This document shows, in pieces, positions 1-64,000 of a stretch of DNA of 64,000 nt. The translations under genes and the position numbers were made by a program. Each line of letters opens with the position of its first letter. Within the stretch, counting starts at the first letter, position 1. Origin of the DNA: Planoprotostelium fungivorum (lineage: Eukaryota > Evosea > Variosea > Cavosteliida > Cavosteliaceae); NCBI GenBank assembly GCA_003024175.1, contig MDYQ01000661.1:62001-126000 (forward strand), read 5' to 3'. The notes under the pieces are model-generated. The model was not told the origin of the DNA. It saw only the letters and a program-made list of their open reading frames with translations, and did not search any database.

Positions 1-718
1 CCGTGATCATCTTGCCCAGCGATCTGTACCAGTAGCATTCTGAATGGTCGATGATCTTCTTCTCCATCTTCTTCGTGGCATACCACTCCTTCAGCACTTG
101 TCGGTTGGTCACATCGTGTTCGTCTATGCAGATATTACTATCCTGTATGACATCAGAATGTGGACAGATCGATCTCATACATCATCGGTGGTGTGCAAGA
201 GGACTCCGCAGACCAGAAGAGAACTTACGGAGACAATTCCGTCCTCTTTACAGAAAGAAAACCTTCCTTCGTGAAAGGGGAGGCTCTGCAGCCAGGTGCC
301 CGATATGGTTTCATCTCCCTCTTGGAATGAAGAGGGATCAGAGAAGAGGATTCGAAAGGACGTTCCCTCTTCGGTGTTCTTTTCCGTCATGAAACATTGA
401 TACGGGGGTTCGATCTTGACAATCGATGAGAGTAGATTCTTTGGAGAATGACAAGCTCACGATGGGATTATAATCACTTATTCCAGAGAAATCATCTCCG
501 GATTGAAGAGGTAGTTCTAGTGTGAGATCTAAACATTCCAGAGACGTTAATGTTTCCATTTCCGGATGTGAACCATCCTCAGGTTCTGCGATGGCAATCA
601 CTTCGCCCTGTGGAAGAATAGCACTGATGTCCATTATGCCCAAATCTGCGCCATCGAAAGAAGGATCTGTCTCTTTCAACACGACGATGATGTAGCTATT
701 GTACGGAAAGGATGTCAC
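1..718 (-). CDS. Unidentified protein, partial (runs off the window start)
   Basis: I do not recognise this gene. Minus-strand reading is open from about 718 to 338 (contains YIIVVLKETDP and GIMDISAILPQGEV) and then in another frame from about 390 (GDETISGTWLQ, HEGRFSFCKEDGIVS). A GTAAGT donor after GIVS and an acceptor ending in CATACAG join the second part to DSNICIDEHDVTNRQVLKEW and a Lys-rich stretch that leaves the window. The junction between the first two frames is not resolved. No ATG is convincing near 718, where the frame starts at GTG and may follow an acceptor, so the 5' end may lie further upstream. The acidic beta-rich start is loosely C2-like, but that is only an impression. 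Confidence 0.4.
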
Positions 719-1210
719 CTTCCTCTTGCATCCTCCGAGGCTGGATGGCGCTCTTCACAAATTTTGAAATACTGCCTCAGTGTTTACGAGCCACTTCTAA
801 TTTGTCTCAAGATTCGTTTAGCGATTTATTTCAATTTAATATCGCCCCCAGAAGTGCCCGTGTCCCAGATCTACCAGCCACAATATCCTACCACCTTAAA
901 GGTTTTTGAGCAGCGACTTTTATTGATCTTTGAATGCTATGGGCACAGAGCAGTGCTTCTCATCGATTCATATAGCTCACACTCACGGAAGATGTTGGTA
1001 CAAACCTCCCTCTACCACACTTTCTCATGGGTCTTGATTGGTTGCGACCTTCATTGAGTGACAATTGAGCTCTCAGATGGCAGCGCGAGACTGACTTACC
1101 TGTCCTCTCGCGGGGTTAGGCAAGATTCTAAGGTGTGTTTTGTGAGAGCTCCATCCGGTGTATAAACTCACTGGTTGCCGCGGATTTACTATTCTTTGAC
1201 CGACAGCAGC
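719..1210. promoter_or_regulatory. Intergenic region with TATA box of the giant receptor kinase
   Basis: About 490 bases between the minus-strand gene and the start of the receptor kinase. TATAAA at 1161-1166 lies 45-50 bases before the ATG at 1211, which suits a core promoter with a short leader. No gene is supported here. A plus-strand frame at 764-1057 is open and is discussed among the rejected items. Confidence 0.5.
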
Positions 1211-4200
1211 ATGAGGAACAGGGTCCACCTCCTGCTGGTCTGTCTCGTCGCCGTTCTGGCCTCTGACCGACGCACTGTGTTCACTGCTTCCAATAATGTA
1301 ACTTACGACCTCTTTGCTCTCAGTGGTCTCGGCAGTGGAATTGGGTGAGTCTTCTTAATCTTTGGTTCTGACCGAGGTAGGGGTGATTTCATCGTGAATA
1401 CAACGAATTGGTACTGGGCGTGGAATCCCTATAGGTATTATTCCCTTTTTATTGCGACTGACACCGACAAGCCCATGTAATCAGCAACCGCTCTGCGCAC
1501 AGACCGGATCTTCTGGAATCCAAATATCGCCTAACAACGGGCAATCGAATGGCTCGTTCGCCATTAGCTATCCTAATTCAACAATCGCTTGGTCATATAA
1601 TGGTGAGAAGGACAACTGAGAATCCATTTTGATTTGAAGGCACTTCCGGAGCAGCTCTCTGGAGCAGTACTGGAGGACAAGATGGACGAGCTCAGACCAT
1701 CAAAATCACATGCGATTCCACTATCGGCACCAACATCTCGTTTACATTTATCAACGAGAGTCCACTCAAGACAATCAACTTTGCGATGAGACTGAATTGC
1801 AGTTATTACTTCAACACCCCATACATCGGTACCGTGTCTGTATCATCCAACACGACCAACGGAGTCATCAACAGTCCCACGATATTATGGATCGCTGGTG
1901 CTGCCTACGGTACAGATTCCACTCAGGTCAGACATCAAACACATGTTGATTCGAAAGACATCTCACCTGGATCACAACATGTTGACATCTAAAAGGTATC
2001 CGTGACCGTCGGTGGACTAGTCTGCCCCATTCAATCCATGGACAATTTCAACATCCTCTGTCTCATCTCCCCTTCACTCGCTCTCAATGCCTCCTACAGT
2101 GTGGGGCTCACCTACAAGGGAATCACGGCTAGAAATGTACCGGGCACGATGATCTATCTGGCCTCCACCAGCAACGCGACGAGCACACCGACAACAGGTG
2201 GTACTTCTACCGTCAGCTTGTACTCCTTCTCCAATGCTCTCCTCTTCACTTGCGCTAGAAATCCTACCGTCACCATTGGATCCACCCTTTATTCGTCTGC
2301 GGTGAGAGAAGAATCTATCGTCGAACTGAACGAGAGGCAGTTGATCAATTCAACTCTCTCGTTCAACGTTCCGGCTGGAAGTGGAATCTATCCCATGTCA
2401 GTCACCTGCGGGAGTGAGTCTCATCCTTTCATTTCACCTCCCGTCGACATCTCTTCACGATGCACATCACATCGATAGCATCTGATCGAACAACATGACA
2501 TCATGACATCATGATCTCATCATCACATCATGATCTCATCATCACATCATGATCTCATCATCACATCATGATCTCATCATCACTTCACCATTGACACGAG
2601 AATAGATACGGTCGTCTGGGGATTCTTCCGCTACAACCCGGCTGTGGTGTATGGTATCAGTCAAGTCATCAATGCGTCGAATGCACAGATCACCATCTCG
2701 GGCAACAACTTTGGCCCGACTGCCAGCGGCATCTACCAAGTGTGGGTGGGCCAGAACCTGTGTTCTCAGTGAGTCTTCTGACGTGATCTGATTATGAATC
2801 TGACGATCGCAGATTGATCATGGTGATACCCCACACGGTTCTCAACTGTACATTGGTGGGAACTTATTCTCCAACTACCTCTGGAAACGTGAACCAGAAT
2901 GCGATCGTCGTGGCTAGCGGTGAGAGATCGTTTGAAGAGGAGACTGATGAGATCAGGAGGGGATAGTGTCGTACCCAACGTACAATTTCCCTCTACTATG
3001 GCACTGGGTGCACCTTATTATCTGGGACAGAATCCAGAATTATGCCGTCAGAAGTGTATCAGTACTGCGGGCTGCAAGAGTTGGGTGTACGATTCTTGTG
3101 GCAGCTCGAATTACGCCTGTTCGTTACAGAGTGACCTCTCTAGTCCCTCCTGGGCTGCCTGTCAGTGGGGTGGTCAGATTTTGACCGGTTCGGCCACAGG
3201 TAATACTCTATTCATCGCTGTCGACTGATTCGAATGGACAGGCCAGACCTCCGTCACACCCGTGTACATGAATAACCCCCTACCCTCCTTACAATACACT
3301 GACGCGTACAACTCGTACAACCTCGACTACTTTGGAGACAGCCAGAACAGCTTGGGAAACGTAGATTATACGGCGACGGATGCCAACGCTTACACTTACT
3401 ACTTCAACCCGGGTGGTCTCGCTCACCCCGCCGGAGCGGTCAACGGATACACTCTCGTTCAGAGATCTTCCTCTCAGAACTACGCTCTCATGTCACCCTA
3501 CGGTATCACCTTCAGCACCAACAGCAGCGGTACCACCTTTCTCACCGGCTACGGAAGCAACGTGGGTGGCTGTGGTGCAAGTCGAAAGACAGTCATGGCC
3601 CTGGTCTGTGATGCCACTCTTCCTTCTCCCGTCTTCACCTTTGTTGGTGAGTCCCCCACTTGCACTTACAACTTTGTATTCCGCTTCAATTGTCTGCAAG
3701 CTGCCAGCAATCCTTATTTCAAGAATATCTACGCTTCTTCAGGTGAGAAGGATCACCGTTGTAGACGGCTGACACGTGCAGTCAATACTTTCTCTATAGG
3801 TGATTTGTATCTGGTTGGACAGTGGGGCACGAATCCCAGTGTCATCACAGTCAGTATCGCTGGGTGCATCGATCGAACTGATTCATCGCATCTGACACGA
3901 TCAGAATCCCCTGCCCTCTGAACACTTCTCTCTTCACCAGCTCCATGTTGGTGTGCACCGCTCCTCCCATGTTGGCAAGCACTGCTCTCGTCACCGTACT
4001 CGTCAACAACCAGCTGGCCAGAAATGGTACACGAGTGCTCCTCCACCTCACAGCTGACACGTACGACAGGTATCTATCTATGGAGCGTCGCAAGCCCGGC
4101 AGTGTCTTCCGTGACGGCGTATCCCACCGCAGGAGGCACGATGACTGTCATCGGAAATGGCTTTGGAAAAGACCCGACTGCCTTCAATATCACTGTCGGT

Positions 4201-7200
4201 GCGTCGTGAAGATTCGAAGACAGATTGAACTGACATGATCAGGTGGTTTCCCTTGTCCCGTTCTGTCCCTCAATCTGAATGGAACGAACATCAACTGTAA
4301 TCTCACCTCCACCAACGGGACCGTCAGCGTCATCATGAGGAACTTTGGACAGTTGGCACCACCCAACCTCCAGCTGATGCTCTTACCACCCAACATCACC
4401 TCCACTTCTCTCGTTCCCACCTTGGGCTCTTCCATCAACATCACCGGCACCGGCTTTGGTAACAGTGTCAATCAAGTATCGGTGACAGCCAACGGAGTCG
4501 ACTGCCCGTTGATCAGCGTGACTTCTACCATGATCGTCTGTACCGTTGGATCCGGCGTAGGCACTCAACTTCCTCTGCTCGTCACCGTGGGAGGTCTCAA
4601 CGTCAGCTCCACGTTCTCTTATCTACCTCCCACCATCATTGATCTCAGATCAGTCAACACCCCCGGTGGCATCGTCAACGTCTTCGGTGCCAATTTTGGC
4701 AACGGTGACAACGACATCAAAGTCACCTTCTCTGGCACTGTGGTACAATCTCACTGGAATTCTGATTCCTACATCACTTTCACGGCCCCCGCAGGCCAGG
4801 GCCTCAAGCCTGTCACCTTCTCCGTGGGAGGTCAATCGTTACCCATCAGCTTCTACTACAACCCACCCGAAATCTACACCGTATCCTCCGTGGACACCAG
4901 TGGTGGACAAGTCATCGTGAACGGTAGGAATTTTGGAACGGATGCCACTGCCATCGGCATCGTTGTGGCCGATCCCAAGGTCATGTACGTTCGAAATTAC
5001 GGCCTCATGTTCAGCCCTCCCACCATCATCACCAACCACTACTCCTTCTCTTTCAATATCGATCCAGGCACGGGCACGAGCAAGATGATCACGATCTACG
5101 TGGGGGGTGTAAATTCATCAGCGGGATCGTTCAGCTACAATCCACCAACCGTAACGGCTCTGAGCGGCGTCTCTACTGATGGAGGAACCGTAGCCATCAC
5201 GGGGAAAAACTTTGGTCCCACGGGAACGAGTATCACCGCACTCATCAATTCCGTTCCTTACGTCGGAACCACCACCGTGGGACACACGGTGTGCTCCATC
5301 AGCGTCAACGGGGGTGTGGGAGCTAATTATCCGGCCTCCGTCACCGTATCGGGTCAGAAGAGTCCGACGGTCAATCTCTTCAGTTACTTACCACCCGTGC
5401 TGATGTCATCATCTCCCGTGTCCACACAAGGACCCTCCACAGTCAGTATCACAGGACAGAACTTTGGTTTGGCGAACAACATGGTCAACGTCACTCTCAA
5501 CGGCCTCAGCTGCGGCAACGTACTCATCCACAACTCGTCTTATCTGACTTGCATCACGGGAGATGGTGCCGGAGGTGCCAATTATCCCGCCGCCATCACA
5601 GTTGGTAACCAGAACGCGTCGAATCCTTCTCTATTCAGTTACAGAGTGCCGGCCATTTACGCTTACACACAAGTGGGAACGAGCGGAGGTTTCATCAACA
5701 TCACGGGGGCCAATTTTGGAAACAACGTACAGCTGGTGTCCGTCAACGTGGGAGGTATCAACTGTACGTCCATCACCATGGTAATCAACCACACCCTCTT
5801 ACAATGCTATCTACCCGGGGGCACTGGTTCCGTACCCCTAATCGTCACGGTCAACGGTCAAGTCAATGCGGCCTCTCTGTATTCCTACACTTTCCCATCG
5901 GTCTCCTTCACGTCTCAGCCGAACACCACTGGAGGTACCCTCACCATCACCGGTTCTAATTTCGGAAGTGTATTGGGTGACATCTCGGTCACACTGTGCA
6001 CCAACATCGTCTTCCATTCCGTAGACTCGATCAATTGCATCGTGCCCGCGGGTTCGGGTGAGAACGACACACAAACGAATTCCACCGATTGATTTGTATC
6101 AGGTTACGACGTAGGAAGAGTCATCACGGTGAAGGGACAGAGCACACTCTTCACCTTCAGTTACGTCCCGCCCACCATCACATCGATTTCTCTCCCACCC
6201 ACGCAGGGAGGTAACATCACTATCTACGGTTCTCAATTCTCCCTGGGTACCTCCGTTATGTACAATGGAATCGGTTGCAATAACGTAGTGGTGGGACCCC
6301 TGCTGAACAATATCACTTGTGTGGCTCCCGCAGGCACGGGTAACGTGCAGGTGGTCGTGGTCGTCAGTAACCAGACGGTGTATACAACGAGCCAGTATCA
6401 ACCTCCCAGCATCACTTTCACCCAACCGATCTCACCTTCAGGAGGTAATCTCTCCGTCATTCATTCAAATGACTATATTGATCTGACACACGCAGGAACT
6501 GTTCAACTCGGTGGTCAGAACCTGGGAAGCAATCGATTCTTGATCGGCATCAACATCGGCACCATCGCTTGCAATAACGTTCAGATCATCACACCTCACC
6601 TACTCATCACCTGTGACCTTCCACCCGGTGTGGGTGGCAACCTCTCCTCCATCGTCACTGTCAACGTTCTCTATGGCTCCTTCACTTACTCCTTCTCCCC
6701 TCCCACCTTCCTCAACTCCACGGCTTCACCCACCCTGGGAGGTCTCATCATTATCACGGGAACAAATTTGGGATCACAGCCATCTCAGGTCATCGTCTCG
6801 GCCAATGGAAGGAGCTGCAGTGGTGTCACCATTGTTAACACCGACGTCATCAGCTGTCTTGCCGCCGCTGGTACAGGAACCAACCTCTCCCTGGCTCTCT
6901 TGGTGGGAGGTCAAATGACTGGGGGCAGCTTCTCTTACCTTCCCCCCACCGTGTCTTCTGCTTCTTCCTCTGGTGTTGCCAATGGAGTCTACCTGTCCGG
7001 TACCAATCTCGTGAGTCACGAGTGAGATGCAATTCAATGGCTGACGCCTAGTAGGGTAACGACGTAACAGTGATGAATGTCACCGTGACAAATTCCGCGG
7101 GAAACAGTACTAGGGTGTGCGGTGGAATTCGCATACTGAATCCTTCTCTCGCTTTAAACTGTTCCGTCACTGGAGCGGCCCTCACTCAAGGCTACAAGGT

Positions 7201-10200
7201 CCAGATCGTTGTAAACGGACAGACATCAGCCCCTGCGGCCTATTCGAACGCCGCCCCTCGCATCCAGAGTGTGACTTCAGCACCCACCAGTGGAGGTATC
7301 ATCACTATCACCGGTTCAGATTTTGACGTGGGGCTCACCGTTACCATCGGAGGCAACGTCTGCAACATCACCTATCTATCTCTGAATACGGTCAACTGCA
7401 CCGTGGGCCCGATGATTGATGGCCGCAGCCTGATTGTAAATCTGACATCATCCTACGGTGCCTCCGTGTCTGGTACTTACACTTATCAACTTCCAACGAT
7501 CACGTCTACAACGAAGGCATCGACCGCGGGAGACTACATCGTCATCAACGGTACCAATTTTCCCGCCTCATCGAGTCAGATCATTGTACTGGTCAACGGA
7601 GCTTACTGCTTTCCATTGGACATCATACAACCATTCACCAGCCTCAGATGTAAGGCCATTGGTGGTGTCGGCACAGATATCCCGGTCAACGTATCTGTGG
7701 CAGGAAGTCCATACACTGGATCCACTACCAGCTATCTCCCCCCTTCTTTCTCTTACGCCACATCTGCCCCCACCAGCGGAGGTATCATCAACATCTACGG
7801 CTCTCAGTTTGGAAGTGACGCCAGTGCTCTCGTCATTACGGCCAACGGGGCACCCTGCCGATCACCTTCTATTGTGATCGCGTCAACGATGGTATCTTGT
7901 AATGCCACCGTGGGTACAGGTTCATCCAACAACCTGAACATCACCGTGGCCAGTCAATCTACGACGGGAACGTTCAGTTACCTCCCTCCCACCCCACTGA
8001 ACGTAACCATGGCTCCCACCTCGGGAGGTCTGGTCACCGTCTCTGGTGTCAACTTTGGTACCATATCCTCTTCCACCTCCATCACCATCAACGGACAGCC
8101 ATGTCTTTCACCCGTCACGTCATCCAACTTCACTACCCTCAACTGTATGGCACAACCTGATGCGGGATCTATGCTTGCCTTGTCCGTCACCGTGGACGGC
8201 CTCACTGGTTCAGCCAACATCTTCAACTACCTACCACCTTCCGTCTATTCTGTCACTTCGGTTTCTACGGCCGGTGGATCAGTCGTTGTAGACGGTAGAA
8301 ATTTCGGTACGAAGGCCTCGGCCATCTCGGTCACCATCAACGGTCAGAATTTTCCGGTAGTCCTCTCGGTCAATCACACGAGATTCTCCTTCACCGCTCC
8401 CAACGGAACCCTCAGTACCACTTTCTACTTGTCCGTGCAGGGCCAGAGCATCACTTCTTCCTTCTCTTACCTCCCACCCAACATCACTCTGGTCAGCAGC
8501 CCTCGCACGTCTGGCTCTGTCATCACCATCAGTGGATTTAACTTTGGATCGGTTGCCAATCTGATCTCTGTCACTTTTCCTTCTGCATCGGGAGACGTCA
8601 CCGTGAGCAACGTCAACATCATCACACCCCACACGATGATCAGCTGCACGGCACCATCTGGAACCGGCCGCAGACCCCTGCGTGCCATCGTCAACACGCT
8701 CAGTTCCTCCGTCTACAACTTTGCCTATCAACTTCCAACGGTCATCACCGTGTCTCCTCTCAACTCTACCGGGGGTAATTTAGTCATCACGGGTGATAAT
8801 TTCGGGCAATTATCCTCCCTCGTTCAAGTCACGGTGGGTGGTTCGACTTGCAGCTCCATCATCATCAACACTGCGTACACCGTCATCACTTGCACACTAC
8901 CCGCTCACCTGATCGGTGCCAACATTCCCATGGCCGTCACTGTGGACGATCTGACGGGTCTGAGCAACTACCGCTCGCAGCCACCTATCCTCTTCGGTGC
9001 TTCGTCTCCACCCACTACCGGAGGTCCCATGGTACTGAGCGGTATCAACTTTGGTGACGCTTCGAACGTATCTGTCATCGTCAACGGACAACTGTGCCCG
9101 CTCATTACGGCCTCGGACTCGATCATCACCTGCAATGCCACGAGGAGTGGTAGCTATCATCCCACCGGCAGCATCTTTTCGTCGGGACAGAACACTTCTA
9201 TTCCCTTCGTACCTTATCAAGGTCCATCCATCTCTTCCATCAGCCTGGGTGAGCCAAACGGAGGTGTCGTCACTCTCAGCGGTTTCAATTTCGGTAATTA
9301 CGCGGGATACATATCCGTCAGCATGGATGGTATCTCATGCACGAACGTCACCATCACTTCTGCCGACTACAACGTCTCGTGTGTCGCTCCGGCCGCAAAC
9401 GGGCCTCAGAGAATGGCAGTCATCACCGTGGACGGCATCAGCAGCCTTCCCTTTCTGTTTCGTTATCTATCACCTGTCATCACCGTGGCATCACCAGTCA
9501 GCACTCGTGGTGGCATCACAAACCTCACTGGCTTCCATCTGGGTGATGGATTTAACGGATCAGTGTCCGTCACCATCAACAATGTCGACTGCCCCATCGT
9601 TGACACCACGGCAAGTACCGTAAGCTGCATCGTTGGAGCTGGCGTGGGAAGCAAGCAGATTGGAAGTATCACCGTCTACAACGTCACATCCGCCTTCACC
9701 TTCTCTTATCTGCCCCCGATCATCTCATCTACAACGAGCACCAACACGACCGGAGGTCTCATCACTATCTCCGGTGATAATTTCGGAGTCGATTCCAGCC
9801 TCACCACAGTGATCATCAACGGAACACTTGCGTGTAATTCTGTCACCATGGTAATCCCCCACACTAGCATCTCCTGCCAACTTATCTCTGGTACCGGCAC
9901 TGGCCTCCCTCTATCCGTCACTGTGGCCGGGTTAACAGGCTCAGGAGTCTACTCTTACCTCCCACCCTTCATCACATCCATCACGAGTCCTCCCACCCGT
10001 GGTGGCTCCGTCACCTTCATTGGCCTCAACTTTGGAAGTGATCCGAACGACATCAGAGCCTACTTTGACGGTCACATCTGCACGGACGTCACAATCATCG
10101 ATCCATCTCATTCCTTCCGTTGCACGGCGACAAACAACACGGGAACGGTGCAAGCCTACGTCGTGGTGGATTCTCTACCGTCTACTCTCGTTGATGTCTC

Positions 10201-13200
10201 TTACCAAGGACCCACCGTGAGTAAGATCCGACCGGCTCCACAGTCGGGAGGCTATCTCTACATCATCGGTGTTAATTTCGGCTACGATATCGAGGAGATC
10301 GACGTTTCCCTACCGTGTGTGAACAAGAGCATCGATTCATTCAGCCCGGAGACACTGTCGTGTTACCTGGAATACGACATCGTGGAGACCGTCACGTTCA
10401 ATGTGACTGTATCGGGTCAGACTACAAACTTCACGGCCATCGTTCGACAGCTGAGCCCCAACTTGGCCTCTCAATACGATGGTGTCATTCGCTTGATGGT
10501 CAATGCATCCACCGCAGTGCCTCGCCCAACGCAGAATTTCTGTTTCGGCTATGCGGCCATCAGGTGTAGCGTGGAAGGTAACATTCGATCACTGAACTTG
10601 TCTGCCGTGCCACTCTTCACTCTCTTCGATGGTCTGTGCGATCTCGTGCATCTAGAGGAATTGTACTTCAGATCTGTCAACGCCAGTGGATCGATTCCGT
10701 CTTGTCTCGACGGCCTCGTATCACTGAGAGTCATCGATTTGGGGTGATGAGAGATAGTTCATCTTGTGGCTGATGATTTGACAGAGAGAACAACATCCAA
10801 GGTGTCATTCCTGACTTGTCTTCTCTATCTCAATTGACCTCGTTGCTACTGGTGAGACGGGTCGTGAGATGGAATGCTAATAGCTCATAGGATCACAATC
10901 ACCTCGGAGGAAGTTTACCATCCACCTTGGCCAATCATCCATTGTCCGTTTTCGATGCTTCCAGCAACGATATCACCGGATACGTTCCAGCCGGTGAGTT
11001 CATTTACATCTAATCATTCGTACGTGAACACACAGAGTGATAGAAGACCGACAGGTATGACCCTTTTACCCTCTCTGACGCGATTGAGAATGAGAGACAA
11101 CTACTTGTCTGGTTTCGCCTCGAACGTTCGACCCATCAACGACAACTTCACCTGTGATATGACGGACAACTTTTTATCCTGCCCCCTTCCATCTTGGGTG
11201 TCATCCCTGTGCAACGGCATCTGTGGACAATCGACACTGACTCCATCCATGAACATCACCCGAGAGACGCTCAGAGCCGTGTATTCCACGACATCCACCG
11301 CACTTTTCTACTTCACGTCCGGCAGCTACAACGACATCAACTTGATGTACGCTTCGATGATGAATCAGAGCGTCACGCTAAAGGGTGTGGGAAATGTCAC
11401 CTTCGGTGGAAACTCACAGATCTCCTTCTCTGGTGCCTCTTCTGTCTCTCTCGATGGCTTCACCTTCTACAACGGTCCCACCCTCTACACTCTGCAGTGC
11501 TCCTCAGTCAACATCTCCAACTGCAATTTCAACCGCGCCAGGTACGTCTTCTCATCTTTCATCTCTACTCACGATCGTCGCAGCCGTTCGATCACCATCA
11601 GTGGAGCATCCACCATCGTCTCTCTCATCCACTCTTCGTTCACAAACAATCTTGCCACACCGATTGTCATCGCATCGGCTAGATCTGCAGATCTCTTCAT
11701 CTCTCAATGCAACTTCATCAACAACATCGGGCAGGCTATGTCCGTGTCTGGTTCCATTGGTAAGATGGATATTACATCGTCCACCATGGAGGGACATCAC
11801 CATCAACTGATGGGAACCGTGGGAATCACTGCCACGGTGGATCGGATGTACCTGAATCACGTGACCTGGTACAACAACTCGGCCATGACGGGTGCCGTCC
11901 TCCTTACGTCATCAGCTATCGGACAATTTTGGGCGTCGGACTTGACCGTCAAGCTGAATTCAGCTTCCGTCGAGGGTGGAGCCTTCGTTTTCGCAGCCTC
12001 TGTCCAGCAGCTTTACCTCCAAAATTCTATTTTCGACAGTAATTCAGCTCAAACCGGTGGTGCCATGTCATTCAAGCTGACGTCAGACAACGTGACCCTC
12101 TACAACACTTCCTTCGCCTATCACACGGCAGCGCAAGGGTGCGCCGTCAACTTTGACGCCACCGCCGTAATCGATGTCATCCATTTCACTTCGGTCAACG
12201 TCACCCAGGGCAACGGTCAGCGCGGTGCCGTGCATCTACCCGGTCTGACTAATTCTACCTTCACCGATTGTACCTTCATCGAGAACCTGGGTGGATCTAT
12301 CTACGGATCTCTCTACGCTGGATCTGTCACATGCTTGGGAACGAGTTTCTCCAATAACACGGCGAACGAAGGAGCGGGCATCGCTCTGTACGGCTCGACC
12401 ACATCAGTCAACGTGGTGGATTCCACTTTCTACGGAAACGAAGCTCTATCTCAAGGTGCAGACGTGACAGTAGAGATGTCTCTGTCCTCATTCTCCATCT
12501 ACAACTGCACCTTCACCTATTCTACGGCACACTTCCAAGGAGCAGCCGTCAACATTGGAGGGTCATCTAAGATACAGAACATCACGGTGGAGGCAGCAAC
12601 GATGAGAGGATGCGATGCATTCTTCGGCTCAGCTCTCGCCGTCGCCGGTCAGTGTCCCACAGTTACCGTTAAGGATTCGAGTTTCATCGAGAATTCGGCA
12701 ACGTTCGAGGGTGCGGCCATCTACATCGCGGACAGGTCGGTGCATAGCGTGTACATCATCGCATCGAAATTCGAGGGAAATTTCGCGTCTTCGGGGGGAG
12801 CTGTGAAGTACACCGATGGTGTCGTGGGAAGTGTCCTGGTCATCGATGGTTCTTCATTCATCTACAACGAGGCGATCACTTCCACTGGAGGGGCCGTCAT
12901 CGTACAGAAATCTGTCGGAAATTTCAGCGTGTCCAATTCATACTTTGCCAACAACGAAGCACAGAGTGGAGGTGAAGGATTTGAATTTTGAATTTCACTG
13001 AAGAACAAAAGGTGCCATCTATCTCTCACAATCGATTGCCATTCCCATCCTCTTGCGTAACAATACGTTCGATGCCAACGTGGCCCGATCGAATGGAGGA
13101 GCTCTCTGTGTGATGCAGTCTCTCAACACCTCCGTTGTAGATTCTACTTTCACGTCCAATCAGGGCAGCTCTGGCGCTTCCATCTGGATCAACTTTGTGG

Positions 13201-16143
13201 GAAAGATTCCCCTGACCTTCACTTTGAACCGGACGACCATTTCGCGCAGTATCTCTACTGTATCGGGTGCTCTACTCTTGTCCTCCATCGTACCGTCCTC
13301 TCAAGTCTCTTTCCTCTCCTTCGACTCCACTTGGTGCGTATCATTCTTTCTTATCATTCAGATCATCCTGTCTGTTCGTCCCTCTCCCATTCATACAAAC
13401 ATTCAATCTCTCATGTTTCAACTCTGATGGTACAAAAGGACGGAGAACGAGGCCAGTTTCAACGGAGGAGGACTACTCCTATCAGGTCTCTTCACCCTAG
13501 TGCAGATCAACGGTGGTCTCTTCTCTTCCAACAACGCTAGCACCGGTGGTGCTATCTCCGTGGAAGCCTCGATCGGCAGTTGAACCTCTCTTCCTCCTCT
13601 TTCCATCACAATTCGGCCACACAGACGGCGGGAGCTCTCTCCATCTCTTCGTCCGTCTCTTTTCTGTCCATCTACAACACTTTTCTCCTCCACAACACTG
13701 CTCCCACCGGTGGTGCCCTCTCTAATATCGGAGCCATCGATGTGGTGATCACCTCCTGTGACATCTCGTACAACTCGGCCACGAGCACGTTTGGAGGAGG
13801 AATATTGTATCAGCCCAAGACAAACGGACTGGCTAGTCTGTCCATCTACAACACCACCGTGAGGGCGAATACGGCTAAGAGCGGTGGAGGATTGTACATC
13901 TCTCCGTCTACAACGGCCATTTTCACCGAACGATCTAATATCTTCCTCGGAAACTCCGCAACTTCCTTGGGTGGAGCCGTGATCATCTCCGGAGAGATAT
14001 CATCTGTGACATCTCGTGGGTCTACCTGGTCGTTCAACTCTGCATCAGACGGTGCCGCCTTCTACTCCACTTCTCCCTCTTTCACTTTCATCTCGGACGC
14101 CTTCTTCCTCAACAACAGCGTCACGGGCAACGGTGGAGCCGTCAGCAGCCTCAACGCAGGCAGCGTGAACATTGACGGCTCTTCTTTCAGTGGTAACAGA
14201 GCTGGAGGCAGTGGTGGAGGCCTGAGTGTCATCATGCGAACAAAGACAAAGAGAGCCGATGCTTCTCCTCCAGATCGAGTCCTCCTCAGCAACTTGACTT
14301 TCGTAGAAAACAACGGAGCCAACGGTGGAAGGACTCAACATGTTCACTCCCAGCACGAACTCCAGAGAGGGAACGATCGTGTTACAGAAGAGTCTATTTC
14401 GATACAACGTGGCCGGCAACGGAGGTGGTGTGGCTACCTCCACCGGTGCTTCCATCTCTGACGTCAAGTTCAACGGAAACGCAGCGAATTCGGGCTCCGC
14501 CTTCACCGTCACGAATTCACCCGGAGGTGAGAAGTCATCCTCTCTCTCTTCGTCTCACACCATACAGACGTGTCTCTGTCCAATGTAGACTACGGTGACA
14601 GTCAGATCGCATCTGTACCGAAGAACGTCACTCTGGGAGGTGACGGTGCTAGCTCCCTCACAGTCGACTGCGGTCAGGGCTACACGTCCAGCAGCGACAA
14701 CGGAGTCACCTCCTGCATCGCCTTGGCTTCCGTTCATAAGGCGAGTTCTGGTCTGGCCACGCCCGTCATCATCGGTATCTCCGTGGCCGCCGCCTCGATC
14801 ATCATCATCATCATCGTGGCGGTGGCTCTACTCATTCGAAGCCGAAACGTACAGAGTAGGATGAGACCCGTGATGGAATTCGATCTGCAGAGCTTCACGA
14901 CGGCGTTGCCAAAGAGTACCGTCATCGAAGAGGCTGAGTTGAAGAATCTGGTTCAGGTGAGAGATGGAGGGTCACGATGGATGATGACACTTTGATAGAT
15001 CGGACGTGGTGCATTTGGTATCGTCTACAAGGCACACTGGAGAGCTGCCGATGTAGCTGTGAGTCGATCTCATCTCCTCGCATGAATACAAGCTGAAGAG
15101 AGGTGCAGGTCAAACAGTTGTTGAATCAAGATCTCCTGGCCAAAGAGGAGATCGAATCGTTCGTACGCGAAGTCCAACTATTGGAGCGATTGAGACCTCA
15201 TCCTAACGTCGTCTTGTTCTTGGGTGTCATTCCACCTCCCAACTTGGCTCTCGTCACGTGAGTTCCTATCTGTCTGTCTCTCCTCTGATTCGTTCTCTCT
15301 AGTGAATTCTGTGAAGGAGGTGACCTCCTCAGCTACATCGAAGACCACGTGAGTCTGATGCGTTGATGATGATGCTGATGATGCAACAGAATCCCAACAT
15401 AGAGATGAGGACCAATTTCATCTCGGACATCGCTGTTGGTATGCTCCATCTGCATAACGAGAACATTGTGAGTTTCGTTCGTACGAGAAGAGTCTGACCT
15501 CTTTCCAGATCCATAGAGATCTCGCCGCTAGAAACGTGAGATCAAATCATCGACAGTGTAATACATCCATACTGACAATCATCAGATCCTTCTCACTGGC
15601 TCCCTACGGTGCAAAGTCACCGATTTCGGTTTCTCTAGAAAGACCGAATCCTCGGAAGAACAGACCAAGTGAGGATCTCTTTATGATGACTTTTCTCTGA
15701 CCACGTCAGGACGACGTCCACCGTGGGACCTCTCAAGTGGATGGCACCTGAAGCCTTGACCCAGAAGGTCTACTCGAACAAGAGCGACGTCTACAGTTTC
15801 TCCATCACCATGTGAGATGTAGACGAATGCACGAAGGTTCTGACAGAGAACAAGGTGGGAGATCTTGACGGGGGAGGAACCATACATGGACCTCAACGTC
15901 ATCGATGTGGCCATCAAAGTGGCAACGATGGGGCTGAGGCCGGCGGTGCCCGCTGGATTCGATCCGAAGCTGGAGAATTTGATGCGAGTGTGCTGGGAGA
16001 CAGATCCAGCGAGACGCCCCGATTTTGCGGCCATCAGTGCTCATCTCGCAAACAAGACGGAAGAACCTCAACCGCTGGTGCCCGCTGAACAGCGTGACGA
16101 TGAGATTCGGTACACCTACATCTCTGAACCGAACGCGACATAA
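1211..16143 (+). CDS. Giant IPT/TIG-repeat receptor tyrosine-kinase-like protein
   Basis: Single-pass receptor kinase of about 4,450 residues from some 30 exons. The start at 1211 gives a signal peptide (HLLLVCLVAVLA). Then come Cys/Ser/Asn-rich ectodomain exons, a first IPT unit (about 2640-2920), a PAN-like module (CRQKCISTAGCKSWVYDSC, about 3040), an MRH-like module (3250-3700; GGCGASRKTVMALVCD, then CTYNFVFRFNC) and about 25 more IPT/TIG units (3904-10450; core GG-x-I-x-G-x-NFG). A short LRR stretch (10560-11120) leads to a right-handed beta-helix-like region rich in NNxAxxGGA turns (11280-14520), a TM helix (about 14760-14830) and the kinase (14996-16110). The kinase has GRGAFGIVYKAHW, VAVKQL, HRDLAARN, DFGFSRK and WMAPE, so it should be active; HRDLAARN is the tyrosine-kinase form. 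Two one-base frame displacements occur in the beta-helix part, near 13580 and 14327. IPT and MRH modules suggest carbohydrate or cell-surface ligand sensing, by inference. Confidence 0.85.
2510..2584. repeat. 19-bp tandem repeat (4 copies) inside an intron
   Basis: The unit CATGATCTCATCATCACAT repeats about four times without spacers. It lies in the receptor-kinase intron between the exon ending near 2413 and the one starting near 2608. It is low-complexity intronic expansion; contiguous units without unique spacers rule out a CRISPR array. Confidence 0.9.
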
Positions 16144-16504
16144 AAGTGTGATTCGTCGAAACGAAGCGAGATATGTGTCACCGTGTTCTCATCTGAGGTG
16201 TCGATGAGTTCATATTTGATCATCTGTATCGTTGTGAAGTTGTCGACAGATACAAGGTGTGGATTGTTTTTGACATATGATATCGAAAAATAGCTGTGTA
16301 GACAAACATTTTTCAACATCAGATCCTCACATTTTCGTCCGATGCAGCCACAAGAGGACATAGACGATTGCACAACCTGAGAGTTTCCTCCCCGTAAGCC
16401 GGTGGTAGTCAACACCGCTATCCAGGATGAGACTCAACCACTCATTATCCATCGTGATCTAGAAGGTCTTTAGACATCCCATCCATTCGTATTCACGTTT
16501 ACAG
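16144..16504. other. Intergenic region after the receptor kinase
   Basis: It holds the 3' flank of the receptor kinase and probably the promoter and first exon of the next membrane protein. Candidate starts at 16343 and near 16420 do not join in phase to the exon at 16505, so none is chosen. Nothing else is recognised. Confidence 0.4.
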
Positions 16505-17287
16505 CCGGAGCGTCATCCAATCAAGAAGAAGGAACGGAAACAGTCGATAAGAAGGGAATGATCTTGTCCCTCGTCATTCTCATCGGTTCCATTCCGGCCT
16601 TGATTGGCGCTTGATGTTGGCCTGCGCTCGTCATCGGTCTCATTTCAGGAACCGTAACGAGCAGCGCCAGAGTCCTCGGACACAAAGTCGCCTTCGGTGA
16701 GATCCATCTTCCCCCACGTGATAATGATGGTCTATCAGCCACGACCATCATCATGATGACCCTCTTAAACGGTTACATGTTGCGCTGCGCCTTCACCAAG
16801 CGCAGGCACGAGACATACCGTTGGATACCTCTACTACTCACTCTTCTCGCCGCCTTGATGGTGTGTACCTCCTCATCTTCCATCTTCCTCTAATCATTCG
16901 TGACGCTGATGACAGATCATGGCCGAACCCTCTAGACATTTATTCATGGATTTCGGTCTGTTATCATCTCAATTCTTCTCTGAATACCGATCGGATTGTG
17001 ATTCAGAGACGTTACGATGTCTATCCAGGGCCGGCATCATCTTCACCGTTCTCTTCACTTACATCGGCTTCGTTTTGTTGTTCTGGTTCGTCTTCATCTT
17101 TCACATCTCTCACGGTCATCGACTCCAAGTTCATGTCTCTCCATCTTCTAAGAAACAAACACACACGATGAAAACACATGTAGCTGATGCGGATGATAGG
17201 GGCACCATGTGGAACGCAGGCCTGTGGCCGAAACTGAAGGCCATACCCAAAAAGTGGAGACAGATCAGAGAGAACAGGAGAAAGTGA
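16505..17287 (+). CDS. Multi-pass membrane protein, 5' end unresolved, in-frame TGA
   Basis: Family not recognised. An exon after a CAG acceptor at 16504 reads AGASSNQEEGTETVDKKGM and then a hydrophobic helix (ILSLVILIGSIPALIGA). A TGA follows in frame at about 16612, and the same frame goes on with CWPALVIGLISGTV. Introns at about 16697 and 16861 lead to more hydrophobic segments, including FTVLFTYIGFVLLFWFVFIF, and a basic C-terminal tail (WPKLKAIPKKWRQIRENRRK) ending at 17287. Protein on both sides of the TGA looks genuinely membrane-spanning, so the stop is either a real lesion, a sequence error, or hidden in an atypical intron ending in TCTCATTTCAG. The position suggests nothing about function. 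Confidence 0.5.
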
Positions 17288-17661
17288 AAGGATGAGAACT
17301 GAAGGAGACACCTGAGATGGAGGGGGTTGCATTCGTGACGCTCTCCGGCGAAGCCTCTATGAGGTGCCGGGTGGCTGATGTCAATGGTGAATCATGCGAT
17401 CTCCTCCGTCTTAAAGGGTCTCCCGACCAGTCAATAAATCATCCGCTGTGTGTTTGTTCATGCATGGTGTGTTGTTTCTGTCGTGCGCACACTCCTCAAC
17501 GGAAAAAAGCGCGGGGATAAATATACATTTCACAGAAGCGGGACACAGACTCTTGACACGAGAACCAGTGATCTAAAACAACAACACGCGCACCTTCGAA
17601 GTATACTCTTAGAGCGCCAACGACTCTGTTGTGAATCACATTCGATATCGGATAGACTGGC
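17288..17661. promoter_or_regulatory. Intergenic promoter region of the C2-kinase gene
   Basis: No gene is seen. An AT-rich ATAAATATACAT at about 17517 is a plausible TATA element about 140 bases before the ATG at 17662. Confidence 0.35.
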
Positions 17662-20600
17662 ATGGACAGCTCCCGAAGCTCTTGCGCGACGTCGAGTGAA
17701 GACTTTGCGTTCAAACAGATCACACTGCATGGTGAATCACACAAATCAGAGCAATTGATCTACATACATCCTCCAAGAATTACAAAGCAGAGACTGAACG
17801 TATTCTAGTTCTATCGGGCCGTAACATTCAAAAGTCAGGAAAGATCTCCGCTGAGGTCCACTTGGCTGAACAGATTTATCATACAGACAGTAAAGATGCA
17901 CCGAACCCAGAATGGAATCTAGAAATCAACACGTGAGTCGAATACCTTCTTCACAACTCACCCCTGCTAGTGTAATCGATACCACCTTATCTGAAATCAA
18001 CATCTTATTTCAAGAATTCAACAAGGGTGGGGTGCTCCCCACTGCATTCGCCAAGATCACTCTATCGGCCGAAGAACTCTTCACTCACGAGGTGAAGACT
18101 TACTCATTCTCACATCTGTGACACACAGACTGAATCTCTCATCACAGATCGATTGCTGGATCACATTAAGCCCTCCAAGACATTCCGTTGGCAATGGTGA
18201 GACATGCCGCACGATGATACTGATCATATCATTTCCAATGTCGCGACTGATCGTCTCATCAGGCGTTCGTAATCCCAATACCTCTCTGGGTGAAATTCAC
18301 ATACAAGCTAAGATCGGTGACATTGTTGGCGGGAACAGCCTCTCCGGTAGCTTCTCTGGGGGCAGCTTGAACGGTTCTATATCTGCCTCCAGTTCAAGAG
18401 AATCTCTCTCTGCACTCTTATCTCTACACGAAGTAGAGAACGCCACACCAAAGATGCTGGCCAGCAGCATGCTGACGAGTGAGTCGAGATGTGGCTCGTT
18501 GTAGATGTTGAGATCTGACGTGAATAGTATTGGAGAAATACAAGATCAAGAGTGAAGGATTTTTGCCGGAAGACACGAGCAAGACTTGTGTGGCTTGTTT
18601 TAAAGCTCTGTTGAGGGCGACGAAATTGCATCAGGACATCGAGTCTTGCATGGAAAAGTGGATCGCAACAGAGGGTGAGACTTTCAGATCTTTTCATCAT
18701 CATCACGATGAATGGATGATCACCGTGTGATCGATCATCCATCTGATGTGATCACATTGATCGCACGGTGATCATCATCCACTGTGAAGATGATCGCGAT
18801 GACAGCGAGTTGACGATATACGTAGGTCGTTTCAATGGAGATCCAACGGAATCTGAAATGAAAGAATGTGGAGAGAGGTGATTCACCACCATATCAAACA
18901 CGACTGAAAGAGACAAAAGGTACAAACGATCACTGATGAACGATGCACATGAAAAAGTTGTCATCGATGAGATCATGATCGCATCGGGTCGATCGGGCAT
19001 CGAGATGCGAGAAGTCTGTCAAGATCTTATGGTTACCATTCTATCGGGGTGAAACTGACGTCATCACCGTACAGAAGAGACTGATGGCTCGTTGTAGATG
19101 GGGTCTGAATAAGGTTGTGGTGATGGAATATTCGAGAGAAGCCTACACGAAGAGATACGAGGACGGTTTCGTTCAGAATTTAGGACTCACTGGTCTGGTG
19201 AGTACCAAAAAATTCCCAGAATGATGCGGAGAAATTTCTGAGATTCTTCCAGGGAAAGAAATTTTTACCTTTCTTTGGAAAGGTGAGCCGTTGTACACGG
19301 TTGGATTTAAGGTTTACGAACGACAGGTGGTGATCAGCACGGGAGTCATCTTGTACACCACACTGAGAGACACCTACGAGCAATACATAGACAACTATTT
19401 TCAACACCGCATCGTGTTCCTCAACAAACTACCCAACCCAGATTATTACGGTGCGATTTCATCTCTCTACAACCCGCCATCCGTACTCTGACCCATCTTC
19501 ACATATCATCACGAGGCAGACGACATCACTGACGTTGAATAGGGAGATTGGGTGGAGCCTGCTATGAATCCTTCATCATGAAGATCGGCAAGACAAAATC
19601 ACAGAAACGAAGAGAATTCCTCCAATTCGTCTTTCAATACGCCAACAGCGACGAGAAGCAGAGACCGCAGGCACCCAACAAGTACTGTCTTTCCTTTGAA
19701 AAGAGTTGGCACAAACTAACTCGATCACACAATCGAGACAAGTACATCTCCACGTAAGTCCTCGTGTTGATTTCAGAGCGGCTGACAAGACTAGTTTCAA
19801 TTTCCTCGCTCCTGCTGTGAGGCGATCGCCGTCGTTGGCTTCGATTCGAGGCCACGGAACACCTCTTCTGAACGAACCGAAGATGGGAACGCAGCCCACC
19901 TTATCTCACAGCGCGAGTGTTATCAATCTCAACAACAATGCCGTGGCACCGAAAGGTATGATCCAAGAGAAATGTTGAATAGTAATACTCTCACAATGAA
20001 AGTCAATCGTCCGAGAATGAAAAATGACAACATATCGATACCATCTGAACGTTTTCAGCTCGCTCCCTAGAGGGCCTCAGCTTCGGTCTCAGCTTTGGAA
20101 AGTGAGTCAGCCTCCTTCTCTTAACGCTGAAGATTCATCGCAGGAAATCTGCCACCCTGACCGACATCGAGAGGAAACCGGAACCATCGAACAGCCGACT
20201 GCTCATCTTTGACAACGACATCAAGTTCTGTGGTGTCCTCTACGAGTGCTTCTGCTCGGCCGGTGACGTTCTCATCCACTACACTCAGTTGTCAGATGAG
20301 AGGGCTAGGGGAGATTGTATCATATTGCCCAGCAACGCTTACGGTCTACACTCTTCAAACAAGGTTTATTTGGAGACATCATCGTGAGGAGTTCTTCTCC
20401 TCTTTTCACTTTTTCTTTTCCGTATGCATATTTTCTCCGTATCATTCTGAAATTTTTTTATCATGTGAAAAAAATCTCTGATGTGAAGAAAAGATATTTG
20501 GGCTCACAAGTCATGGACGACATAAGAAAATACATCGTGGACAACTACATGGGTGAAATGCCCCTCTACAACTCTTTCGTCCTATCCATCCGACACGACC

Positions 20601-22895
20601 GAGTCAAATTCGTCGTCTACACTGCAGCTCACGTGTACGACAAGGTGAGATCGAAAGAGTGATGTGACGCTGATGGTTCAGGTCATCGCCAGTGCCCAAC
20701 AGACGTTGTGGTCTGCTCTCTGTGCAGTGGATCGATACAATCGTTACTGTAACGATGAAACGATGAAGATCAACTCGGTGAGATATCCCATCAGTCACAT
20801 CAAACATCACATCAAATATCACGACATCAACGGAGAACATGATGAGACATCGAGGATAGAGACGTATCACATCGTCGATGTCATCGATGGATAGAGAGGA
20901 TGTTGATGATCGATCAGATCATCACGAAAGCCATTCTGGCACCCCAAGAGGGATATACAGCGACGGCACTGTCCATTCACAGAACATGGTTGAACTACTG
21001 CAGGAGTCAGAACAACTACAGGAACAAACCAGCCAGACCTGTCGTCAAAAACGTAGAGGATGCTGTGGCGAGAGAGAAAGAGGTGATCATCATCTCTTCC
21101 ATTCTTATCTTTTCAATAGAACATGATGATACCATGTGATCTTGTTTTGTCTCATTTTTCCAACTAAATCTCTTTATTTTGCTTAACTACTGAGTAGATT
21201 ATAATCGCAGCGGCCGAATTTGACAACCCCAAATGTGCCAAGGATAGATTCGAGACCATGCTCCTCCAGGGTTACATCTGTACGTATTCCCATACCTCGA
21301 AATCCTGACGAAATTTCAGCGAGAAGGGGCTACATGGATTTGGATGAAGTGCACATTCTATTGGAATATCTGACGGCACCGAACGTACAGGCCACGGCGA
21401 GAGGAAATTCACTCCGTCTACAAGCAGCCAAAGCTCTGGCAGATTACGCCTTCCCTGAGGAAACTACACCGGGGTTACGCAGTTTGATCTTGTCGAAGGG
21501 TGGAATGGCTCCCATTCTGGATCTCGCATCACATGCAAAGATTCAGGTCATTCTTATACCCTCCATCTTTCTTTACTCTTTTCTGCATGTTTTTACATAT
21601 TCATGTTTTTCAAATTGTTTCCAACCCTTGAATTTTTTTCGATTTTTCAGAACAAAACGGACCCACGAGGTCGAATTTCTCGACGATCTACAACAGTGTA
21701 GACGACGTAAAATTGAAACGAAACAGGTTCACCACGAGATACCCCGAGAAGAATTAAAATACAATAATAAGATCGCAGAAGGAGCTGGAGGCGACGTGTA
21801 CGTCGGTGAATGGAACAATTACGCCGTTGCACTGAAGAAGAGGTGACGTATGACATCTCACGAGACATCATCACTGACCTTCCCAGCGGTGAATCTTTCC
21901 TCGGTTACAACGCGGTCGATTTCCACAGAGAAGTCGCCATCATGAGGTGATCATCTACAACGATGTAGACGGCTGACCTCCCTCCAGTATCTTGAGACAT
22001 CCGAATATCATGATCTGTCACGGAGCTACCACGACCAACCGTGACGAGATGATCATCATCTCTGAATGGATTCCCAACGGTTCTCTCAGAGACGTACTCG
22101 AGCGTAACGAAGAGTTGACATGGTGAGTGGATGCCGCCAGACTCGACTGACCCAATCAGGCCGAGAAGGTTGACACTGGCCATACAGATCATGCAGGGAA
22201 TCGAGTATCTTCACTCGTTACAGATCATCCACGGTGACATCAAGAGGTGGGACATCGACGATGTGCATGGATGGATGTGTATCTGACGTGTCATAGTAAT
22301 AATGTTCTGTTGGATACGAATTCGCACGTGAAATTGATCGAGTGAGACATTTTCGTTCTTTTCTTTCCTCTGACGAGGAGCAGCTTCGGTGTCTCACGCG
22401 TTTTGAACGGAGAGAATGGAGCTCTGGGAACGGTGATGGAGATTCCGTGGGAAGGATCTGACAGAACGACAGACGCAGTGGCTGGCACCCGAGGTCTTCA
22501 GTGGAGAAGGAGAAGGCTGGCTCAACTATACTTTGGCCTCGGACATCTACTCCTACGGCATCCGTGAGTCGAGAACGTGAGAGCAACACAGACTGAACCC
22601 GTCAGTCTTGTGGGAACTCATCTCTCCCAACGGAAAGCTTCCCTGGGACGGGGTAAACGTGATGAAGATCCCCGAACTGGTCGTCGCCGGAGAGAGACCG
22701 CAGTTACCGAGTGTATCGTTCGTTCAGATCCCACAGCAGTACAGACACGTCATGACCAGCTGCTGGCACTCCCATCCTTCGAAGAGACCGACGTGAGTTG
22801 AAGCGAGAGAGAAGAGAGACTGACTGTTGTGAAGGGCTTCTCAAGTGGTGGGTGACCTCAGGCAATTGGCCAGCAAGTACCACATTTATCTCTGA
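17662..22895 (+). CDS. C2-domain protein kinase of the TKL type
   Basis: Large cytosolic kinase. The start at 17662 (MDSSRSSCATSSEDF) splices cleanly into a C2-like beta-sandwich (RILVLSGRNIQKSGKISAEV, NPEWNLEINT, NTSLGEIHIQAKIG). A Ser-rich linker and a long helical and mixed region of unknown fold follow (18530-21200), including WGLNKVVVMEYSREAYTKRY and KEIFTFLWKGEPLYTVGFKV. An ARM-like stretch comes next (NSLRLQAAKALADYAF, ILSKGGMAPILDLASH, about 21400-21545). The kinase (21750-22890) has IAEGAGGDVYVGEW, VALKK, IIHGDIKSNNVLL, LIDFGVSR, WLAPEV and CWHSHPSKRPT. Arg of HRD is replaced by Gly but the catalytic Asp is kept, so activity is plausible and probably not dependent on activation-loop phosphorylation. 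No TM is seen. The gene could be two fused models, but exon phases run through. An AATAAA lies just after the stop. Confidence 0.75.
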
Positions 22896-23003
22896 TCCGC
22901 ATCGATTCCTTGTAAATTGTACATGTATCATTTCCACAGAATAAAAGTACGATGAACAACCATTCTTCTATTTACAACGACTCCATTGGACTGGGATGCA
23001 CGT

Positions 23004-26000
23004 TCATCGCCCTTCGGTCGTCCACGTGTCCATCTCGATGAGGGTGATGCTCTCCCTCGACACGTTTGCATCTTCGTAAACCGTCGCATAATCTCTAGTG
23101 ATCGTACCGACGTAGCCTCCTTCAGTGGGTGATGCCTGAATGCCCCCCGCGTGGTCGTAGCCTTCTCTGTCGAGATCGTCCTCTGCGGTCTCGTCGGGTG
23201 GAAGGATGACGTGGGGTATAGATCGGAGGTCGGTGCAGATGTCTTCAAAGTTGGGGCGGGCAGTTGGATCTTTCTGCCAACAACCTGCATCACATCAGGT
23301 TGATGATTGACGATGATGATGACGATCGAGACGATCGGTGATGATCGTGACTCACGTTGCATCATGTCTGAGAGAAGAGGAGGAGAGTCTTCTGGTATGG
23401 TCAATCTCTCGTTACGGTGAATGACGTGAAAAGCGGCTTCGACTGCGGTGAGATTGATCCAAGGCTCTCGAACTTGTAAGATCTCCCATATCACCACCCC
23501 AAACGAAAACACTTTCAGTCAGTCAGCCCAAAATATTAATTTCTCCACCAATTTATACATCACGATCTTGATTCATATATATCACTCACTATCGGATTTG
23601 ATGGAATACTGTCGATCTGATATGGCTTCCTGTGATGACATCAACTTTGAAACAAGGATGAATCATTGAAATCGACTCACGGGTGCCATCCATTTGAGAG
23701 GACCCACTGGAATCGAGTCAATTACAGATGAAAATTAAGAATCTACTCGTTCACCCATGTTCTGAGTCTGCGAAGCTTCGTTCGTGTCATCCTGCTCGCG
23801 TGACAAACCGAAATCAGAGACTTTCACTTCAAGGTGTCTGCTTAAGAGAATGTTCCTCACGGCGAGATCGCGATGGATGATCTGAAATGAATCAATCTTC
23901 ACAATTCACATTTTTGTCTTCACCTTCTCTTTGTGAAGGTGTAACATTCCGAGGGAAATCTCTGAGATGTATCTGTATTTGTCTTGCATCGTGCTCTGAT
24001 TGGTCCTCAGGTGATTGTAGAGAGATCCGCCACCGCAAAATTCTGGAATAAATCAGCGATGGTGAGATATCAGGAAGGATAAGAGATCGATTCATCTTCA
24101 CACATGACGATGATCGTGATCGTGATGATGGACGATGATGATCACCTGTCACGAGAGAGAGTGGATGGGGTGGAAACGTCACACCTATCGTACATTAACC
24201 TTCACCATTCCCTTGATCATTACAAATCGATTTGAAGGTTCGACATCTCACCGATGAACATGACGATGTTGGGATGACTCTTCAAACCTTGCAGGATGGA
24301 TACCTTAAGCCATCAATTTCATCGTGCGAATATTTTTATCTCACTTCGTGGAGAAATTCTTCCATTTGCTTCTGTGTGACCAATTCGGATCGAATCTGTT
24401 TCACCTTTTTCGTTCAATTTGATATTAAATATGAAACACTCACTGCTACTTCAGTTTCTCTCCAATTTGCCTTGTAAACCACTCCGAATGCTCCTGAGCC
24501 GATCTATGAAACGAGATTGAGACGTATGAATGTGATATGACGATGAAGAGATATCAATTCTCAATACACGATCGATCTTACTCTAATCATGGAAAACAAA
24601 TGAGGATATCTGATTCCCACCATTTTCATGTCTTTCAAGTGATCGAAATCGATGAGTGACTTCTTCACGGTGGCCGTGTTCAATTTCGTAAAATCGATCA
24701 ACTTCAGTTGCCGCATGATCGATCTACGATGAACTCTCCTCCGATAGAAGAAGAATGCAACGCTTAGAATGATTCCCACGCAAGCGAAACCACCTCATTC
24801 GAGTCAGCCTCCTCTTTCCATTCCACATCAAACGATCGACTCACCCAGCAGACCACCCAATAGAGGTGCGACAGAGTCGTTCGCATTCTGCACAGAAGAA
24901 GGTAGCGAACCGATGGGATCTAACAGAGTGTAACCACTCTTAGACATGTCAACTGAAGAGATGTCTTCTAATATGCCGATCGTGTCGTTGACGGAACCCT
25001 CGTTAACTCCTTCGTACGGTATCACTCTTACAGTAGCGATGATGCTGCCAGACCTGATGGATGTCATTCTAAATCGACGTGTGTACACGTTCACCTGACA
25101 TCTGATAGACTCAGACGAGATGAAGAGACGTTGGACAGTGAGGACAAGGTGGAGATGAAGTGAAGAGCGTCGAATTTGTCGACGGAGCCCTCCATGTGAA
25201 AGTGGAGAAGCTGTGGGACGTTGGGCCCCTGCGTGGAGCAGATTGCGGAGCATTGTGCGAAGAGTTCCCACGAGATGGGACAACGTAGAGAATTCGATGA
25301 GATATCGCAGGAGATGTCATCAGGTAGGTCAGACTGTGTTAAATCAATTCCTCCACACATATGACGATTCGAGATAAATACAAATAAATTCGAGGAGTGG
25401 TAATTTAAAGATATATGACACTTACCGTTCTAGCGAGAGATAGATTGTTGCTGGACAGATCCAATTCAGAGAGGCTCGTAGATCCAAGGAACGAAGGAAA
25501 TCTACCGGAAAATCGATTGTCGCTGTCATCGTTCATCATGATATCTCATGAGACGTCTCACCTGGCGTTCAAGGTAACGAGGGAGAGTAGGTTGGTGAAA
25601 TCAGGAAGTTGACCCTCCAATCGATTGCGACTGTCACGCTCATCAGCGGAAATTTCCTCTAAATTTCAAACCTGATGTCGACGTGGATCAGATTCTTCCG
25701 AGAAGTCAAAGCGGGTAATTGTCCGGAGAAATTATTGTTGTGCAGTGACAAGTGAGATATAGACGACAACTGTGACAAGAAAGTGACATCCCCCGAGAAG
25801 AAATTGTCGCTGATAATCGTCAGGATGATCGATGGGATAGACCGTACCTGAGATCCAAAATCTGCGACAGATCAGATGCGAATCGACGATGTCACGTGCG
25901 ATGTCTCACCTTGGGGTCACTGATGAGCCTTCGGAAAGTTCCTTGTAACATGTTATTTCTGTTCATCATTCAGAACAAATGAGAGAGATGAGATGTCTTC

Positions 26001-29000
26001 ACTGAAGTTGAATGCTCTCTAGATTACGCATGGAGAAGAGTGAATCAGGTATGGGACCGTACAATTGATTACCACTGGACGATAACCATTAGATCGTTCT
26101 AAATTTTGATTGAAATTGTACCTGATGTCGATAGAGGTGATGAACGGAGCTGAAGGAGAGTGAGAAAGGGTTGAATCGATTGAAATACCTAAACTGTCTG
26201 GAATTCTGGCACGGATGAGATTACCACTGAGATTGAGTGTCTTCAGTTGAGTCATCGAAGAGAGAAATTCCAAATTATCAGCCTCCAATCGATTATTACT
26301 GTGATGAGTCAGAATCAGTAAGGAAAGAATAAGGCACCTGAGCGATAGAGTCGTCAGGCTGGTCAAGTGTCCCAGACTATTCGGCAGTGTGCCTGCATTC
26401 CATCGTCATCATCAAACGAATGAACATATCTTGAGAGAAAACGAAGACGTACCTTGTATGAAATTGTTATCGAATAAGATCTGCTTCAATTTGGGAAATC
26501 TTCCGATTCCGTTGGCTAATTGTCCGTACAGATTGTTGTGACTGATTGGTCAGTGACGTGTGATGACGTCATCATCACCTTATATCGATGACTTCCAACT
26601 GCGTCAGACTCGAATATTTCGTCGGGAATACGTCCGCGATCTACATCGATGTAAACCAATGAGAGCTTTTCTCATATTTACGAAATAGGATGGTTCTGAA
26701 ATAAAGATTCACCTGATTGTGACTGAAATTGAGATAAGTGATCATCGGTCCGTTTAAATTCACGGGGAGTACACCGTGGAACGAATTTTGGCTGAAAATA
26801 ATCACAAACGATGATGGTAAGCGTGGATTATAAGAACATACCTGACATCAAAATACTGTAATCGCGCCAGCGCATCTGTCACCGTGAATATACCACCGGT
26901 CAAATTATTGCACTGTGAAACGATCAATCGATCGTATATATTACATCTATGCATCGGTACAATGAAAACACACCGCGAGGTTCAACGTGCGTATGGAATT
27001 GAGATAATTGAGCCCATCAAACAAGAGACGACCCGTCTGTGATGTTCAGGAGAAGAATCTCTATCGATTGTATGATCACCAATCGATTGTATGAGACATC
27101 GAATATCTCCAAATTCACGAGTGATTTGAGGATGACCAACTGGTCGTGTGTCAATCGTAGTGGAAATACGGATGAAAACTCGCGTTGTTGTCGAAAAATG
27201 CATCGCCGGTACTGGTGAGCTCGTTGTAAGCTAAATTTAGAACACGTAACCGGACGTAACTGGCCAATTGGAGCGGGATCGATCCGTTGAGACGGTTCCC
27301 TGTCCATGTCTCAAAATAGAGAAATAAAATAGAATAAATACCCGAGACGTCCAACCATCTGAGGTCCGTACCCAGCATCTGTACGATGAGATCAACGTGA
27401 TATCATATCGAGGCATCTCACGGCAGGTATAGATCCTGTTAGATCATTGTTTTGTAATTTGATCGACTGTACTGCGGCTCTCGGTGAGAACCGCGGTATG
27501 GAACCCGTCAGCAGATTATCATTGAGGAGAAAACTCTGTGAAAATTCAATACGAACGTAACGTACGTCCCACGAGTACGTTCAACGAATTGAGGCGATTG
27601 ACGGAGGGTGGTATCATTCCAGAAAATTGGCAGAAACTTGCGTCGAAGGAGATCAAGCTGGGCATGCAACTGATGAAATCGAGAGGCCCGATTAAATTAT
27701 TGTAGCTCAACGACAAAGTTTGCATTGAAGTATTACACAGAGTCATCGGAACTGTACCACTGTGTGATGTCATCACACACTTCTTTTGGATGAAATTCTT
27801 GACAATGATGGATGACATCGACTGCAGTGATGTCTCACCTGATCGAGTTGAAATGAATGACGAAGACTGGAACGTGTGAGAGGTTATAAATCGAATCGAG
27901 ATCTCACGATATAGACTCTTGAGACGACCGAGCTCCGCTGGAATGACACCCGTCAATAGATTATCTATCGTTCATAATTCAATGTTCGTCCCAAATCAAA
28001 TGAAATAAATCACCGTATAACATGATGCTGCCCAATCGCGTCGCATTTGCGAGAGATTTGGGAATTGTTCCGGTCAGGTGATTCTGTCACATTCAGAAGA
28101 AGACATCATGTGACTGTGCAATTGGGCAAGTCATGTGACTCACTTGATATAGCCCGAGAACTCGTAAATTCTTCAGTTGACCGATGGACTCAGGTATGGT
28201 TCCAACGAGGGTATTCTGTATTCGTGAGCGATGTTAACGAGCGGTTCGAAAGGGTATTCGATCCACCATGCTCAAATGTAGATACTGTAACGATATCATG
28301 TGACTGAAATCCAACGGTAGTAACCCATTCAAATTGTTCTTCTGTATGTCGAGGTACCACATATTGGGATTCGTTAATAGAGCTGGTGGAATGGAACCGG
28401 TGAATTGATTGTACTGAGCTTTGAAGTAAAGTAGGGAGGATGGAAAAGCATCCGGTAGATCTCCCGTCAACTTATTTTGACTGTTGGGAGTCGGTCTTTT
28501 GTCTTTGTGACGGCGTAAATAATCATGATGATCATGAACACATGGTTGTTATTCTCACTTTAGGAAGGGGTACTCCAATTTTGTCATGTTACCGAATATG
28601 CCAAAGATGTCCCCGGACAATCCATTCACAGACTGTCAACGTCATCATCGTCATCTGATGATCAACTCTCACGAGGTCTATCTCCTCTGCATTGTACATG
28701 TTGTGCCAACTCTTTGGAATACTCCCCGACAAGCTGTTTCACTTTTAATCTGGATTTAATTTCGTCTTTTCATTCATAACGATAAAATGAGACTCACTAG
28801 TTTGAATTGATTACCAGGTCGTACAATGAATAAGAAGATATGAATTCTGGCAATTGTCCACTGGTTCGTGATGAGATGATGATGGACGATGTGTGCTCAC
28901 CTGAGGATGTTTCCATTCATGTATACCACCTCGAGTGAGGACATGTTGAACAGACAATCAGGTATCGAACCCGTCAGCGAGTTCTGTGGTGGTCAGTCCA

Positions 29001-30144
29001 TGATGCATTTCATGTAAGCTATCATCGTGTCATCAACCGTGCATCAATGATCATCTCTCACAGCACTCAAATCGAGCCAGTATAGATCCTGCAGGTAACA
29101 AAGACTCCTCGGAATACTCCCCGCAAAGATGTTGTGAGTCTGCATCGACATCAGCCATCGTCTCATGCAGCCATCGGGTACTCACGAGACGAAGCGATTG
29201 TAGACGTGAGCCTAGCGGAAATTCTGGGATGGATCCCACCATGGCATTATTCCACTCTAGATTGAGAAAGATGAGATCGGGCAGCATCACGAGCTGATCG
29301 GGGATAGTGCTGTTGAAACCATTTGCCCTGTTAGAAGGTGAGGTGGTGGAGACGGATTTCATCTGACCCGATGGCGAGCGTCTGTAAAGAAGTCATGTTG
29401 TCAAAGATGCCCTGCAATGAACCGATGAGGTGATTGGAGGAGATGTCGAGATAGATCATCTCGGTCAAGGTACTCCATGATGGAGGCATCACCCCCGAAA
29501 AACCGTTCCATTGAGAGGTTAAGACTTGCAAAGAGGAGTTCGTGATGGTGGGTAATGATCCTTCCAGCTGATTGTATTCAATGTGAAGGTGGGTGATGTA
29601 AGAATTGAACATGGAAGATGGATAATCAGTAAATCCGTTGTAACTGCCTCGAATCAGCAGGGATGGATGTTCACGTGGAAGTGATCGAATCACCTGATGT
29701 TTAAAGTTCGAAGAGATGACATATTATAGAAGACGTCTGTCTTCATTTCAGCATCATTGAGAATTGATCGTCCACCTGGTAGCTTTCCACTCAGTTGATT
29801 ATTGGACAGGTCTATATAGCTCAAATTGAATTGTTGGAGGGAATAAGGAATGTAGCCGATTGGATTGTTGCTGTTCCGGTGTCAATGTTCCTGTTGGTAA
29901 TGAATGGTGTATCACTTTTGCAGTTCGATCCTGACGGGTACATCATTGTCGCACGTGATTCCAAAGAAGTCACAAGGATCTTGACCATCCCATCCACTTT
30001 TATTCTTCCACCCAGTACCTATCTCGATCAGCAACGTCCATGTCATTTTCATCCATCACCTCCCGTCTCAGCGTATAAATCTCTGTAGGCAGCGAGCTGA
30101 GATGATGTAAACACGATGAGAGTACAGAGCAATAGCACTCTCAT
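23004..30144 (-). CDS. Leucine-rich-repeat receptor tyrosine-kinase-like protein
   Basis: Plant-like LRR receptor kinase layout. The start at 30144 gives a signal peptide ([19 protein letters not shown]). An N-terminal cap ([17 protein letters not shown]) precedes more than 20 LRRs of the LxxLxLxxNxLxGxIP type, spread over some 30 short exons (29900-25350); some exons hold about one repeat. A Cys-rich juxtamembrane part (about 25100-25350), a TM helix ([18 protein letters not shown], about 24720-24780) and a kinase follow: [60 protein letters not shown]. The tail ([16 protein letters not shown]) has tyrosines that could be phosphorylated. The kinase resembles that of the giant IPT receptor (HRDLAx[12 protein letters not shown]), suggesting duplication with exchanged ectodomains. 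It converges on the C2-kinase, with 108 bases between stops. Confidence 0.85.
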
Positions 30145-30173
30145 GTCTGCTGCTGCCCACAAAAGGATACGCA

Positions 30174-30443
30174 ATGGAACCTGCGAAGGCGGGTGTCAGC
30201 GGTCTCCAAGACTTTTATCAAGAAAGAAGACTAAGTAGACAGGGGATATGGAAGCAGCAGGGTGAGTACCCTCACGAATTACCCGAAGGACAAACGATGG
30301 AGCGAAGCAACTCACGGCTTCCAATTCGAGAGAATCATTTGGTCAAAATTTTATGTACATATGTTGTTACTCTTCCAGATCATTGTATCAGATCATTACA
30401 ACTCTCGGTTCATCCTGCCAACAGGAATGGCGATGCCATCTGA
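30174..30443 (+). CDS. Possible small protein, 89 codons
   Basis: A plus-strand ORF starts 30 bases from the divergent start of the LRR kinase (MEPAKAGVSGLQDFYQERRL, later EYPHELPEGQTMERSNSRLP). Its last 48 bases overlap the 3' end of the Ubl-CARP gene on the other strand. A GTGAGT at about 30262 could be a donor, and an alternative downstream frame (WSEATHGFQFERIIWSKF) is equally protein-like, so the model is insecure. No family recognised. Confidence 0.25.
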   Translation: MEPAKAGVSGLQDFYQERRLSRQGIWKQQGEYPHELPEGQTMERSNSRLPIRENHLVKILCTYVVTLPDHCIRSLQLSVHPANRNGDAI

Positions 30444-31495
30444 GGAATCCAATAGAGACAAATTGAGGTAGCCTCCCTTCTTCATCCTCTCCGTGCCAAG
30501 GGACTTTAAGACATATCTTCCTTGTGCGAGAGAGATACGGCTGGCCATCTGATCTTGAAGGATCGAGGTGGGTATCTAATCATGTGAGTCTCTCGTCTAC
30601 GATTAGAGATGATGTCACACCTGCATCTGGATGTGTTCGTCTGCAATGTCGATGGTGACATTACTGCAAGAGGCGTGAACGAATCGCATGTCGGTGAGAC
30701 CGGGTGAAGAGGAGGAGAAGTGCAGTGTAATGTCTCTGGAGAGATCGATCTGCACGGTGGGAGCTGCTCCTTCCACAAAGACCTCTACGTCAACTCCATT
30801 GACGATCTCCAGCTTCGAGATGACCGAGTTGAATGACAACTGTAGATTCCATCAGCGATCCATCACTTGAGAGATGTTATTCTTTCACCTTGACTCGAGT
30901 GCATCGGTCCAATAAGATCCGGTTGACCTTCTTCACCGGAATGGATACGGTGGTATCGACACAATCTTGTATGAGAACGGCCTCTCCCAATCGGGCCTCG
31001 TCGACTTTGAGATCGCCTCCTCTGAAACCTCTGATGTCCCATCGATTGGCGATGTGTTCGAAGACGGTCTGGTTGTAATCGACCTTTGCGACGCCAGTCT
31101 CCTTGTATGAGTCCGGTGAGCCCCTGAAAGGTGAAGTCCCTGGGCTTGGTGGTTTCGTCACGGTGTTGGGCAGCATGTGAATGACGGCTGCAAGGTGGTC
31201 AGGGTGTGAAATGAGATGACCTCTTTACCTCCATCGACCAACTTCTCTGTGGCAGTGGTGCCAGTCAAGGGAAGGACCTTTCCGTCGTAGATGAGGTCAT
31301 AGGCGCCTCTGTCTCTGAATCTCTCCGTGTCTCTGTGCAATGCGTGAGCGTGAGCGTGACGATGAAGAGGGAGATGACTCACGATACGAGCTGTCTGATA
31401 GACGAGAGAGTCTGATTAGGAGTGGCATCTAAGACCAACTGAGCACCAGAGAGGTCTCTGATGGTAATCTGAACTATCTTCGATGATGTCGTCAT
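30396..31495 (-). CDS. Ubiquitin-like domain fused to a CAP C-terminal (CARP) domain
   Basis: The start at 31495 opens a ubiquitin-like fold (KIVQITIRDLSGAQLVLDA, YDLIYDGKVLPLTGT, EKLVDGGKEV). A Pro/Thr linker (TVTKPPSPGTSPF) leads to a parallel beta-helix resembling the C-terminal half of cyclase-associated protein: RWDIRGFRGGDLKV, VDTTVSIPVKKVNRILLDRC, EIVNGVDVEVFVEGAAPTVQ and CSNVTIDIADEHIQMQ. In CAP this domain binds ADP-actin monomers and promotes nucleotide exchange. Acceptor choice (GATCAG before ATGGCC) gives the C-terminal tail ending in VGRMNREL. The CAP N-terminal helical and WH2 parts are absent. Ubl plus CARP is not an arrangement I know. Actin binding is inferred from the fold; the Ubl could direct it to ubiquitin or proteasome partners. 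Confidence 0.7.
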
Positions 31496-31785
31496 CTGTG
31501 TCCTTTCGTGTGTTGTTGTTGTTGTGTGTCTGTATAGAAGCGTGTGTGTTTGTGCTTGTGTGACTGAGTTTGGAATGATTGCTTCTGGCCTCTCTTTCTG
31601 GAACCTTGAAATTTCGCAACGTGCTGCTTATTTTCACGCGGAAATTTCGAGATGACGCGATCTTCGTGAAATTCATAGAAAATTGGTGGAAACAAAATCT
31701 TTCATCGAACTGATCCCGCACGGACCATGATGTCTTCCACGGTGATTGGGGCAGCTTCGGCGGCTTCCTTCTACGGTTCTTCCTT

Positions 31786-32552
31786 CTATAGAGGTTGTGG
31801 AATCTTACTTTTCACGGTCTGTGAGATGTCATCCACACTTGCCATGGCGCCTCTTCCTGGTTGTGGTCAGATGAAAGTCTTTCACAAGAGACGCAGAGAT
31901 GTCTTCTTCGACTCCTACCTGTGTCGTTACACATGAGTGTCTTTGTGACGGGCTGTATGACGGTGACCCCCCATCCTTCCAGGGTGTCCAACTGTTTTGA
32001 CGTAAGAGGATGTTCCCACATCAGAGTGTTCATGGCGGGTGCGACGATGAGAGGATTTCGAAAATCCCAAGCTCTAGCTACGCACGTCTACGCGGTGTTG
32101 AGACGTAAGATGATGATGATGGAGAATAAACGTCTACCAGTAGGTTGTCACAGAGACCGTTGGACAGTTTGGCGAGGGTGTTGGCAGACAGCGGTGCGAT
32201 GATCAGCACGTCGGCCCATTTTCGCAGCTGCTTCGGATGAGATGATACGACATCACAGGCGATCACCTCAATGTGAAGGACGGGATCACCTCTTTGCTTC
32301 CAATTCCACTCGTCTTCATCCCGATGGAATGCTTGGATGTTTGGTAATGTGCTGAAATCGAAGAAATGGAGGGCACTCTTTGTCGCGATGACTTTCACCT
32401 GGATGGAGCGTGAGACATAGTGGTCGGTACAGACGTTGCACCTCCGCAAATTGAGTTAATGCAATGCATAGCTCTCGGACTTTGATTGAAGCGACACTGC
32501 CACTTAATCCGAGGAGAATCTTTGGCTTGACTGGCACAGTTGCTGTATCCAT
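31786..32552 (-). CDS. PPCDC: Phosphopantothenoylcysteine decarboxylase
   Basis: A flavoprotein that decarboxylates 4'-phosphopantothenoylcysteine to 4'-phosphopantetheine, step three of coenzyme A synthesis. About 190 residues after splicing, the normal length. Diagnostic motifs are in order: LLGLSGSVASIKV (FMN-binding start), DPVLHIELRKWADVLIIAPL with the catalytic His, SANTLAKLSNGLCDNLLT, APAMNTLMWEHP (the PXMNxxMW substrate motif) and CNDTGRGAM with the Cys of the substrate flap. The start at 32552 gives MDTATVPVKPKILLG. Introns are short and start GTAGA, GTAGG or GTGA. It is divergent from PSMD9 and 94 bases away. Confidence 0.93.
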
Positions 32553-32646
32553 CTTTTTGATGTGATTCCATCTCCGGAAATGTTGTGAATGACGTCATTA
32601 TTACAGAACCCAATCACAGCCGCATCGTCACAAAGAGATCTCACAG
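32553..32646. promoter_or_regulatory. 94-bp bidirectional promoter (PPCDC / PSMD9) with CRE- and CCAAT-like sites
   Basis: The whole space between the two divergent ATGs is 94 bases. It has a palindromic TGACGTCA at about 32590 and CCCAATCAC at about 32610, which look like ATF/CREB and CCAAT-box sites. No TATA element is seen. Function is inferred from position and motif only. Confidence 0.5.
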
Positions 32647-33512
32647 ATGACTACGATATCCGATGTCAAGGTATTGATGAACAAAAAAGATGAACTGGAA
32701 GTAGAGATCAAAGAGCTTCACGACTTCTTAAGAGATAAAGGTTTGGGGACGACAGGAGGGTTAGTGGACAATGACGGTTTTCCTCTGAGCGATGTCGATA
32801 AAGTCATATCAGTTCGAGAGGCGAGAGGAAAGTTAGCACGTGAGTTCTTCATTGCATAGTCCCAGACGATGACATAGATAAGGGTTGCAAAATGATCACA
32901 TCGCTCTGATGAAAGAAATCGAGAATGCAATGGTACAAGTTCACTCCCAAGCTAAGAGCCATAGAACAGAAACGGTCTCGACAAAAACCAATCATTCAAC
33001 TTCTGTCGAGCAAGAGGACCTCTCACGATATGATCATGGTAATTGAAAATGCACTCGATCTGATCTCGAATAACTGATCTCATCAACAGTTGCTAAATTT
33101 GCTCGCGTTGCAGACGTCACCGCCAATTCTCCAGCAGCTCTAGGTGATGTTGATTCATTCCTTCTTACTGTTGTTGACGACAACAGCGAGATTGAAAGTA
33201 GACGATGAGATCCTCGAATTTGGATCTATCCACTCGACAAATAACAACGGTTTAAAGGCAGTCGGGGGTGAATGATCATCATGTTTCATGATGCAGCCGT
33301 GATGATTGACCCATCTGTAGAACTTGTGAGGGATTCAGAAAATCGACAGATACAAGTGGTCGTCAGGAGGAGGGAGAACGAACAGGTCACCACGAAGATC
33401 TTGATGCTGACGCCCAAGAAATGGGACGGGAGAGGACTGTTGGGGTGCATCTATAGACAACGTTATGCATCGACTAATAGACAACAGTTGTCACATTGTA
33501 CCCTCTCAGTGA
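32647..33512 (+). CDS. PSMD9: 26S proteasome assembly chaperone PSMD9/Nas2 (p27)
   Basis: Chaperone that binds the Rpt5 C-terminus during assembly of the 19S base. The N-terminal coiled coil begins MTTISDVKVLMNKKDELEVE and includes NDGFPLSDVDKVISVREARG, the typical Nas2 signature. A variable Ser/Thr linker follows, then a PDZ domain (FARVADVTANSPAALA, LKVDDEILEFGSI). The end is the family hallmark KKWDGRGLLGC followed by HIVPSQ and a stop at 33510-33512. Getting this end needs a short intron beginning GTGCATC after the LLG codons; reading straight on gives a longer tail that does not fit the family. AATAAA follows at about 33526. Confidence 0.9.
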
Positions 33513-33555
33513 CAGAGAAGACTGAAATAAATCGAACGTTCGAAATTGGGACCTT

Positions 33556-35838
33556 TTATTTGCATTTACATCCTCTAACTACCAGCGGCAGCAACACAAG
33601 ATCCACAGCTGTAGAAGACATTCAGTCTGTGTTCGAGATGATCTCAGATGTGTCTCACCATCGTTCGGAAACAGAACATACAACATGAGAAGAGACATCG
33701 AAGAGACAGCAACAAGAAGAATAGAACCCTCCAGTCTGTTAGGCCAGACATGGATAGAAGACTCCACAGCCACTTGACGTTCGTTCTCAACTGCTTGAAT
33801 CCTCCTCTTAATAGCTCCACGTAATCCGTCTCCGATGTCATCTCTGGTGGATGACCTCTCATCCTCTTTGTCTGTCGTCTCATCAACATCTTTGGCATGC
33901 ATGGCCGATGATGAAGTTCACCTGTCCTCTCTCACATGAGAGAATGAAATTTTGAATGTGTTGTGTCTTCGTGGCGGCTCTGATGGTCAGAGCGTTCTCT
34001 TGCCAATTCTGAGTGGACAAGAAGACTAAGACGGGATGTGTTCCTTCGAACTCGAACCACCTGCAGAATTCCTCTTGGTCTCCACAGTCAACGTATCCTA
34101 TCATAGCACCTCCCCTCTATGATTCCATGAGTCTCTTCTGAAGACATACATCACGATCACCTTCTTGTGTTCGGCAGCGATGTCGTGCATCATGTGATGC
34201 GTTGCATCATCACCTCCCAACAATAAAATGCATTTCTTCGAACAGAATAAATTATAATTGTGTGAGTCGACCTGTTCCTCTCAGCTTCACGTCACACCAT
34301 CACGTCTGCATCATCATCTCACCTTCATAAAGACATCAAATTGGTACCGAAAGAGTGTCTCTTTTAATATGGGTATATCAAACACAGTGATCTTCTGTGT
34401 GTCTATACTCCTCACGACAAATGCGGTGGCTTTGTTTTGTGTGTTCTCTGCACCGAGAGAAATGGCCAACGGCTCATCATCTGTCATCGCAAACTTCATG
34501 GTGTGTCTGTATGTGTGTGATGCAAATTCGACGGCAGTCTGAGCCGTTTCTGATGTCATGCCTGTGATGGTGAGTCAACCCTCAACTCCGTCACTTGATG
34601 TCATGCGATCGATCACCTGCTGGTTTGTAGAGGAGTACGACGGGCTTGCCTCCTCTGGCGTCATAGAATGTCTTCCAGTCATTGGTGTTGCTGATGATGT
34701 GCACGTTCGAAGTGATGAGACTTCGAGTGAATTTCAAGAGTTCCTTCTTGTCGAATTCTCCGTTGTAATAGAAAGGTTCACTGAAATGAGTCAGACGGAA
34801 CAGGATGGTGGATGTGATTTGATGATGACATATTGCTGATTGAAATGAGATGACGAGACATGATCACAACAGAATGTTTCGTGTGCTCTACGAGATGTCG
34901 ATAGATCATGATGATGATTCTACGAGATGTGATCACCCATCGACGAATGCAATGATGGTGGGCACACTGCTGACGTGATATCTGCTGGGTAAAAAGACCT
35001 CCGACTCTGCATCGACTCGCCCCATTCTAATGGAACCTTTCAACGTTCGGTATAGACTCTCCCATTCACTCGACTTTCTCTCGCAAGCTTGACTGCTCCC
35101 TGTGAATGATGAGACGAAGAAGATGGACGTGATGAAAGATGACTTACGGCTGAAGAACTGCACCAGCCAGACACCTTCGCTCGTGAGTGTGTCAAAATTC
35201 AACCATTGAAGAGTCTCCGTTTCTGAAGGGATGTTGAATTGAGTTCGCGACTGTGATCGATCAGGATGGAAATGATGTCAGGGCGATCTCACGTTACCCC
35301 AATGACCTCTGTTGTGACGTCCACTACCTCCACCCCCGAATTGAAAAGAGAAGGTCCTGCCACCACCCGGGAATCCTCCAGGAAACCCACCCTGATGGTG
35401 AAAGTTGTGTCCAAACCCTCCCCTTCCTTGACCTGGATTGTCTTCTCCCGTGATATCGTATTGTCTCTTCTTGTTATCATCGCTCAACACCTATGTGATG
35501 ATGTGAATCGCGGATCGAAGATTGACTCTTGTGTTCATTCACCTCGTAAGCATTGGATATCTCGCTGTACTTCTTCGCAGCGTTCTCATCTCCAGCATTT
35601 TTATCAGGGTGCCTGATCTGATTGAGAACGAAATCGTGATACGATGATAGAGACTGACCATTGTAGGGCCAATTTCTTGTATGCCCTCTTGATGTCTTGT
35701 GGTGTGGCGTCCCTTGATATCCCTGAGACGTCAACATCGTTCAAATTGAATGTAGCAGTGCACACCGAGAGTTTGATAATGGTTCGCGAGAGAAGCACAG
35801 AAGAAGAGGAGAAGGATCAGCAATACTCGCTTTTCCAT
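33556..35838 (-). CDS. DNAJC16-like ER J-domain / thioredoxin protein
   Basis: The start at 35838 gives a signal peptide (VLLILLLFFCASLA), placing it in the secretory pathway. A J domain follows directly (YQTLGISRDATPQDIKRAYK, then WHPDKNAGDE with the HPD motif, then YEVLSDDNKKRQYD), with the HPD exon joined through a GCACCC acceptor. A Gly/Phe-rich spacer leads to a thioredoxin-like domain (WLVQFFS, GRVDAESE, VSSVPTIIAF) and further thioredoxin-like segments. None has an obvious CxxC pair. Near the C-terminus is a TM helix (GSILLVAVSSMSLLMLYVLF). J plus thioredoxin plus C-terminal TM matches DNAJC16, an ER protein in animals. The exact stop is uncertain: one phase ends at 33556, inside a likely AATAAA. 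Confidence 0.8.
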
Positions 35839-36103
35839 CTTATGGAGGGACAATTCAATTACGTATCCATTACAACGATCTGCGTCGACAGCCAGGCACC
35901 GTGCAGGTCTTCTTCAAAAGAGTTCACTCTGTATGCGATAATGGTGCGGATCGTGAACATCAATAGCTCCGGTCTCAGATGTGTTGGGTTTTGTACATGA
36001 AGACATCACGTGACAACGGTTGGATCGCGCAAAAACTTTGATCAAGAGATAAAACGAGTGAACATATTACATTCTTCATCTTTATATTAACAAGGTGGTA
36101 TGT

Positions 36104-36706
36104 TCAAGCTGACGGTGCAACAGGGTGGCTCTGTGTAGGCAGCACCTCATGTCTAAACATCTTGCCAACCTCCAGCTCTAGTGACGTATGTGGCTTTGAG
36201 ATCTGTGGTCGTCGACAGCTCGTGCATTGATATGAGTCTCTCTTCTCTGCCATTGTGGAGCTACCGCATTCTCTCTCGCATTCTACGTGGCACCACCGTC
36301 CACAAGACTTGCATGTCAACCAGGCCTCCTTCTCTTCGTCTGAAAGTTTCTCTTGCTCCTTGCCGTAGATGTAATGGCAATATGGGCAGTGCTGTGACTT
36401 GTGGTACTTGATGCCACATGCATTGCAAAGGTGAACGGGTCTCTTGAATAAATCTGAGTACCAGCCCTTTCGCCACTGCGGTGTCTCTGTTGTTCCACAA
36501 TTTTCACAGTAGACGTGGAGGTGTGCCATCAGATAAGCACCAAGCATGAGATCTTGGTCACTGACAGCGTCTTCTGGTGTTGTCTCTTCTGTGGGCAGGG
36601 AGAGTGGCTTCTTCTCGTGATGTACGTCATTTATCTTCTGACGCTTCGCCTCTTGGACGTCGAACTCCTCATCATTCCAGGGTCTGAAGAGTGTTGTGAT
36701 GGTCAT
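36104..36706 (-). CDS. GATA-type plus PHD-type zinc finger protein (copy 1)
   Basis: Probable nuclear DNA/chromatin-binding protein with no introns. A GATA-like finger (CENCGTTETPQWRKGW ... LCNACGIKYH) has 23 residues between the Cys pairs instead of the usual 17-20. A PHD-like C4HC3 finger follows (CPYCHYIYGKEQEKL, CKSCGRWCHVEC, CTSC). The start at 36706 (MTITTLFRPWNDEEF) is chosen because the paralogue at 55770-56327 begins in a comparable way. The frame is open for about 130 codons further upstream with no stop, so a longer N-terminus is possible. Targets are unknown. GATA fingers bind GATA/GATC-type DNA and PHD fingers often read histone tails. Confidence 0.8.
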   Translation of the reverse strand: MTITTLFRPWNDEEFDVQEAKRQKINDVHHEKKPLSLPTEETTPEDAVSDQDLMLGAYLMAHLHVYCENCGTTETPQWRKGWYSDLFKRPVHLCNACGIKYHKSQHCPYCHYIYGKEQEKLSDEEKEAWLTCKSCGRWCHVECERECGSSTMAEKRDSYQCTSCRRPQISKPHTSLELEVGKMFRHEVLPTQSHPVAPSA

Positions 36707-37501
36707 CGTTATATGTGTTGCTGTTGTAGATCGGTTTGGATTGCGGCTCTCGATTGCCTTGTCCTTGGTAAAGTGAGATACATCCATTTGGTTATCAATT
36801 TCGGAGTCGTTTTTCGGAGATATTCCACAAGATTTCCTCGAAGCCCACCTGGCTTCACGCACCAAAGTGCCCAGTTTTACACGTGACATGCCAACCAGCC
36901 CCACAGTTCCGCATTCTGTGAAGGATCTGATGAACTCGTCTCGTGACTTGTGACGGCTCAACGCCGAGGGAGTGTGACTCACGGTCTCGTCTCGTGAGGA
37001 GCAAAAGAGGGAGAGAAGGAGGAGGGAGGCCGATCGTGAGACTGAGATGATGACGATGAATGGATGGATGAATGCGTTGACGGTCTTCTTCACGTGAGAA
37101 TTCTACTGGATAGAATGGAATTATCAGCTGTACTTACGCTGTATGTCTGGACGTCCGATGGAACCCCCGAAACCGAAAGGCGCTGACACATATGATGACG
37201 ACAGCTTTGCGTCCGTGTATCGCCGAGATGCAAGAGGATCATGTGACGATCGGAGGTTGTGGGTGTGACCTCAGCTGAGAGAAGTCCACCATTTATTCTC
37301 AAATGTGTGAAATTCGCATAAATTCAAGATCGTCATTTATTGCAGCTCTACAACGAATAATGGCTATTTTTTGGTGACGCATCATCTCATCTCACAGATT
37401 CATCCGAATCACCCACGAACACCTCTTCTTTCGTGATTATTCATACAGTGAGTTCTCACCTGATCGTACCTACCTCACGCTGACGTGGAATAGAGTCAAA
37501 A
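36707..37501. other. Intergenic/5' region between GATA-PHD gene and OST4
   Basis: About 800 bases. The minus strand is open to about 37093 in frame with the GATA-PHD protein, but the composition (FIVIISVSRSASLLLLSLF) looks unlike a nuclear protein. It may be untranslated leader or an alternative N-terminus. On the plus strand the last 100 bases are the probable OST4 leader, perhaps with an intron ending TGGAATAG at 37493. Nothing else is recognised. Confidence 0.35.
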
Positions 37502-37613
37502 ATGATTACAGACGATCAATTGGGTGTCTTTGTCAACTTTCTCGGGGTGTCCATCTTTCTTCTCATCGTTGGTTACCACTATGTCGTCGCTGGCTCTGAG
37601 CTCTCCAACTGAG
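37502..37613 (+). CDS. OST4: Oligosaccharyltransferase subunit OST4 with an apparent +1 frame break
   Basis: OST4 is a tiny single-TM subunit of the ER oligosaccharyltransferase and stabilises the STT3-containing complex. The frame from 37502 reads [20 protein letters not shown], nearly the universal OST4 N-terminus. After that codon the sequence has one T too many for the family. The other frame continues [16 protein letters not shown] and stops at 37611-37613, which is the normal OST4 end, about 36 residues. Read without shift the protein ends at 37600 as [12 protein letters not shown]. The clean match on both sides of one base suggests a sequence error in a T/C-rich run or a recent mutation. 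Confidence 0.75.
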
Positions 37614-37700
37614 CGTAATGCCAAACATCTTCTGTTTTAAATATATAACCGAATCGTTGATTTCATGATACGACCCACGACACGAGCCATTCTACATCGT

Positions 37701-38508
37701 TTACTTTATTCTTCTCGCCTTCGGCTTGTGCAATATCTCCTCTCCCTCTTCTCTTCTCAACTTGCTGGCCTCTTTGAGCGCATTGCTGAGAGGATCTGCT
37801 TCATTGCGATGTGCGATGACAAACGCCTTCTCCGTATGTGTTGCACGATCGATTGTCCTGCGATCATGGATCAATGTCTACAGACGGTGATGATGACAGT
37901 GTCTCACTCTTCTAATGATGGGAGAAGAGCCTGAACAGACTTGGCCACTTGTTGCATGTTGCCTCTCGTACTCTCCAGTAATCCTTCTTCTTCTTCGGTC
38001 AAGGTCACTGGCCTGGGTTCCTCCCGGATGATGTTGGGTGTCTGTCTCAGTTCAGAGGATGACACAATGCATGTGACGCACAAAGTCGTAGTATTGCAGT
38101 TCCTTCTCGAGATGGTTCTTACAGATGGCCTCGACCTGTGAGTGGATCAGTATACATGCACCTGCAGCGATTTCATACCTCGGCACGATCTTGTACGACC
38201 TTCTTAGATAACGTTCTGAGTTGTTCCTCTAATTGTTCGATCGTCTTTGGTAACTTTTCACTGGATAGATTGGCTGTCCATCGTCAATACGCGACATCTC
38301 CTGTTGTGTTTGAAACTTCACCCTCTTGTTCTTTCTTGTCTCTCTCTTCGATCTTCCCTCGTATAACAGCCGTGATGTTCTCTAACATGTTCCCCCATAC
38401 CTGATTGAATCTCTTCTTCTGCACTGCCGTGAGTGACTTGGAGGCAGCAGTTTCCTTTGCCGCTGAATGCCAATTTGCCTCGAGCTCTTCAAAGGGGAAA
38501 TCAGCCAT
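37701..38508 (-). CDS. Coiled-coil protein, function unknown
   Basis: The start at 38508 gives MADFPFEELEANWHSAAKET. A helical domain (KRFNQVWGNMLENITAVIRG) leads to an acidic/Lys-rich stretch and long coiled coils (TIEQLEEQLRTLSKKVVQDR, EAICKNHLEKELQYYDF). Acceptors chosen by phase give VQALLPSLEETIDRATHTEK and a basic end EEILHKPKARRIK, stop at 37701. About 220 residues. The layout, a short helical head then heptads, recalls MIS12-complex kinetochore subunits such as NNF1 or NSL1, but no motif proves it. It shares a 232-base promoter with the HDAC. Confidence 0.6.
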
Positions 38509-38740
38509 GGCGGTTGTTGTCTGTTGTGGTTTGATTTGCGTTTTCCCGCCTTCGTTTTTGTGTCACAAAAGATTGAAACTATTCGTTTGTCTGAGAAGAG
38601 GAGAGTGCAGGCGCTGTGGAGCATCCATATGCAACGAGGACGGGTGGCTCATCTTCGCGACGTCTGTCGTTGTGGATGAGAATCCCAATTTCTGAACTAA
38701 ATTTATAACGTGGCCCGACGGCGACTGTCATCAGCTTCAG
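38509..38740. promoter_or_regulatory. Bidirectional promoter (coiled-coil gene / HDAC) with an E2F-like site
   Basis: The 232 bases between divergent ATGs contain TTTCCCGCC at 38542-38550, an exact E2F/DP consensus. Placement suggests cell-cycle control of one or both genes; this is inference from one motif. Confidence 0.4.
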
Positions 38741-40281
38741 ATGGGCTCAGGTGGATTGAGAGGCCAAAAGAAGAAGAGCGACACGAAAGAAGATGTTCAG
38801 TCACCAGCCCCTGCTGCACCTTCGAGCAAGCCCACGTCTGAACCTGTGGTCCTGACTGCTGTAGGAGCGTCAGATGCATCTTCTAACGAAACATCCACAA
38901 CAGCGAGCTCATCGAAGGTGATCGATCGTCATCTCAATCGAGTTCTGCCTCTAACGACGAGATCATACAGACAGGAATCGTCTTCGATGAGAGGATGAAA
39001 TTGCATTTTGCGGCGAAAAAGCATCCAGAGAGACCCGAGAGATTAGATGCCATCATCGATCTGCTGAGGGCGGAGGGAATTTTAGATAAGTGCATCCTCT
39101 GCAAGAGTCGATCAGTCACCGACAATGAATTATGTTTGGCTCACTCAAACAAGGTGTGTATCTCTCATGATGTCCCAACGAAACGTGCGATTGATCTTCT
39201 TCAGCATATGGAAACCGTCTCTGAATCCGTTCAAAAGTCGATCGACAGAGAGGCTGACGTCTATTTTACCAACGATACCTACTGCAACAAGGACAGTGCA
39301 ACGGTGGCCAGGATGTCAGCTGGCTGTCTGATCGAGTTAACGGAAAGAGTAGTCAGAGGAGAACTATCGAATGGTTTCGCTATCATAAGACCACCAGGTG
39401 AACGAACATTGAGAGGGCGTCTGCTGATCTGGATAGGTCATCATGCTGAGAGGGAGAAAGTCATGGGTTTCTGTTTGTATAATAATGTGGCCATTGCATC
39501 ACTCGTAGCCACAGAGAAATTAGCCGTGCACAGAGTCCTCGTCGTAGATTGGGACGGTGATCACTTCATCATCGACCTCACTGACTGATCGCAGTTCATC
39601 ATGGAAACGGAACGCAGCAGATCTTGGATGCGATGAACAACGTCCTCTATTTCAGTGTCCACAGACACGAAGACAAAAAGTTTTATCCTGGAACGGGGTC
39701 GATCGATGAAGTGGGAAGTGCAAAAGGTTTTTCTGTCAATGTACCGTGGGCCGAGAAGGGTTACGGTGATGCAGAGTATCTGTGGGCCTTTCACAAGGTG
39801 ATCACATCACACCTTCGTTTGATCATCATCGTGATCGACTGTCTAATGATGTTCTGTAGGTTTTATTACCTATCGCAAGAGAGTTTGATCCCGATCTGGT
39901 GATCATCTCTGCTGGCTTCGACTGTGCTGCCGGTGATCCAGTCGGCGGTATGAACGTGTCCGTCGAGTGCTTTGGTAAACTCACACAATTGGTCAGGTGA
40001 AGATGATTCTTTCATCGGTACGGCTCATCACCGACACGAACAGAGACACACAGAGAGAGAAGAAGGTCGTCATGGCATTAGAGGGAGGATACAATACTGA
40101 GGTCATATCGAAGGCCACTCTGACTTGCGTTAAGACACTGTTGGGTGAAGAGTGGAAGAACGATGACTGCCCTTTAGAAGATGAGGTGGCGCCGTCGGCG
40201 AGACAGACAGTCAAGGATGTGATTTGGACGCAGAGTCAATATTGGAAGAATCTGAAGCAGCAACTGTCCTCAATAGATTGA
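38741..40281 (+). CDS. Class II histone deacetylase
   Basis: Zinc-dependent lysine deacetylase of the HDA1/HDAC6 class. The start at 38741 opens a low-complexity basic/Ser-Ala-rich N-terminus (GQKKKSDTKEDVQSPAPAAP). The catalytic domain runs TGIVFDERMKLHFAAKKHPE, HPERPERLDAI, RPPGHHAE (tandem His), DWDVHHGNGTQQI (zinc Asp and His), VISAGFDCAAGDP and ALEGGYN. All zinc and charge-relay residues I can check are present. About 430 residues, one catalytic domain, no ubiquitin zinc finger or second domain, so closer to HDA1 or plant HDA5/15/18 types than to double-domain HDAC6. Introns are 40-60 nt. Confidence 0.93.
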
Positions 40282-40798
40282 AGAGATTTAGTCATCTTCG
40301 AGTGACATGGAAATGTGACAGAGTAACTGACCTTCGTCTTCGTAAAGACGTTGGGTGTGATGCCGGCATCTTACTTATAAACCTTCTCAGAGCTGGAGCT
40401 ATCGCACGGTAGTTGCGTGTTGCTGTCCAGTGATTTGATGGTGACGGTTGATGCGAGCTCCGAAAGACACGATCAACCCTCATCCTCTATCCTGTCGGAT
40501 GTTCTATCTCTACAGATAAAGGCAACATGCGGTCGGGACAGGACCAATTTCCTGGATTAGAAAACTCGTTTGCTTGTCCATCATCTGGCTAGGGAAATAA
40601 CAAATGATTTGGTTCGCTCAACACCACATCAAACGAGCAGAGGCCGCATCACGATCGACACCGACCTCTTCTCGCTTCGCAAATCACATCATCCTCTTTC
40701 GTCCCTGCTACATATACTTGATCTGATACAATCTTTCATACATCGCCTCCAACTTGCCTTCAGTGGCATTCCTGACTACCTTCTTTACAAAAATAAAG
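40282..40798. other. Intergenic region between HDAC and CDK-like genes
   Basis: About 520 bases. No ORF is convincing on either strand and no RNA gene is recognised. It should hold the HDAC 3' end and the CDK promoter. Confidence 0.4.
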
Positions 40799-42341
40799 AT
40801 GGACAAGTACGTCATTTTAGCTCAAGTTGGTGAGAACATTTGGAATAGAATCACGATAACTGAAGACATTTTTCTCAGGAGAAGGCACCTTCGGAGCCGT
40901 ATATAAGGCACGAAGCAAGCAGACGGGTGAAATCGTCGCGCTTAAGAAAATGTATAACCAGAATGATGAAGAGGGGTGAGACTTTGATCTGCCTTCGAAA
41001 TGGAGATGGTTTCCATTCGATCTGACTCAACGTCAAGTCTGAGCTATTTTGCCCTTCAAGAGATCAAGTATCTCAAGCAATTGAACGGCAGCCCAAATGT
41101 AATCCACCTCATAGACAGTTTCATTCACGAAGGTGAAAATTCTACGGACGATAGACGTCTCAACCTCTTAGATGTCGAGGGGATTAAGAAGGCATGCATC
41201 GTAGTCGTATTACCGTATTACGAATCCGATCTCGTCGGAGCTCAGACTGCTTTCACAGGCATCCGAGAGGTCAAGTGTGCCATGCAACAGATCCTCACAG
41301 GTGATCTCAACCCATTCATCCACATCTTCTCGATCTCACCGACGAAATCAGGTATCTCTTCGATGCACGCCAATCATGTCATGCACAGAGACATCAAACC
41401 TGCCAACATGTTGATGAGGGACGGAGAGATCGCCATCGCAGATATGGGTATGACGACCAGCACCAACACCACCTCTCCACTCCCACACCAAGTCGTCACC
41501 CTATGGTACCGCCCCCTCGAGCTGGTGATCTGTCCATGTCCATAGAGGATCATGCTGATGATCGTGTCAGCTGTTCGGTGCCAATCGATACGGCCCAGAG
41601 GTAGACGTGTGGTCTTGTGGCGTCTTGTTCATCGAGCTCATGAGCCGCAAGTGCCCGTTTCCCGGTAGAACTGAACACCATCAAGTCGTGAGTTCATCGT
41701 GAACCATCTTAAGATGGAGACTGAAGAGAGAGAAGGAATTGATCTTGGAGCTGATGGGACAGAGCTACATCGACCAATCAGAAGGGCTGAACAAGTTGTC
41801 ACTGTACGAAAAGTACATGCCAAAGAGGGAACTGCCTCGCAACTCTCAGCTGAAACGAATCTTCAGCTCGTGGGCTGACGATGCATTGGATCTATTGTTG
41901 AAGATGCTGTGTCCAGGTGAGAAGCATTTCCCGCCATTTTATTTCCCGCCATTTTATTTCCCGCCAATTTATTTCCCGCCAATTTTCTGACGGGGTACAG
42001 CCAAACAGAGGTGGACTGCTAGTCAGTTACTCGACCACCCCTTCTTCACCAACAACCCCTCCCCCTGCAGTCCCAAAGACGTCCCAAAAGTTCCCGCCAT
42101 GCACGAGTACGAGATGAAGCAAAAGTACCACAACCAAGGCAGGACGACACAGAGGAGGGAGGAGATGACACACGCACAAGGTCCTCCAAATAAGAAGCAA
42201 TGTCTACCCACTCATGCACCGATGCCACGATCACAGCCACGCAGTTTAGACAAGAACAAATTGCACTCGGGGCAAGAAGGGTATAGACACAAGGTGCCGG
42301 TGACGGGAGGCAGCAGGACATCAGAAGAAACGAGTAACTGA
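40799..42341 (+). CDS. CDK7-like cyclin-dependent kinase
   Basis: CMGC kinase. The start at 40799 reads [20 protein letters not shown], with VALKKMY and a C-helix [14 protein letters not shown] closest to the CDK7 form (RTALREIKLLQEL). Then come [17 protein letters not shown] (Phe of DFG replaced by Met), [14 protein letters not shown] (APE replaced by PLE) and [19 protein letters not shown]. The C-terminal tail has FFTNNPSP and PPNKKQCLP, reminiscent of the CDK7 end (SNRPGPTP, LPKKLIF). The catalytic Lys, HRD Asp and DxG Asp are kept. HQVVTxWYR is typical of CDK7/CAK, so a role with cyclin H/TFIIH is likely but not proven. One intron carries four E2F-like repeats. Confidence 0.8.
41917..42000 (+). 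repeat. Intron with four 15-bp repeats each holding TTTCCCGCC
   Basis: TTTCCCGCC occurs at 41927, 41942, 41957 and 41972, exactly 15 bases apart, joined by AATTTA/ATTTTA spacers, within the 84-base intron of the CDK-like gene. The repeated nonamer matches the E2F consensus. It may be a small tandem expansion or an intronic regulatory cluster. Confidence 0.85.
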
Positions 42342-42618
42342 TGACCTCTGGTGCTGATTGGATATAAAGATTTGAAAAGAGTTTCTTCATTGTGATGATC
42401 GTGATGCGATTCTCGATCGAGATCAAGTCATTCGAAGATGATGAGAAGAGATACAGAGTGATGTATTGTGGACACACCACGTTCAACAGACATGGAGTGC
42501 GACTGTCAGCGGTTCATGTCTGGGCACAAAAGCTTCCATCGATATTTTACGTAAAAATAGCAGCTTTCCCAGATCAGCATCATCCGAGGGAGAGCAATAC
42601 TGTATATAGAGTTCCACG

Positions 42619-43729
42619 ATGACTGATACTACCATCACACGCTTACCAGTCCGAGCTGGTCACAGTCGATTGACGAAACAAGAGCCAAGAGAGAAGCTCC
42701 CCGTCATACATTCACCAAAGAGCTCTCCAGATAAGAACAATAGTACAGAGAAGAACAGAGGCACAGAGAAGAACAAAGCCACAGAGAAAAAAACCAGAGT
42801 GCAGAGACAGAGGGAGACGTTCAACCCGATGACGAGTACAACGTGGAGGACACAGAAAGAGCAGATGGTCCGTGTGGCCAAGCAGAAACCAAAGTTTACG
42901 GGTATACCGAGTGAGTCATCTTCCAAGAGTCATCGTATCACATTCTCATCCAAATGTAGAAGTCCGGCTTCCGTCGCATCTGATCATGTACGACGGTAGC
43001 TCTCTGAATATATTGAGAGAATACTTCATCCAGATGGATGAAGACGGAGACGGGACAGTGTCCAGAAAAGAGTTTAGAAATGCTTATCAGGAGAGAAAGA
43101 CAAGAGATCTGAAGGTGAAGGGGGCATCGGCACCTGCCATGCCTCTCCTCACTGATAGCTTCTTCGACATCGTGGACGAGAATCAGAGCGAAACCATCTC
43201 GTTCAAAGAACTCGTCAAAGCTATGTATCCTCGCGCGACAAAAGAAGATCTCCAACACATTCACAACTGGGTGAGCGATTCTCGATCATGTTTGTGATGT
43301 AACCCGTGCGAAGGCATTCCCACCAAAGACACAGAAAGAGAAGACGTATGCGATTACAAATGAGGGAAGAGAAGAATTGGCGAGTATCTTCAAACTCTAT
43401 GACACAGGTGCGTTTGCATCATGTGACGTCTTTCATGACCAATGTTTACAGACGACTCGGGCGAGATCACTCTAGACGAGTTTAGACAAGCTACGGCCAA
43501 TCTCGGATTCAGTTACGATGACTCACGGAACATGTTCGAATCCATCGATCTCAACAAAGACAACATGGTGATCATCATCATGCATCTCACGCAAACACCG
43601 ACGCGTCTTCAGGTCAGCCTAGAAGAGTTTATAGAGGGCCTCGGTTCCACATATCTCCGCCCCGCCTCCACACAGAGGACGTCACGAAAAGAAGGAAAAT
43701 CAGAACAAGGTTCGATTTATGTGGGATAA
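42619..43729 (+). CDS. EF-hand calcium-binding protein with basic N-terminal tail
   Basis: The start at 42619 (MTDTTITRLPVRAGHSRLTK) opens a basic, Lys/Glu/Asn-rich tail with repeated TEKNR/TEKNK units. EF-hands follow: DEDGDGTVSRKEF (canonical loop), DENQSETISFKEL, DDSGEITLDEF preceded by KLYDT, and DLNKDNMVSLEEF. The last is split by an intron with its donor after the MV codons and the acceptor before SLEEF. About 275 residues. It resembles calmodulin-like/centrin-type proteins with an extended tail, acting as a Ca2+ sensor; partner unknown. The stop TAA ends at 43729, one base before the stop of the opposite gene. Confidence 0.85.
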
Positions 43730-43730
43730 C

Positions 43731-45120
43731 TTATTGCGATGTGATAAACTCGTTGTTGTGTACATTTCTTCCCTCGATGGTCTCATCGTGATCGTTGTCG
43801 AGATGATGGTTGACCTTCCATTCACCGTCTACGAAGAATTTGACGAGATAGCGCGTGCTGGGTGAGAGGTCGTCGACCTGTGAAATTTAGACGGGATGGC
43901 GGCATGTGATATGATGATGCATCACCTGTCTGATGTAAAGATCTCCACCCTTTTGTTGCATGGGGAGTAATTCCCAATCGTTCCAAGATCCTGCGACCTA
44001 TATAGAAGATGAGATCTCATGTGTGTCCGTCCATTCGTTCACCTGGACATCGTTTCCTCCATGCTCCCATCGGATGATGTGTGAGACCTTCTTATCTCCG
44101 GTCTGTGCACTCTCTCTCGCCTTTCTGTCGGCTTCCTCCTTGGCCTTTCTGTCGGCCTCAGCCTTGGCTTTAGCATCAGCGGCGGCCTTGGCATCAGCAG
44201 CGGCCTTAGCATCAGCAGCAGCCTTGGCATCAGCGGCAGCCTTAGCATCAGCAGCAGCCTTGGCATCAGCGGCAGCCTTAGCATCACCCTTGGCTTTAGC
44301 ATCAGCAGCGGCCTTGGCGTCAGCAGCGGCCTTAGCATCGGCAGCAGCCTTGGCATCAGCAGCGGCCTTGGCATCAGCAGCGGCCTTGGCATCAGCAGCG
44401 GCCTTGGCATCAGCAGCGGCCTTGGCATCAGCAGCGGCCTTGGCATCAGCAGCGACCTTGGCATCAGCGGCAGCCTTGGCATCGGCAGCAGTCTTGGCAT
44501 CAGCAGCGGCCTTGGCATCGGCGGCAGCCTTAGCATCGGCAGCGGCCTTATCAGAAGCAGCCTTAGCATCAGCAATGGCCTTGGCCTTGTTGTTGAAGGA
44601 AGCGCTCTTCTTGACGGGAGGTGGCTTAGCCACGGTGATCTGAAAGACATTTACTCATGTGAAGGTGATGGGACGTAATGTGAATAGAATGATGCGGTAT
44701 CGGTTATCACCTTCAAGATGTCGAGATCGGGGGCGACTTCTCCTCCTTCGGTCACACCTGCAGAGGCAAGCATCTTTTCGTATCCCTTGAGGAACTCGTT
44801 GAAACTGAGCAGATCGTTTCCAGAGGCATCCAATCTCTTCATCAGAGTGCGAGTGAGCTCATCGATGTTAGACTTTCCATCTTGGTAGGCGGGAACACCG
44901 CTGACGAGGTTTCTCAACTCGGTAAAGTTAAGGTTTCCATCTCCATCTTGCTCATACTCTACATCCAAGTCAGCTCTTCTCTCGTGGATATCGTGTCTTG
45001 ATGATACGATGGAATCGAACACGACTCACTCGTAAAGTAGCCAGACATGGTCGTGTACTGCTCATCGGAGAATCTGAAGATTCTGGAAGGTGAACGAACG
45101 AGAACCTTGTTAGAAGCCAT
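43731..45120 (-). CDS. EF-hand / Ala-Asp-Lys repeat / CBM48 glycogen-binding protein
   Basis: Start at 45120 (MASNKVLVRSPSRIFRFSDE). Two EF-hands lie at the N-terminus: YEQDGDGNLNFTEL and DASGNDLLSFNEF. A long, nearly perfect repeat of ADAKAA units (about 44590-44150) should form a charged single helix and then becomes ADRKAKEEADRKARE. The C-terminus fits an AMPK-type glycogen-binding module (CBM48): HIIRWEHGGNDVQV, then across an intron VAGSWNDWELLPM, YLVKFFVDGEWKVNHHLDND. The conserved Trp of GSWNDW and the VDGEW motif are present. The stop at 43731 is 1 base from the opposing gene's stop. Role inferred: a Ca2+-responsive carbohydrate- or glycogen-associated protein with a rigid spacer. I know no family with this order. 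Confidence 0.8.
44150..44590 (-). repeat. Coding tandem repeat encoding ADAKAA units
   Basis: An 18-base-period GC-rich repeat in one exon of the CBM48 protein, about 25 units. The opposite strand is also open throughout, reading ALASAA repeats; that is a by-product of the repeat and not a gene. It is likely length-variable between strains. Confidence 0.9.
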
Positions 45121-45649
45121 GCTGTTCAGATGTTGCTGTTGCGGTAAAAAGTGAGAGTCTCCCGCTTCCCTCCTTGTTTCCTTAGGATCTGAGATGCCGC
45201 TTTTTTTTCCGACATTGGACAGGTCAAAAACCAGGAAAAGATCAACGATGAGATTTTACCGAGAATGAAGACAGCAGCCTGACCCTTTGTGGTCGTATAT
45301 CAGCGCCGACAGTCTCTCTATAGAGGCACTGCTGAGCGATGTTCACGGATAGACACAGAGTCAGCCCTGGCTGTTGGTTTTAAACTGGGCGTATACAAAG
45401 AGTTGCGTGGGTGATCTGTCTGTAATGTGGGGCCGTTCTGCGATCAAAGAGTTAAACCTGACAAACACTTGTGTTTGTCTGTGGTGTGGTGTTTTTTCTC
45501 CTTTCGTTCTCTTTCGAAAATCGTAATAAAGTGACCTTGCGGTCACCAGCACTGAGGTAGCAAGTTGTCTCGTGGTGCAGATCCTTGTCTATGTAGAGGA
45601 ACATCTCACGCTTTGTGGCGGATTCGCGGTTGTAGATTGTGACCGAAGG
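45121..45649. other. Intergenic region upstream of the TTD14-like gene, with an open antisense frame
   Basis: About 530 bases between divergent starts. A minus-strand frame (45769-45452, 105 codons; TIYNRESATKREMFLYIDKD, ETTCYLSAGDRKVTLLRF) is protein-like and overlaps the proposed first exon of the TTD14-like gene. I cannot tell which strand is coding here. A run of eight T at about 45201 and no clear TATA are seen. Confidence 0.35.
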
Positions 45650-47865
45650 ATGAAGATGACAGATAGCATCGCATCTCGAGATGTTCCAGCGCGTCTTACG
45701 AGCAGCTCCTCTTCCAAGAGGTCGGTCGATCTGATTTCTCAACTGATCCATGCAGTCAGGACACCCCACCTGTCCATTCTGTCTACATCACATCATCAGA
45801 AGACAGTGGCATTCAGATCCTTCAGTTCTCTGACAGTACCTGCGATCACAAAGATCCCTTCTTTCTCTTGGAAATGGGTGACATTGGCTGCCGCGGCCGC
45901 TTGTCTCAGTGGTAAAATGTTGCATCACGTGCGTGAGAAATGATTGGATCTGCAGGTACTGCGTTAGAGGGTGAGGTCCAAGCCGACGAAGAAGTGTCTG
46001 AAGATGAAGCTGAGAACAAATTGAGAGAGGCAGTTCAGAAGCAGATGGTAATCGTAGTCCACGTTCTCTCGACTGACACATTATTCTAGAGCGATGGTTC
46101 ACCTGCCATCTACCGTATCGTCTTAACCGGTGGTCCATGCGGTGGCGTGAGATCCCATCTCAATGCATTCCATCTGACGTCTGTAGAAATCGACGTCTCT
46201 ATCTCTCGTCTCGGATCGTCTTCGTTCCCTCGGTTTCATCGTCTTTGCCGTTCCTGAAGCTTCGACCATGATCATCACCGGAGGAGGAAAATGGAAGGTG
46301 TGTCACTGATGGCGATGGAACATCATCGACATGCAGGAGATGATCTCACACGTGAACAGTCATTTGCAGACATGACGCCCGATCAGTCCATGGCATTCGA
46401 AGGAAATCTCATGAGGACAAAGATCGCGTTGGAAGATGCTTTCTATGCCATCGCGAAAGGTGAGAAGTATTTTCATCCGTGGGTCCATATCGTGATGAGA
46501 TGATGGTGATGACGATGATGACGATCGACAGCCACGAACGAGCCTTGTGTGATTCTCTGCGATAGAGGCACGATGGATACTGCCGCTTACGTACCCAAAG
46601 AGTCCTGGGAGGTGATCCCATCATCATCATCGTCCATCACGATCGTCTCATGCGATCTACAGGTCCTCTTGGACACGTTCAACTGGAACATGATGAACTT
46701 GCGCGATAGAAGATACGACGCCGTGCTTCACCTCGTCACCTCTGCCATCGGCGCTGAGAAATATTACACGACCGAAAACAACGCGGCCAGAATGGAGACA
46801 ATCGGTGAAATTCCAATGAAAACTCGTCGAAATTGACTCGTTGTAGATCAAGCTCGTGCCTTGGATTTCAAAGTTCTGAACGCCTGGGTCGGCCACCCCA
46901 ACATCTACATCTTTGATAATTCCACGGATTTTCAAGGGAAAGTCAAGAGGGTCATCACACAAGTGTGTCAGGTTGTGGGTGCACCGAAACCGGTGGACTA
47001 CAAGAGGAAATTTGTCTTGGACAGCTCGGCTAAGGATGCTATCATTCCGGTGGTCTACGAGCAGTTTGAAGTCGAGCAGACTTACCTTCTCAACTCGAAA
47101 GGAGGTGGGAAACAATGCATATTCTGACGCGATCATGATCGCGATCTCACCGATCGATGTGATGTCATGATGTCGATCGTTACGATCGCGTGATGATCGT
47201 GATCATGATCGTCATCGACAGCACGACTCATTGATATAGGACAAGATAAGACTGGTTACACTTACATCAGAAGGAGAGGCCAGAATGGCAGCTACCATTA
47301 CAGCCACTCTACCCTCGCCGGAATTCCTATGGAAGAAGCACAGCGTGAATCGATCGATAAGAGAACTGTACTGGAGAGACACATCAGTGGTAGAGAATAC
47401 GTCACCTTATTGAAGGTGATGATCATCGCGATCACCATCGCGATCGTGATGAGCTGAATGTCTTCAGCAATCTGATCCGAATCGCATCACAGTGAGAAAG
47501 AGAGTCAAGTGTTTCATCTGGAACAACCAGTACTTCCAACTGTCCACCTTTTTAGAGCCCAACATCAGCTTGACTGTATTGGAAACGGAGGTAAATCGAA
47601 CGTCATCTCATTTCGTCTCATCTCACCTCTAACATGATCGTCATCATCATCACCACCATGTCTCATCATCATGAGAAGGAAAGACTCATCCAAACAGGTG
47701 GCAGAAGACAACAGACACAGAGTTGAGATCCCCGAATGGCTGGAGGCCAAATACGAAGTGACAGGCGACGAGAGATTCTCTTCTTTCAAGATCTCAAAGA
47801 TTGGACGAGGCCCTTCTAAACTCCACCAAGCCAAACTGAGAAGGTCTATGAACCAACAGGGATAA
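45650..47865 (+). CDS. TTD14-like AAA-type NTPase
   Basis: Homologue of TRPL translocation defect 14, an NTP-binding and phosphoinositide-binding protein that moves TRPL channels in fly photoreceptors. The Walker A motif is split by an intron: IYRIVLTGGPCGG then KSTSLSLVSDRL. Then FIVFAVPEASTMIITGG, a Walker B-like CVILCDRGTMDTAAY, HLVTSAIGAEKYYTTENNAA, HPNIYIFDNSTDFQGK and a C-terminal CYTH-like part (EVEQTYLLN, GYTYIRRRGQNGSYHYSHS, KRVKCFIWNNQYFQLSTF), ending at 47865. The N-terminal exon (MKMTDS, Ser-rich, then WVTLAAAAACLSG) is plausible as a membrane or organelle lead but less certain because the opposite strand is also open. Introns near 47130 and 46480 are GATC/GATG-rich. Confidence 0.82.
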
Positions 47866-48138
47866 GTTAATATAGAATCTAAATTGGAATCGTGTTGTGA
47901 ACTTAAGATAGCATTTCGCCACAAAAGATGGTGGCTTTCGTTATAATGCAGAATCAAATGAATGAGGATAGAGAGATCTGTTTGTCACGATGTGATGATG
48001 GTTGATTACTCCGTGAACGTAGAACTTCTTTTTTTCTGAATGACTCCTCGTATTTTATTCTGAACGACTCCTCGCTGACAGCTTACACAATGTTTGTGAA
48101 ACATCATCATTCTTCATCATCCACACAGACACAGCAGC

Positions 48139-48971
48139 ATGCAAGACAATCGCTATGACCCTAACTATTCTGGTCCAATTTATGCACTGCATACAGTGAG
48201 ACGGAGAGCGTAACCATGGAATGACGATCTGCAGTTGTCCGAATCAGCCCCCTCGACTTGTCCGGGGATTGATGGGGTGACGCATCATCCTCTCTCTCAA
48301 CTCATTTTACGACAGTCTCCGGTATATTCTCCTGGCATTGACGATCAACATCACGTCAGTGACGATGAAACAGATGTGTCTGATCTCGATTCGGTCCTGA
48401 CGTCTCTCTCGCAAGCCAATTCTGCCTTCACGAGTCCCACGCATGCCGATTGGCATCATCTCAGCTTCTCTACACCGACAAGTTCACAACCATCGACACT
48501 CGAGAAGAGAAGAGTGGAGGTCCTGCACCAAGTCCGAGAGCCCCTTCCGAGTCCATACAAGGATCCATCTCTTCGTAAGATGAAGATGACGAGAGAAGAA
48601 CCGAGAGAGCTAGACGTCAGCGTATCTGATACATCTATCGATTCGACGCCAGACTCATAAAGTAGACAATCTTTAGACGCGCCGTGAAGGATTGTGCCGT
48701 ACGATTCGTTGATGTTGAATGTTTAAGCTCTCCCGTTAAAAGAGACGATCGACATGGGTTTGTCGATCTCGAGGCCGAATCGATGAAATTGGAGGCAAAG
48801 AAGGCTGATCGGGTGAGACGATCGTGATGATGGTCACAGAGTTCTTGCTGATGATGACGTTTCTCCTCGTGAGCGCAGGCACCCGAAAGAGACCGTCAAC
48901 TACGTCGTACGGAATCAGCTAGCCTCGATTCCATCGCATTCAAGAAAGAAGGAAGATATAGACCCCTGTGA
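48139..48971 (+). CDS. Ser/Pro-rich low-complexity protein, function unknown
   Basis: Start at 48139 (MQDNRYDPNYSGPIYALHT). An intron leads to an exon rich in Ser, Thr, Asp and His (DDETDVSDLDSVLTSLSQAN, SFSTPTSSQPSTLEKRRVEV). A GTATCTG donor and acceptor CATAAAGTAG join TIFRRAVKDCAVRFVDVECL, and a last exon gives APERDRQLRRTESASLDSIA with the stop at 48971. Without that intron the frame stops at 48660. Many SP/TP and RRTES-like sites suggest phosphorylation. No family recognised. Confidence 0.55.
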
Positions 48972-49060
48972 TTATTTGAAATCCTTGATTGGTGTACCTC
49001 TGTCTATTTTCCATAAATTCAGCGTCATCACCGGCCCTGCCTCTTTTTTGTTTTGGATAG

Positions 49061-49198
49061 CGTAACACTGCAAAATCGGCTGAAAGCGAAAAACGGATTT
49101 GGCCCGCAAAACGTGTTTTTCTTCCAATTATATGACAGTTCGCCACGGCGGACCATTAGGCGGGTCGTGAGCATTTTTCGCTGGGTTGCAGTGTAACG
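49061..49198. repeat. Imperfect inverted repeat, MITE-like
   Basis: CGTAACACTGCA at 49061 pairs with CGTTACACTGCA on the other strand at 49187-49198 (11 of 12). Both arms also contain AGCGAAAAA further in, at slightly different spacing. The whole is 138 bases. No clear target-site duplication is visible. It could be a short non-autonomous DNA transposon or a chance palindrome. Confidence 0.4.
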
Positions 49199-49557
49199 AA
49201 AGTGTCCATTGGCTACCCACCATAACTTACAAAGTGACCGTGAGCCGAAGTGGCAGTCCAGAGCCATCTCCTCGCTCCACGATCCGTGCAGAAACTGTGA
49301 TCTTGTACATGTCATTGTTGGGTGTCTCCCGCATAAAAATGAAAGTCACATTACATGAAATCTTTCTTCTTACACCATTATGTAAAAATGCCATCTGATG
49401 ACAATCCGTGTAGGTGTGTTTCGTCGAATGAGCCCCTATGATAGTTTACATGCAGCTCGCCACGGTAGGCTGGGACAATCTGACTGCAGACCAAGCGTTG
49501 GAAAATGCTTGGAAAAAATGATAAGGCGCCCATCCAAATCGCTGATGCATGCATGAG

Positions 49558-49747
49558 TAAACACATGGATAGATCTCGAAACACACGATCACACTCGATC
49601 GATTTTCAGCTTTGTACATCGAATAGTCTCTTCTTACGTATCTTACGTCTATCTGAGTCGACTGGAGCGAACTCCGACCCTCTACAACGAAGTTGGTCCA
49701 TCTGTATCCATGTGTAAACACATGGATAAATCTCGAAACACTCGATC
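49558..49747. repeat. Separated direct repeat (27 bp, one mismatch)
   Basis: TAAACACATGGATAGATCTC continuing GAAACAC at 49558-49584 recurs with one change at 49715-49741, followed by CTCGATC in both after a short gap. The second copy overlaps the palindrome TCCATGTGTAAACACATGGA (about 49707-49726). Confidence 0.8.
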
Positions 49748-50225
49748 AATTCGCAGTGGGGGTGACAGCATATCAAATGTACTATCCTTATGCACAAAAC
49801 GTTCTTTCATTCGCTTCCATCTTCTTATCTTTCTACATATCGTCGTTTTTTGTTGGCACGTGTCGTTTTGGTGTTATATCTTCTGTTCATCATGTCTATC
49901 TCGTTGTTCAGCATCTCGATGTGTCGATTGTTCCGAAATGGTTGACATCGAATTTCTTTGACCTCTCAGATTGATGTCATGAGGCCAGAAGAATATCACG
50001 ATGAAGACAACGACGATCCTGATGATGAACATGAGATGTGATGACCAAATAATGCGAAGAGATTGAATCCTCTTTATTGGTCACTTCTTGCCGAACGTGT
50101 GATATGTTCGTACTCCATCGATTGACGTCGCTTACCATGTGCTCCCTCTTTTTCCTCTCCTCTTCTTCTTTCCTTGTCTACGAATGTCTAGGCGTAGAGA
50201 ATGTGAGACGGAGTTGAGAGAGTTT

Positions 50226-52024
50226 TTATTTCTTCCTCAACACGAGGCCCATCACGGCGATGCGCTCTACGTTCGAGTAAGATCTCGTCTCTAATTCTTC
50301 TCCCCACACGTCTGGATCGATCTCTTCGTATTTGAGTACCTCCATGTCGCCTGATGTCGTCAGATGTGTGTCGATGATGTTCACATTGCGATGATGGATG
50401 AGATGGGGTGACGTGATGTCGATGATGAGATGACGATCGATTGATGGGTTTGTGTCATGATGAAGAGTTGATGTGATGCTGATGAGTGTTGATGCATTGA
50501 TGTGATGTTGATGTGTTGTCATGCTCACCTTTCGATACGAGAGGAGTGAAAGCTTGTAGGAACGGATCGATTCCCATCTCTAATATGGGTATACCAGTGT
50601 ACAACGCGATCAATCCACCGCTCTTCAACTTTTCAGCCCCTGATACAAGTTCAGACGAGCGATGATCATCATCACATCATGATGGATGAGATGATTTACC
50701 TTCGCTGATGATGCGCAACGAGAGATCGATTCCTAACGTTCCTCCTCCGTTTCGATACTGGAAGGTGTCAATCACACCGTAAACCGCCAATTTTTGGAAT
50801 TTGAAATTCGAATGCCCACCATTCTGGCCTGTCCTTCTTTGCTCGCAGCGCTCTTACTGTCTGCGAATAGATAGTGAGTGTCATGATCGGATGAGACATG
50901 ATCATCGTTATGACAAAAGTGTCACCTTCTAAATCGACCATGTAGGGTGGATTAGACAAAATCAAGTCGAACGACTCGTTCACTTGCTTTAGAATATCTG
51001 ATATCTGATAATCAATCTTCTCTCCTGATCATCCATCAGCTGATCTGTGCATCACGAGACGAAGACTCACCTCTATAGTTGACAGCTGCGTTGGCCCTAC
51101 AAAACTGTAGAGCTCTAGGGTTGATGTCGGTCAGAGTGACCTGATGGAGGTGAATACGAAATAAAATGAAATAAAATAGACGACTCACATGTGTCCTAGC
51201 GGTGGCGTGCTTCTTTCGTATCTCTTCTGCGATGAACAGACCTCCTGCAAGGATGTGAATAAAATGATTTGAAATTGATTTTAATGTTACCTGCTCCAGA
51301 GCCAGCACCGATGTCGATCAATTTGAATTCCTTCATTCTTCAATCATGGCATGAGATGATGGACGGACACACCTCCGAAGGACACGACGAGAGATAGACG
51401 TCGACAACTTTCTGTAAGAAGTAAAAGTAGCGGTATGTGTCCGGCCCGAAGAAGATACAATCGGACTCAGTCGTGGGAAATGAGCTGTGAGCCCAGATGA
51501 GATCGCCGTGAGTTGAGAAACGAATTTTGGATTTGAACGTCTGCGACATATCATCTGCAATCGACCGTGTCAGTTACTGAAACACGCCGATGCCCACCTG
51601 AGTCGCTTTGAACGAACGACGCTCTACCTTCCACTTGTTTGATGAGCTCTGCATCTTCTAACGTCTGTGTGGTATTGGAACGATGGTCACGTGAGATGGA
51701 GTCACCTTCAGAGTTGAGCTCTTCAGCCAATTCTTCGCGATAGAAGATCCAACGCCCACATTCCAACCAAAGAACCATCTGAAATGGACGTCAGCTACAT
51801 TTTTCAAAGTCAAAGATGATACCTTAATCTCTCTGTGGGATCCTCAGGCGCGAGTCTCGTAGACAATCGATCCAATATCCTCGCATGCGAATTCGGTGTG
51901 ATGGTTCTGAAGTGATATCCCTCTCCCTTCAACTGTTTCCACTCTCAATCATCCTCCACATCCATCCATCATCTCCCACCTCTCTTAACAAATGGATCAA
52001 ACTCTCTTCCAACATCTCCGTCAT
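50226..52024 (-). CDS. HemK-like class I SAM-dependent methyltransferase
   Basis: Start at 52024 (MTEMLEESLIHLLRELKGEG). An N-terminal helical part with FRTITPNSHARILDRLSTRL and WFFGWNVGVGSSIAKNWLKS leads to the Rossmann methyltransferase: FKLIDIGAGSGAGG (motif I), VTLTDINPRALQFCRANAAV (acidic residue after beta-2) and DLILSNPPYMVDLEG (NPPY, the catalytic motif of Gln/Asn and N6-adenine methyltransferases). The end has GLIALYTGIPILEMGIDPFL and MGLVLRKK, stop at 50226. NPPY suggests an amide or base amino group as substrate; an HemK/PrmC-type release-factor enzyme is one option, but the N-terminus is not the usual PrmC one. It faces the HO-like gene across 236 bases. Confidence 0.8.
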
Positions 52025-52260
52025 CGTCTATACGTAGCTGCCGCCGTCTGTTTGGAATTTTCGTTGGTTGGTGATGTTGCCGTGTCACGGGGGTGGACCA
52101 CAAGCGGCGTTCACGTGATGAAAGAATGCACCGAGATTTCCACCACTTCCACCCTGAGTATTCCAAAGCCGCAGGCCATGACATGCGAGACCTTTACAGA
52201 ATACAAATCCCTTCCAACAGAAGGAGATAGACATAACACACAAACGCAACGAGAGACGGA

Positions 52261-55200
52261 ATGATGATGGACGTGAACACGAACCTTTCCGACAGACGAT
52301 TGTATCATCAGTTGATCAACTTGGACCAACAGGATGATGTAGAGGCCGTTTTAGACAGAACGAGAGGGTTCTTAGAAGTCGAATTAGAGGTCAGCCCTGC
52401 CAAGTCGTACCCGGTATCTGATGATCAAACAGAAAGCAAGGGCTACGGTGAAGCGCTTCGCATACAGCCCCCAAGCATTAGACCGCCTCCTGTCACAAGA
52501 TGCCCTTGAAGTCCAAGAGAACTACGAGAAGTACATACAGACCGATCCGGAACCGAGGTAATGGTGGATAACATCCATTTCGCAATGAGATGATACTGAC
52601 CGAGGGACAGATCGAAGGAAGAGATGGTTGAATATCTCAGACAACTCACTCCGGCCAAATACGTAGACGGCGCGTGGCTTCAGGCCGTCGCGAAAGCTCA
52701 CAACGTCAAGAGTGCCGACAGCATGCAACACAAGATCGTCAACATCATGTACAGTGTCTACACCGAAGAACTCGGCGAGGGAGATCAGAAGATGAATCAC
52801 GTCGCCATCTGGAAAGATCTCATGACATCATTGGGGTGAGATGAGATCTCAACGCCGACCATCATGCATCACGACCTCCCTGCGGCCTGGTCTGAAACGT
52901 CGACAGTGTAGACATGCCTGATCCAGCTACCTCAGCCTTTGTCGACAATCATGACATGTGGGATTCTTCATTCGTGGTGGGCGTCATTCAGCTGGCGCTT
53001 GGCTCCTTCGGTATCTCTCACTTTCCAGAGATATTGGGCTACAACATGGGTGAGACCTCTCCGGGAAATTTCGATTCGAACGTGTCCCTGACTCTCCCAC
53101 AGGCTTCGAGCAGCTACCCCTTCATCTCCTCACCACTGTCGATGAGATGAGAAAATTGGGTGAGAGATCATTTTATTTCGTTTTATTTACCATCTACAAT
53201 GACTCATATTTTCCAGGCATGGATGCTTATTATTTTCAACTGCACATATCGATCGACAACGGTCACAGCGGCCACGCTGCCATGGCAACCAACGCAGTGA
53301 AGATGTACATCGACGATGTCAGGACGAATCAGGGAGCTGATGCGGCCGATTTGGCTTGGAATCGGATATTGGATGGATATTATTTGAACAACACCAACCC
53401 GATGAAACAAGACTACGTCAAGTGGCAGAAGAGCCGAGTGAGACATCCATCATCATCATCGTCCGTGACATCATCATCACGTTCGACGATGACTCATCAC
53501 CTCCGACAGACTACATCACTTGATAGCTCTTCCCTGCTGGACGCTCAGATGGTCCAACTCATTCGAGACAAAGCACCTCATGCTCATCGTCTTCACGGTT
53601 TGTGTGAGATAGAAGGAAAGAGAATCAACGATTGGATGAATCCGAACAACACCGACGGAGAGCTGATGGAATTCGTCGATGTCTTGGCTCGTTCGGGCTG
53701 GATGGGTCAATCTACAACGACCCAAACGGCCGGAGAGCCATTCATCCGGGGGCTGTGTGGGTTCGGTGGACCCATGTTCAGAATTTTCACGGAAGAGGAG
53801 CTCAAATTATTGGGCCGCTGGGCTCAACACCGTAAGGCCCGGAACAATTCCGGAAAAAAAGCCACGGGCTGTCCATTCTCCCAGAGTGGAGGTCACGTGA
53901 CCTTACCCCCCGACCACCCACCCGTACCTCGAGAAGGTGAGCGTTGTAGACGGACGATGACGTCATCTGACGTCACGCAGCTCCCGTCAGCCAAGAGAGC
54001 TCAGATGCAGCCGATGCCATGCGTGATCTGATACGTAACAAGTCGAACAAGGGCAAGAGATCTCACGGAAATCTCACGATGCGAGGGCCAGACGGAGAGA
54101 AGAGCATCAACCAGTGGATGACCCAACCGGCCCACGTCATCATGGCCGCTCTGTCTCATCACTACAACCTGCCAGATCTATATCGCAGGGCGAGACAAGT
54201 GGAGACAGAAGAAGAGAAGAGAAAGGTCATAGACGAGTGCAAGATGGTGTCCAGCAGTGATACCGGAAGAATGTCTCCCTATTTCTCCGAAGAGGAAGTG
54301 AAGACGATGAGGAATTGGATTCTCACGGGGGCCGTGCAGCCGGAGGTGGAGAAGCAAGAGGACCAAATAGATGAGACGGCACAAACGATTGAGACGGCAC
54401 GAACGATGGAGACGGCACGAACGATGGAGACGGCACGAACGATGGAGACGGCACAAACAATTGAGACGGACCGAAGGACCGAGCTCCGACCGATAGCCCA
54501 GGCGGCACGAAAGATTGTGCCGGTCCAAACGATTGAGCCCAAGAGGAGAACTGAGCTGAAGGGTAGACCCACCATGTACCACATGATCAACAGCGAGATC
54601 TACCCTCAAGTCTACGAATTTTCCAAGAAACTTCTATCTCAGACGTTCAATCACGACACCCCCTCCTCCACCGTAGTTTCCATGGAGGTAAACCATTTCA
54701 ATTTGTCGTTGTAGATTGACGTGACGTCAGATGTCGTCATCGGGCACCTTCAAGTTCTGCAACTCGATGGATTACCTTCTGTCTCATCTGAATGAGACGG
54801 AAGACATCGAGTCGCTGCAGACGTTCGCCAAGATGGTCTCACCGGTGATGTTCTTAGAGGGTATGATCCTACAGAACACGAACCTGGCCGGATTCCATCA
54901 CTTGTCGTTCAACACGCTGCTGAACAACATCTACATGAAAGTGTGGGCATACGGAGATCACATGAAGTCACACTCTTACTTTTACGATAATTACCTCAAG
55001 ACCATCAGGTGATCATCATCATCGATCACATCATGTACAACGATCGTCATGGTGTCTCACACTTTGACAGAGTCTACCTACCAGAGATCAACGCGGACAA
55101 CTTTTCAGAGAAGGCCGATCTGGTTTCTTCTGTCCAGGACTTCATGACACTGCAGCTGTCCGTGTCCCTCCATCATCGCGAATACACCGGAGAGATGCTG

Positions 55201-55579
55201 GGCCTACTGGACTCCTCTCTTCAACTCAATCGAACCTTACTCGAAGCCATTGTAGATCGGTCCAATCGTTTGGGCCTATCTCACATACCACCCGAGGTGA
55301 AACTCATCGTCATCGACATCGTCTCGAGATGGAGACTGATGAGATCAGGTGATGAGAGAGAGGATGGAAAGATACGGAGACATGATTCGCAAGAGTGAAG
55401 AGGCCGTCGCTGTGTACTTGTCCGACACACTGAGTGGCCGCGGAAGGTTCGCACAAGTGGAGGCATCGAGAAGAGTAGAAGAAGGAAGGAGAGCTTGTGA
55501 TGACTTTCTGAGACGATTCGTGTATCAAGTGAAGACGAAGACGAGGAGGGCAAGTTTGGCCTCGGACCGTGAAGAGTAA
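52261..55579 (+). CDS. Haem-oxygenase-like iron-containing redox domain protein, multidomain
   Basis: Start at 52261 (MMMDVNTNLSDRRLYHQLIN). After a lead (RFAYSPQALDRLLSQDALEV) the first half fits the haem-oxygenase-like, iron-containing redox enzyme superfamily: YLRQLTPAKYVDGAWLQAV, FVVGVIQLALGSFGISHFPE, EILGYNMG and YFQLHISIDNGHSGHAAMAT, whose His/Asp/His pattern is the expected metal ligand set. A middle part has Gly-rich FIRGLCGFGGPMFRIF and an EEE-type acidic helix. A hexapeptide repeat ETARTM (54374-54475) is followed by a helical C-terminal domain (SMDYLLSHLNETEDIESLQT, FLEGMILQNTNLAGFHHLSF). Substrate unknown; family members oxidise small molecules with a di-iron or haem-like centre. 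About 900 residues, much longer than single-domain relatives. Confidence 0.72.
54374..54475 (+). repeat. 18-bp coding tandem repeat (ETARTM)
   Basis: GAGACGGCACGAACGATG repeats about five to six times inside an exon of the HO-like gene, giving ETARTM/ETAQTI units. Copies are nearly identical, so expansion is recent and probably polymorphic. Confidence 0.85.
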
Positions 55580-55769
55580 ATGTGTATTTTAATCTCTATT
55601 TTGTACCGTTTGATGTGTGCATGTCAGTCAACGGTCACTGCATGGAAGACGGTCAAATAGAATACATCCCTAGGGTCTCACCTGTTCAATCTATACATCT
55701 TTACTTACGTAATGAGACACGTTACAATACCGTCATTGTCTTTATGTACAAAAAATCACACGATGCCCT

Positions 55770-56327
55770 CTAATTGTTCCACGTGGGGTCATTCTTCCTC
55801 CTCTTTCCGTTCATCTTCGGTGTCTCCGTCTTTCTCTTGTGTTCCACTGGTCTAAATCGAAATGTGATCTGGCCCAATGCATTGACGGGTGGCTGTATGC
55901 AGCTGGGGCACGTGTATCCTTCGCTCCAGCTCCTGCTGTCTCCTCCATGCTCCTCTTCACACGATGTATGACACCATCGATTGCACGTCTTGCAGGATAC
56001 CCAGTCATCCTGCTCCAGACCGATGAGCTTCTCTTGTTCTTTGCCATAGATGAAGTGACAGTGGTAACAGTATTGGTTCTTGTGATACTTGAGTCCGCAA
56101 GCGTTGCATAGCAGTACAGATCGTCCGAGCATCTCAGAGTACCATCCCTTCCTCCATTGTGGCGTCTCACATGCTTGACAGTTTTCACAGTACTGTCTAA
56201 AGTGACTGATCAAGTAGGCTCCAAAGTTGATGTCGGACTCTGGGACACTTTCTGCCTCCTCTAAATATTGTGAAGTCGTACGGCCGAACGTGGGCTTGAA
56301 ACTCGAACTGGTCACAGCTAAAGCCAT
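55770..56327 (-). CDS. GATA-type plus PHD-type zinc finger protein (copy 2)
   Basis: Intronless paralogue of the gene at 36104-36706, about 19 kb away on the same strand. Start at 56327 (MALAVTSSSFKPTFGRTTSQ). The GATA-like finger CENCQACETPQWRKGW ... LCNACGLKYH has the same 23-residue spacing. A PHD-like finger follows: CYHCHFIYGKEQEKL, CKTCNRWCHTSC, CPSC. The basic C-terminus (EHKRKTETPKMNGKRRK) looks like a nuclear localisation signal, which copy 1 lacks. It converges on the HO-like gene with 190 bases between stops. Probable transcription or chromatin factor. Confidence 0.85.
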   Translation of the reverse strand: MALAVTSSSFKPTFGRTTSQYLEEAESVPESDINFGAYLISHFRQYCENCQACETPQWRKGWYSEMLGRSVLLCNACGLKYHKNQYCYHCHFIYGKEQEKLIGLEQDDWVSCKTCNRWCHTSCEEEHGGDSRSWSEGYTCPSCIQPPVNALGQITFRFRPVEHKRKTETPKMNGKRRKNDPTWNN

Positions 56328-57561
56328 TCTCTCTTATCTATTCTCTCATCAGCCTCCACCTCATCCGTCACCGCATGCAATGCAACTCACATGAAGTTTG
56401 TTTTGGATAGATTGATGTTTGTATACACGAGTGGATCTATTCCTGCTGGTGTCTGTCTGTGTGTGTCTCTGTGTGAGTCTGTGTTCGGGATTCAGAAGTC
56501 CCGAGTGTGCGGACGTCCTCGCCGTTTCACCTCGCCGCCGCATTCCGAGCTGAGATTGTGAACTTAAAGTCACCAAGGACAATTGATCCGAGCCATGACA
56601 TGATGATCAGACAGTGCGGACGAGAAGTCCGAGCGTGGTGACGATAAATTCGGCAACGTTGCAACGGAAGCTGAACCCGGTGGGTGACGTTCTTCCGAAC
56701 ATCGGGATCTGTGAGAACTAGGTGCATCAGGCACGACAGCGACACATGGAGTCGTCATCAATACTGATGTCGTCAGCACCGAGGATAGAACATCGTTTAG
56801 GAGTCAGATCTGGAATGTGACTTGCTTTGGGATGGTGATCTTTGATGCATAATGACATCGTATGAGGTCAAGTTGACTCAAGAAGAGTGTGAGTGATGTC
56901 ACATCACAGCTGATACCTTCACCTTCTGGTCGTGGCAGGTAGCGGTGGTGACTGGAACTTACAGGCTGGACTCAGCGCCGGTATGAACACCACTCTATTT
57001 AATCCCAGCAAGTGCTGAAGACGAAAAGTCTCTACTTTGACTTACAAACTCTTACGGTCCACGTGTTCCCTAGATCGTCGAGATTCATCCTATCTATTCA
57101 TTTATCTTTGCTCTCATATGCTTAGGAGATTGAGTTATACTTGGGCGGGTCTTGATGCATTCTATGGAAGATATTCGGTCCAGAAGGTGTTGATACCAAG
57201 GAATGTCGTGATGATCGCGGTGTGGTGAAGATCATCAACAGTAATGAATAAGATGAACAACACGAAGAAGGGGTGGCGACAGGCAGGAATGGGTATTTGA
57301 TTATCGCATTCCATTGAATACTCACTCTTTTAGGATGACACTCACTCACCAATACTCACCCTAGATATGACGAGTTACATTTATCAATAAAGAGGTGGAT
57401 ACGAGGAGCCATCGTGATTCTCCTGCTAACAGGAAGATGTGAGCAGTCAAGTCCTCGAAATAAAACTTTTATCGTACACTCTTCTCCATGCCTCTACATC
57501 CTTACGCCTCGGTGGCGTCGAGCTGTCCACATCATCGTCTCGGTGACATCACGATGCAACC
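56328..57561. other. Intergenic region with one possible mini-gene
   Basis: About 1.2 kb. A small spliced plus-strand frame at 56852-57018 is possible: MTSYEVKLTQEEC, an intron of about 50 bases with GTGAGTG donor and GTGGCAG acceptor, then SGGDWNLQAGLSAGMNTTLF and PSKC stop. I do not recognise it. The rest, up to the end of the two-TM gene, has only short open frames, including a hydrophobic minus-strand one near 57200. Confidence 0.3.
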
Positions 57562-58235
57562 TCATTCATCCAGCTCCTTCCAGTGGTTCCTCGTGGGGTT
57601 CTTCTCTTGTTCTCTCTTCCATTTTCTCCTCCTCTTCGTGTCCAACTTGTACGTGAGATATCCCGTGGCGATGCCGAAACAGAGGGCAGTGATGGCGAGA
57701 AAGATACCGACGGTGTACCATTTCGTTGAATTGACGACGCTCATCTGTGGTGATGTCTCTGTATCGAGATAGATGAGACCTGCATCTCCCCCCGGTGGAA
57801 AATTGAGAGCCAGCGGTGGGATCCAACAGGTGATGGGGAAGCCGGCTAATAGCCCCTTAGCTCTTGTAACTGCATCGGCTTCGGTCGATTCCCAAAAGAT
57901 CCAATCTGAATCTCCGTATCGTGGACGGATGGCGGATAGAGAGTAGTTCGTTGACGTGTATGGTGATTCTGAACTGGAGATGTTCACCTGTGATGATGAT
58001 TTAGACATCCGAGTGATATCTCATAATCACACACCCGAAAGACAACTCGATATTGCAGCGTATATGTGTCCAATAATGACGTTTGTATCACGTATCGGTC
58101 CAAAATGCAGTCGCCCTCCATCCATTCTTGATACTCAAATGTGTTATAATATAACGGCCATAAGATACAGACCACCGCCATAAGGCCCAGAAAGGTCGTG
58201 ATACCAGACGTTGCAACGATCCCCCACACACCCAT
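57562..58235 (-). CDS. Two-TM protein with a large extracytoplasmic loop
   Basis: Not recognised. Start at 58235 (MGVWGIVATSGITTFLGLMA). The first TM helix runs to LYYN and is followed by a loop of about 120 residues with two Cys (GDCILDRYVIQTS, FPITCWIPPLALN) and NxS/T sites. The second TM is TVGIFLAITALCFGIATGYL, and the tail is very basic (KLDTKRRRKWKREQEKNP). One intron (GTGTGTG donor) interrupts the loop. The topology resembles CDC50-type or small adaptor proteins, but no signature confirms that. Stop at 57562. Confidence 0.6.
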
Positions 58236-58401
58236 GTCCAATCGATGATGTTGAAAAATATCGAATTTCGTATCAAATAAAATGCATATTTTCATTCTTT
58301 TTCCCAGGCATCCATATGGATGGTGCACCATCCTTCATCACCATCACGACACAAGCACATGAGAGGACGATTGGAAACGAATGATCTATGGATACACTTG
58401 T

Positions 58402-61067
58402 CTAATGAGACAGGCGGCTCTTGATGTTGGCCGAGATGCGGGGAAGAGCTGCAGCTGAAGTGGACTTGAGCCAGGGATGGGACAAGGCAGCCTGAGCGGT
58501 CGGCCTGGCGTTCGCATCTACAACGAGGAGACTGCGAACAAATTGCTGACCTACACACTCACATCAGCCTCTATATCGAACATGCATGATGACACGACTC
58601 CCTCTCGATGAGAGAAAGACATCTTCACCTTCTGCAGAGACAGAGGACCAATCTTCCCCGTTGAACTGATAGTTTCCTTGTCTAATTTTAGCATTCAGCC
58701 TCATATTGTTCGTGTCTTCGAACGGGGCGTAACCACAGAGCCTGTCATCCATTCAGCGAACGAACTCCGGAGAATCGGGAAAACTCACAAGAAGTACGTT
58801 ACGCATCCCAACGCCCAAATGTCGACGGAATTTCCGATGGGCTGTCGGTTGATCATCTCGGGAGCTTGGTAAGAGGGGTGACCTGCGTTGTAGATGAGAC
58901 TAGTCTATTATAACGTGATAGAGAATGAAATAGAGACAGGTGACAGAGACAGACACAGTATAGAACTAGATGTATAGATGTGGATGGGTGCATGTGAATG
59001 AAGGGAGATGGTGAGAAGATGAGAGGGTGGTACCTCCTGATATGGATTGTTCTTGTGTAGAATTCTTCTCGGACAGAGTGAAACCGACTAGCTTGGCGAC
59101 TTTACCATCTGCAGATAAGACGATGTTGTCGGGCTGAACGTGAATGAGATGAGATGATGATGAGATGGGAAGTGATCGTGACGACATGATCGATGATCGG
59201 ATGACGATCGGATCGATCGGATCGATCGTGAGATGATGTGGATGATGTGGATGATGGAATGATGTGTGATGTATGAGACGACATGAGACGATGAAGAACA
59301 ACTCACCAATACCGACTTGTGGATGATGCTGTTCGAGTGTAGATAGGACAGAGCGGACAACACTTGGGACACAATGTTTCTCGCCTGAGATTCATCGTGG
59401 TTGGCTCGGTTGCCCATCCAGTGATCGACGGCTCCTCCCTCTGATCTACAACGAGTCATCAGACGAGTCGGTATCATGAATAATAATGTTTCTGTTTCTA
59501 TTTCTATATCTTTGAAGAAGGATGAGACGATGATGACATTCATGATGAAAGGTGATGATGAAGGATGATGAACAAATCGACACGATAAAGAAAGACGAAA
59601 AATGGAAAAAATAGGATGGATCAAGTGTCATTCACACTTCAAATCGATCGACTCACAACTCCAACACGAGAGCCAATATCTTCGGTGTCTCCAAGTGATA
59701 TAACAGTTTCGCCACGTTGGGATGGCTGACAGTGGACAGCACCTCGACTTGCCTCTTTAGAATGTCTGCTGTCAGTCCAGCATCGTTCTCAGCTCTCAAT
59801 TTGTCGATGAGCTTGACGGCCACATCAATCCCGCTGCCTTTCTCTCTCGCTCTTCTCACGACCGAGAAATCGTTGCTGAATTCGTCAATCTACAGCGTTG
59901 TAGATGGACGACACCTGCTGGCGATGACTTCTGCGATGTCGTATTTGGAGGAGAGGGCAGTGACATCGATATCGATCTTCTTCTCTAATTCTAAGTTTCT
60001 CATCTTCTCTTCTAATTCGTTCTGTGCCGATTGGCCTTGCTCTTCGTATTTCGACAGGAACTGGTGAAGATGAGTCATGCATGATGGACGGAGGGTGATG
60101 CACCTGTTGGCTGTAACCTTGGGCCCAGATGGAGGAGGGTTTCTCTCTCTTGTATTGGTCACTGACGACACGCAGTCTCTCCTTGTGCTCTTCGTCTAAA
60201 GCTGAGAAAGGTGAGAACAGAGTTCGATGATGATGCAGATTTTTATAGATTAAATCTATTTTTCGTTATTTTATTTTGATTCGGAAAGAGAAGGATGATG
60301 ATGAAAGATGAATCACTGGAGTAATCGATGACCAGATCGAATGTGGACCAGTTGGCGGAGGGGTCTACCAGATACATATCGTCTTTCTCGATGAAAGAGG
60401 GTACTCCGAAGACAGAGATGCGGTACCAACCTACATCATCATGATCAGACAAAAGACCATCTGACATTGGAATCACCTGCAGGACCTAACAGAGGTCCCT
60501 TCGTGGGGTTCCAATCGAATTTATCGACAGTTGGAAAATCTTCCGTGAGAGGATTGTTGACGTAGATGTTGGCCGTTGCAGCGTGGACTCTTCGGCTGAT
60601 CTTCACATCGATGAGATCGTCTTCCGTTCCATCGATGTACACTGTTCGAATGGTATCAGTGGCGCTGTCCATATGACACGAGATGTATGACGACTCACGC
60701 AGGTACCACCTGTACTTGCCGGGTCCGACTCTTTCTCCTTCGAGAGTCTGACCGTAATAGACCTCTGTGGGTACTTCCGGCTCCTGTAAAATGCATTCAG
60801 CTCTTCAGTTCGTGTCGTGGAGTGAATATCGTGACCACCTCTTCTACGATGGTCTCCTCATGCTCCACCTGTTCGGCGACCTCTTCCGCATCATTCGATG
60901 TCTGTGTATGCATTCAATGATGTGTCAACATTATGATGGCGTCAGACCACCTCTGAGTCATATCGATAGACGTTATGTGATTATGATTTGAGACGAACAC
61001 TCACGAGAATCTGTCCTGACGCCCTTGGGGGTGGTGGAGGTGGTGCATTTCTGGGTGGTGCGGACAT
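58402..61067 (-). CDS. Pseudokinase with proline-rich, beta-sandwich and coiled-coil N-terminus
   Basis: Start at 61067 opens a Pro-rich tail (MSAPPRNAPPPPPPRASGQI). An acidic helix (EEVAEQVEHEETIVEEVVTI), a beta-rich domain (RTVYIDGTEDDLIDVKISRR, WYRISVFGVPSFIEKDDMYL) and a coiled coil (EELEEKMRNLELEKKIDIDV-like) come next. The kinase-like domain keeps the beta-3 Lys (VAVKLIDK) and HPNVAKLLYHLE. The catalytic loop reads IIHKSVLPDNIVL (HRD becomes HKS) and the DFG position reads GFT (AKLVGFTLSEK). YQAPEMINRQPIGNSVDIWA and ARPTAQAALSHPWLKS follow, stop at 58402. Both catalytic aspartates are lost, so phosphotransfer is not expected; a scaffold or allosteric role is inferred. Fold closest to CAMK kinases. 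Several introns are GATGATG/GATC-rich. Confidence 0.78.
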
Positions 61068-61236
61068 GTTGACGTGGACGATGAGGATCACGCAGGAGTT
61101 GAAGGTGGGGATAGAGCGAATACGCTTCCGCAAGACAAAGTCCTATTAGAGTGGTCCCTGTCAAAATTGTGTACCTCCATTGGCAGCTTGTAGAATACAA
61201 AGGTTTCATGCGAGCCGCTCATCATAAACATAACGA
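61068..61236. promoter_or_regulatory. 169-bp bidirectional promoter (pseudokinase / CK2 beta)
   Basis: Short space between two divergent ATGs. No TATA element or clear known site was recognised. The position alone makes it the shared promoter. Confidence 0.4.
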
Positions 61237-62130
61237 ATGAGCAACTCGAATCATAAGAACTCGATGTTTCCAGAGGCAAACTCTGCTGCCGGAGACGATG
61301 CGGTGGAGGGCTCAGTGTCTGAGGAAGATGAAGATCCCGAATCAGAAGCCCTCACATCTGACTCCGATGAGTCCAGCTGGATCGCTTGGTTCTGCAATTT
61401 GAAGGGAAACGAGTTCTTTGCAGAAGTCGATGAAGAATACATACAAGATGATTTCAATCTCACCGGACTGAACAGCATGGTCCCTAATTATGACTACGCT
61501 CTCGATATGATCTTAGATTCTGAAACGGGTGCGTTACAAAATGCTTCGAAAATGCATCTGAAGACCCGACAGAAGAGCTCACAGAAGAGCAGACGGAGAT
61601 CGTTCAATCAGCCGCCGAAATGTTATACGGGCTCATTCATGCTCGCTTTGTCCTCACTTCGCGAGGTCTCGCCCAAATGTTCGACAAGTATAATAATGTA
61701 GAATTTGGAAGGTGAGTCTCTTCATGTCCTGTCTTCTCCGTCGATAGAGAGGTTGACACGATGCAGGTGCCCGCGAGTGTTCTGTCAAGGACAGCCGATG
61801 TTGCCCGTAGGCCAATCTGATATCCCTCGCACCAACACAGTCAAATTGTTCTGTCCAAAGTGCCAAGATGCTTATCATCCCAAACTCAGCCGCCACACCA
61901 GTGAGTTTATTTCGCATGCACCATCATATAAACATCTCCATGATTGACTTCATTCAGACATCGACGGGGCGTACTTTGGAACAACGTTTCCTCATCTGTT
62001 ACTTCAGACTTACCCAGAGTTGGTGCCTACGAAGCCACCTTTCTCTTATGCACCCAAGATCTTTGGTTTTCGAATTCACAAGAGCAGCACAAACTATCCC
62101 AAACCTGCCAGAGACAAGGGAAAGAAGTAG
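61237..62130 (+). CDS. CSNK2B: Casein kinase 2 regulatory (beta) subunit
   Basis: Regulatory dimer subunit of the CK2 tetramer. The start at 61237 opens an acidic, Ser-rich N-terminal extension ([20 protein letters not shown]) before the conserved core: [51 protein letters not shown], then the zinc ribbon CPRVFC ... LFCPKC that forms the dimer interface, [27 protein letters not shown] and [11 protein letters not shown]. Ends at 62130 with a basic KPARDKGKK. Length is normal apart from the acidic extension. Zinc Cys are complete. Confidence 0.95.
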
Positions 62131-62482
62131 AAGAGAGAGAGAAGGATATTTGTGTTGAAATTTGGACCCCGAGCTTCTGATGATTGAAGCCGCAAGAATG
62201 AAGATGATTGAAAGATGCATCTTCGTCTTTTGTCATGAATTGGAGGGATACGTGTATCATGACATCCTGATAGAGCTCTTGTGTCTGTGAGTGTTTCGCA
62301 TGCTGCGTTCAAGTTTGAAGAGCCTTCTAAGAAAAATCTTTTTTGAGATGGTTCAGATGAGAAAATCTTCCGATCACATCACATCACATTCCATTCTACT
62401 CCAACTCGTCATAAAGTGAGTATTTATACACCCGTTGAGATAGATCTCATTCCATACATCGTGACAGTCTGTATATTGAGAG
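62131..62482. promoter_or_regulatory. Intergenic region with TATA-like element before RRP9
   Basis: TATTTATACA at about 62420 is a plausible TATA element about 60 bases upstream of the RRP9 ATG. Nothing else is recognised in the 350 bases. Confidence 0.4.
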
Positions 62483-64000
62483 ATGATAGTGGATAAGAGA
62501 GGAAGAGGAGGTGGTGCCGCCAGAAGAGGAGGGAGACCAGGTGGTGCCTCACGTGGTGGATCACGCGGTGGCCGTGTGTCTAAAGGAGGTGGGCGTGTGA
62601 TCTGATTGCAATGGTTGACAACTTCAAGCCGGGGAGAAGAGAAAATTCAACCGAAATGAAGAGATTCAGAGTGATGATGATGATAATGGAGTAGGGCTCT
62701 CGGTGAGATGTTTTATGATGTGATTGATTCCTGATTCCATTATCAACAGGAAAACAACACAGCGCTCGATAACGACAGTGAAGAACAATCACAAAAGAGA
62801 CAGAGACCAGGAGAGAGCGCAGAAGAGGCCAGGTAATTGTCCATCATATCATTATCATGTCATCAACCTGTGACACCGTCTCAGATTACGATTGGCCAAG
62901 GGTTACCTTGAAAAACTAGAAGATGCCATGTCTAAAGAAGGAATGGACGGCGGCATCGACGCCGAGCAGATGGACAAGGACAACATGGCAGCTCGCATCC
63001 GTGACGATGTGGTGAGTCGACCGTCTCCGTTTCCCGCCCTTTTTGAATCTCAAACAGGCGGACATGCGCGGGAAATACAAGCACATCGTCGCCGCCAAAC
63101 TGGTCAAGTTGGAGCTGCGAGACGAAGACATCATCACATTCAAAGGACACTCACGCGCAGTCACAGCCGTCGTCATCTCTGAAGACGAGTCCACCCTCTA
63201 CACGGCATCGAAAGACTGCAACATCATCCGATGTGAGATGATCATGATGTATATGATGCAACGTCTAAATCGAACCAGGGGACGTAGAGAGCAAGAAGAA
63301 AGTTTTCACTTTCTCAGGAAAGAAAGTCAACTCAGAGAAGAAATTTTCAAAGGGCCACAATGGAGAGATCTTGACCCTAGCGCTCAGCAGTGATGCCAAG
63401 TTGTTGGCAAGTGGAGGCACCGACAAGGGTCACCAGATTCGACTGTGGGACCTCGGCGAGAACAAGCACTTGGAGAATCTGGTCGGACACAGAGACGTCA
63501 TATCGGTGCGTCGAGATATCTCGAAATTTCGAGTTACGTCTCACGGTGGAACAGTGTCTGGCCTTCAAGAAGGGTAGCGCACAGTTGTACAGCGGCTCAT
63601 ACGATAGAACTCTAAAGATCTGGAATGCAAAGAGTGGACTGTACATGGATACTCTATTTGGACACGGAGATAAGGTAAGACATCTCATGAGATGTCGTCA
63701 GTCAGTGTGAAGATGTCACACGATATCGTGAGATGCCGTCCTACGACATGATGATGATCATGATGATCGCGATCACAATGATGATCATGTACGGTGATGA
63801 TGACAAAGACGCAGGTCATCGCCGTAGACAGTCTTTACAAAGAGAATCCAGTTTCCACCGGCGAAGGCAAAGCCGTCCACCTCTGGAGGGTGAGCTCCCC
63901 ACCCACTCGCCCGCTGACTCGTTGTAGATCGAGAGGGAGACCCAATTGGCCTTTCACGGTCACAGCTCTGCCGTAGAATGCGTTTCCATGTTCGACGAGA
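62483..64000 (+). CDS. RRP9: U3 snoRNP-associated WD40 protein RRP9 (U3-55K), 3' truncated by window end
   Basis: WD40 protein of the U3 snoRNP (box C/D) in 18S rRNA processing. The start at 62483 opens a Gly/Arg-rich nuclear tail (RGRGGGAARRGGRPGGASRG). An acidic stretch and the conserved pre-propeller helix follow (ARLRLAKGYLEKLEDAMSKE, RGKYKHIVAAKL). WD repeats: DIITFKGHSRAVTAVVISED, SKDCNIIRWDVESKKKV, GHNGEILTLALSSDAKLLAS, GGTDKGHQIRLWDL, HRDVISCLAFKKGSAQLYSG, YDRTLKIWNAKSGLYM, GHGDKVIAVDSLYKENPVST and ERETQLAFHGHSSAVECVSM, where the window ends. The helix LAKxYLxKLE is diagnostic. Introns are short and GTGAG-type; one carries TTTCCCGCC (about 63030). Confidence 0.93.

What the first reader, a model, noticed from the sequence alone, without database searches (positions are those of the whole stretch)
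1211..16143. Giant receptor kinase combining IPT/TIG, MRH, LRR, beta-helix and tyrosine-kinase-like domains
The order signal peptide - PAN-like - MRH-like - about 26 IPT/TIG - LRR - beta-helix-like - TM - kinase (HRDLAARN) is not one I know in any characterised receptor. IPT domains occur in animal MET/plexin receptors and in Dictyostelium adhesion proteins; here they sit above a kinase with tyrosine-kinase catalytic-loop wording in a probable unicellular organism. It could be an adhesion or allorecognition receptor signalling by phosphotyrosine.
Basis: partly seen in the sequence, partly recalled or inferred. Interest (0 to 1): 0.85.

Follow-up and report, generated by a model that had tools for sequence, protein, structure and literature searches.

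The report
Giant modular receptor kinase family
A probable single-celled amoeba carries at least five genes for enormous cell-surface receptors, each with a long chain of adhesion-type modules outside the cell and, inside, a kinase with tyrosine-kinase-style active-site motifs, a combination we have not found described.

Summary
Window 1211-16143 (+) encodes one single-pass receptor of about 4,470 residues in 31 exons: signal peptide, two unassigned (MRH-like) blocks, PAN-like block, 25 Pfam IPT/TIG matches, LRR, beta-helix-type repeats, transmembrane helix, kinase. It is one gene: the same genome has four paralogs (C33, C28, C250, C149) with the same order as far as they were fetched; C33 shares 29 of 30 intron positions; no in-frame stop occurs in 21 aligned blocks; dN/dS is low throughout (kinase 0.08-0.15 against the three closest). 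In C33 and C28 one exon joins the transmembrane helix to the start of the kinase. The window copy has two one-base frame breaks in the beta-helix where C33, C28 and C250 are open (assembly error or recent damage, unresolved).

The kinase is a hybrid: HRDLAARN and GPLKWMAPE are tyrosine-kinase-like, but GLRP, a retained Ser/Thr-type histidine and no activation-loop tyrosine are not. Trees place it in a genome-specific clade, unresolved between TK and TKL. Four of the five tails end in Y-[ST]-x-[IM]-x-x-P-[DN]; the genome has 79 SH2 exon matches. Best reading: a contact or prey receptor signalling partly by phosphotyrosine. Dictyostelium rk3 (TIG domain, TKL kinase) is a simpler precedent. MRH is not confirmed; allorecognition is untested.

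The parts
1211..1264 (+). start codon and signal-peptide-like hydrophobic N-terminus (MRNRVHLLLVCLVAVLA)
   Evidence: sequence; C33 aligns from residue 13 on, its start lies outside the stretch fetched
   Evidence: conserved in C33; no Pfam or PDB match; MRH identity not established
1816..2961 (+). about three divergent IPT/TIG copies before the PAN-like block
   Evidence: HMM built from the window's own repeats, weak scores
3007..3186 (+). PAN-like cysteine block
   Evidence: PAN_4 E 0.0019 below cut-off; conserved in C33
3310..3693 (+). second MRH-like block
   Evidence: conserved in C33 and C149; hhalign to an MRH set probability 6.4 percent; AF2 model pLDDT 35, not usable
3721..10441 (+). 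main IPT/TIG array, about 25 copies of about 82 residues
   Evidence: Pfam TIG 25 stretches over the whole protein; own HMM 27 copies in this stretch, 2 of them fragmentary or weak (self-trained, lenient)
10541..11251 (+). leucine-rich repeats with cysteines on either side
   Evidence: LRR_8 37.9 bits over cut-off 27
11255..14590 (+). beta-helix-type repeats (GGA repeats), approximate limits
   Evidence: Chlam_PMP 32 bits over cut-off 20.6 in 13580-14327, 15 bits (below cut-off) in the piece before; AF2 model of 11585-12970 pLDDT 68, many short strands; best Foldseek hits are PL6 lyases, none at E<=0.001
13581..13581 (+). frame break (one-base) of the window copy, approximate place
   Evidence: frames 0 and 2; C33, C28, C250 continuous
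14330..14330 (+). second frame break (one-base) of the window copy, approximate place
14762..14836 (+). single transmembrane helix, basic residues on the inner side
   Evidence: Kyte-Doolittle maximum 3.11; coordinates
14933..16056 (+). kinase domain over 9 exons
   Evidence: PF07714 6.2e-72; paralogs 53-75 percent identical over part C
15512..15535 (+). catalytic loop HRDLAARN
15726..15752 (+). P+1 loop GPLKWMAPE
16111..16140 (+). C-terminal tail YTYISEPNAT with the conserved Y-[ST]-x-[IM]-x-x-P-[DN] motif
   Evidence: same motif 9-10 residues from the stop in C33, C28, C250
1345..15854 (+). span of the 30 introns, 26 of them 36-50 nt, GT-AG, mostly GTGAG donors
   Evidence: position and phase shared at 29 of 30 with C33, 17 of 18 with C28, 16 of 16 with C250, 11 of 22 with C149

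Best explanation
A giant single-pass receptor kinase, one of a family of at least five in this genome. Its roughly 4,130-residue ectodomain (N-terminal cysteine/aromatic and PAN-like blocks at the tip, a long rod of IPT domains, LRR and beta-helix next to the membrane) binds something on another surface: prey, another cell or matrix. Engagement clusters receptors, the cytoplasmic kinases phosphorylate each other, and the tail tyrosine in Y-[ST]-x-[IM]-x-x-P-[DN] becomes a docking site for SH2 proteins that drive uptake or adhesion responses. Shown: domain order, family, purifying selection, kinase motifs, conserved tail motif, SH2 and PTP domains in the genome; one gene is shown by sequence, not by RNA. 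Inferred: surface location, ligand type, clustering, tyrosine specificity, docking, output. My estimates: anatomy 0.93; active kinase 0.85; tyrosine or dual specificity 0.55; contact receptor 0.6; prey/phagocytosis rather than kin recognition 0.35.
For: Pfam domains; four paralogs with the same order and 0 in-frame stops in 21 aligned blocks; introns; dN/dS against C33 0.16-0.22 in ectodomain parts and 0.089 in the kinase; TM; HRDLAARN and GPLKWMAPE in 5 of 5 members; Y motif in 4 of 4 close members, tyrosines in other contexts in C149; 20 Yxx[ILVMF] in 22 tails of the kinase clade against a shuffle mean of 6.3, 0 of 20,000 shuffles as high (rows are related, so this is not an independent-sample probability); 79 SH2 and 43 PTP exon-level matches. 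Precedent: the TKL receptor kinase VSK3 of Dictyostelium is needed for phagosome fusion with late endosomes/lysosomes (PMC3135261 passage).
Against: No expression, ligand, localisation or enzyme data. Two frame breaks in the window copy. Kinase lacks GXR(L/M) and activation-loop tyrosine and keeps the Ser/Thr-type histidine. Best single-domain PDB match is the Ser/Thr kinase CTR1 (182 bits) above the Src-Abl ancestor (153), although the C149 kinase scores both alike at 166. Yxx-hydrophobic is also the classical endocytic sorting signal (recalled). Five of the 22 clade tails have no tyrosine in the part tested (L004, L006, L008, L010, L020).
Confidence: 0.55

Rival explanations
1. It is a TKL-type Ser/Thr receptor kinase; HRDLAARN and GPLKWMAPE are convergent and the tail Yxx-hydrophobic motif is an endocytic sorting signal, not an SH2 site.
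For: CTR1 is the best single-domain PDB match; GLRP and the Ser/Thr-type histidine; no activation-loop tyrosine; AU test does not reject a clade with CTR1 (p 0.38).
Against: [quoted passage not shown]); both substrate-side motifs occur together in 5 of 5 giants and 16 of 18 other HRDLA-type loci modelled; many SH2 domains.
Confidence: 0.35
2. It is an allorecognition or kin-adhesion receptor, a kinase-bearing counterpart of Dictyostelium TgrB1/TgrC1.
For: IPT-rich ectodomain; the same genome has a very large IPT array on C98 that seems to end in a TM helix and short tail.
Against: No window of dN/dS above 1 in 90 between C33 and C28. Polymorphism could not be tested and no partner gene was looked for.
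Confidence: 0.15
3. The window copy is a recent pseudogene of an otherwise functional family.
For: Two frame breaks inside the beta-helix, where C33, C28 and C250 are continuous.
Against: The rest of the model is open; kinase dN/dS 0.08-0.15 against the close paralogs; its kinase branch in the tree is no longer than that of C250 (0.15 against 0.17, 0.14 against 0.18).
Confidence: 0.15
4. Two neighbouring genes (IPT adhesin and receptor kinase) wrongly joined.
For: Size only.
Against: Same order at four other loci; in the model one exon spans last IPT and LRR, one LRR and beta-helix, one stalk, TM and juxtamembrane; C33 and C28 lack the intron between TM and kinase.
Confidence: 0.02

Closest known systems
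Dictyostelium rk3, DRK family of TKL receptor kinases (PMC1420674, passages seen; which VSK gene it corresponds to I cannot say)
   Same: signal peptide, extracellular TIG, one TM, C-terminal TK-like kinase
Dictyostelium VSK3 (PMC3135261, passages)
   Same: single-pass TKL receptor kinase of an amoeba, several cytoplasmic tyrosines
   Different: needed for phagosome fusion with late endosomes/lysosomes; no giant modular ectodomain mentioned in the passages
Receptor-type tyrosine kinases of Acanthamoeba and Physarum (PMC4053784, section 10 and passages; PMC4758236, passages)
   Same: amoebozoan TM kinases with PTK residues and SH2 readers
   Different: 22 PTKs (21 in the Physarum paper's table) and 4; the word search found no IPT or TIG domain in the main text of either (the tig hits shown in the Acanthamoeba paper are journal references); supplements not read
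Divergent non-holozoan tyrosine kinases, 'Group B' of PMC8662651 (passages)
   Same: tyrosine-kinase-like sequences outside Holozoa, Dictyostelium among them
   Different: no sequence of that group was compared here
MET/plexin animal receptors (recalled)
   Same: IPT domains outside, TK inside in MET
   Different: no Sema or PSI match here; kinase not in the animal TK clade
Tgr allorecognition proteins of Dictyostelium (start of abstracts in a listing)
   Same: IPT-type ectodomain (recalled), membrane protein
   Different: no kinase (recalled); only a sub-threshold TgrO1-like Ig match here

Membership tests
IPT/TIG domain proteins (PF01833) | matches over the curated cut-off | tested here: met
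   119 and 394 bits against 20.9, 25 stretches
Animal-type tyrosine kinase group | catalytic loop DL(R/A)A(A/R)N | tested here: met
   HRDLAARN in 5 of 5 giants; criterion from PMC3937382 passages
Animal-type tyrosine kinase group | subdomain VIII XP(I/V)(K/R)W(T/M)APE | tested here: inconclusive
   GPLKWMAPE in 5 of 5 giants: Leu at the I/V position, rest fits
Animal-type tyrosine kinase group | subdomain X GXR(L/M) | tested here: not met
   GLRP in 5 of 5 giants
Animal-type tyrosine kinase group | loss of the Ser/Thr-type histidine before HRD | tested here: not met
   His in 5 of 5 giants; criterion PMC4771162 passages; its exact place before HRD was set by me from recalled Aurora A and EphA3 sequences and BRAF
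Animal-type tyrosine kinase group | placement with TKs in a tree | tested here: inconclusive
   separate own clade; TK+own not rejected, p-AU 0.538; CTR1+own not rejected, p-AU 0.381
Animal-type tyrosine kinase group | phosphorylates tyrosine | not testable with these tools
   needs enzyme assay
Dictyostelium DRK/rk3-like TIG receptor kinases | signal peptide, TIG ectodomain, one TM, C-terminal TK-like kinase | tested here: met
   (signal peptide by hydrophobicity and eye only)
Dictyostelium DRK/rk3-like TIG receptor kinases | kinase-domain orthology to rk3 | not tested
   no Dictyostelium sequence was held
MRH (mannose-6-phosphate receptor homology) lectins | sequence or fold match | tested here: inconclusive
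   no Pfam or PDB hit; hhalign P 0.0057 over 35 columns but probability 6.4 percent; model pLDDT 35
MET/plexin receptors | Sema and PSI before the IPT domains (recalled) | tested here: not met
   no such Pfam match up to E 0.1
Tgr allorecognition proteins | high polymorphism between strains | not testable with these tools
   one assembly only

The most novel reading that the evidence does not exclude
The genome runs a large, separately elaborated phosphotyrosine receptor system: kinases with a PTK-type substrate-binding loop on a TKL-type core (142 HRDLA-x-RN sites against 71 HRDLKxxN sites), mounted under interchangeable IPT, LRR, beta-helix or cache-like ectodomains, many ending in Yxx-hydrophobic tails read by SH2 proteins. 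The giant IPT receptors are its contact sensors. It would be either a surviving intermediate between TKL and TK or an independent origin of tyrosine specificity.
Probability: 0.35. Interest if true: 0.82.

Novelty: new variant of a known kind. Interest (0 to 1): 0.62.

Why it matters
Receptor tyrosine signalling is usually told as part of the animal story. A probable amoeba with giant multi-module receptor kinases that combine PTK substrate-side motifs with a TKL-like core, and conserved tail tyrosines in a genome with many SH2 domains, would let the order of events in tyrosine-kinase evolution be tested by enzyme assay, and gives concrete candidates for how a lone cell senses contact.

Tried and rejected
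Automatic splice model trained on codon usage over-split the exons; replaced by hand-set introns, then checked against paralogs. MRH identity: Pfam, PDB profile search (best of three hits E 0.083, bacterial insecticidal proteins, taken as chance), profile comparison and AF2 all failed to establish it. Beta-helix: AF2 from one sequence pLDDT 68, Foldseek no hit at E<=0.001; top hits PL6 lyases (E 2.1e-3), with LRR and other solenoid proteins further down, so the fold is suggested, not proved. TK versus TKL by tree: unresolved; IRAK4 and L029 were very long branches and were left out of the second tree; L011 and L012 were left out of both (stop or incomplete model). Positive selection on the ectodomain: none seen. 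The count 'Tyr_in_actloop=3' for window and C28 is a regular-expression artefact (it caught an earlier D-Y-G); the loop [30 protein letters not shown] has none. No call was made to identify the organism; 'probable amoeba' rests on domain content and recall.

Full report
Gene. Six-frame reading and a hand-set splice model give one + strand gene from ATG 1211 to a stop ending at 16143: 30 introns (36-192 nt, 26 of 30 within 36-50 nt), about 4,470 residues (3,751 + 249 + 471 in three pieces). The pieces reflect two frame breaks near 13581 and 14330, both inside the beta-helix region. Paralogs C33, C28 and C250 read through the whole stretch in one frame with 0 stops in 312-313 codons, so the breaks are particular to the window copy: assembly error or recent damage, which I cannot separate.

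Domains. Pfam gives 25 TIG stretches, LRR_8, Chlam_PMP beta-helix-type repeats (over cut-off in one of two pieces) and PK_Tyr_Ser-Thr at 242 bits; PAN_4 is below its cut-off. An HMM made from the window's own repeats lists 30 copies before the LRR, several weak (self-trained, hence lenient). There are 96 N-glycosylation sequons and one strong TM helix. The order is: signal peptide, MRH-like block, a few IPT, PAN-like block, second MRH-like block, about 25 IPT, LRR, beta-helix, TM, kinase. The MRH label is not supported.

One gene, one family. Searches of the window's own assembly (36.9 Mb, 471 contigs) with the kinase, TIG and LRR-beta-helix parts find four other loci with the same order: C33, C28 (minus strand), C250 and C149. 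The N-terminal blocks were read only in C33 and, in part, C149; for C28 and C250 only the part from the IPT array on was fetched. A protein-guided spliced alignment gives 58-75% identity for C33, C28 and C250 and 36-53% for C149, with 0 in-frame stops in 21 blocks. Intron position and phase agree at 29 of 30 (C33), 17 of 18 (C28), 16 of 16 (C250) and 11 of 22 (C149) introns covered (the alignment is guided by the window protein, which favours agreement). C33 and C28 lack the intron between TM and kinase, so one exon carries the TM and the start of the kinase. Against C33, dN/dS is 0.20 (N-terminus), 0.205 (TIG), 0.19 (LRR), 0.16 (beta-helix), 0.22 (stalk) and 0.089 (kinase); dS is 1.2-1.5, near saturation. 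Against the more distant C149 it is higher, 0.34-0.58 outside the kinase and 0.19 in it, with dS near or past saturation. Between C33 and C28 (dS 0.15-0.50 by part) 90 overlapping windows of 80 codons have median 0.17, maximum 0.53, none above 1.

Kinase. The five giants form one clade (97/92, 100/99) inside a clade of 21 kinases of this genome, 5 giants and 16 others (99/99 and 98/99), apart from animal TKs (100/98); L014 and L029, also of this genome, fall outside. The trees are unrooted and use 7-8 reference kinases. The AU test rejects neither TK+own (p 0.538) nor CTR1+own (p 0.381). Published TK diagnostics (passages of PMC3937382 and PMC4771162): catalytic loop met, subdomain VIII nearly met, subdomain X and loss of the Ser/Thr-type histidine not met. 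PMC8662651 (passages) describes a paraphyletic set of divergent tyrosine kinases outside Holozoa, including Dictyostelium; this clade may belong there. Of 20 further kinase loci modelled (10 of 30 fetched kinase loci were skipped because they lie in the giants or repeat a locus), 18 have HRDLA[AVL]RN and 16 of these a GP[LIV][KR]WM P+1 loop (the other two, L011 and L012, are copies of one locus with an incomplete model); the two others are HRDLK types. Genome-wide, HRDLA-x-RN occurs at 142 sites, reversed-pattern control 0; HRDLKxxN at 71, control 1 (kinases spelled HRDIK or the like are not counted, so this is not the full Ser/Thr set); the GPxKWM-type loop at 91, control 0. These count uninterrupted exons, and some contigs look like near-duplicates (for example C128 and C225), so they are not gene counts.

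Tail and readers. The four close giants end in YTYISEPN, YSRILSPD, YSTMMGPD and YSSIVSPD, starting 9-10 residues before the stop; C149 has tyrosines in other contexts. In 22 tails of the clade (5 giants, 17 others; L012 left out as a copy of L011, L014 and L029 left out as HRDLK types; the first 8 residues after RPxF cut off; first in-frame stop taken, introns in tails not modelled) there are 39 tyrosines and 20 Yxx[ILVMF] in 14 tails, shuffle mean 6.3, reached in 0 of 20,000 shuffles; without the repeat-rich L021, 16 in 13 of 21 tails against a mean of 5.2, again 0 of 20,000. Related rows inflate this. The genome has 79 SH2 and 43 PTP exon-level matches. Yxx-hydrophobic is also an endocytic signal (recalled), so docking is inferred.

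Ectodomain swapping. Translations upstream of the relatives' kinases suggest beta-helix (L002, L006, L010, L018), LRR (L015, L021, L030) and cache/HAMP-like (L004, L008, L020, L022) ectodomains with a TM helix (read by eye, output cut). The giants would thus be one branch of a modular receptor-kinase set.

Function. Closest functional precedent is Dictyostelium VSK3, a single-pass TKL receptor needed for fusion of phagosomes with late endosomes/lysosomes (PMC3135261 passages). [quoted passage not shown] I therefore favour contact or prey sensing coupled to uptake, with tyrosine phosphorylation likely but unproven.

Novelty. No title or abstract start in the listings describes this architecture, nor do the passages read; the library lacks most subscription journals, and no supplement was read, so this is a weak negative. 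I file it as a new variant of TIG-bearing receptor kinases.

Noticed in passing
G000 genome-wide: 142 sites encode HRDLA-x-RN against 71 HRDLKxxN (uninterrupted exons, some duplicate contigs, HRDIK-type spellings not counted): kinases with a tyrosine-kinase-type catalytic loop are strikingly many, with 79 SH2 exon matches.
   Followed up: partly
window 23226-24638, minus strand (upstream exons to about 26 kb): A second receptor kinase of the same kind in the window, HRDLAVRN and GPLKWMAPE, apparently with an LRR ectodomain and TM (ectodomain by eye).
   Followed up: partly
C98:16480-43771, minus strand (L031, L042, L044-L046, L050, L051, L056, L057, L059, L060): A very large IPT array including an open frame of 5,674 residues; the frame at its C-terminal end has a TM-like helix and a short tail without kinase. 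That these frames form one gene is inferred.
   Followed up: partly
L055 (C124:55586-60028) and C362:103039-107481: Two IPT-array genes with nearly the same spacing on different contigs, no kinase match nearby in the lists; duplicate contigs or recent duplication, not aligned.
   Followed up: no
window 2414-2605: Longest intron of the gene (192 nt) with a repeated ATCATCACATCATGATCTC-type unit.
   Followed up: no
window 38887-39585, 40988-41542, 55773-56333, 61234-61698: Ordinary eukaryotic neighbours: histone deacetylase, protein kinase, GATA finger, casein kinase II regulatory subunit.
   Followed up: no
window 43939-44675: Alanine-lysine-rich repeat frame (AAADAKAA) with long open frames on both strands; no Pfam match for 44001-44654 minus.
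   Followed up: no
L004, L008, L020, L022: Kinases of the same clade under a cache/HAMP-like sensor region, an arrangement like bacterial chemoreceptors (by eye).
   Followed up: no
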